Below are positions 1 through 33,536 of a stretch of 33,536 nt of DNA, in pieces. The stretch comes from Desulfobacteraceae bacterium (GTDB lineage: Bacteria; Desulfobacterota; Desulfobacteria; Desulfobacterales; Desulfosalsimonadaceae): NCBI GenBank assembly GCA_014237465.1, contig JABZFM010000041.1:1-33536 (forward strand), in the 5' to 3' direction. Under the pieces are notes generated by a model that did not search any database, was not told the origin of the DNA, and worked only from the letters and a program-made list of their open reading frames with translations. How positions within the stretch are numbered: position 1 is the stretch's first letter; every line of letters starts with the position of its first letter. The translations under genes were made by a program, and so were the position numbers.

Positions 1-50
1 CCGCTTCATGTTTGCATCCGGCCGTTTGATCATTTTCTGGCATGCGGCCT
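1..50. repeat. 50-bp terminal direct repeat, left copy
   Basis: These 50 bases are identical to the last 50 bases of the window. The minus-strand reading frame that covers them continues in frame through the other copy to a stop codon. This is what a contig closed on itself by a k-mer overlap looks like. Confidence 0.97.
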
Positions 51-699
51 GCTGTTTTTCAGTGGTTGACGGTTTGCCGTACAGGTCCAGACCGTACGCG
101 GAAAAATCCCGGACCATGAAATCAAAGATCTGGTCCAGCAGGTCGTCGTCAATATTTTCCATGGCCGCGCTTTCGATGATCAACTGGCCGTAGGCAATGA
201 TGGTGAAAATTTCGCCCACACACAGAAGAAAGTCAAAATCATTCATCATCTGCTCACCGAGTTCCATGCCCGAAACCATCAGGAATTCTTCATATGCCGT
301 GATCTGTTCCTTGAAGATCTCGATATTCGGCAGGTTTTTTGTCGCGTATGTTTTGCGGAAATCATGGAACTGGGTTTTGGCATATCCGCGGGTTTTCCCC
401 TGCTTAAACAAATAGTCATCATCTTCATTGCCGTTGAGTCTCGGTACTTCTGGAAATTCCTTGGGATTGAACATGTAGCTGGGGATCAGCTTGGCGATCA
501 GCGCCATGTTGACGTGCCGTGTTCCTTCCAGTTTCGGGAAACCCCTGAGTTCCACGACGGCCTGGCTGAAGTAGTTGTCTTTTTCAAATCCCTTGGCCGC
601 AATAATATCCCAGAGCAGTTCATGGACGCGTTCACCCTGGATAGCAACCTTCATTTTTTTTATGCCTTTGTTTTCAAACCATTCAATGGTTTTGAGCAT
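1..699 (-). CDS. Acyl-CoA dehydrogenase, C-terminal portion (runs off the window edge; probably a gene remnant)
   Basis: The frame is open from ATG 699 to the window edge (233 codons). If the ends are joined it continues 21 codons to a TAG at 33424-33426, giving 253 aa. The protein (MLKTIEWFENKGIKKM..., ending ...HVYSLIDAYEMNP) resembles, from memory, the C-terminal region of the roughly 550-600 residue acyl-CoA dehydrogenases of sulfate-reducing fatty-acid oxidisers. The FAD and acyl-CoA binding N-terminal domains are absent. The coding-like frame extends a little upstream of the ATG (to about 765) and then hits a TGA, suggesting 5' truncation rather than a natural start, although GAGAGGT lies upstream of the ATG. 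It is divergent from aprBA. Family assignment is moderate; truncation is likely. Confidence 0.6.
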   Translation of the reverse strand, partial: MLKTIEWFENKGIKKMKVAIQGERVHELLWDIIAAKGFEKDNYFSQAVVELRGFPKLEGTRHVNMALIAKLIPSYMFNPKEFPEVPRLNGNEDDDYLFKQGKTRGYAKTQFHDFRKTYATKNLPNIEIFKEQITAYEEFLMVSGMELGEQMMNDFDFLLCVGEIFTIIAYGQLIIESAAMENIDDDLLDQIFDFMVRDFSAYGLDLYGKPSTTEKQQAACQKMIKRPDANMKR

Positions 700-940
700 G
701 ATTTCTTTTACCTCTCGTCCGGGTAATCCCGGTCCCAATATTTTTTGGGGTTTAATAGGCTGTTGAAATGGTCATTAACATCACAAATCAAGAAGGGTTA
801 AAATTATTCCTTTTTTGTGTTCCCACCGCTATATTTTGTTCCCTTTTTATCTGTCCATGGAAAAGGTATTGAAGTTCAGCCTGTCAAATTTATAGTGTTT
901 TATCAATTTATTATAACTGTTTTGGCCTTAAATAGAAATC

Positions 941-956
941 TGGCATAAATATTGCA
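941..956 (+). promoter_or_regulatory. Sigma-54-like -24/-12 element upstream of aprB
   Basis: TGGCATAAATATTGCA has GG and GC separated by exactly 10 bases and matches TGGCAC-N5-TTGCA except at one position. It points towards aprB, 233 bp downstream. I saw no obvious paired activator site upstream. Chance matches are possible in AT-rich DNA, so this is tentative. Confidence 0.4.
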
Positions 957-1097
957 ATTTTAATTTTTTTTATAATTATCAAATTATGCGGATAAATTAA
1001 AATCCTTTGTTTTAAAAATGGCGTAAAAAAGGATTTATTCGAGGCATACTAATTGAGGACTTGTTCAATTCAATCGTTTGCAACTTTCCAATTAATA

Positions 1098-1138
1098 AGG
1101 AGGTGATAGTAATAAAGTGATAAAATTCATAATACTTT
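1098..1138 (+). other. Orphan strong Shine-Dalgarno with a 7-codon mini-ORF
   Basis: AAGGAGGTGATA, a near-complete complement of the 16S 3' end, precedes a GTG and six more sense codons (VIKFIIL) before TAA. A similar AAAGGAGGTGATGG is the aprA ribosome site. It may be a leader peptide, a ribosome standby site or a relic; it does not serve aprB directly, which has its own AAAGGAGG just before 1189. Confidence 0.35.
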
Positions 1139-1188
1139 AATTTTTAATAACATATAAACAAAAACGATCTAAGGTAAAGGAGGAAACA

Positions 1189-1632
1189 ATGCCTAGTTTT
1201 GTCATTGATGAAAAATGCGATGGTTGTAAGGGGGGGGACAAAACTGCATGCATGTACATCTGCCCCAATGATCTCATGGTGCTAGATGTAGATCGGATGA
1301 AAGCCTATAATTGTGAGCCGGATATGTGCTGGGAATGTTACAACTGTGTAAAAATTTGCCCGACCCAGGCCATTGAGGTTAGAGGTTATGCAGACTTTTG
1401 TCCCTTAGGAGCCAGCGTTGTTCCCATGAGAGGGACCGAAGACATCATGTGGACCGTTAAATTCAGAGGCGGCACGATCAAGCGGTTCAAATTCCCCATC
1501 AGAACCACACCGGAAGGGGAAGCTCACCCCGATGGCGGCTTTGGCGATGGATCGGGCACATTGGATGATCAGCTCCTGTTTACGGAACCGGCATCCTTGA
1601 AAGCCGATAAACTTTGGGCACTTGGAGACTAA
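1189..1632 (+). CDS. aprB: Adenylyl-sulfate (APS) reductase beta subunit
   Basis: This is the electron-transfer subunit of dissimilatory APS reductase, which with AprA reduces APS to sulfite and AMP in the cytoplasm. At 147 aa it is of usual length. The N-terminal ferredoxin domain carries CDGCKGGDKTACMYICP (about residues 10-26) and CWECYNCVKICP (about 46-57) for two [4Fe-4S] clusters. It is followed by the typical AprB tail with FCPLGASVVPMRG and a C-terminal extension that wraps around AprA. The start is set by AAAGGAGGAAAC ahead of the ATG. It lies 15 nt upstream of aprA in one operon. No sat gene lies nearby. Confidence 0.97.
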   Translation: MPSFVIDEKCDGCKGGDKTACMYICPNDLMVLDVDRMKAYNCEPDMCWECYNCVKICPTQAIEVRGYADFCPLGASVVPMRGTEDIMWTVKFRGGTIKRFKFPIRTTPEGEAHPDGGFGDGSGTLDDQLLFTEPASLKADKLWALGD

Positions 1633-1647
1633 AGGAGGTGATGGATT

Positions 1648-3600
1648 ATGCAAGAATTCAAAACAGTAGAGGTAAACACTGATTTTTTGGTTATCGGCGC
1701 AGGAATGGCCGGAGCCGGCGCTGCTGTGGAGGGTGCACATTGGGCCAAAGAAAATAATCTGAAAATTACCGTGGTCGATAAGGCGGCCATGGAGCGAAGC
1801 GGCGCTGTGGGGATGGGCCTTTCTGCCATCAATCAATACCAGGGTGAAAATACCCCTGTGGATTATCTCAGCTATGTCCGTCAGGACCTTATGGGGCTTT
1901 GCAGGGATGATCTGGTCATGGATATTTCCAGGCATGTCAACGGATCAGTCCACATGTTTGAGGGATTCGGACTCCCCATCTGGACAGATGCGGACGGGAA
2001 TTATGTCCATGAGGGCCGGTGGCAGCTTATGATCAATGGTGAATCATACAAGGCCATCGTTGCTGAGGCCGGTAAGAACGCTGTCGGCATGGACAATGTT
2101 ATTGAACGTGTATTTGTACTTCGCCTTCTGCTTGACAAAAACGACAAAAACAAGGTGGCAGGCGCCATCGGGTTCAGCGTGAGAGACCCTGAAATCTACG
2201 TGTTTAAATTTAAGGCATGCATGGTGTGCGCAGGCGGCGCCGTTCATGTCTTCAGGCCGCGGTCAACCGGAGAAGGTCTGGGCAGGGCATGGTATCCGCC
2301 GTGGAACTCGGGATCCAGCTCCTACCTGACCACCACGGCCGGCGCTGAGATGACCTCCCAGGAGGTTGTTTTCATTCCTGGAAGATACAAGGATGCGTAT
2401 GGCCCGGTCGGGGCATGGTTCCTCCTGTTCAAGGCGACGGCAACCGCAGCCACCGGTTTTAACTATATGGGCGAGGGTCTGGCTGAAGGGGGCGAACTTC
2501 ACAACTGGCCGCCCTATGGGGAGGTCAAACCGATCCCCACATGCCTCAGGAACCATCTGATGATGATTGAAATGTTTCAGAAGGGTGACGGCCCCATTTT
2601 TATCCATACGGACAAGGCCATTGCCAAAATTGCTGAAAAAGCGCCGGATCAAAAAGCGTATAAAAAGGAAATGAAAAAGCTTGAGGCCGAGGCATGGGAG
2701 GATTTTCTCGACATGACCATCAGCCAGGCGATTCTCTGGGCCTCAAAGGATGTATTCCCCGAGGAAGGGCCTTCTGAGATCATGCCGTCCGAGCCTTACT
2801 TTATCGGTTCCCACTCCGGCGCTTCCGGAGCCTGGTGCAGTGGTCCCGAAGATATTCAGACCGAGGAATCCAAGAAGGAGTATTTCTGGGGTTACAACCG
2901 TATGACCACGGTCAAGGGTCTGTTTGCAGCCGGTGACGGAGTTGGTGTTTCAAGTCACAAGTTCTCTTCAGGCTCTTTTACCGAAGGACGGATTGCAGCA
3001 AAAGCGGCCATAAAGTACTGCGTGGAGAACCCTGAAATGCCTGAATTTGATCCCGCAGAGGTGGATAAGCTCAAGGAACAGATCGTGTTTCCGCTTAAAC
3101 ACTATGAAGAGCATACAGCTTACACCACACTGGGTACGGCCACAAAAAAATACGATCTGCCGGTGGAAGAGGTCAACCCGAATTATATTACGCCCAAAAT
3201 GGCCATCTTCCGTCTTAACAAGATTATGGATGAATATGTGGCCGGGGTTGGTTCCCAGTATAACTGCAGTGCCATTACGTTAAACATTGGCCTGGATCTG
3301 CTGAAACTCCTCAAGGAGGATCTTTCCAAACTCGCTGCCCGGAATCTCCATGAACTGATGCGGTGCTGGGAGAACGTTCACCGGGTACAGATTGCTGAAG
3401 CCCATACCCGGCACAAACTGTTCCGCGAGGAAACCAGATGGCCCGGGTATTACTACCGCTCGGACTTCAGAAAAATGGATGAGGACAAATGGGGAAAGGT
3501 GTTTGTAAACTCTGTTTACGATGCTGAAAAGGATGAGTTCACAATGCTCACAAAACCCATCATCCATCTTGTGGATATCAAAGAGGTAGTGGGTATGTAA
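1648..3600 (+). CDS. aprA: Adenylyl-sulfate (APS) reductase alpha subunit
   Basis: This is the FAD-containing catalytic subunit (650 aa, near the usual 650-665) that reduces APS to sulfite in dissimilatory sulfate reduction. The N-terminal FAD-binding fold begins TDFLVIGAGMAGAGAAVEGA (about residues 11-30). The central part shows HSGASGAWCSGP and AAGDGVGVSSHKFSSGSF, the FAD/capping region of the fumarate reductase-like family. The C-terminal part contains TRWPGYYYRSDF, a strongly conserved AprA segment. The start has AAAGGAGGTGATGG upstream. In most sulfate reducers qmoABC follows as the electron partner; here a strong terminator and unrelated small genes follow instead. Confidence 0.98.
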   Translation: MQEFKTVEVNTDFLVIGAGMAGAGAAVEGAHWAKENNLKITVVDKAAMERSGAVGMGLSAINQYQGENTPVDYLSYVRQDLMGLCRDDLVMDISRHVNGSVHMFEGFGLPIWTDADGNYVHEGRWQLMINGESYKAIVAEAGKNAVGMDNVIERVFVLRLLLDKNDKNKVAGAIGFSVRDPEIYVFKFKACMVCAGGAVHVFRPRSTGEGLGRAWYPPWNSGSSSYLTTTAGAEMTSQEVVFIPGRYKDAYGPVGAWFLLFKATATAATGFNYMGEGLAEGGELHNWPPYGEVKPIPTCLRNHLMMIEMFQKGDGPIFIHTDKAIAKIAEKAPDQKAYKKEMKKLEAEAWEDFLDMTISQAILWASKDVFPEEGPSEIMPSEPYFIGSHSGASGAWCSGPEDIQTEESKKEYFWGYNRMTTVKGLFAAGDGVGVSSHKFSSGSFTEGRIAAKAAIKYCVENPEMPEFDPAEVDKLKEQIVFPLKHYEEHTAYTTLGTATKKYDLPVEEVNPNYITPKMAIFRLNKIMDEYVAGVGSQYNCSAITLNIGLDLLKLLKEDLSKLAARNLHELMRCWENVHRVQIAEAHTRHKLFREETRWPGYYYRSDFRKMDEDKWGKVFVNSVYDAEKDEFTMLTKPIIHLVDIKEVVGM

Positions 3601-3614
3601 GCCCTGTTAGTCAA

Positions 3615-3654
3615 CCCCAGGCGCCGCATTGTGGCGCCTGGGGATATATTTTTT
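3615..3654 (+). terminator. Rho-independent terminator of aprBA
   Basis: A perfect 11-bp stem (CCCCAGGCGCC / GGCGCCTGGGG) with a 7-nt loop is followed by ATATATTTTTT. It starts 14 nt after the aprA stop, so aprBA appears to be a closed two-gene transcript. Confidence 0.93.
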
Positions 3655-3703
3655 GTGGGTGCGTGCTCGATATTTTCGTCCAGTTAAAAGGAGTTTATCT
3701 AAA

Positions 3704-4051
3704 ATGAAAAACCCGGACGATGAAAAAGTCATTACTGACTTTGTCACAGAAATTTATGCTGCGGTCTTTCCAGTACCGGTCAGCAAAAATTTAATGACAG
3801 AGGTTATTTTGGCTGGCTATAAAAGAGATCCTGACCTGCCTAAAATGCTACAGATCAAGGCGACAGTCGAGACTCATGTAAATGCGGTACCGGATTTGAT
3901 AGCGCTATGCGATGAGATCGTAGATGAACAAGGGGAAATAGAATCTTATCGATTATTAAAGTTTGATAAAGAGGGGATCCATATCCTTAACCCCGACGAC
4001 TTTCGGACGCTGGAACAAAAATTCAAGAATGTTCGGTGGGGCACATGTTGA
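3704..4051 (+). CDS. Hypothetical protein, 115 aa
   Basis: I do not recognise this protein. It starts MKNPDDEKVITDFVTEIYAA and is acidic, soluble and probably alpha-helical, with a single Cys at residue 85-90 and one at the extreme C-terminus (RWGTC). The ATG at 3704 is chosen over an upstream start because AAAGGAG lies 9 nt before it and the upstream alternative overlaps the apr terminator. It sits alone between the apr terminator and a structured intergenic stretch. No membrane segment or signal peptide is seen. Confidence 0.6.
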   Translation: MKNPDDEKVITDFVTEIYAAVFPVPVSKNLMTEVILAGYKRDPDLPKMLQIKATVETHVNAVPDLIALCDEIVDEQGEIESYRLLKFDKEGIHILNPDDFRTLEQKFKNVRWGTC

Positions 4052-4071
4052 TATAGAGCCTTTCTTTACAA

Positions 4072-4142
4072 GATACCTGTGTAATGCCATACAGGTATCC
4101 TCCATGGCAGCCGCATGGGATTGGGCATCTTGTGCGGCTGTC
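4072..4142. other. Two consecutive intergenic hairpins
   Basis: Hairpin 1 has a perfect 9-bp stem, GATACCTGT (4072-4080) with ACAGGTATC (4091-4099). Hairpin 2 pairs GCAGCCGCA (4107-4115) with TGCGGCTGT (4133-4141). There is no long T-run after either. They fill the gap between two small unknown genes and could be a terminator pair or a structured RNA element. Confidence 0.5.
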
Positions 4143-4195
4143 AATTATTGTAACCTTATATTTTTTTATTGGAAATTTTTAACGGACTGAAAATA

Positions 4196-4447
4196 ATGGT
4201 ACAAAAGGGTAAGGGGGATTATAAGAATTGGTTTGACCAGGGGTATAAAAACGGTTATGAATTTGCCAGATCCGAGGCTGTTTACGATGAACTGGCTGTT
4301 GTATATCGGGCCAAGGGAATTCCAACAAATTGGGATATATATCGTGCTGAAATATTAAATAAACACCTGGGGGATAAAAGTTTCGATTTCCAGGCTTATT
4401 CAGCAGGCTTTGCCCGTGCATGCATCGAATTTTTTGAAAAAATATAG
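4196..4447 (+). CDS. Hypothetical protein, 83 aa
   Basis: This is a small soluble protein (MVQKGKGDYKNWFDQGYKNG...) rich in aromatic and charged residues, with no Cys pairs, signal peptide or membrane segment. I do not recognise the family. An upstream TTG at 4169 in the same frame is an alternative start; neither has a strong ribosome site. It precedes the SEC-C protein by 39 nt on the same strand, so the two may be co-transcribed. Confidence 0.5.
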   Translation: MVQKGKGDYKNWFDQGYKNGYEFARSEAVYDELAVVYRAKGIPTNWDIYRAEILNKHLGDKSFDFQAYSAGFARACIEFFEKI

Positions 4448-4486
4448 CTTTGATTGAAAAATTGATTTGACAAAAAAAATATTTTT

Positions 4487-5806
4487 ATGAGTAAATCTAA
4501 TAATTTAAAATATGATACCATGTCGGAAGCAGAGATTGAGCCTGTTTTGGAACTGCTTCAGGGAGGTGATCCGGATGTTATCGCTAAAAAAGCCGGAATC
4601 ACCAAGGAACAGCTTTTGCGGATGCGTGACGATCTGCTTGCTCAAGCTGAGCGTAAGAGGGCTGAATTAACCGATGTGCCGTTGGAAAAAATCGGCAGAA
4701 ATGAACCCTGTCCCTGCGGTTCCGGAAAAAAATACAAGCATTGCTGTTTAAAAAAACATGAGGCGGCCAGGGAGGCTCAAGATCCAAAACAGGCGAAAAA
4801 TTTACGAGCAACGGAAAAGGAGCAAGAGCAGCTTATCAAGCGCATCGACAAAGCCTTTGGCCTGCTAAGCGCCAATCAATCTGCCGAAGCGATCCGACTT
4901 GCATCGAATCTGGTTAGCAACTACCCGAATGAAGACAGGCTTCATGATATCGTGGTAACCGGTCATTTATATGAGGGTGAGTGCAAGGAGGCGATCGAAA
5001 TCTGCAGACGCAGGCTGGAGATCGCTGAATCGGAAAAATCCTATTTTATCGAACACGGGCGCTACCGGGATGCAGAAATAGATAAGCCATCGTTATCCTA
5101 CTACTACCCTCCACTGACCTGGCTGCAAAAATATTGGATTGCCTTAAAGGCCAAGGATTATAAAGCCATTTATCCTGAGACGGTAAACACAGACATTGTC
5201 GCGTTTGTAAAAAAGCTTCAAACAGCGGATGATCCAAATATTTTTCCTAAAGAACATTCACAAGGCCTTGAATCGCGACGCAATGCACTAAAGAAAACAC
5301 TGGACAAACTTAAGGAAACAGGCCCTGAGATTATACCGTATCTCCTGCCATTGGCATATAAATACTCCTGGGCAGGTATTTTTGTACCTGAAATTCTCTC
5401 TTCTTACAAAACAGACCTTTCAACCCGGGCCCTTATTGACATATCCATGTTCGGTTTTGCCTATGCATCCGGGGCCAGCCTCCATTACCTGGAAAAGCTG
5501 GGGGAAGCAGCCATCCCTTATATTGAGGATGCCTTTTCTACTGATAAAACATTTGATCCCATAAAAACAGGCATTGTATCAGTGCTTGGAAATATTCAAG
5601 TTCCAGCCTCTTATGAGCTGCTTATCCACCTTCTTGAGTATGAGAGTTCTCATGTCGTCAACTGGGCAGGAAATGCTTTGGGCAAATTTAATAACGTCGA
5701 CGCTCTGCCGGCTATGATTGCTGCAAATCAAAGAATCGGGGGTGAAAAAATGATCGATACGGCGATCCAGAAATTAAAAGACATGCAGGATGAATCGGCG
5801 CATTAA
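4487..5806 (+). CDS. SEC-C metal-binding motif protein with helical repeats
   Basis: 439 aa. A SEC-C zinc-binding motif, EPCPCGSGKKYKHCC, lies at about residues 74-88, after a short N-terminal helical domain. It is the same motif found at the SecA C-terminus and in many stand-alone proteins of unknown role. The rest is alpha-helical. Residues about 110-260 look TPR-like (NYPNEDRLHDIVVTGHLYEG), and the C-terminal third looks HEAT-like (LEKLGEAAIPYIEDAF; SVLGNIQVPASYELLIHLLE; WAGNALGKFNNVDALPAM). It is probably a scaffold or nucleic-acid/ribosome-associated protein, but its function is not known. It has no signal peptide. Confidence 0.75.
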   Translation: MSKSNNLKYDTMSEAEIEPVLELLQGGDPDVIAKKAGITKEQLLRMRDDLLAQAERKRAELTDVPLEKIGRNEPCPCGSGKKYKHCCLKKHEAAREAQDPKQAKNLRATEKEQEQLIKRIDKAFGLLSANQSAEAIRLASNLVSNYPNEDRLHDIVVTGHLYEGECKEAIEICRRRLEIAESEKSYFIEHGRYRDAEIDKPSLSYYYPPLTWLQKYWIALKAKDYKAIYPETVNTDIVAFVKKLQTADDPNIFPKEHSQGLESRRNALKKTLDKLKETGPEIIPYLLPLAYKYSWAGIFVPEILSSYKTDLSTRALIDISMFGFAYASGASLHYLEKLGEAAIPYIEDAFSTDKTFDPIKTGIVSVLGNIQVPASYELLIHLLEYESSHVVNWAGNALGKFNNVDALPAMIAANQRIGGEKMIDTAIQKLKDMQDESAH

Positions 5807-5833
5807 AATGTGAAGTTATTTTTGAGCGAGCCT

Positions 5834-6088
5834 TTAGCCTTCACCTGCAAGTTTGACCTTGAATCCTGAAAATTGGGAGGATTTTTTGATATAATTTTTA
5901 ACCATGTTAAGGGTGGCTTCATTGTCACAGACGATTTGACGGCAATGACACTCTCTGTTGCATTTATCACAGAAGTAATCTTCATTAAGGGCCTGGCCGC
6001 AGGCGCAATAGGGTCCCATAACCAGCGAACCCTTTTCCAGGGTCGCCTTATAGTGATCGCGGATAAGATCCTCCTTTTCTATAGTCAT
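5834..6088 (-). CDS. Small cysteine-rich zinc-ribbon protein, 84 aa
   Basis: The middle of the protein carries CACGQ, CDKC and CHCRQIVC, seven Cys in about 30 residues, which probably bind one or two zinc ions. The C-terminal helix follows (DNEATLNMVKNYIKK). It starts MTIEKEDLIRDHYKATLEKG, with AAGGACAG upstream of the ATG. I recognise no named family. It is convergent with the SEC-C gene and divergent from the next small zinc-ribbon gene. Confidence 0.65.
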   Translation of the reverse strand: MTIEKEDLIRDHYKATLEKGSLVMGPYCACGQALNEDYFCDKCNRECHCRQIVCDNEATLNMVKNYIKKSSQFSGFKVKLAGEG

Positions 6089-6244
6089 GATCTGTCCTTT
6101 CTTCTATGATCAACTATACATATATATGCTTTATGCCCTGACAATTTCAAGTGATAATTTCAAGTCGATTTTTTCAATCACTCGTTATATAATAATTATC
6201 TGATCATGCCGACTGGCTATTTTTAAAGGAAGCGAAATAAAAAG

Positions 6245-6511
6245 ATGGCAGAAAAAAAAGCACCGCTGTGTCCCCATTGCGGACAGGAAATGAAAAAATG
6301 GAGGGTTCCCATTGCCTCTACCTGGCCCAATGAATTTTTTTATGTTTGTTTTAACGATGAATGCCCCTATTTTGTTCAAGGTTGGGAACGGATGTGGGAA
6401 CAACAAGCCACCCGGGCATCGTATCGCTGCCGCATAGATCCTGATACCGGCAAATCCGCACCTCTACCGGTATGGTCATACGACGCTTTGAAAGACGATA
6501 TTATTGAGTAA
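6245..6511 (+). CDS. Small zinc-ribbon protein, 88 aa
   Basis: CPHCGQEMKKW near the N-terminus and CFNDECPYF about 25 residues later form a classical two-knuckle zinc ribbon. The rest is short, soluble and aromatic-rich (WERMWEQQATRASYRC). The start has AAGGAAGCG upstream. It looks like an Ogr/Delta-type or generic regulatory zinc finger, but no target can be named. Confidence 0.65.
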   Translation: MAEKKAPLCPHCGQEMKKWRVPIASTWPNEFFYVCFNDECPYFVQGWERMWEQQATRASYRCRIDPDTGKSAPLPVWSYDALKDDIIE

Positions 6512-6536
6512 TAGAAAACGCCGGGCATTATGCGCG

Positions 6537-7289
6537 TTAATGGCGTCTAATTGAAAGGGTCTTTTCACCAAAAAGAGCAAAATTCAACCACCGGGAGCCG
6601 AACTTCATGAGTTCAACATCATCGGTTTTAATACGGCAGATTTGATCCGGATCAACCTCAAACCGTTTCATAAAGGTTGATTTGAAAATAAAATTTTTAA
6701 ATTCGTCCAAGTTATAACAGCCCATATAAAACATCTGCATCTGATTAGGGGTTAAGCTTTTTATACGTCGGAAGTTTTTACCTGTCACAATATCCATAAA
6801 AAAATCGTTCATCGTATTGTATTCATCAAGCCCCTGATCCTTGATCCAATCTTGAATCAGCCATTCTTTAGGTTCATTAAATCCAAGACAGTGCGGCTCT
6901 TTGATAATGAAAAAAAAATCATCGGATTTTTTTCTTTCTCGAATCTTAGAGGCCGCCCGCCCCAGAGGGTAGATCCGGCACGCTCCAGGTCGATCTTCAT
7001 AAACCGTGCAACCGTTTACGCTTACAAATGGACACCTTTGTTTTTTATCATTGTTCATTTTCAGCAAAACAATAGGAAACCCATAGCCTTTATCAATAGA
7101 GGTGTTTGTATATTTTTTTAAAAAATCCTCTGAGGGCAGGCCCAGCCGTGTTCTTAGGCGGATGACATCATAAGGGGTGAGCACAAGGTTCAAATTGGCA
7201 CAGCAGGCTGTAAAACAAGACAGGTTCTTATGGCATGCAAATCTGAACCTGTCGCTGGTAAGCGGTTGCGACAGCATGTCGTTGTTCAT
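6537..7289 (-). CDS. YkgJ-family cysteine-cluster protein (paralogue 2)
   Basis: 250 aa. The N-terminal part shows ACHKNLSCFTACCANLNLVLTP and then CPFVSVNGCTVYEDRPGACR, the cysteine cluster of the YkgJ/UPF0153 family, thought to bind zinc or an iron-sulfur centre. The C-terminal half is a family-specific helical region ending in KFGSRWLNFALFGE. The start codon overlaps the stop of the upstream paralogue by 4 nt (ATGA), so it is translationally coupled. It is the last gene of an operon with a sigma-54 activator. Its biochemical role is unknown. Confidence 0.85.
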   Translation of the reverse strand: MNNDMLSQPLTSDRFRFACHKNLSCFTACCANLNLVLTPYDVIRLRTRLGLPSEDFLKKYTNTSIDKGYGFPIVLLKMNNDKKQRCPFVSVNGCTVYEDRPGACRIYPLGRAASKIRERKKSDDFFFIIKEPHCLGFNEPKEWLIQDWIKDQGLDEYNTMNDFFMDIVTGKNFRRIKSLTPNQMQMFYMGCYNLDEFKNFIFKSTFMKRFEVDPDQICRIKTDDVELMKFGSRWLNFALFGEKTLSIRRH

Positions 7290-8083
7290 TTAATGCCTAA
7301 CTTCTGTTTTTTTGCTTTGATTACTTCCGGCCTTATTTTAAGTCCCTGTTGTCCGAGCAGTCCGTATTCAAGCCATTTCATGGCAAAATGATAGAGTTCA
7401 ACGTCATCTTCTTTTATTTTTTCCACCACTTCCGGTTCTAATTCAAAGCGCTTCAGAAATGTACTTTCCAGCACAAAACGTCTAAACCGATCCAGATCAT
7501 AGCAGGCCATATAATACATTTCCTGGATCTTTTTGTTCGTAATCTTATTATGGCTAACGAATTCGTTTGTGGTAATTTTTTTAAACGGCGCTTCCATCTG
7601 CTGATAAACGGAAACTCCCTGTTCTTCAATCCAATCTGCTAAAGTTAAGACTCTGTCTGCTTCGAGACCGAGACAAAAAGTGACATCCATAACAGAATAA
7701 TATTCTTTTCCCGCTGTTTCGGTTATTTTGGTGCTTTCGGGTTGCAGGGGGTATATGCGGCAGGGCCAGGGACGATCCGGATAAATCATGCAGCCGCGCT
7801 TCGTCACGAAGGGGCAGTTTTTTTCATCGTCATCCTTCATTTTAAGAATAACGACCGGAAGACCTGTGTCGCCGATTATCGTCACTGTATAATCAGCTAA
7901 AAACTTTTCTGAAGATATATGAAGGCCGTTTTTCATGCGAAGGATATCATAAGGCGTTAGAACGATAGTGATATCGCGGCAACATCGGGTATAACACTTA
8001 AGGCTTTGACGGCACTCAAATCGGAAGTCGTTTTCCAGGGTTAATACGGTTAAACCTTGTTTTTGCCTGTTTTTTTTTATCAT
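7286..8083 (-). CDS. YkgJ-family cysteine-cluster protein (paralogue 1)
   Basis: 265 aa, clearly homologous along its length to the next gene. The cluster is CRQSLKCYTRCCRDITIVLTP, then CPFVTKRGCMIYPDRPWPCR. The C-terminus ends in HFAMKWLEYGLLGQQGLKIR. It overlaps the upstream sigma-54 activator gene by 4 nt, so all three genes are one transcript. Such proteins are putative zinc- or iron-chelating proteins without an assigned reaction. The tandem duplication suggests two related partners or substrates. Confidence 0.85.
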   Translation of the reverse strand: MIKKNRQKQGLTVLTLENDFRFECRQSLKCYTRCCRDITIVLTPYDILRMKNGLHISSEKFLADYTVTIIGDTGLPVVILKMKDDDEKNCPFVTKRGCMIYPDRPWPCRIYPLQPESTKITETAGKEYYSVMDVTFCLGLEADRVLTLADWIEEQGVSVYQQMEAPFKKITTNEFVSHNKITNKKIQEMYYMACYDLDRFRRFVLESTFLKRFELEPEVVEKIKEDDVELYHFAMKWLEYGLLGQQGLKIRPEVIKAKKQKLGIK

Positions 8084-9438
8084 ATCTTCATCCCTGCTTG
8101 CTTTTTCTCAATACCGTAGCGCAAAAGTTTGCGGCGGAGTGTGTTTTTATTGATCCCGAGTTCTTTGGCCGTTAACATCTTTTTCCAATTATTTCTTTGA
8201 AGGGCCTGTAAAATCGCAATTTTTTCGATTTCCTTGAGAGTTACGGCTACTGCAGTTAAAGTGGGAGAAATTTCCTTTGAAAATTGATCTGGCAAGTCTT
8301 GCAAACGAATCAGTTCTTCTTTACACATGATAAAAGCGTGTTCAATTGCATTTTCAAGCTCCCGTATGTTGCCGGGCCAGTCATATAGCATCACTGCAGC
8401 CATTGCATCATCAGTGAGCCCCAGAATTTTTTTATCCTTTTCACAACTGAAGCGCTCGATAAAATGGTTCACTAAAAGCGGAATATCCTCTTTTCGGTCT
8501 GTAAGCGTAGGCAGGGTCAGCTTTATCACATTAATGCGAAAATATAGATCCTCCCTGAATTTGTTTTCTTTAACCATTTTGTTCAGTTTTTGATGGGTTG
8601 CAACCACAACCCTGGCATTGGTCTTGGTAGGTTTTACTGATCCCAAAGGTTCATAAGCCTTTTCCTCGAGAACCCGCAAAAGACGAATCTGCAATGCCTG
8701 GGAAATATCCCCGATCTCATCCAGAAAAATAGTGCCGTTATGGGCACGTGCAAAACGTCCTGGTTTGTCTTTTTTCGCATCAGTAAAAGCCCCGGCCTTG
8801 TATCCAAAAAGCTCTGATTCTATGAGGGTGTCGGGCAGTGCCCCACAATTGACCGGTACAAAAGGCCCGTGCTTTTTGAGGCTGTTATAATGAATTGCCT
8901 TGGCAAGTAATTCTTTTCCTGTGCCGGTTTCCCCCTCTATTAAGACGGTGCAGTTGCTTTCGGCAATTTGAGGAAGGGTTGAAAAGATTTGAAGCATTTT
9001 TTTATTCTTGCTCATCATATTTTCAAAAAAGAGATCTCTACGGAGTGATTTGCGCAACTGATTAAGAACGGTTAAGTCCCTGAACGTCTCAACCCCACCA
9101 ACCACACGGCCTTTGCGATCCCTCAATATCGTGGCATTGACATTGATGGGGATACGTTTTCCATCTGAACGGTTCATGCAAACCGGCATATTCATAATCG
9201 GAATATCGTTTTTTAAAACCTTGCGGAGAATACAATTTTTCTTATTACATGCATCGGTACTAAAGACCTCTGAGCATGGCCGTCCGATGGCCTCTTCCCT
9301 CGACACTCCTGTAATTTTTTCTGCCGCCCTGTTGAACGAAGTAATGCACCAGTCCAAATCGACAGTAAAGACGCCTTCTTCAATGCTGTCCAATATGATG
9401 TGATAGTTTTCTTCCATTGAATGTCGGGGTTGGTTCAT
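8080..9438 (-). CDS. Sigma-54-dependent activator with Cys-rich PAS domain (activator 1)
   Basis: 452 aa. The order is PAS sensor (about 10-125), AAA+ ATPase (about 150-375) with Walker A GETGTGKE and FLDEIGD, and a Fis-type HTH at the end (LTAKELGINKNTLRRKLLRY). The PAS domain holds a cysteine cluster (CSEVFSTDACNKKNCILRK) that may sense redox state or bind a metal. The sigma-54 contact loop reads GAFTDA instead of GAFTGA, a tolerated variant in some family members. It has no receiver domain, so it is probably ligand- or redox-sensing rather than phosphorylated. It overlaps two YkgJ genes downstream and is divergent from the hcp fragment, a likely former target. Confidence 0.93.
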   Translation of the reverse strand: MNQPRHSMEENYHIILDSIEEGVFTVDLDWCITSFNRAAEKITGVSREEAIGRPCSEVFSTDACNKKNCILRKVLKNDIPIMNMPVCMNRSDGKRIPINVNATILRDRKGRVVGGVETFRDLTVLNQLRKSLRRDLFFENMMSKNKKMLQIFSTLPQIAESNCTVLIEGETGTGKELLAKAIHYNSLKKHGPFVPVNCGALPDTLIESELFGYKAGAFTDAKKDKPGRFARAHNGTIFLDEIGDISQALQIRLLRVLEEKAYEPLGSVKPTKTNARVVVATHQKLNKMVKENKFREDLYFRINVIKLTLPTLTDRKEDIPLLVNHFIERFSCEKDKKILGLTDDAMAAVMLYDWPGNIRELENAIEHAFIMCKEELIRLQDLPDQFSKEISPTLTAVAVTLKEIEKIAILQALQRNNWKKMLTAKELGINKNTLRRKLLRYGIEKKQAGMKI

Positions 9439-9712
9439 TTATTTCTTTGATAATATTAAATAAAAATGATTTCTAATGGTTAAAAAAATAAAAAAGAACG
9501 AAAGAAAAGTCAACATAAACATGGGGTGTGAGCAGGGAAACCGCATTTGAAAATTACTCTGCCAGCACTTTTAATAAGTAGTCATTATACCAATCAGCTC
9601 TCAGTCTTTTTTGATTTTATACTCTTTTTTAAAGTGTTTTTTTATCATATTTAATGCGATATATCTCACATTCTGCACCAAATGGAATTTGTTTTTTAAA
9701 TTAAATGTGGTC
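9439..9712. other. Intergenic region between activator 1 and the hcp remnant
   Basis: This stretch is AT-rich with no gene I can support. Open codons upstream of the hcp fragment in the same frame show no similarity to Hcp. I found no clean -24/-12 site. Confidence 0.6.
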
Positions 9713-10168
9713 ATGGCCGGATGCGACGGACGCCAGAAATCCAGAAGCTATTTTACCGAGGTGGCCCAAAATCTGCCCAAAGATACTGTAATTTTAACCG
9801 CCGGGTGCGCGAAATACCGCTACAACAAGCTTGATCTTGGCGATATCGGCGGAATCCCACGGGTGCTGGATGCCGGGCAGTGCAACGATTGCTATTCTCT
9901 TGTGGTTATCGCTTTGAAACCCAAAGAGGTCTTTGGTCTTGATGATCTTAATGACCTGCCGATTTCTTATGACATTGCCTGGTATGAGCAAAAGGCGGTG
10001 GCAGTTCTTCTGGCACTGCTTCGCCTGGGTGTCAAGGAAATCCGCCTTGGGCCGACCCTGCCGGCGTTTGTATCCCCGACCGTCCTCAATGTTTTGGTAG
10101 AAAATTTTGATATCAAACCCATCGGCACGGTTGCGGAAGACATCGCGGCGATGATGGCCGGGAAATAA
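9713..10168 (+). pseudogene. hcp: C-terminal fragment of hybrid-cluster protein (hydroxylamine/NO reductase)
   Basis: 151 aa match the last quarter of Hcp (normally about 540 aa). The fragment starts abruptly at [18 protein letters not shown] and keeps [18 protein letters not shown] and [11 protein letters not shown], which hold C-terminal ligands of the hybrid Fe-S-O cluster. It also keeps the usual [12 protein letters not shown] segment. The N-terminal [4Fe-4S]/[2Fe-2S] domain and the remaining cluster ligands are missing, and the upstream sequence is unrelated. It cannot be a working Hcp. An upstream start at 9611 in the same frame would only add a hydrophobic non-Hcp stretch. Confidence 0.85.
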
Positions 10169-10199
10169 GTGCTAAGTTATTTATTGTGCCGGAATGACT

Positions 10200-10227
10200 G
10201 TAGGGGCGCGAAGCATCGCGCCCCTAC
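10200..10227. repeat. Perfect 12-bp inverted repeat (REP-like)
   Basis: GTAGGGGCGCGA and TCGCGCCCCTAC flank a 4-nt loop, followed by TTAAAAAG. This is a common dispersed palindrome type in proteobacteria. It may act as a terminator for the hcp fragment. Confidence 0.85.
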
Positions 10228-10303
10228 TTAAAAAGATAAACATCGAATGATGATTGAGAAGAAGATGATGAAGCAAAGGCAAGATTTTGAAGAAAGGTTG
10301 CGC

Positions 10304-10393
10304 AGGATGGGATTAGCGAAGCGTAATCCACCGCATGTGATCGGAGAGCCTGGTTGAGATATATGGTGGATTACGCTTCGCTACTCCCATCCT
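10304..10393. repeat. Long inverted repeat, 29-nt arms (REP/MITE-like)
   Basis: The left arm (10304-10332) and right arm (10365-10393) are complementary at 28 of 29 positions and read aggatgggattagcgaagcg... outward. The 32-bp spacer has no gene. The core GGTGGATTACGCTTCGCT is a widespread dispersed repeat; a degenerate relative lies near 33330-33350. Confidence 0.9.
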
Positions 10394-10413
10394 ACATGAT
10401 ATTGGGAGGACTT

Positions 10414-10655
10414 ATGAAAACGGTCTTAAATATAATTATCGGAATGATCATTGGCGTTATCATTGTCTGTATCACAGGCTGGATCATGATGCCGAAAATG
10501 ATGTTAAAGGAATATGAAAGTCCATACAGTGTGGAAGAACAGTGGAAAAAATAAAAGCAAATGCCCTGGCTGCTGGATGGGTGGTCAGCAGTGTCATGCC
10601 GTTGCATCAACCAATACAACTCCGAATGTTAACGTTTTATACCGATCAATATTAA
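10414..10655 (+). pseudogene. Frameshifted and truncated DUF302-family gene
   Basis: A start with GGGAGG upstream encodes a membrane anchor (MKTVLNIIIGMIIGVIIVCI) and MMPKMMLKEYESPYSVEE, typical of DUF302 proteins, then stops at 10552. A different frame from 10542 continues VEKIKANALAAGWVVSSVM, the expected next segment, to a stop at 10653-10655. Restoring one A (GAAGAA[A]CAGTG) would join the frames as ...EETVEKIKANALAAG.... The rest of the DUF302 domain is missing. This is a decayed gene, or a sequencing indel plus a real truncation. Confidence 0.75.
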
Positions 10656-10684
10656 GGCGGCGCATATATTATGCCGCCGCCTTG
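10652..10684. terminator. GC-rich hairpin after the DUF302 pseudogene
   Basis: AAGGCGGCGCATA pairs with TATGCCGCCGCCTT with one bulge. No T-run follows on the plus strand, so terminator function is uncertain. Confidence 0.5.
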
Positions 10685-10739
10685 CAATCGAAAGGGTTAT
10701 TACGTGATTTCAAACAATATCATTACAACGGATTTTAGA

Positions 10740-11054
10740 CTAATCGCCAAGCGTATCCGCTGTTTTTTCAGCTTCAAGATGTTCCTGCCACTTTTCACCC
10801 CAGAGATCCGGTAGGGTCTCTTCAACCGGAATGATCGATTCCCAGGACACATCCATGTCAGTAAAAATATTTTTCAGCTGTTCTTCGTCATTGGCAAGCC
10901 ATATGCAATAGCGCATTCCTTTTTCGTCGTTAAAATAGGTTCTTTCCCATTTGGCGGATTCAACTTTGGCCAGTTTTCGCCAGTTGGCCTGAATAACTTC
11001 ACAATCAATACCGGGATTATTATGAACTACCATGTATTTTTTCAATTTAGCCAT
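10740..11054 (-). CDS. DUF4242-like (putative nickel-binding) small protein
   Basis: 104 aa, soluble. The pattern MVVHNNPGIDCEVIQANWRK, then AKWERTYFNDEKGMRYCIWL, then IIPVEETLPDLW resembles the ferredoxin-like fold family DUF4242/SCO4226, some members of which bind nickel. The N-terminal VHNNPG takes the place of the family MDVH start. GGAGGACG lies ahead of the ATG. It could act as a metal or small-molecule carrier; the assignment comes from pattern memory. Confidence 0.6.
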   Translation of the reverse strand: MAKLKKYMVVHNNPGIDCEVIQANWRKLAKVESAKWERTYFNDEKGMRYCIWLANDEEQLKNIFTDMDVSWESIIPVEETLPDLWGEKWQEHLEAEKTADTLGD

Positions 11055-11212
11055 TTTTTCGTCCTCCTTTTTTTAAAAAAGTTTAATTATGTTGACTCTG
11101 TTTCGCTTGCTTTCAAAATCGATTCCACGTTTTTCGCTTTGTCGTCTCCTTTTATTTTAAATTTGTTTATATTTTTGCTGAATCGTGCGATCCTATTTGT
11201 TTATTTAGAAAT

Positions 11213-11467
11213 CTAATCCGTATATCCATAGAAATTTTCAGGGTTCAATATATCGTCAGGCAGTGTCGCAGCGCCTTTTTTTTCCTTGAAACCAACTTCA
11301 GTTTTCAAACTTTTGAGTTGAGCATCCGACAAGATTATCTCTGACTGATTTTCAGCTGTTATTCCGTAAAAAAAGTCAGTGTCAGGCAGAATACAGGCAG
11401 CAATTGCCGGGGATGCGAAAAATCCAAAGGAAATCATTATGATCATTAATATTTTTATTCTATTCAT
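11213..11467 (-). CDS. Small secreted protein, 84 aa
   Basis: A clear signal peptide (MNRIKILMIIMISFGFFASP then AIA) precedes a predicted cut before ACILPDTDFF. The mature part is about 60 aa, acidic, with one Cys right after the cleavage site, and contains ILSDAQLKSLKTEVG. The ribosome site is AAGGAGGTGAGGAATC. It lies downstream of the thioredoxin gene on the same strand (100-bp gap). It has no known family. Confidence 0.7.
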   Translation of the reverse strand: MNRIKILMIIMISFGFFASPAIAACILPDTDFFYGITAENQSEIILSDAQLKSLKTEVGFKEKKGAATLPDDILNPENFYGYTD

Positions 11468-11567
11468 GATTCCTCACCTCCTTTTATGATATAATTTCGG
11501 CTCTGTGATATTTAAAATGGTTTTGGGCCGGGTTTTAAAAAATGAATCGGGTATAATCTTTTCAATA

Positions 11568-11888
11568 TTAGTCCAATAGTTTTTCCAAAGCACCGGAAAG
11601 GGTTCCTTCAGGCTGAAGGCCGATAAAACGCTGAATTTCTATGTTGTTTTTAAAAATTATTAGTGTCGGAATGCTCCTAATGCCCAGTTCCAAAGCGATT
11701 TTCTGATGGTTGTCAATATTCATGGCAGCAACACGCGCCCGGCCGTCAAACTGATCGGCAATTTTTTCCAGTATCGGTTCCTGCGAAACGCACGGCCCGC
11801 ACCATGGCGCGTTAAAATCGACCAGCGTGACACCGTTTTGAATCGTGGTATCAAACTCAGTTTTTGACTTGATATTTTTTGTCGTCAT
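11568..11888 (-). CDS. Thioredoxin
   Basis: 106 aa, with the active site APWCGPC at about residues 27-33 and the cis-proline loop SIPTLIIFKN at about 72-81, a standard cytoplasmic thioredoxin. The start at 11888 is preferred over 11900 because GGAGGGAAAG sits directly before it. The residue after the active site reads VSQEP in place of the usual KMIAP-type segment, so it is a divergent paralogue. It is probably transcribed with the small secreted protein downstream. Confidence 0.92.
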   Translation of the reverse strand: MTTKNIKSKTEFDTTIQNGVTLVDFNAPWCGPCVSQEPILEKIADQFDGRARVAAMNIDNHQKIALELGIRSIPTLIIFKNNIEIQRFIGLQPEGTLSGALEKLLD

Positions 11889-12430
11889 CTTTCCCTCCAT
11901 CGCTGTTTAAAATATTTGCAATCATCATCCATTTTTTTGGTTTCCCTTTTCGTGCTGTCGCAGTAATGCAATCAAGAATTTTAAATTTTGGGTCTGATTA
12001 TTTATATAGTTTGTTATTTTTTTCATTTTATGAACCTTTGCTTTATTTATTTATTTATTTATTTTTAGTGGGCCCGCTTTTTTGCCGTAAATAAATTATT
12101 TACGATCCAGTTATCATTGGCTTTCAAATTCCTGACAAATTACAACTTCAATACTTGTGCCATACACATCTTAAATTGTTTTTTTTAAGTCGCCATGCGA
12201 TTTGTTTTATGAATAATTATTTGAAATATTAGTTAAATTTAAGACTTCAAAAAATTTGAAGACTTCTTTTATTGACAGGTGATGAAGCAGGGTTTTCTTA
12301 ATGGTTGCGCCACCCAACCCAAAAGGTTGCGTTACGGTTGCGCTACGGTTGCGATTTTTAGTGTTTCATGTTAATATTAAATTTTTTATAGTCTGAACAT
12401 CTGGAAAATACGGATTACAAAGGATAAGTC
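11889..12430. promoter_or_regulatory. 540-bp divergent regulatory region between thioredoxin and activator 2
   Basis: No gene is supported here. The region is AT-rich and holds a TTTA tetranucleotide run (about 12042-12066), a palindrome CGTAAATAAATTATTTACG at 12086-12104, and 11-bp GGTTGCG repeats at 12303-12357. The repeats and palindrome suggest protein binding sites serving either divergent gene. Confidence 0.6.
12303..12357 (+). repeat. Iteron-like 11-bp repeats GGTTGCGYYAC
   Basis: Copies start at 12303, 12325, 12336 and 12347. The last three are in direct tandem at 11 bp, and the first is exactly two units (22 bp) upstream, so all four are on one helical face. They lie 74-128 bp ahead of the start codon of activator 2. 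They are probably operators or activator sites. Confidence 0.85.
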
Positions 12431-13834
12431 ATGCAACCCCACATCTCTGATGTTTTTAATTCCGAATTTGAGCATCTGCTTCTGGAATCAATGGCTGATG
12501 GTGTATTTACCCTTGATGAAAACGGGATAATTACTTCATGGAATCCGGCAATGGAGCGGATAACAGGATACACAACCGAAGAAGCCGTGGGGGAATCCTG
12601 CTCTCTGCTTAATTTTAACCGTTGTTTCAGTAAATCCTGTCCGGCGGGCATCATCGAGTGTGGAATCTACAAACACGGACGCATTGACGGAAAGGAATGT
12701 TTTCTTAAACATAAAAACGGGAATGATGTGCCGGTGATCAAAAGTGCGCGGATTCTCAAAGATAAAACCGGCGGTGTCAGGGGTGTTGTGGAGACAGTGA
12801 CCAATTTGACGGAGCTTCACAAGGCCCGGCGGGAAGCTGAAGAAGCCAATCGGAGAATGGGTGAAATTTATCGATTTGATAATATTATTGGAAAAAGCAG
12901 TGCCATGCAGCGGATATTTTCCACCATCAAGGCAGCGGCTTCAAGTGATGCCACCATTCTCGTCCAGGGAGAGAGCGGCACCGGAAAAGAACTTGTTGCA
13001 GGTGCTGTTCACTATAACAGCAGCCGTGCGGATATGCCGTTTATTACTGTCAATAGCAGCGCGCTTTCAGAATCCCTTTTGGAAAGCGAACTCTTCGGTC
13101 ATGTGAAAGGTGCGTTTACCGGTGCGGTTCGTGATCGGATCGGGCGTTTCGAAAAGGCCGAAGGGGGCACCCTGTTTTTGGATGAGATCGGAGAGTTAAG
13201 TCCGTTCATTCAGGTGAAGCTGCTTCGTGTTCTCCAGGAGCGGGAACTGGAGCGGGTGGGGGAATCGGAAAAACGTAAAATTGATATCCGGGTCATTACG
13301 GCCACAAACAGAAATTTGTACAGTCTTGTCAAAAGCGGGAAATTCCGGGAGGATCTGTATTACCGTCTCAAGGTGTTTCCCATAAATATCCCGCCGTTGC
13401 GGGAAAGAAAAAAAGATATTCCCATCTTAATCAGTCATTTTATTAAATTACAGGATAATAAAACCGGCAAGCGGATCACCGGTGTCACTCAGCAGGCCAT
13501 GCGTATATTAATGGATTACAACTGGCCGGGCAATGTGCGTGAATTAGAAAATGCCATTGAGCATGCATTTGTTTTGTGTGAAAATGAACATATTGATATT
13601 TTTGACCTTCCGGTTGAAATCCGTCGAATTGAATATCAGCTGGATTCTACAAAGTTACATGAAGCGGATGAACGTACCGGGACGATAAGAAAAAAAATGA
13701 CAAGGGAATTTCTGCTTGAAACACTTGAAGCAAGCAACTGGAACAAGGCCGAGGTGGCCAGACGGGTGGGGGTCAGCAGGGCGGCGATCTGGAAATATAT
13801 GAAAAAGTGGAATATTCCCACAGCGAAACCCTAA
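12431..13834 (+). CDS. Sigma-54-dependent activator with Cys-rich PAS domain (activator 2)
   Basis: 467 aa. The PAS domain (about 10-125) carries [20 protein letters not shown] plus further Cys, a possible redox or metal sensor. The AAA+ domain (about 155-385) has [14 protein letters not shown] and LFLDEIGE. The C-terminal Fis-type HTH is [20 protein letters not shown]. It has no receiver domain. The start has AAGGATAAG upstream. The LpxR-like gene follows 30-65 nt downstream on the same strand, so it may be a target or operon partner. The paralogous set of three activators in 8 kb suggests separate responses to related signals. Confidence 0.94.
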
Positions 13835-13899
13835 AAAGCCATAGCAATTAATTTAGATAAATTTTGATAATACACTATTCCCGATATTTATTTTTCCAG

Positions 13900-14964
13900 A
13901 TGCGGAAAAACAAAAATTTTTTCAGGCGCCTGCTGCTCCAATTGTTGATTTCCGGTCTTTTTGGGGGGTGGGCTTCCACAATATATGCTGAAGAATCCTG
14001 TTTGTCCCGTGAATTCAAGACATTCACTTTTTATATGGAAAACGATATTTTTGCCGGCACGGATGGTCAATATACCAATGGATTCAAGCTGACCTGGACC
14101 CGTTACGGGCTGGAGCAACTGCCGAGAGATGCCTGGGCCCATCGCTGGCTGTACCCGGTCGTTAAACGGCTGGGATTTGAAAATACCCCGGAATCAGAAA
14201 AAGCGCTGACGTTTTCCGTGGGACAGAATATATATACGCCTAATGATATTGAAGCAACCGAACTGGTTCCTGATGACCGGCCTTATGCCGGGATCACATA
14301 TATGGAAATCGGCTTTCACAGAAAATTTGAAAACCGGATGCATACGCTGGGGCTTTGTGCGGGAATTGTTGGTCCCCATTCCTATGCTGAGGCGCTTCAG
14401 TCAAAAGTGCACGTTTTATTAAAAAACAAGGAACCCAAAGGGTGGGATCACCAGCTCAAAGATGAGCCGGTCCTGTGTCTGATATATGATTACAAGCGGA
14501 AGATTTTCGCATCCAATATCAACGCCGGGGCCGGGGGAGATGTTATTTTTAATACCGGGGGTGGCATTGGAAATGTCAGTACATATTACAACATCGGTGT
14601 GATGATACGAGGTGGATGGAATGTGCCGAATGATTGCGGAAATTTTCCCATTCAACCGGCCACTTGCTTTCACTCGGAACTCAAGCAATCAGTCTGTGGT
14701 ACACAGAAAAAAAAATATGGTGCCCATCTGTTTTTTTCTGCCAGCAGCCAGCTTGTTTTGCATGATATTCTTCTGGACGGCAATACATTTCGTGACAGCC
14801 ACAGGGTGGACAAAAAACCGCTTATCGGTATTTTTATGGGCGGCATCGGTCTGGTCACGGGAAGGGTGAAGACCGTATTCGCCTATGTTACCAGGACAAA
14901 ATCTTTTGATACCCAACCGGAGCCCGAGGTGTATGGGGCGATGAATATTTCATTTCACTATTGA
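13900..14964 (+). CDS. lpxR: Outer-membrane lipid A 3'-O-deacylase, LpxR family
   Basis: 354 aa from ATG 13900 (a TTG 36 nt upstream is possible). A signal peptide is followed by ENDIFAGTDGQYTNGFKLTW and DDRPYAGITYMEIGF, the two hallmark segments of the LpxR/DUF2219 family, including the catalytic-site region of this 12-stranded beta-barrel. It ends YGAMNISFHY, with a terminal aromatic as in outer-membrane barrels. Family members remove the 3'-acyloxyacyl chain of lipid A. Its stop codon is directly adjacent to the stop of the convergent activator 3 gene (0 nt gap). Confidence 0.88.
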   Translation: MRKNKNFFRRLLLQLLISGLFGGWASTIYAEESCLSREFKTFTFYMENDIFAGTDGQYTNGFKLTWTRYGLEQLPRDAWAHRWLYPVVKRLGFENTPESEKALTFSVGQNIYTPNDIEATELVPDDRPYAGITYMEIGFHRKFENRMHTLGLCAGIVGPHSYAEALQSKVHVLLKNKEPKGWDHQLKDEPVLCLIYDYKRKIFASNINAGAGGDVIFNTGGGIGNVSTYYNIGVMIRGGWNVPNDCGNFPIQPATCFHSELKQSVCGTQKKKYGAHLFFSASSQLVLHDILLDGNTFRDSHRVDKKPLIGIFMGGIGLVTGRVKTVFAYVTRTKSFDTQPEPEVYGAMNISFHY

Positions 14965-16353
14965 TTATTCATGGATGGTTTTGTCCACGTAAATATTATA
15001 TTTTTTAAGACGATTATACAACGCAACCCGGCTGATTCCCAGAATTCTCGCAGCTTCCGATTTATTCCCCCCGGTTGAGGAAATGGCGGCCATCAGTTGT
15101 TTTTTTTCCTCGTTACTGCCGGGCTGATCCGAAATTCTGAATTCAGATCGTTGTTTTTTCTGTTTTTTTAACAGATTGTCGGGCAGATGATCGGGGGTAA
15201 TTTCACCTTCACGGCACAACACAAAGGCGTGTTCAATGGCATTGATCAATTCCCTTACATTTCCCGGCCACTGGTAGTCATATAACAGCGCGAGTGACTC
15301 CTTACTCATCACTGAAACCGGTTTTCCGGTTTTAAGACGAATTCTGTTTAAAAACATATTGATCAGCAGCGGAAGATCCTGTTTTCTTTCACGAAGCGGC
15401 GGCATATGGATGGGCATCACCCCGATACGGTAAAACAGGTCTTCGCGGAAAGTGCCATTTTTAATAAGCGCCCCAAGATCTTTATTAGTGGCTGAAATAA
15501 GCCGGACATTCACGGGAACAGGCTGATTGTCGCCCACTTTTTCAATTTTCTTTTCCTCGATGACCCGAAGCAGTTTTACCTGGGTGGATAAGGGCATGTC
15601 GCCGATTTCATCTAAAAAAATATCTCCCGCATGTGCCGCTTCAAACCGGCCGATGCGTGTTTTAAATGCGCCGGTAAAAGCGCCTTTCACATGCCCGAAG
15701 AGTTCGCTTTCAAGCAGGGATTCATTTAATGCGGCACAATTGACTTTTACAAAAGGACCCTTTTCCCGGTCGCTTAAGTTGTGTATGGCATTAGCGGCCA
15801 GCTCTTTTCCCGTGCCGCTTTCACCGTAGATGATGACGGGGATATCTGATTTCGCCACACTGGTGATCAGTTCATAAACTTGTTGCATGGCCGGTGATTT
15901 GCCACCCATAGACTGATAACCATCCTTTGCGCCCAGTTCCTGCCGGAGATCAGAAATAACCGCTTCCCTGGCCAAAGCCTCGCTCAAGTCCGTCAGTGTC
16001 TCCACCCCGCCGATGATTTTTCCGTCGCTGGATTTTAAGACCGTGGCATTTTTAAACACATTAACGGTTTCCCCGGTTTTTTTTTGAAGCGTACACCTGA
16101 TCTTTAAGCGTTTTTTTTCAAAAAGCGCGCAAAAATGCTCCGGGGATTGTTTTTTTTTAACAAAACACCTGTCACAGTTTAGTACACCGCATGGGTTTCC
16201 CACAAGCTCGCGCTCTTTAAAACCTGTAATCCGAAGCATGGATTGATTAACGGAAATAATCAATCCTTTAGAATCGACAACCATCAATGCTTCGGCCATG
16301 GTGTCAATAATGGTTTTCCAGTACTGATTCTGCTTAATTCCGAGTTGATCCAT
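14965..16353 (-). CDS. Sigma-54-dependent activator with Cys-rich PAS domain (activator 3), likely regulator of the Hdr cluster
   Basis: 462 aa. The PAS domain (about 10-125) contains CGVLNCDRCFVKKK and later Cys. The AAA+ domain (about 150-375) has [14 protein letters not shown] and IFLDEIGD. The Fis-type HTH is NKSEAARILGISRVALYNRL. It is divergent from the TusA-like/HdrA operon. The intergenic DNA holds two TGTAAA-GCATTTACA palindromes 15-55 bp from its own start and a -24/-12 promoter facing the Hdr cluster. It therefore probably activates that operon and controls itself. There is no phosphorylation domain; the PAS cysteines suggest a redox or small-molecule cue. Confidence 0.94.
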   Translation of the reverse strand: MDQLGIKQNQYWKTIIDTMAEALMVVDSKGLIISVNQSMLRITGFKERELVGNPCGVLNCDRCFVKKKQSPEHFCALFEKKRLKIRCTLQKKTGETVNVFKNATVLKSSDGKIIGGVETLTDLSEALAREAVISDLRQELGAKDGYQSMGGKSPAMQQVYELITSVAKSDIPVIIYGESGTGKELAANAIHNLSDREKGPFVKVNCAALNESLLESELFGHVKGAFTGAFKTRIGRFEAAHAGDIFLDEIGDMPLSTQVKLLRVIEEKKIEKVGDNQPVPVNVRLISATNKDLGALIKNGTFREDLFYRIGVMPIHMPPLRERKQDLPLLINMFLNRIRLKTGKPVSVMSKESLALLYDYQWPGNVRELINAIEHAFVLCREGEITPDHLPDNLLKKQKKQRSEFRISDQPGSNEEKKQLMAAISSTGGNKSEAARILGISRVALYNRLKKYNIYVDKTIHE

Positions 16354-16367
16354 TTTGTTTTCCCTGT

Positions 16368-16408
16368 TGTAAAGGCATTTACAGTTGTCAATGTGTAAAG
16401 CATTTACA
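16368..16408. promoter_or_regulatory. Tandem palindromic activator sites (UAS)
   Basis: TGTAAAGGCATTTACA (16368-16383) and TGTAAAGCATTTACA (16394-16408) are near-identical palindromes, each followed by GTTGT, with centres about 25-26 bp apart. They lie about 70-110 bp upstream of the -24/-12 site, the usual place for activator hexamer binding, and immediately ahead of the activator 3 gene. Confidence 0.85.
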
Positions 16409-16476
16409 GTTGTATAGCAATAAAAAAATCATGTGAATATTTTCTATAAAATCAATATAATAAGAATCAATAAACA

Positions 16477-16492
16477 TGGCATGATACTTGCT
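16477..16492 (+). promoter_or_regulatory. Sigma-54 promoter of the Hdr/FrhB/MetV cluster
   Basis: TGGCATGATACTTGCT fits TGGCAC-N5-TTGCT with one mismatch and the exact GG-N10-GC spacing. The predicted start of transcription is near 16502. Paired palindromes upstream and an adjacent sigma-54 activator gene support it. Confidence 0.88.
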
Positions 16493-16550
16493 CATACTAT
16501 TATAAGATTTTAATTAAAACTGGTTTACCGTGATATCCACTTTGAAGCAA

Positions 16551-16802
16551 ATGAAAAATCAATCAAATCATATAATCGATCTTAGCGGTTTTATGGCCCC
16601 TGTTGCAGCGCTTCAGGCCGTCCGGAAATTCCGGGAGATGAAGACGGGCGAATGCCTTGAAATGGTAAATTGCAACCATGAAACAATGCGAATGATATTA
16701 CGGTTTTTCCCGAAATCTGCTTATCAATTGCTGGATGAAGAAAAGATGCCCGTACAATTTTTTCTGTATCGGGTAATGATGCGAAAAATTGATGATATAT
16801 AA
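16551..16802 (+). CDS. TusA/SirA-like protein lacking the catalytic cysteine
   Basis: 83 aa from ATG 16551 (GTG 16530 is an in-frame alternative; neither has a strong ribosome site). HIIDLSGFMAPVAALQAVRK aligns with the TusA start, where the sulfur-carrying CPxP motif would stand; here it reads FMAPVAAL, without Cys. GECLEMVNCNHETMRMILRF follows the family pattern. TusA proteins carry persulfide sulfur and accompany Hdr-like sulfur systems. Without the Cys this one cannot be a classic sulfur carrier and may be a structural or regulatory subunit. It is the first gene of the sigma-54 operon, 51 nt before the HdrA fusion. Confidence 0.6.
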   Translation: MKNQSNHIIDLSGFMAPVAALQAVRKFREMKTGECLEMVNCNHETMRMILRFFPKSAYQLLDEEKMPVQFFLYRVMMRKIDDI

Positions 16803-16853
16803 AATTCACCCCTGATTGAATATTTTAAATTAATGAAATTCAGGAGAAAATAG

Positions 16854-19853
16854 ATGTCCAAAGCAAGTACCGTCCTGATTTACGGGACCAATTTGAGCGG
16901 CTACAGAATCGCCTATGCCCTTGGCAAGCTGGGATACAAGACCGTCATGCTGAACCGGGGGGCTTATGTGGATGAAGTCAGAAACCAGGTGCTGTCCCAG
17001 CTCCCATTTGACCTTTGCTGGGCCTGCGCCTATGCGCCCCAGCGGTTGTTCGTAGGCCTTGGCGCCATGCAGATCATGTATAATGCAGAGCTCCTTGAGC
17101 TTAACGGTGAAGCCGGAAATTTTACGGCAAAAATCCGGAAACGGGATGCGTTTGTTAATAACTATATCTGCACGGAATGTGAAAAATGTGTGGACGCATG
17201 CCCGGTAACGGTTGAAAAGGACGGCAAAAAACAAAAAGCGGTGCAGATCGTGCCCAAAATGTTCTGGGAAAATATTTATTTGATTGATGAAGAAAACTGC
17301 ACCCAATGCGGGGAATGTGAAACCGCCTGTCCCACCGGGGCCTTAAAAATGAACCCGCCGGTTGAGGAGATCGAAATTGAAGCAGGCGCGGTCATCCTTG
17401 CTCCTGAATTTGACGAGCCCGGCAAAGCAGAACTGGCGACCTTTGGATGGGGGATAATGCCGAATGTGGTCAAAAGCTCGGATATTGCCCGGGCATCCCT
17501 TGCCACCAATTTTACCGGTGATTCATTCAAACGTCCGTCCGATGGAAAGCTTCCCCAAAGTATCGCCATCGTCGTGACACCGCATTTCAATGAAAAGGGC
17601 ATTGAGTATGAAAATTGTAATGCCAGCGCCCAGGCGGTATATCGCGCCAACAAAATAAAGGAGATGCATCCCGACATTGATGTGTCCCTTTTTTGCCGGG
17701 ATTACAAATGTTACGGCAAGGGTCATTGCCGCATGTACGAACGGGCAAAAGACAGTGGGGTCCGTGTCATCAGGACGGAAAAACTGGCCTTAAGTGCGGC
17801 GGATGGCGAAAGAAACAGGATATCCTTTTCAACATTTTCAACAAAGGAACTAACAGACAAAAAAACGGTACATATGACCATTTTAATCACCGGCCAGCGA
17901 CCGCCCACCACCATGAAACGGCTTTCCGAAATTTGCGGCGTTCCGGCGGAATCTCATGGATTCTGTGATATTTTGCCATTCACCTGCGCCAAAACCGAGG
18001 TGAACGGTATTTTTGCAGTGGGCGAATTCACGTCTCCAAAGGGAAACCCGGAGACCATCTGGGAAGGATACGGTCCGTTAAGGGAAATTACTTCCAGGCT
18101 GGGCGAAAAGAACGTTGAAAAACCCCAACCCCCCGCGCTGCGGAACGTCTCATATGAAAAGACACGGACAGGAATTTTTATCTGTAGTTGTTTCGGGGCT
18201 TTTTCCGATAAAATAGACCTTGAATCACTTGTCAACCGGGTAAAAGGCTTTTCCCATGTGGCACACGCGGAGATCATCAACGGTTGTTGCACGCCGTTTT
18301 CCATCCAGGAAACCGCGGCAAAAATAAAAGAATCAGGCGTCAACCGGGTGGTGTTGGCCGTCTGCACCCCGACCCAGAAAATGATGAAATTCAGAAAAAC
18401 CGTTATGATGGCCGGATTAAATCCGCTGCTTTCCGAACTTCTGCGCCTAAGGGAGGATGTGATTCAGGTCCATACGGACCCGGCCGGAATGGAAGATAAA
18501 GCGGCCGCGATGATATATGCCGCGGCAGCCAAGCTGACAACCGCGCAGGCCATGCCGACGCTAATGGATCATATGGGGTCAACGGTCCTGGTCATCGGTG
18601 GCGGTGCGTCCGGGCTTGAGGCGGCCAGATATCTGGGAGCCGCCGGCTATAACGTTCATGTGGTGGAAAAGACAGACCATGTGGGCGGCATGGCGGATTT
18701 TTTGTCGATAGATCTTGAGGGCCATGAAATTCAAAAATATATGGCGCAACTCGTGGATGACATTGAAAAAGATGTGCATATCACGGTTTATACGGATACC
18801 CTGGTGAGCGATGTTACCGGGTATGCCGGTAATTTTCATGTCCGACTTGAAACAAAGGGTACGGAAACGGTTGCGGTTGATCCCGCGATTGTCATTCTTG
18901 CCACCGGGGCGAAGGAGGCAAAACCGGATTTATACGATTACGGTAAAGATGAGCGGGTCATGACGCAGTTGGAGTTTGAGCAAAAACTGGCAAACAAACA
19001 AATCACCGGCGGGCATGTGGTCATGATCCAGTGCGTTGGCTCCAGAAACCCGGAAAAGCCCTACTGCTCAAGGGTTTGCTGCTCTGCGGCCTTAAAGAAT
19101 GCGTTGATTTTGAGGGAAAAGGGAATTGATGTCACCATTCTTTATCGTGATATGAATACATACGGGTTCAAGGATGACTATTTCCAGGCGGCAATGAAAA
19201 AAGGGGTGTCCTTTTTACGGTTTGATGAAAATCAATATCCAAAATTAGAAGCCTCTGATGCGACCCTTAAAATAAAGATCAACGACATTTCAGACGGGAA
19301 AGACAAGGAGATTATCGCGGATTATCTGGTTTTGAGTACCGGCATGGACCCGAACCGGGAAAACAATGAGGCGTTTTCGGCATTATTTGATTTAAATCTG
19401 GATGATGATGGTTTTTTTGATGTGGAGTCATGCGCATGCCCTTATGAAGACGCTTCCAAAAGGATTATGAAACCGTTTGAGCTTTCATCCAACGGTGTTT
19501 TTGTGGTGGGAACGGCTCACTCGCCCCGGTCTTTTATGGAATCGGTAATGATGGCACGCCAGGCTGCCGGAAAGGCCATGGTGATTCTGCCGGCCGCCAA
19601 AATGCCGGCGCCCAATGCCATGTATGTCTCTGAAGTGGATGAAAGCAAATGTACCGGGTGCGGCCTATGTGTGGATGTCTGTCCTTATCATGCGCGGGAG
19701 ATTGATCCCATACGGAAGGTGGCCAAGGTCCGTCCGTTTCTGTGTGATTCATGCGGGGCGTGTGTGGTTGCATGCCCGAGCAGCGCGGCATTTTTAAGGG
19801 ATCAGCGGGAAGATCAGTTAATTAGAAGTATCGATGGATTGCTGGCGGTATAA
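16854..19853 (+). CDS. Double HdrA-type flavin/FeS fusion protein, 999 aa
   Basis: It consists of two HdrA-like halves. The N-terminal half (about 1-430) has a Rossmann start with GTNLSG in place of GGGxSG, and two ferredoxin motifs, CTECEKCVDACP (about 105) and CTQCGECETACP (about 149). The C-terminal half (about 440-999) is a fuller HdrA: CSCFGAF at 443, a good FAD motif VIGGGASGLEAARYLGAAGY (about 580), CSRVCC, and terminal ferredoxin motifs CTGCGLCVDVCP (about 932) and CDSCGACVVACP (about 963). HdrA is the bifurcating flavin subunit of heterodisulfide reductases. MvhD follows at once, a known HdrA partner. The ribosome site is CAGGAG. The degenerate first flavin site suggests an electron-wiring role for that half. 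Confidence 0.9.
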   Translation: MSKASTVLIYGTNLSGYRIAYALGKLGYKTVMLNRGAYVDEVRNQVLSQLPFDLCWACAYAPQRLFVGLGAMQIMYNAELLELNGEAGNFTAKIRKRDAFVNNYICTECEKCVDACPVTVEKDGKKQKAVQIVPKMFWENIYLIDEENCTQCGECETACPTGALKMNPPVEEIEIEAGAVILAPEFDEPGKAELATFGWGIMPNVVKSSDIARASLATNFTGDSFKRPSDGKLPQSIAIVVTPHFNEKGIEYENCNASAQAVYRANKIKEMHPDIDVSLFCRDYKCYGKGHCRMYERAKDSGVRVIRTEKLALSAADGERNRISFSTFSTKELTDKKTVHMTILITGQRPPTTMKRLSEICGVPAESHGFCDILPFTCAKTEVNGIFAVGEFTSPKGNPETIWEGYGPLREITSRLGEKNVEKPQPPALRNVSYEKTRTGIFICSCFGAFSDKIDLESLVNRVKGFSHVAHAEIINGCCTPFSIQETAAKIKESGVNRVVLAVCTPTQKMMKFRKTVMMAGLNPLLSELLRLREDVIQVHTDPAGMEDKAAAMIYAAAAKLTTAQAMPTLMDHMGSTVLVIGGGASGLEAARYLGAAGYNVHVVEKTDHVGGMADFLSIDLEGHEIQKYMAQLVDDIEKDVHITVYTDTLVSDVTGYAGNFHVRLETKGTETVAVDPAIVILATGAKEAKPDLYDYGKDERVMTQLEFEQKLANKQITGGHVVMIQCVGSRNPEKPYCSRVCCSAALKNALILREKGIDVTILYRDMNTYGFKDDYFQAAMKKGVSFLRFDENQYPKLEASDATLKIKINDISDGKDKEIIADYLVLSTGMDPNRENNEAFSALFDLNLDDDGFFDVESCACPYEDASKRIMKPFELSSNGVFVVGTAHSPRSFMESVMMARQAAGKAMVILPAAKMPAPNAMYVSEVDESKCTGCGLCVDVCPYHAREIDPIRKVAKVRPFLCDSCGACVVACPSSAAFLRDQREDQLIRSIDGLLAV

Positions 19854-19892
19854 TAATTACGAATTGCGGGTATGACTAACGGGAGAAAAAAT

Positions 19893-20324
19893 ATGGATGA
19901 AAAAAAAGAATTTACACCGTCAATTATTTACGGGCTGTGCAGTTGGTGCGGTACGGGCGGCTCTGAGACAGCCGGAGCCATGCATCTTCAGTATGCAGAT
20001 AATATCCGACCGTTTCGGGTTCCCTGCACGGGGGCCATTGATCCGGTTTATATTTTAAGGGCTTTGATTGAAGGCGCGGACGGTTTTGCCGTTAGCGGTT
20101 GCCATCCCGGGGATTGTCATTTTGATTCAGGTAATTATCGCGCGCGAAGGCGAATAGCGGTTTTAAAGAGTCTTTTAGATACGTTCGGGCTTGATTCGGA
20201 AAGGGTCTTGCTCCGGTGGGTCGGCCACGGCGAGGGAAAACGGTTTGCAGATACGGTCAATGAATTTAATGACTATATAAAAGAAATGAAAAAAAATCCT
20301 TTGGCTGAAAGAAGGGACACATAA
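19893..20324 (+). CDS. mvhD: MvhD/FrhD-type iron-sulfur subunit (copy 1)
   Basis: 143 aa. MvhD proteins carry a [2Fe-2S] cluster and pass electrons between HdrA and a dehydrogenase or hydrogenase. Conserved Cys are seen in LCSWCGTGG (start), VPCTGAIDPVY and VSGCHPGDCHFDSGNYRARR. The ATG at 19893 is chosen for the GGGAG 8 nt upstream, over an earlier in-frame start at 19872. It lies 39 nt after the HdrA fusion. Compared with copy 2 downstream it is divergent at the first motif (GTGGSETAG against TFTAADLAG), suggesting a different partner. Confidence 0.93.
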   Translation: MDEKKEFTPSIIYGLCSWCGTGGSETAGAMHLQYADNIRPFRVPCTGAIDPVYILRALIEGADGFAVSGCHPGDCHFDSGNYRARRRIAVLKSLLDTFGLDSERVLLRWVGHGEGKRFADTVNEFNDYIKEMKKNPLAERRDT

Positions 20325-20440
20325 GGCGGCCGGGCCGCAGAAACTGGAAACTGTAATGATTGAATTGTCGCTTCGAAAATGCAAAAAAAAATTATTTTTA
20401 TTGCACTGAGTGAGTTACGGTCTGTCAAAACATGGGCAAC

Positions 20441-20563
20441 GGCTTCGTAAAAAGCTCCGTATGCAAGGCGCGCGAACCGGGAAAGGCGAGGGCGTACTTT
20501 ATGTACGTTGAGCCCTTTCCCGGTGAAGCGCAACGCCGCAGACGGAGCTTTTAACGAAGTCGG
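20441..20563. repeat. Palindromic repeat element R1
   Basis: The ends GGCTTCGTAAAAAGCTCCGT and ACGGAGCTTTTAACGAAGTC are inverted copies. The inside is a second long hairpin (CCGGGAAAGG...CCCTTTCCCGG) around a TAC-TTTA-GTA-type loop. It is one of five elements in this cluster, with the internal GCAAGGCGCGC core in the opposite orientation to R3 and R4. It lies between mvhD1 and the first FrhB-like gene, so the mRNA would fold into a large stem here. Confidence 0.9.
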
Positions 20564-20583
20564 CAAATAAGGATGAGGTGAAT

Positions 20584-21717
20584 ATGATTAAGGGAATATG
20601 GGTTGAAGGTCCGGTGAAAAAAGGGGTTTTGGACTTTTTAAACGGACTTTTGGCTGAAAAAAAAATTAAAGCGGTTTTGATGCCTGCTAAAAATAAGGGC
20701 GGTGATTCCTATGCATGGTTTTTAATGGGAAAAGACCGCCTGCTCGAGTCGGCTGACCCGGTTCCGCCGGTGATGACAACCCAGGGGGCGAATGTTGTCA
20801 GCTACCTGACCAAAAAAGGCCCGGTTTGGGAAAAAACCGCGGTTTTGTTACGTCCCTGTGAATACCGGGCGGTTATTGAACTGGCCAAAATAAAGCAGGT
20901 GGATCTGACCAATCTGGTACTTATCAGTTTTGATTGTCCCGGCGCATACCCGCTGGAAAAATATGTGAATGGGGACCCAGAAGAACTGGATGAATCATTT
21001 GAGGTCTGCCTGGGGGGAGTGGTTGAACTTGACGGGCCAAGGAACGTCTGCGCCATTTGTCATCGATTTACCGGCACGGGCGCGGATATTGAAATCGGTC
21101 TTATGGGCGGAGAAGGAAAGGGTTTCTGGCTTGTTCCCGGAAGTAAACAGGGAGAAGAACTCCTTGACGGGGCCGTGGGCAGCGAATCGGATAATATAGA
21201 CGTAAGGGAAAAGGCAATCAGCGACCGCACCATTGCACGGGAAACAAAGAGAAACAACACGCTCGATTCTTTTCAGGAAACCGTCATGGGGCCTGAAAAC
21301 TTACTCAATACGCTTTCTGCCTGCATTAATTGTCATAACTGTAGCCGGGTATGCCCCATATGCTTCTGCCGGGAGTGCTATTTTGATTCAAAAGCGTTAA
21401 GCAGCGAGGCGGACAATATGCTCCAGCGGGCGCAACGGAAAAGCGGCCTCAGGCTTCCGCCGGATCTTCTTCTTTTTCACCTGGGACGGATGTCCCATAT
21501 GAGCGTGTCCTGTGTGTCATGCGGGGCATGCGAAGACGCCTGCCCGGCCAATGTACCGGTGTCCATGCTCTTTGCCCTGGCAGGCAGAAATACTCAGGCG
21601 GTTTTTGACTATGAACCGGGACGCCGTCTGGATGAAGCGATCCCGCATACGGTTTTCAAGTTTGAGGAATTAAAGGATTTTGAGACCCCTTATATAAAAG
21701 AGTATTCAAAAGTGTAA
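20584..21717 (+). CDS. FrhB/FdhB-like flavoprotein with FeS C-terminus (copy 1)
   Basis: 377 aa from ATG 20584, preceded by GGATGAGGTG. The N-terminal two thirds match the FrhB/FdhB (coenzyme F420 or NAD(P) reducing) family, with LRPCEYRAVIELAKIKQVDL and FDCPGAYPLEKY. An unusual cysteine-dense motif, CINCHNCSRVCPICFCRECY (about residue 247), and CVSCGACEDACP (about 311) form the FeS part. Relatives feed electrons from formate, F420H2 or NAD(P)H into HdrA-MvhD modules. The electron donor here is unknown; no hydrogenase or formate dehydrogenase catalytic subunit is in the window. It is about 40% similar by eye to the next gene. Confidence 0.85.
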   Translation: MIKGIWVEGPVKKGVLDFLNGLLAEKKIKAVLMPAKNKGGDSYAWFLMGKDRLLESADPVPPVMTTQGANVVSYLTKKGPVWEKTAVLLRPCEYRAVIELAKIKQVDLTNLVLISFDCPGAYPLEKYVNGDPEELDESFEVCLGGVVELDGPRNVCAICHRFTGTGADIEIGLMGGEGKGFWLVPGSKQGEELLDGAVGSESDNIDVREKAISDRTIARETKRNNTLDSFQETVMGPENLLNTLSACINCHNCSRVCPICFCRECYFDSKALSSEADNMLQRAQRKSGLRLPPDLLLFHLGRMSHMSVSCVSCGACEDACPANVPVSMLFALAGRNTQAVFDYEPGRRLDEAIPHTVFKFEELKDFETPYIKEYSKV

Positions 21718-21767
21718 ATACGTGCGGATATGGATATAAAAGGGTCTGCCGATAAAAGGAGCAAGAG

Positions 21768-22859
21768 ATGGAAACAATGATTGACAGCCGGATGATGATG
21801 ACGGATTTTCTCACGGCACTTTTTGATAAACTGGATGTGGCCGGTGTGGCAGTCATGTCTAAACTTCCGTCCGGAGAGAAAACAGCATTCACACTCTTTA
21901 CGGGTAAAGACGATATCAAAGAATGCGTGCCCTTTTTCCCGGCAATGCCGGCAAACGCAGCCCGGGCGGTTTCAAAATTTACCAGACAAGCCGTCCCGTC
22001 AAAAACAGTGGCGGTATTTTTACGCCCCTGCGAATTGCGAGCTTTCACCGAACTGATAAAAATCAAACAGGCGTCTTTTGATAACCTTTTGATACTCAGT
22101 TATGACTGTTCGGGTGTATTTCCTTTTCAGGAGATCAATCTGTCGGATGAAACAAAATTAAACGCATACAGGGATGCGGTTTCCACCGGGAAAAACTGCG
22201 AGGGGATTCGGCCGGTCTGTGCCGCGTGTACTCGGTTTACGCCTCAGGGCGAAGACATTGCCATATCATTTGTCGGGCGAAGCACAGACCAGCCTCTGGT
22301 GTTTTCCTTTCCTTCTGAAAAAGGACTGGCAGCAGCAGAACAACTGGGCTTAGACGTTTCAAACACAGTTGCGGCGTCTTCCGCGGTAGAATCCCTGGCA
22401 CAGGAAAGACGCAGTGCGGAAGAAGAACTGACCGCTGAAGTGGACGCTTCGCTTTCCGATACACAAGGGCTGGTTAATGTGTTTGACCGGTGTGTTTCCT
22501 GTCATGCCTGCAGCTATGTATGCCCCATATGCTATTGCAAGAATTGCTATTTTGACTCCCAGACCTTTGAGTACTTTCCGGAAAGCTATTTTATCCGAAT
22601 GCAGGCTAAAGGTGCGTTGCGGTTTCCCGTAGACAGGGTCTTGTTCCATCTTGGCAGACTGAGTCACATGGGGGTGTCCTGTGTTGCCTGCGGAATGTGC
22701 GAGGATGTATGCCCGGTGAATATCCCGGTATCACAAATTTTTAAAACAGCAGGGAGCAAAGCCCAGGCCCTGTTTGATTATATTCCGGGAGAAAATTATG
22801 ATGAGCCGCTGCCGCTGCTGGCGTATGCGGAACAAGAGCTTGAAGAATTCGAGGACTAA
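21768..22859 (+). CDS. FrhB/FdhB-like flavoprotein with FeS C-terminus (copy 2)
   Basis: 363 aa, ribosome site AAAGGAGC. It has the same architecture as copy 1: FLRPCELRAFTELIKIKQAS and YDCSGVFPFQE in the flavin domain, then CVSCHACSYVCPICYCKNCY (about 243) and CVACGMCEDVCP (about 306). The conserved end is QALFDYIPGENYDEPLPLL. Two adjacent diverged paralogues suggest a heterodimer, or two input modules each paired with one MvhD. Confidence 0.85.
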   Translation: METMIDSRMMMTDFLTALFDKLDVAGVAVMSKLPSGEKTAFTLFTGKDDIKECVPFFPAMPANAARAVSKFTRQAVPSKTVAVFLRPCELRAFTELIKIKQASFDNLLILSYDCSGVFPFQEINLSDETKLNAYRDAVSTGKNCEGIRPVCAACTRFTPQGEDIAISFVGRSTDQPLVFSFPSEKGLAAAEQLGLDVSNTVAASSAVESLAQERRSAEEELTAEVDASLSDTQGLVNVFDRCVSCHACSYVCPICYCKNCYFDSQTFEYFPESYFIRMQAKGALRFPVDRVLFHLGRLSHMGVSCVACGMCEDVCPVNIPVSQIFKTAGSKAQALFDYIPGENYDEPLPLLAYAEQELEEFED

Positions 22860-22862
22860 TAG

Positions 22863-22910
22863 GAATTACGAATTAGGAATTAGGAATTAGGAATTAAGAA
22901 TTAAGAATTT
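22863..22910 (+). repeat. Heptamer tandem repeat GAATTA(G/A/C)
   Basis: Seven consecutive 7-bp units (one GAATTAC, three GAATTAG, two GAATTAA, one partial) fill almost the whole gap between the second FrhB-like gene and mvhD2. A slippage-prone simple repeat inside an operon may vary in length between strains. Confidence 0.95.
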
Positions 22911-22926
22911 CAGATGGGGAAAAGTT

Positions 22927-23355
22927 ATGGCGAACAATGAAACAGATATAAAAATAGTGGCTTTTTTGTGCAACTGGTGCACGTTTACCGCAGCCGATCT
23001 GGCCGGCACCAGCCGGCTCAAGTATGCGCCGAACATTAGAATTGTAAAGGTGATGTGTTCCAGCAGGATAGAGCCGGTCTTTATTTTAAAGGTGCTGCTT
23101 GACGGTGCCGACGGTGTATTTATCGGCGGTTGCGCGCCCGGAGACTGTCATTACTCAAAGGGAAATTTCTACGCCCGGCGAAAGGTCGCTCTGGCCAAAA
23201 CACTGGCCAAAAGCGCGGGGCTTGATTCCGAAAGGATCAGGCTTTCCTGGATACCGGCATCGGAGGGCCCGAGATTTGCACATGTGGTCAATGAATTTAC
23301 AGCGCATATCAAAGAACTGGGAGATAATCCTGCCAGACGAGAGGTGTATATATGA
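22927..23355 (+). CDS. mvhD: MvhD/FrhD-type iron-sulfur subunit (copy 2)
   Basis: 142 aa. Canonical MvhD motifs are LCNWCTFTAADLAGTSRLKY, VMCSSRIEPVFILKVLLDGA and IGGCAPGDCHYSKGNFYARR. It links HdrA to an electron-input module. Its stop overlaps the start of hdrC by 4 nt, and hdrC overlaps hdrB in the same way, so mvhD2-hdrC-hdrB are tightly coupled and probably form one complex with HdrA. The ribosome site is GGGGAAAAG. Confidence 0.95.
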   Translation: MANNETDIKIVAFLCNWCTFTAADLAGTSRLKYAPNIRIVKVMCSSRIEPVFILKVLLDGADGVFIGGCAPGDCHYSKGNFYARRKVALAKTLAKSAGLDSERIRLSWIPASEGPRFAHVVNEFTAHIKELGDNPARREVYI

Positions 23356-23897
23356 TGACTGATTCGGTTTTACGGGACAGATTTTTTAAAAAATATCATG
23401 GGCAGGAAATAGAAAACTGCATCCAGTGCGGAATGTGCAGTGGGAGTTGCCCGTTGGCGCCGCATATGGATTTTGGTCCCCGACAGTTGTTTGCCATGGC
23501 CAGGGAAGGGGATATGAACGAAGTTTTACATGCCAATACCATTTGGCTGTGTGTCTCCTGTTATAACTGCGTTGTCAAGTGCCCTCGGGGGATTTCTATT
23601 ACCGATCATATGTATTCCTTGAAAAAGATGGCAACAGAAGTGGGGATAAAGCCGCCCAAAATGCTTCATCTGTATCGGTCATTTAATGCGCCGGTAGAAA
23701 AAAATGGCCGGCTGACGGATGTTATGGCCATGGCGGGATACGGTCTGAGACACCCCGGAGCTGCGATGGCGAATGTGCCGCTGGGCTTAAAGATGCTGTC
23801 CCGGAAGCGCCTGGAACTCAAGCCGGCGTCGGTTAAAAATATTGACGGCTTTCAACGGGTCCTTAAAAAGGCAAAAGAACTGGAGAGGGTATCATGA
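23352..23897 (+). CDS. hdrC: Heterodisulfide reductase subunit C
   Basis: 181 aa, soluble. It carries two [4Fe-4S] motifs, CIQCGMCSGSCP (about residues 21-32) and CVSCYNCVVKCPRGI (about 61-75), in the usual HdrC arrangement. It transfers electrons from HdrA to HdrB. It overlaps mvhD2 upstream (ATGA) and hdrB downstream (ATGA). Confidence 0.96.
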   Translation: MMTDSVLRDRFFKKYHGQEIENCIQCGMCSGSCPLAPHMDFGPRQLFAMAREGDMNEVLHANTIWLCVSCYNCVVKCPRGISITDHMYSLKKMATEVGIKPPKMLHLYRSFNAPVEKNGRLTDVMAMAGYGLRHPGAAMANVPLGLKMLSRKRLELKPASVKNIDGFQRVLKKAKELERVS

Positions 23898-24736
23898 AAT
23901 ACGGTTTTTTCCCAGGATGCAGCTACAAGGGAGCTGCCGGATATAAAGAATCGACCGAGGCCGTTTCGCGGCTACTTGGCATTGAATTGGTGGAAATACA
24001 GGACTGGAACTGCTGCGGGGCGACAAGCTACTGGAGTACCCAAAGCATTGAGGCATATGTTTTGCCGGCCCGGATTATGGCATTGGCTGAAAAGCAGGGG
24101 CTTTCTGAAATCGTTAATGTGTGTAACGCATGTTACTCCACCCTCCGAAAGGCTCAGGAAAAGCTGGCTCAGGACAACGACTTGAACGAGAAAGTGAATC
24201 TGGCGCTTGCCGAAGAAGGGCTTAAATACACGGGGAATTTGAATATCAGACATTTGATGGAGGTCATTGTAAACGATCTGAATGCTGATGATATAAAGAA
24301 ACATATTAAAAAGGACCTTTCCGGCTTTGTTGTGGCCCCGTACTACGGATGTCAGTTAAACCGGCCATGGGCGGACATTGATGATGCCCATTATCCGGTG
24401 TTGATGGATCGGCTCATTGAAATGGTCGGCGCAAAACCGCTAAAAAATTATTCCGCCAAAACCGAGTGCTGCGGCGCGGCACACATGGTTGCCCACAAGG
24501 ATTTGTGTATGCCGTTAAATAACCGGATCGTAAAAGACGCCGTCAGCAAGAGCGCACAAACGATTTGCACACTGTGTCCCCTATGTCAGTTCAATGTCGA
24601 TGCCTCCCAGTACAAATCCGGACTTCCCATGGTGCCGGTCATCTTTTTTACCCAAATGATGGGACTTGCGTTCGGGCTTTCTGAAAAAGACTTGAAGTTA
24701 CAGAAATTATTAACGCCGTTTAAATTGGCTGTTTAA
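23894..24736 (+). CDS. hdrB: Heterodisulfide reductase subunit B
   Basis: 280 aa with two complete CCG domains. The first has PGCSYKG (C9), WNCCGATSY (C40-C41) and CNACYS (C77, C80). The second has YYGCQLNRP, TECCGAAHM and CTLCPLCQFN. These bind the noncubane [4Fe-4S] clusters that cleave disulfides in HdrB. In bacteria without CoM/CoB the substrate is unknown; in MetVF-HdrABC-MvhD clusters of acetogens the complex works with methylene-tetrahydrofolate reductase. All ligand cysteines are present, so the site should be active. Confidence 0.96.
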   Translation: MKYGFFPGCSYKGAAGYKESTEAVSRLLGIELVEIQDWNCCGATSYWSTQSIEAYVLPARIMALAEKQGLSEIVNVCNACYSTLRKAQEKLAQDNDLNEKVNLALAEEGLKYTGNLNIRHLMEVIVNDLNADDIKKHIKKDLSGFVVAPYYGCQLNRPWADIDDAHYPVLMDRLIEMVGAKPLKNYSAKTECCGAAHMVAHKDLCMPLNNRIVKDAVSKSAQTICTLCPLCQFNVDASQYKSGLPMVPVIFFTQMMGLAFGLSEKDLKLQKLLTPFKLAV

Positions 24737-24743
24737 ATTTGCT

Positions 24744-24893
24744 GGCTTCGTAAAAAGTCCAAATTCTTTGTTGCGCTGCATTTCTCGTCACTGCGGAGTA
24801 GGCTGACTACGCCTCATTTCTCGAAATTTGCGCGCCTCGAATTTGGAGCTTTTTTCTTTGCTATCGAAATCTGATTTTTTACGATTTTATCAA
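24744..24893. repeat. Palindromic repeat element R2
   Basis: It starts GGCTTCGTAAAAAGTCC just after the hdrB stop and ends ...CTGATTTTTTACGATTTTATCAA. It contains TTGCGCTGCATTTCTCGTC and TTTGCGCGCCTCGAA, the internal core shared with R3 and R4. It separates hdrB from hdrA. Confidence 0.88.
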
Positions 24894-24915
24894 ATTCGTC
24901 TGGAGAATTTTTACT

Positions 24916-26925
24916 ATGAGAGAATCCAAACCGAAAATCGGGGTTTATGTGTGTCATTGCGGGACCAATATATCCGGCAAGGTGGATGTGGAGGCGGTAT
25001 CGGAATATGCGTCCGCTCTTCCCCATGTGGCGATAGCAAAAAATTTTAAGTTCATGTGTTCAAGCCCCGGTCAGCAACTGGTGATTGATGATATCCGGAA
25101 AAATGATTTAAACCGGGTAGTGGTTGCTTCCTGTTCCCCGAGAATGCATGAAAAGACGTTTAGAACCGCATGCCAGGCGGCCGGAATTAATCCGTATTAT
25201 TTTCAAATGGCCTGTATCCGGGAGCATGATTCATGGGTGACTGAAGATCCGGAAGCGGCCACCCAAAAGGCAAAGGATCTGGTCAGAGGCTCTGTGGCCA
25301 GAGTTGCTCATCATCAGCAACTGACCTCACGGGTGGTGGATATCAATCCCAATGTGCTGGTCATCGGGGGAGGGATTTCCGGAATGCAGGCGGCACTGGA
25401 TATTGCCGACGGCGGTAAGAAGGTTTACCTGGTGGAAAGGGACCCGTCCATCGGCGGGAATATGTCCAAGTTTGACAAGACATTTCCTACCCTGGATTGC
25501 GCGGCCTGCATTAGCACGCCGAAGCTGGTGGCCGTGGGCCAGCATGAAAATATTGAAATGATGACCTACAGCGAAGTGGCCGATGTTTCCGGATTTGTAG
25601 GGAATTTTACCGTCAAGATCCGGAAAAAACCAAGGTATGTGGATGCGGATAAATGCACCGGGTGCGGCGTCTGTACGGAAAAGTGCCCGTCAAAGGTTCT
25701 TTCGGAATTTGATCATGACCTGACTAAAAGAAAGGCCATATTTACGCCTTTTCCGCAGTCCGTCCCCAATACCCCGGTGATTGACACGGAAAATTGTCTT
25801 TTTTTTAAGAAAGGCAAGTGCCGGGCGTGTGAGAAATTTTGTGAAGCCGGTGCCATTGATTTTGAACAAAAAGAAGAGATTGTCGAAATAAACGTCGGAT
25901 CTATTATCATTGCCACCGGTTTCGAAACCTTTGATCCCACCCCATTGACCCAGTACGGGTTTGGACGGTATCCTGAAGTCTATACCAGTATTCAGTTCGA
26001 ACGGATTAACAATGCCACCGGGCCCACTTCCGGTAAAATTGTTACCAAAGACGGTAAAAAACCCGAATCGGTCGCCATTATCCATTGCGTGGGGTCCAGG
26101 GACCAGAATTATATGAAATACTGTTCCCGGGTCTGCTGCATGTATTCCATGAAGTTTGCGCACCTGGTCCGGGAAAAAACCGGGGCTGAAGTCTATGAAT
26201 TTTATATTGATATTCGTTCTCCTGGGAAAGGGTATGAAGAGTTTTACAACCGGCTCCAGGAGGAAGGGACCCATTTTATCCGGGGCAAGGTTTCCCAGAT
26301 TACCGATATGGTCGATTCTCCAGAAGATGAGGGGAAACTGATGGTGGTGGCGGAAGACACCCTTGCGCGCAAGGTGCGGAGAATCCCCGTGGACATGGTG
26401 GTGTTGAGCGTGGGCCTAAAACCGGCTGCGGGAATCGAAGATATTGCCCGAATGGTGGGGATTTCCGTTGATTCAGACGGATGGATCAACGAACTTCATC
26501 CCAAGCTCGGCCCGCTGGCAACCCCATCAGACGGTATTTTCATTGCCGGCTGCTGCCAGGGTCCCAAAGATATTCCCGATTCCGTGGCCCAGGGCCAGGG
26601 CGCGGCAGGCGCGGCACTTTCCCTGATCAGTCGCGGGAAACTTGAGATTGAAGCAGCGGTATCGGCCATTGACCCGGAAAGATGTATGGGATGCCGCCAG
26701 TGCGAAGAAGTCTGTGTTTACGGGGCCATCTCGTACCACCCGGCACTGAATATTTGCGAGGTCAACGAAGCGATCTGCAAGGGCTGCGGCAATTGCGCGG
26801 CCACATGCCCAAACAAGGCAATTGATTTGAAGCATTTTAATAATGATGAACTCCTGGCCGAGATGGAAGGACTGATGTTCGGGCCGGCTGATTTCCATCA
26901 CGGTACGGACGAGCAGGCGGCTTAA
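24916..26925 (+). CDS. hdrA: Heterodisulfide reductase subunit A
   Basis: 669 aa, the usual single HdrA length. N-terminal VCHCGTNISG (C13, C15), FMCSSPGQ and SCSPRMHEKTF come first. The FAD motif is VIGGGISGMQAALDIADGGK (about 149-168), followed by FDKTFPTLDCAACISTPK. Ferredoxin motifs are CTGCGVCTEKCP (about 247) and CRACEKFCEAGAI, then CSRVCCMYS. The C-terminal ferredoxins are CMGCRQCEEVC (about 590) and CKGCGNCAATCP (about 621). This is the bifurcating flavin subunit that would join HdrBC and MvhD. It is the second HdrA in the cluster. Confidence 0.97.
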   Translation: MRESKPKIGVYVCHCGTNISGKVDVEAVSEYASALPHVAIAKNFKFMCSSPGQQLVIDDIRKNDLNRVVVASCSPRMHEKTFRTACQAAGINPYYFQMACIREHDSWVTEDPEAATQKAKDLVRGSVARVAHHQQLTSRVVDINPNVLVIGGGISGMQAALDIADGGKKVYLVERDPSIGGNMSKFDKTFPTLDCAACISTPKLVAVGQHENIEMMTYSEVADVSGFVGNFTVKIRKKPRYVDADKCTGCGVCTEKCPSKVLSEFDHDLTKRKAIFTPFPQSVPNTPVIDTENCLFFKKGKCRACEKFCEAGAIDFEQKEEIVEINVGSIIIATGFETFDPTPLTQYGFGRYPEVYTSIQFERINNATGPTSGKIVTKDGKKPESVAIIHCVGSRDQNYMKYCSRVCCMYSMKFAHLVREKTGAEVYEFYIDIRSPGKGYEEFYNRLQEEGTHFIRGKVSQITDMVDSPEDEGKLMVVAEDTLARKVRRIPVDMVVLSVGLKPAAGIEDIARMVGISVDSDGWINELHPKLGPLATPSDGIFIAGCCQGPKDIPDSVAQGQGAAGAALSLISRGKLEIEAAVSAIDPERCMGCRQCEEVCVYGAISYHPALNICEVNEAICKGCGNCAATCPNKAIDLKHFNNDELLAEMEGLMFGPADFHHGTDEQAA

Positions 26926-27113
26926 ATAGATTTATGCAACTTGGAAAATAGAAATCTTTATTTTTTCGAGTTGTTGCTATTTGTAAAAAGGTGATTATAC
27001 TAAAAATGATTGTAATCTGCATTGAGGGTCATGTAGCAGAATGAGTAATCGGCGGCAGGTCTGGTTTTCTTGATATTTGGGATCTGCCCTTCGGTATTTT
27101 GGAGATCAGAAAA
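26926..27113. other. Intergenic gap before the cytochrome gene
   Basis: This 188-bp gap is AT-rich at its left end. No clear sigma-54 or sigma-70 promoter and no strong terminator were seen, so whether a new transcript begins here is open. Confidence 0.5.
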
Positions 27114-27566
27114 GTGAAAAATATTCCAGTCAAAATAAATTTTTGTTTTATGATGGTATGCGTTTTTCTCGGGGGCATGGCGGCATTCTCTTTTATTCAC
27201 ACTTGCCCGGCAAATACGGCCGCTTGCGCTAAACATGAGCATAAGCAACGGTTACCGGTGGCATTTCCGCATGACATGCATATGGCGAATTTTGATTGTG
27301 AGGCCTGCCATCATAAATATGATGATAAAATGAATAATGTAATAGATACCATGGAACTCTATAGTGGCAATCCGGACATCATGTGTGCTTCCTGCCACAC
27401 ATCGGAAACCACGCTTCATACCCGGCGGGCGTATCACCGTCAATGCGTGGGATGTCACAATGAGCAGATCATAATGAACCAGGCTTCAGCGCCGACCATG
27501 TGTAATGAATGTCATCGTCCGGCAGCTATGAACCCAACGGAAGATGAAATGATTATCAGAGGATAA
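27114..27566 (+). CDS. Periplasmic tetraheme c-type cytochrome (cytochrome c3/c7 type)
   Basis: 150 aa from GTG 27114, chosen for GGAGATCAG just upstream. An N-terminal hydrophobic signal (residues about 8-28) is followed by FPHDMHM, a typical class III heme-ligand segment. Four heme-binding motifs follow: CEACH (62), CASCH (91), CVGCH (111) and CNECH (130). Spacing and size fit the cytochrome c3-like periplasmic electron carriers of sulfate reducers. It lies 1 nt upstream of metV and near a cytochrome b gene, so it may connect the membrane module to periplasmic hydrogen or formate metabolism. Confidence 0.93.
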   Translation: MKNIPVKINFCFMMVCVFLGGMAAFSFIHTCPANTAACAKHEHKQRLPVAFPHDMHMANFDCEACHHKYDDKMNNVIDTMELYSGNPDIMCASCHTSETTLHTRRAYHRQCVGCHNEQIIMNQASAPTMCNECHRPAAMNPTEDEMIIRG

Positions 27567-27567
27567 A

Positions 27568-28248
27568 ATGATTAAAGCAAAACCAAAACCAGTTGAAGAA
27601 ATTTTAAATTATATTGCGCCATATCAGGATATTTTGATTGTCGGCTGCGGCGGGTGTGTTTCCGTCTGCCTTGCCGGTGGCCAGAAAGAAGTCACTATTC
27701 TGCAAACAGAACTGGAGCTGGCGCGGGATAAAACAAAATCAACCGGTCAGTTTTCCGGGTACACAGTTGAACGGCAGTGTAATGAACAATATCTTGGGTC
27801 GCTGGATGATATGGTGGAAACAGCGGATTGCGTCCTGTCCATGGCCTGCGGCGCCGGCGTGCAGCTCCTTGCTGAAAAATATCCTGAAAAACCGGTATTT
27901 CCGGCAGTAAACACCATTGCCATTGGAATCGATCTGGACATTGGTCTGTATGAGGAAAGATGCCGGGCCTGCGGTGAATGCGTACTGGCATATACGGCTG
28001 GGGTCTGCCCGGTTACACGATGCGCCAAGGGACTGTTTAACGGGCCTTGTGGCGGGACCAATGGGGAGAAGTGCGAAATCAGCGCAGACATTAACTGTGC
28101 TTGGCATGAAATATATACCCGCCTGAAAGCCCAGGACCGACTGGCGGATATTCTGAAAATCCAGCCGCCCATGCAGTGGCAGAATCAGGTCAAGCGCACC
28201 ATCGTTCAAAAAGGATATGAGCAGAGATATTATCAGGAATCAATATGA
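27568..28248 (+). CDS. metV: MetV-like protein (methylenetetrahydrofolate reductase C-terminal / zinc-binding family)
   Basis: 226 aa. VGCGGCVSVCLAGGQKE, MACGAGVQLLAEKYP, CRACGECVLAYTAGVCPVTR and CAKGLFNGPCGGTNGEKCE are hallmarks of MetV. In Moorella-type acetogens MetV forms the methylene-THF reductase core with MetF and is physically tied to HdrABC-MvhD. Here MetV sits beside hdrCBA, but no metF is present in the window. The family contains zinc and [4Fe-4S] sites, and the Cys needed are present. The stop TGA lies in ATATGAACATG, the same sequence that starts the next gene 177 bp further on. Confidence 0.9.
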   Translation: MIKAKPKPVEEILNYIAPYQDILIVGCGGCVSVCLAGGQKEVTILQTELELARDKTKSTGQFSGYTVERQCNEQYLGSLDDMVETADCVLSMACGAGVQLLAEKYPEKPVFPAVNTIAIGIDLDIGLYEERCRACGECVLAYTAGVCPVTRCAKGLFNGPCGGTNGEKCEISADINCAWHEIYTRLKAQDRLADILKIQPPMQWQNQVKRTIVQKGYEQRYYQESI

Positions 28249-28255
28249 ACATGAC

Positions 28256-28419
28256 GGCTTTGTAAAAAGTCCAACTTCTGCGTTGCGCTGCATCCTTCGT
28301 TTCTTCAAAGTACGAAGAGTACGTATCATCACTCAGGATTTGCGCGCCTTGCCAATTTTACGAGATTGGTGAACTTTTATATTTTGCCGTCGGAATTAGA
28401 TTTTTTACGAGTGTATCAA
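28256..28419. repeat. Palindromic repeat element R3
   Basis: GGCTTTGTAAAAAGTCCAAC at the left and ...GATTTTTTACGAGTGTATCAA at the right, with the core TGCGTTGCGCTGCATCCTTC and CTCAGGATTTGCGCGCCTTG. The flanks carry a 20-bp direct repeat, AATATGAACATGACGGCTTT, at 28242-28261 and 28419-28438. Confidence 0.9.
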
Positions 28420-28421
28420 AT

Positions 28422-29138
28422 ATGAACATGACGGCTTTTTTGACAATTCCATCCATTGCGGTTTTATTGGATTTTATCCGGGGGCCCCTGGTATGGCTCT
28501 CCTTTATTATATTTGGCCTGGGCCTGATTGTTCAAACCTTTAGATTATTGAACCTGACCCAGAAAAAAGAAACGCGACGCCTTGCGCCGGGCAAAGAGTT
28601 TGTACCACAAGCCACCTTATCAAAGCGGGAATGCTTTTTCAGACGCCTGGCGTTTCTAAAAATAACCATCATAGGGCAAAACGCCTGCATGGTGATGTTC
28701 AGTTTTCTTTTTCATGTGTGTCTGGTGATAACGCCCATATTTCTTTTGGGGCATAATGTTTTGCTGGACACATCGTTTGGATTCAGTTTTATCTCTTTTT
28801 CCGAAAAAACCTCGGATACCCTGACCCTGATTGTTCTGATGAGCGGGCTTGTGTTTCTTTTGCGAAGGCTTTTGCTTCCCCGGGTCCGGATTCTTACAAC
28901 GGTATATGATTTTATATTGCTTTTTGTCGCCATCGCCCCCTTTTTGACCGGTTATTTGGCCCATCATCACATATTTAATTATAATATAATGATCATCTTA
29001 CATATACTTTCCGGAGAACTGATGCTGGTGATGATACCGTTTTCCAAATTTTTTCATATGGTTTTTTTCTTTATCAGCCGGTTCATGATTATCAGTGAAC
29101 ACAGCATGGGGGCACCAAAACGGTCATGGCAATTTTGA
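28422..29138 (+). CDS. Membrane cytochrome b, NarI/TmcC/HdrE-like
   Basis: 238 aa with about five transmembrane helices (about 10-37, 85-110, 125-148, 160-180, 185-215). His residues within the helices, in SFLFHVCLVITP, LTGYLAHHH and ILHILSGELMLVMIPFSKFF, resemble the heme b ligands and quinone-site region of the nitrate reductase gamma/TmcC/DsrM family. It probably exchanges electrons between menaquinone and the short HdrC-like protein encoded next. The start codon region is duplicated on the other side of repeat R3, so the gene may originally have overlapped metV by ATGA. Confidence 0.82.
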   Translation: MNMTAFLTIPSIAVLLDFIRGPLVWLSFIIFGLGLIVQTFRLLNLTQKKETRRLAPGKEFVPQATLSKRECFFRRLAFLKITIIGQNACMVMFSFLFHVCLVITPIFLLGHNVLLDTSFGFSFISFSEKTSDTLTLIVLMSGLVFLLRRLLLPRVRILTTVYDFILLFVAIAPFLTGYLAHHHIFNYNIMIILHILSGELMLVMIPFSKFFHMVFFFISRFMIISEHSMGAPKRSWQF

Positions 29139-29329
29139 TGGCGTCGTTAAAAGTCCAATATTTATTTTAGCTTTTGGGTTGCGCTGCATTCTTCGTCGCT
29201 TTGTAGGGTGCATTTTATGCACCAATAATGACGAATCATTACTCAGGATTTGCGCGCCTTGCCAATTTTATGAGAATGGTGAACTTTTATACTTCGCCGT
29301 TGGAATCTGACTTTTTACAGGATTATCAA
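29137..29329. repeat. Palindromic repeat element R4
   Basis: It begins GATGGCGTCGTTAAAAGTCC within the stop codon of the cytochrome b gene and ends ...CTGACTTTTTACAGGATTATCAA. It shares the core TTGCGCTGCATTCTTCGTCG and TCAGGATTTGCGCGCCTTGC with R3, plus TGGTGAACTTTTATA, which R3 also has. Confidence 0.9.
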
Positions 29330-29379
29330 TTTAAATGCATCGCCGGTTTTTAATCAGAAGCTATCTTGTGGAGCAGTAA

Positions 29380-29754
29380 ATGGGGAAAACACCAGAAATT
29401 AATACAGATTCAATCAAATCAATTTTAAAACAAAACAGAAAACAGATTAAACTCGGCCTGGCCATGTGCGCCCATTGCAGCCTGTGCGCGGAAAGCTGTT
29501 TTTTATTTGTGTCAAAAGACAATGATCCGGAATATATGCCTTCCTATAAATTCATCAACTCCATTGGCAGGTTATATAAAAAAAAGGGAAAGGTCAGTAA
29601 ACAGGCCCTTGAAGAAATGCGGGACCTTGTTTTTGAAAAATGCGTGCTGTGCACCCGGTGTTATTGTCCATTTGGAATTGATATTCCTTCCCTGATTACC
29701 CTTGGCCGGAGCGTGTGTCGAACCCATGGGTTGTTTCGGGAGTATGACAGGTGA
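29380..29754 (+). CDS. Short HdrC-like FeS protein
   Basis: 124 aa, soluble. FeS motifs are CAHCSLCAESC (about residues 28-38) and CVLCTRCYCPFGIDIPSLI (about 88-106), as in HdrC and the N-terminal part of TmcB/DsrK, but without the CCG domains of HdrD-type proteins. It pairs with the cytochrome b just upstream. Together they could form a membrane-bound electron entry that docks to HdrB or MetV. The second cluster motif is compressed, with Cys at 88, 91, 94 and 96, so it may bind an atypical cluster. Confidence 0.83.
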   Translation: MGKTPEINTDSIKSILKQNRKQIKLGLAMCAHCSLCAESCFLFVSKDNDPEYMPSYKFINSIGRLYKKKGKVSKQALEEMRDLVFEKCVLCTRCYCPFGIDIPSLITLGRSVCRTHGLFREYDR

Positions 29755-29950
29755 TAACTGGTTAGGTTTAACCGATCTGTCTTTACATTTTTTTGACACA
29801 TGGAGTTTTTAAGCATATGCTCTATATTGAACAATTAAATGTATAGTCGCAATTGCCCTTTGGTGTGAGGGGCAGGTTTATTGTAAAAGTTTATTTATAC
29901 GATGATTAATTGATATATTATTAAAAGAATATCAGATTAAAGGAGATAAC
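29755..29950. other. Intergenic gap before the selenoprotein gene
   Basis: No gene is supported in these 196 bp. The gap is AT-rich and ends with the strong ribosome site AAAGGAGATAAC. A promoter for the flavoprotein pair probably lies here, but none could be called with confidence. Confidence 0.5.
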
Positions 29951-31303
29951 ATGAAAAAAGGAGAAAAACTGATTATTGTCGGATGCAGTGGCTCAGGCGG
30001 GCCGGCTGCAATGATGTCAAGAAAATTAATGCCGGAAATTGATATCACCGTTATTCGCAAGGAAGAATTTTTTATAGTCAGGTGAGCGCTTCCTCATGTA
30101 GTGGCCGGTCTGGCTGCCAGTGAGTCGATTATTGTTCCCGACAAAATGCTTGAAGGTGCGGGCATTAATGTTGTCAGGGAGGAAGTGACCAAGGTGGACA
30201 CAGCAAATAAAAGTGTTTTTGTGTCCGGCGGTGAAGAATTTAAATATGACAAGCTGTATCTTGCCACAGGATCCAGTCCGTTTATTCCGCCGATCGAAGG
30301 TAAAGAGCTTGATGGGGTCATGACATTGCGCGGGCTTGCCGATGCAGAGAAAATAAAATCATATATTGCCGACCGAAATCCCCGAAATATCATATTTATC
30401 GGGGCGGGTTTTATCAGCATGGAAATTGCGTCGCTGTTGGCGGAAAACATGCCGGATAAATTCAACATCTCCGTGGTTGAACTCATGGACCGGTCGCTTC
30501 CCCTGATGCTGGACAAAGATATGGCGGATCCAGTCGGCGTATACCTTGAAGAAAAGGGCCTCAATATTCTGACCAATGAAAAAGTCGAAAAACTGACCGG
30601 CCAGGATGGGAAAATTACCGGGATTGAACTGTCATCCGGGAAAAAACTTGACGCGGATATGGTTTTTATGAACGTGGGCGTTCGGCCGAACATTAGACTT
30701 GCCAGTGATATCGGGCTGGAGATGGGGCAATTCGGCATCAAGGTGAACAAGTTCCAGGAAACATCCGACCCGGATATTCTGGCGGGCGGGGACTGTGTTG
30801 AAAAAATCAATTTTATTACAAAAAAGCCGACCCCCGGACAGCTTCGGGGTCCTGCGGTAATGCAGGGGCGTCTTGCGGGTAAGCGGCTGGCCGGTTATGA
30901 TATCGAATTCCCGGGTGTTGTGGATGCCGGCGGCTGTAAAATGTTTGACATGACAATTACCGCCACCGGTTTTACCGAAGAAAGCGCTGCCAAAGAAGGC
31001 ATTGAAACCGTATGCGCCGTGGTTGACTCCAGGAGTAAGCACGGGATGATTCCGGGCATGAAACCGTGGAAGATCAAACTGGTGTTTGACAAAAAAACAC
31101 AGAAACTCATCGGGGGGCAGATTGTCAGTCATGCGATTGCGCCGGCAAGAGAAATCGATGCCGTCACCGCTTTTATCCTGGGTGGAAAAACAATCCCGGA
31201 ACTAACAACCTTTACATCCGCCTGTAATCCGGATATCTCTTCAGAGCCGAGTGCGGAACCGATTACTGTTGCAGCGGAGCAGGCCCTGCAAAAATTAAAG
31301 TAA
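29951..31303 (+). CDS. Selenocysteine-containing CoA-disulfide reductase/NADH oxidase-like flavoprotein
   Basis: 450 aa when the in-frame TGA at 30083-30085 is read as Sec (residue 45). The N-terminus MKKGEKLIIVGCSGSGGPAA is an FAD-binding start, followed by RKEEFFIVR-U-ALPHVVAG. The paralogue at 31867 has SYSACGMPY at the same place, so Sec replaces the catalytic Cys of the CoADR/Nox family. A second Rossmann motif, FIGAGFISMEIASLLA, binds NAD(P)H. LAGGDC and the dimerisation domain are intact to the natural stop. Family reactions include reduction of CoA disulfide, polysulfide or O2; substrate unknown. Ribosome site AAAGGAGATAAC. Host sel genes are outside the window. Confidence 0.92.
30083..30085 (+). 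other. UGA recoded as selenocysteine
   Basis: This is the only in-frame stop between ATG 29951 and the TAA at 31301. Strong family similarity runs on both sides in one frame, and the position equals the active-site Cys of the homologue downstream. Confidence 0.9.
30101..30117 (+). other. bSECIS-like hairpin
   Basis: GTGGCC (30101-30106) and GGCTGC (30112-30117) form a 6-bp stem with two G-U pairs around a GGTCT loop, starting 15 nt after the UGA. The loop matches the GGUC apex of the E. coli fdhF SECIS, known to be read by SelB. Confidence 0.8.
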
Positions 31304-31430
31304 GATGGCGTCGTTAAAAGTCTCATCTACTGCGTTGTAGTGGTTTCTCAGCCATTCAAGATACTACATGTATGATTTCTTGCCTGAAAAACCACTACGC
31401 CTTCTACCTGAAACTTTTAACTTAACCATC
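31304..31430. repeat. Palindromic repeat element R5
   Basis: It begins GATGGCGTCGTTAAAAGTCT directly after the selenoprotein stop and ends ACTTTTAACTTAACCATC, an imperfect inverted copy. The inside pairs GCGTTGTAGTGGTTT with AAACCACTACGCC-type sequence and differs from R2-R4, so it shares only the ends with R4. Confidence 0.85.
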
Positions 31431-31466
31431 CCAGTACATTTTACTAAAGCATTAAGTGAAGTCATT

Positions 31467-31613
31467 ATGAAAAATAAACCCACAACTAAAAAGAATGATG
31501 CGGTATCCGTACCAGATAACAATTTATCTCAGCCGCCATCTGAAAAGTCCGGCATTTTGAAACGATTTCTGGAGTGGATAGCCAAAGGTGCGGGAAAAAC
31601 ATGTCCCACCTGA
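31467..31613 (+). CDS. Possible small protein, 48 aa
   Basis: The frame MKNKPTTKKNDAVSVPDNNL continues to GILKRFLEWIAKGAGKTCPT. The N-terminal half is disordered and polar; the C-terminal half is an amphipathic helix ending in a Cys-Pro-Thr tail. The ribosome site is weak (GTGAAG). It lies between the two flavoprotein genes. It could be a small accessory peptide or a peptide precursor; no family is recognised. Confidence 0.4.
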   Translation: MKNKPTTKKNDAVSVPDNNLSQPPSEKSGILKRFLEWIAKGAGKTCPT

Positions 31614-31866
31614 CAGGTAAAGCACTAATCCCCCGCCTGGCAGGCAGGAACGGACTTTCACATTAAACAGGTATCCGCGAAAACGAAACGTCGGTGTTAT
31701 GTCGGTTACTACACGATACGGTAAATGATCGTAGATTCAGGCTTGTGACATCTCAGGAGCCGGAATTCAGAATGATGATACCCCATTATTCTGGCTTCCG
31801 GCTTTAGTTGTTTTGTCCGGTTTTCAGCCTCAAAACCTTTTAATTGTAAATCAGGGAGAATCACCA
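31614..31866. other. Intergenic region before the second flavoprotein gene
   Basis: No gene is supported. It holds the hairpin at 31758-31803 and, before the next ATG, CAGGGAGAATCACC as ribosome site. Confidence 0.6.
31758..31803 (+). terminator. Hairpin, probable terminator
   Basis: AGCCGGAATTCAGAAT pairs with ATTCTGGCTTCCGGCT (14 of 16) around a 14-nt loop, followed by TTAGTTGTTTT. It would end the selenoprotein transcript before the second flavoprotein gene. Confidence 0.65.
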
Positions 31867-33207
31867 ATGAAATTTTTGATCATCGGAGGGGATGCCGCCG
31901 GAATGAGTGCTGCCAGCAGGGCCAAAAGAAGCATGCCGGAGATGGCGGTCACGGTTCTGGAGATGACCCATGACGTTTCTTACAGTGCCTGCGGCATGCC
32001 GTATAATATTGCGGACCCGGAAAAAGCGATAGAAGATCTGGTTGTCCGTCAGGCAGATGTTTTCCGGCAAAAACAGGGCATTGACCTTTTGACCGGCCAT
32101 CGGGCGGATTCAATCAATCCGGAGCAAAAGACGGTTGCCGGGGTGACACAACAGGGCGAAAAATTTGAATCCCCCTATGATAAGCTGCTGATTGCCACTG
32201 GCGGGTCACCCATTGTTCCGGACCTTTCCGGATTTGACCTTCCTGGGGTTCTGGCCTTAAAAAGTCTGGATCACGGCAGAAAAATCAAGGCCTATATAGA
32301 TTCTCACAATGTTAAAAAAGCGGTGATTATCGGCATGGGATATATCGGCCTTGAAATGAGTGAATCTTTGCGCGCCCGGTCCATAGAGGTTGCCATGGTA
32401 AAACCGAATCCACGGTTTCTCCCCTGGATAGCGGGTGAATTATCTGGTGTGGTTCAAAAAGAAGTGGAAGCAAATGGTGTTAATCTGCACATGGGGCATT
32501 TGGTCCAAAAAATTGAACCGGCAACTGGCGGCCTGGCAGTTGTCTGTGAAGATCTCACTCTTGATGCGGACATGGTGATCGTTGCCATCGGCATCACTCC
32601 CAACAGTGAATGTGCCATTGTCGCCGGTCTTGAAACCGGCATCAAAAATGCCATTAGCGTTGACCGTGGGCTGAAAACATCTGATGAAAACATATATGCT
32701 GCCGGAGACTGCGCAGACGCCTATCATGTGGTGACCGGAGAAAAAACCTGGATTCCCCTGGCTTTGCGCGCCAATCGGGCCGGGTGGGCAGTGGCGGATA
32801 ATATCTGCGGAAAACCAGCGGAACTTGAAGGGGTGGCTGGCACATCCGTGTTCAAGGTGTTTGATCTTCAAGTTGCGCGGACCGGCATTACATCAAAAGA
32901 AGCGGTAAAGTCCGGTTTTGATTCGGCAGACGTGGTGATTAAGACCCGCTCCCGCGCCCATGCGCATCCCGGTTCAACCACAATACAGGTCCACCTGATC
33001 GGTGACAGAAAATCAGGCCGCCTGCTGGGCGCCCAAATGGTCGGTAAAGAAGGTGTTGCCCACCGGATTAACGCAGTTGCGGTGGCCCTGCACGCGCAGA
33101 TGACGGTTGAACAGTTCAGCCAGACCGATCTGGCCTACGCCCCGCCGTTCAGCCCGGTATGGGATCCCCTGCTCACCGCGGCCAACCAGCTTTTGAAAAG
33201 GATGTGA
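31867..33207 (+). CDS. CoA-disulfide reductase/NADH oxidase-like flavoprotein (Cys form)
   Basis: 446 aa from ATG 31867 (GGGAG upstream); an upstream start at 31813 would only extend through the terminator tail. FAD start IIGGDAAGMSAASRAKR, active site SYSACGMPYNIAD with Cys42, NAD(P)H motif VIIGMGYIGLEMSESLRARS, FAD site YAAGDCADAYHVVTG, C-terminal dimerisation domain with YAPPFSPVWDPLLTAANQLL. The size lacks any rhodanese extension. It is the Cys paralogue of the selenoprotein upstream, and the pair may work together or at different redox potentials. Confidence 0.95.
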   Translation: MKFLIIGGDAAGMSAASRAKRSMPEMAVTVLEMTHDVSYSACGMPYNIADPEKAIEDLVVRQADVFRQKQGIDLLTGHRADSINPEQKTVAGVTQQGEKFESPYDKLLIATGGSPIVPDLSGFDLPGVLALKSLDHGRKIKAYIDSHNVKKAVIIGMGYIGLEMSESLRARSIEVAMVKPNPRFLPWIAGELSGVVQKEVEANGVNLHMGHLVQKIEPATGGLAVVCEDLTLDADMVIVAIGITPNSECAIVAGLETGIKNAISVDRGLKTSDENIYAAGDCADAYHVVTGEKTWIPLALRANRAGWAVADNICGKPAELEGVAGTSVFKVFDLQVARTGITSKEAVKSGFDSADVVIKTRSRAHAHPGSTTIQVHLIGDRKSGRLLGAQMVGKEGVAHRINAVAVALHAQMTVEQFSQTDLAYAPPFSPVWDPLLTAANQLLKRM

Positions 33208-33423
33208 AGTTAGGTAGAAGGCCGAAGGCTGAAGGTGGAAGGTAGAAGGGATAAAGATAAACGTCCGACATTCAACATTGAACGTTCAACGTTGAAGTGG
33301 GAAAATGAAGAAGGTATAAGGTAGACTGGATTAGCTCGTAGAGCGTAATCCGGCATTTGTGATAGGTAGAAGGTTAAAAAGTAGCGACCAATCCTCCAGC
33401 CTTTCACCTTCTACCTCAATTCC
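33208..33423. repeat. Intergenic region of low-complexity and inverted repeats
   Basis: It contains repeated (G)GTAGAAGG/GAAGG units (33213-33250), CATTCAACATTGAACGTTCAACGTTG, a degenerate GGATTA...GAGCGTAATCC palindrome (about 33330-33350), and GGTAGAAGGTTAAAAAG with a reverse copy CTTTCACCTTCTACC. No gene is seen. This is typical of MITE-like dispersed intergenic repeats. Confidence 0.7.
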
Positions 33424-33536
33424 CTACGGATTCATTTCATACGCATCAATCAGCGAGTAAACATGTTCTTTCAGCACTTTTTCAAACCGCTTCATGTTTG
33501 CATCCGGCCGTTTGATCATTTTCTGGCATGCGGCCT
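33424..33536 (-). CDS. Acyl-CoA dehydrogenase, extreme C-terminus (partner of the left-edge fragment)
   Basis: The minus-strand frame reads KMIKRPDANMKR across the repeat and then FEKVLKEHVYSLIDAYEMNP to a TAG at 33424-33426. It is in the same frame as the left-edge fragment, so on a circle the two parts form one 253-codon frame. Confidence 0.65.
   Translation of the reverse strand, partial: AACQKMIKRPDANMKRFEKVLKEHVYSLIDAYEMNP
33487..33536. repeat. 50-bp terminal direct repeat, right copy
   Basis: Identical to bases 1-50; see the left copy for the interpretation as contig closure. Confidence 0.97.

Follow-up and report, generated by a model that had tools for sequence, protein, structure and literature searches.

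Twelve open reading frames on the same strand (g1-g12) span positions 16854-29754 of the window, the 33,536-nucleotide stretch of Desulfobacteraceae DNA analysed here, and the array is made of two functional units arranged head to tail: unit A (g1-g8, preceded by a small gene, g0) and unit B (g9-g12). Unit B probably encodes the electron-transfer components that link a MetVF methylene-tetrahydrofolate (methylene-THF) reductase to the membrane, with MetF supplied in trans, and lies beside a separate Hdr unit. The original prediction read the array as a single supercluster forming one bifurcating complex. Its twelve genes are all present as described in family scans, which also bear out the Hdr/FrhB/MvhD composition, and the gene order is not unique to this contig, as the same order and strand recur in G019, a genome of a second genus. 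The proposed methylene-THF chemistry with a membrane link is likewise supported, but the single complex is not, since either unit can be found on its own elsewhere. The dN/dS values relative to G019, 0.036-0.28 across g1-g12 with a near-saturated dS for g6, exclude a chance array of reading frames. Several of the wide intergenic gaps are repeat insertions.

A MetV-cytochrome unit with a shortened TmcB

All genes of both units lie on the forward strand. The first gene of unit B, g9 (27099..27566), encodes a TmcA-like tetraheme cytochrome c3 with four CxxCH motifs (NF045722, 7.1e-15, 55 bits against a cut-off of 114); these motifs and four further histidines are found in 33/33 aligned sequences of the family. 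It is followed by g10 (27568..28248), a MetV (PF12225, 1.8e-34), for which the structure model, of low confidence, has no good match to any solved structure and a profile search of the PDB found no relative. The cytochrome b originally predicted, g11 (28422..29138), is indeed a membrane protein, and its assignment can be sharpened to TmcC/HmcE-like: it matches the TmcC model (NF045723) at 7.7e-53 (179 bits against 240) and the HmcE model at 1.2e-47, both below the curated cut-offs, and no Pfam family at 0.001. Four histidines are invariant in 43/43 sequences of this family, and we infer the heme content of the protein from sequence. In the case of g12 (29380..29754, 124 aa), taken at first as a short HdrC, the description as a short protein with two [4Fe-4S] clusters stands, but the identity does not: the protein matches the N-terminus of HmcF (NF045711, 2.8e-27) and TmcB (2.5e-25), the alignment covering residues 37-152 of 457 in the HmcF model, and has no CCG domain. 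Eight cysteines are present in 42/42 sequences of its family, and the 59 module reading frames that match a short-TmcB model measure 124-215 aa from stop to stop, too short to include the CCG domains. Purifying selection on both g10 and g12 is strong (dN/dS of 0.058 and 0.079 versus G019).

On the basis of the gene content, conservation, domain loss and MetF linkage that we observed, we infer the formation of a complex, the path of its electrons and their direction. MetF, acting in trans, would oxidise methyl-THF; electrons would then run through MetV and the two [4Fe-4S] clusters of g12 to the hemes b of g11, and from there to menaquinone or to the periplasmic cytochrome c3 (g9). The use of menaquinone is implied by MqnC and MqnE matches above their cut-offs in the host genome. 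TmcB carries CCG catalytic domains, and since g12 is devoid of them, MetVF would in effect stand in for the DsrC-type active site of the Tmc complex.

Oxidation of methyl-THF is most likely the direction of unit B, as far as sequence can tell, although it could reverse. It is possible, but unlikely, that the unit works mainly as a reductase, with periplasmic hydrogen or formate feeding cytochrome c3, TmcC, the short TmcB and finally MetVF, in order to make methyl-THF for CO2 fixation. Cytochrome potentials are not far from -200 mV. The couple lies near them, at about -200 mV according to the accessible part of PMC6895022, which fits reduction as well; the same source, however, has oxidation as the step that is hard for NAD+, the potential being too positive for direct transfer. 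Moreover, Desulfococcus multivorans, which we take to be G045, has the module, yet no genes for a periplasmic hydrogenase or formate dehydrogenase are reported for it in the accessible part of PMC5109826.

A putatively soluble Hdr unit behind a predicted sigma-54 promoter

Divergent from g1, a PAS-AAA-Fis sigma-54 activator is encoded on the reverse strand (14965..16353; PF00158, 4.3e-71, with PAS and HTH_8 domains), and an activator gene also lies beside g1 in L039, L040, L042 and L191. The paired dyads TGTAAAGGCATTTACA and TGTAAAGCATTTACA (16368..16408), read from the sequence, are candidate activator binding sites; TGTAAA/TTTACA dyads of this kind are found upstream of g1 in L039 and L042 and in degraded form in L040, and none were seen upstream of g1 in L191. 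Further downstream, a sigma-54 promoter of the -24/-12 type, TGGCATGATACTTGCT (16477..16492, forward strand), is predicted from an exact match to the degenerate consensus TGGCAYRN4TTGCW. In shuffles of the 501-base stretch that precedes g1, its score of 11/12 was attained by 2 of 2000, and the best upstream scores in the relatives were 11 (L039), 10 (L040), 9 (L042) and 9 (L191), attained by 1, 30, 109 and 79 of 2000 shuffles, respectively. Over the whole window the pattern alone is not rare, because its four matches at no more than one mismatch (1.64 expected) were equalled in 9 of 100 shuffles. The predicted promoter and the activator together are what a sigma-54-controlled operon should have, in agreement with the control initially proposed.

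Between the predicted promoter and g1 there is a small gene that had been overlooked, g0 (16551..16802, forward strand), which is TusA-like (PF01206, 2.3e-6, 27.8 bits against a cut-off of 28.6) and lacks what we take to be the cysteine of the TusA CP motif. It is conserved in L039 and L040, none was seen in L042 or L191, and counterparts in two relatives score 6.4e-7 and 7.1e-6 for the same family. The remainder of unit A starts with g1 (16854..19853), identified in family scans as a double HdrA of 999 aa whose two halves complement each other, and ends with g8 (24916..26925), a 669-aa HdrA with all domains present as judged by alignment (NF040770, 6.3e-248, below cut-off). Two MvhD proteins are encoded by g2 (19872..20324; PF02662, 1.6e-41) and g5 (22927..23355; 2.7e-50), an HdrC by g6 (23352..23897; TIGR03290, 2.3e-22, below cut-off) and an HdrB by g7 (23894..24736), where PF02754 matches two stretches and one of the two sets of CCG-type cysteines came from a motif search, the other being read off the cysteine positions. 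The curated NCBIfam cut-offs, below which the HdrA, HdrB and HdrC scores fall, were set for archaeal enzymes. Unit A has the parts of a putative flavin-bifurcating HdrABC complex: an HdrA FAD domain, an HdrB with two CCG sites, HdrC and MvhD.

The two remaining genes, g3 (20578..21717) and g4 (21768..22859), encode FdhB/FrhB-like proteins, the first with a C-terminal 4Fe-4S dicluster and the second recognised by its alignment with g3 (35% identity). NCBIfam and Pfam alone return mixed Fe-S matches for both (AsrA, ShyB and a weak FrhB_FdhB_C), and PDB sequence matches, for g3 only, point to FdhB chains (best 6.4e-27). The predicted structure of g3, of low confidence (mean pLDDT 64), matches 7bkb_E and 8rvu_E, so that homology to F420-dependent FdhB/FrhB extends to the fold at the level of this model. 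An F420-dependent function is disfavoured, because CofH, the sole F420 gene searched in the genome, had no match over its cut-off, and its two long hits proved to be MqnC and MqnE, each exceeding the cut-off of its proper model. By homology, unit A would be a soluble Hdr complex switched by sigma-54, in which the FdhB-like flavo-FeS proteins may pass electrons through MvhD to the HdrA flavins, and the flavins may in turn trade electrons with ferredoxin and the disulfide-type CCG site in HdrBC.

Among 389 genomes of the order, 6 have an orthologous unit A. Apart from the window and G019, the sequence continues beyond g8 in four loci (L041/L193, L040/L047, L043 and L191), and all four lack g9-g12. 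Conversely, stretches L089-L128, some of which span only 4-9 kb, contain g9-g12 but no orthologue of the Hdr/FdhB genes; in L108 and L115 a different Hdr-MetVF locus (g1-like at 30-31%) is found at a distance of some kilobases. Only G000, G019 and G074, among at least 41 relatives with MetV near TmcC, belong to the six with a g4 orthologue; G174 has both units too, and in G074 and G174 they are on different contigs. These distributions bear on whether all twelve products could form one supercomplex, as first proposed, which would take in electrons at the FdhB proteins, contain two HdrA sites, HdrBC and MetV, deliver electrons through a cytochrome, and bifurcate them among ferredoxin, a disulfide and the membrane. 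The shared order and strand in two genera, the short g8-g9 gap (173 bp in the window, roughly 210-225 bp in G019), the finding of no terminator-like site at 26800-27200 around it and the HdrC-like kind of 2x[4Fe-4S] protein in g12 speak in its favour. We nevertheless reject it as the leading view and hold it to be improbable: each unit is found alone, unit A is complete as it stands, an HdrBC included, only two genera show the linkage, and a sigma-70-like match lies between g8 and g9 (26974-27001), although 0.9 such matches are expected by chance in the 401 bases scanned. An Rfam scan of the window gave no match at gathering scores, and the fold of a possible SECIS for the downstream UGA gene was not significant (z-score -0.67).

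Linkage of the module to MetF across the phylum

TmcC-like matches were ranked across 195 relatives, and loci were taken down that rank, leaving aside the window, G019 and G103. In 20/20 of them MetV, in one case a fragment at a contig edge, lies within about 1.1 kb of TmcC; the same proximity was seen in G103, examined later. In total, at least 41/195 relatives, plus G174, have MetV within about 1.6 kb of a TmcC-like gene. A second set of 20 loci is not independent evidence, because it was selected for the co-occurrence of MetV and TmcC. Outside the order, MetF, MetV, TmcC and a short TmcB are found together in 18/18 high-ranking loci examined, drawn from the 26 best-ranked matches of a 395-genome phylum search, and two loci lower in the ranking encode a full-length TmcB but lack both MetV and MetF. 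Two gene orders recur within the order, with MetF at either end, and a third outside it. Of 42 order-level loci with flanking sequence, 6 have no cytochrome c gene, and 3 further loci lack it at contig edges; these absences count against the model.

MetF is present within 2.5 kb of TmcC in 34/59 loci with a Tmc-adjacent MetV (16/41 in the order and 18/18 outside), counts that could miss MetFs unlike the profile seeds (L055, L056 and L057 for MetF; g10, L049 and L050 for MetV). It is not adjacent in 25/41 order-level loci, including the window and G019, which also counts against the model; in eight of these the stretch extends less than 1 kb beyond one end of the module, which is not so for the other 17. 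The host genome has six PF02219 (MetF) matches, none on the contig of the window. In the MetF tree, the Hdr-cluster MetFs of the host family nest among the module MetFs, and a partner in trans therefore exists, probably the copy on contig C3. That the module MetV is a repurposed Fe-S adaptor with no folate role, which would connect cytochrome c3 with some other partner in the cytoplasm, is very unlikely: adjacent MetF is absent from the window and 24 other order-level loci, and Tmc-adjacent MetVs (g10 included) branch apart from Hdr-adjacent ones (support only 83/47), a split that fits the leading reading too, but against this stand the MetF linkage just described and the retention of 13/14 MetV cysteines in 47-49 of 49 sequences, among them the Hdr-linked MetVs.

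A broader proposal, which we put forward tentatively, is that g9-g12 plus MetF constitute a dedicated respiratory methyl-THF dehydrogenase, a catalytically stripped Tmc that wires MetVF widely across the Desulfobacterota and might be the missing link feeding the quinone/cytochrome c3 pool in complete oxidisers, here co-switched by sigma-54 with an Hdr-FdhB confurcating complex. If so, the cell could send methyl-THF electrons either into the membrane or onto ferredoxin and disulfide carriers. The wiring of MetVF to cytochromes and quinones has been hypothesised for acetogens (accessible part of PMC8578096), and the module, which recurs in many genomes across the order and the phylum, appears to fill this proposed but unlocated connection between methylene-THF reductase and the membrane and would make it testable in complete oxidisers of organic matter. 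Our literature search, with most subscription journals outside its scope, found no conserved MetV/MetF module coupled to cytochromes b and c, and the accessible parts of PMC3949148 (Archaeoglobus) and PMC8982180 (Acididesulfobacillus) held nothing on Tmc or MetV. The D. multivorans module apparently coincides with the published 'tmcA2B2C2', for which the accessible part of PMC5109826 makes no mention of MetF or MetV. This 'second Tmc complex' was, it appears, already observed in the membrane proteome, where the 50-kDa TmcB2 was not detected (PMC5109826, same part); the putative locus encodes a 127-aa short TmcB, at odds with that size. The proposal would give the complex a function.

Comparison with known systems

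Unit B resembles TmcABCD and HmcABCDEF in its TmcA-like cytochrome c3, its TmcC/HmcE-like cytochrome b (both below model cut-offs) and the N-terminal Fe-S domain of TmcB/HmcF. Six loci of the phylum set encode a large cytochrome with 16 or 17 CxxCH motifs, the number of hemes stated in the NCBIfam name for HmcA. Unit B differs from these complexes in lacking the catalytic CCG portion of TmcB/HmcF, with MetV, and often MetF, in its stead; full-length HmcF/TmcB-like proteins of 462 and 443 aa are encoded at separate loci of the host genome. With the MetVF-HdrABC-MvhD enzyme of Moorella thermoacetica, as far as the accessible source describes it, the module shares MetV plus MetF, but a membrane cytochrome b and a cytochrome c take the place of HdrA, HdrB, HdrC and MvhD, none of which the module itself contains. 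Neither are metF and metV enclosed in an hdr-mvhD operon here, as g9 separates metV from hdrA and the window has no metF; an Hdr-linked copy with HdrA, MvhD, MetV and MetF is found on contig C69 of the host genome, where HdrB and HdrC were not detected. The MetVF-RnfC2 enzyme of Acetobacterium woodii likewise combines a MetVF core with an accessory redox subunit, but it is soluble and NADH-linked, according to the part of the source available.

In the case of unit A, the closest structural counterparts are the Fdh-Hdr complex of M. hungatei (7bkb) and the Elp-Hdr complex of M. marburgensis (8rvu), whose FdhB-type chains g3 matches in sequence and in the low-confidence model, and HdrABC and MvhD are present as well. 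Unit A differs from both in its two FdhB-like genes, its two HdrAs and the lack of FdhA in the cluster, in a genome with no CofH over cut-off. An FdhB beside HdrA has already been reported in Desulfobacterium autotrophicum HRM2 (accessible part of PMC2702500), in which Hdr loci V-VIII, compared by gene content, combine HdrA/HdrL and FdhB genes, mostly with MvhD; unit A is set apart from these loci by its two FdhB-like genes, its double and single HdrA, its HdrBC and its TusA-like reading frame.

Gene content and upstream region

The membrane link in this gene cluster is a separate, widespread module combining MetV with Tmc components. The original prediction had read the twelve genes g1-g12 (16854-29754, same strand) as one sigma-54-controlled Hdr-FrhB-MvhD-MetV-cytochrome supercluster that could drive methylene-THF reduction or oxidation, or another disulfide-type reaction, and share electrons between a soluble carrier and the membrane; its observation was right, and its suspicion of a membrane and methylene-THF link was half right, though on other grounds, the link being the MetV-Tmc module and not an output of the Hdr complex. 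Family scans confirm its gene list with two identities corrected: g11 is a TmcC/HmcE-type membrane protein, and g12, taken for an HdrC, instead corresponds to the Fe-S domain at the N-terminus of TmcB/HmcF and lacks the CCG domains. A TusA-like ORF, g0, absent from that list, lies between the promoter and g1. We refer to g0-g8 as unit A and to g9-g12 (cytochrome c3, MetV, TmcC, short TmcB) as unit B. The window is a single contig of its source genome, which comprises 5.09 Mb and is 99.96% complete.

The stretch 16477-16492 matches the degenerate sigma-54 consensus exactly. Over the whole window the pattern has four matches with at most one mismatch, a number reached by 9 of 100 shuffles and thus no rarer than chance allows; in a test confined to the 501 bases preceding g1, by contrast, 2 of 2000 shuffles reached the observed score. 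A divergent PAS-AAA-Fis activator also adjoins g1 in four loci of relatives (L039, L040, L042 and L191), where the best upstream sites score 11, 10, 9 and 9 out of 12 (values that 1, 30, 109 and 79 of 2000 shuffles attain, respectively), so that the matches in L042 and L191 are weak.

Elsewhere in the window, aprBA lies near the left end, with a second exact sigma-54 match (941-956) upstream of aprB. At 9611-10168 lies what is left of a hybrid cluster protein: its C-terminal part, equivalent to residues 396-544 in a relative of 544 aa, the remainder being found nowhere in the window. Intergenic gaps at about 20440-20562, 24735-24896, 28247-28421 and 29131-29331 are occupied by MITE-like repeats whose ends are of the GGCTTCGTAAAAAGTCC type; the 24735-24896 copy has 40 scored matches in the genome, out of 269 first-look candidates.

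Distribution and composition of unit A

Among 389 genomes of the order, six have an orthologue of g4 (at least 50% identity), the remaining matches among those listed reaching at most 39%. A search of the genome collection for g1, the double HdrA, returned six loci at 56-89% identity, and loci with close relatives of g1 include those of Desulfobacterales, Desulfonema, Desulfococcus and Desulfobacteraceae MAGs. The g1-g8 order is unbroken in G019 (a second genus with the same twelve-gene order), L041/L193 and L191, while L190 carries g2-g8 up to the contig end. In L040/G014 (L040 10035-15196) the two halves of a split hdrA flank NuoE, NuoF and a NuoG-HdrA chimera, possibly through recombination or misassembly, and L043 has the order g1-g2-g3-g4-g8-g5, followed by an HdrC-HdrB-like fusion.

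A flavoprotein of 480-486 aa related to CoA-disulfide reductase follows unit A in L041/L193, L043 and G014 and is located after g12 in G019; none was seen within 6.7 kb of g8 in L191. The window encodes a flavoprotein of this kind at 29951-31303, with an in-frame TGA (30083-30085) that is conserved in the relatives G010 and G005, lies near what we take to be the redox-cysteine position and probably encodes selenocysteine; a fold test gave no significant SECIS-like structure for this gene. A second such protein (31813-33207; TIGR03385, 8.4e-121, below cut-off) shares 85% identity with its G019 counterpart.

In sequence, the FdhB-like g3 matches chains of the FdhB type from the Hdr complexes of methanogens (6.4e-27), and its low-confidence model (mean pLDDT 64) also matches such chains. 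Judging by homology, unit A would be a bifurcating or confurcating complex. F420 seems to be absent from the organism, because CofH, the one F420 gene searched for, gave no match above cut-off in the genome, the two long CofH-like matches being MqnC and MqnE, each above its own cut-off. These two enzymes belong to the futalosine route to menaquinone, and their presence implies menaquinone synthesis in this way.

The MetV-Tmc module and its association with MetF

A first set of 20 loci was taken in rank order from a g11 search of 195 relatives, with the window, G019 and G103 (fetched later) set aside. Every one of them carries a g10-type MetV no more than about 1.1 kb from TmcC, in one case as a fragment at the contig edge, and a short TmcB, in one case truncated by the contig end. 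No unit A orthologue was found in these stretches, some just 4-9 kb long; L108 has an Hdr-MetVF locus of another kind. A search for MetV in the same genomes, counted by eye, placed MetV within about 1.6 kb of a TmcC-like gene in at least 41 of the 195 genomes, with G174 added later. In a second set of 20, picked for MetV/TmcC co-occurrence, MetV, TmcC and short TmcB are always present and cytochrome c in 18. With few exceptions (e.g., L123 and L125), two orders recur: cytochrome-MetV-TmcC-short TmcB-(MetF) and (MetF)-TmcC-short TmcB-cytochrome-MetV. Of the 42 order-level loci, 33 have a detected cytochrome gene; it is missing from six with flanking sequence and three at contig edges. A conserved ORF of 119-131 aa (L046 11712-12071) follows short TmcB in G019, G004 and G010; it was not found in the window, and L191 has, by eye, a similar ORF close to g8.

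From a phylum-wide g11 search (395 genomes) we fetched 18 of the 26 best-ranked matches outside the order and two lower-ranked ones. All 18 combine MetF, MetV, TmcC and short TmcB; in six (L145, L147-L150, L157) a 560-628-aa cytochrome ORF with 16 or 17 CxxCH motifs, placed after MetF, replaces the small cytochrome c3, and no cytochrome was found in the L154 contig. The two lower-ranked loci lack both MetV and MetF and encode TmcB-like proteins 445-452 aa long, and the window's own genome has further loci with full-length HmcF/TmcB-like proteins (462 and 443 aa). Measured from stop to stop, the 59 module ORFs that match the short-TmcB model are 124-215 aa long.

Of the 59 loci with a Tmc-adjacent MetV, 34 have MetF no farther than 2.5 kb from TmcC (16/41 within the order, 18/18 outside), and the evidence for the association is strongest in the loci outside the order. 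Eight of the 25 order-level loci lacking it have less than 1 kb on one module side, so that MetF could be off the contig there; the window is not among these eight. The window copy is also the only one of its genome's four MetVs without an adjoining MetF. In a MetF tree (60 rows, several forks weak or open), Hdr-cluster MetFs of the window's family nest among module MetFs, which makes the MetF on contig C3 of the same genome a reasonable candidate partner in trans.

The module's residues are well conserved: four TmcC histidines in 43/43 sequences, eight cysteines of short TmcB in 42/42, the cytochrome's four CxxCH motifs and four additional histidines in 33/33, and 13 of 14 MetV cysteines in 47-49 of 49 (C88 in 37). 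Between the window and G019, dN/dS is 0.058 for MetV, 0.079 for g12, 0.23 for TmcC and 0.28 for the cytochrome. The midpoint-rooted MetV tree (n=78) groups 59 Tmc-adjacent sequences together and separates them from the other 19 (18 Hdr-adjacent, one outlier), with support of just 83/47 for this split. Directly observed, then, are the gene content and its conservation, the missing CCG domains, the association with MetF and the contrast with full-length Tmc loci; we infer that the module proteins would form a complex, probably with a MetF supplied in trans here, and that electrons would pass through it in the oxidative direction.

Comparison with known systems

Coupling of MetFV to cytochromes and quinones appears as a hypothesis in a review (PMC8578096). 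In Thermacetogenium, membranes showed the highest methyl-THF oxidation with benzyl viologen, and an HdrABC link to quinone was proposed (PMC6895022). A literature search, with most subscription journals outside its coverage, returned no publication that connects Tmc to either MetV or MetF.

The N-terminal half of g1 has a cysteine region aligning with g8 (HdrA) and an inserted ferredoxin, without the N-terminal domain; that domain and a terminal ferredoxin are present in the C-terminal half, which lacks the cysteine region. The complementary loss looks like that described for fused HdrAs in PMC9012536, although the order of the halves is opposite.

The module of G045, a genome that appears to be Desulfococcus multivorans, lies at about 2.377-2.379 Mb and would coincide with 'tmcA2B2C2 at 2.38 Mbp' of PMC5109826. 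The main text of that paper, where a word search found no mention of MetF, MetV, methylene or folate, reports most constituents of the two Tmc clusters in membrane-enriched fractions from 17 substrates, TmcA1 and TmcB2 not being reported. No full-length TmcB was found in the 16 kb around the G045 module; the paper gives TmcB2 as 50 kDa, whereas the locus encodes a short TmcB of 127 aa.
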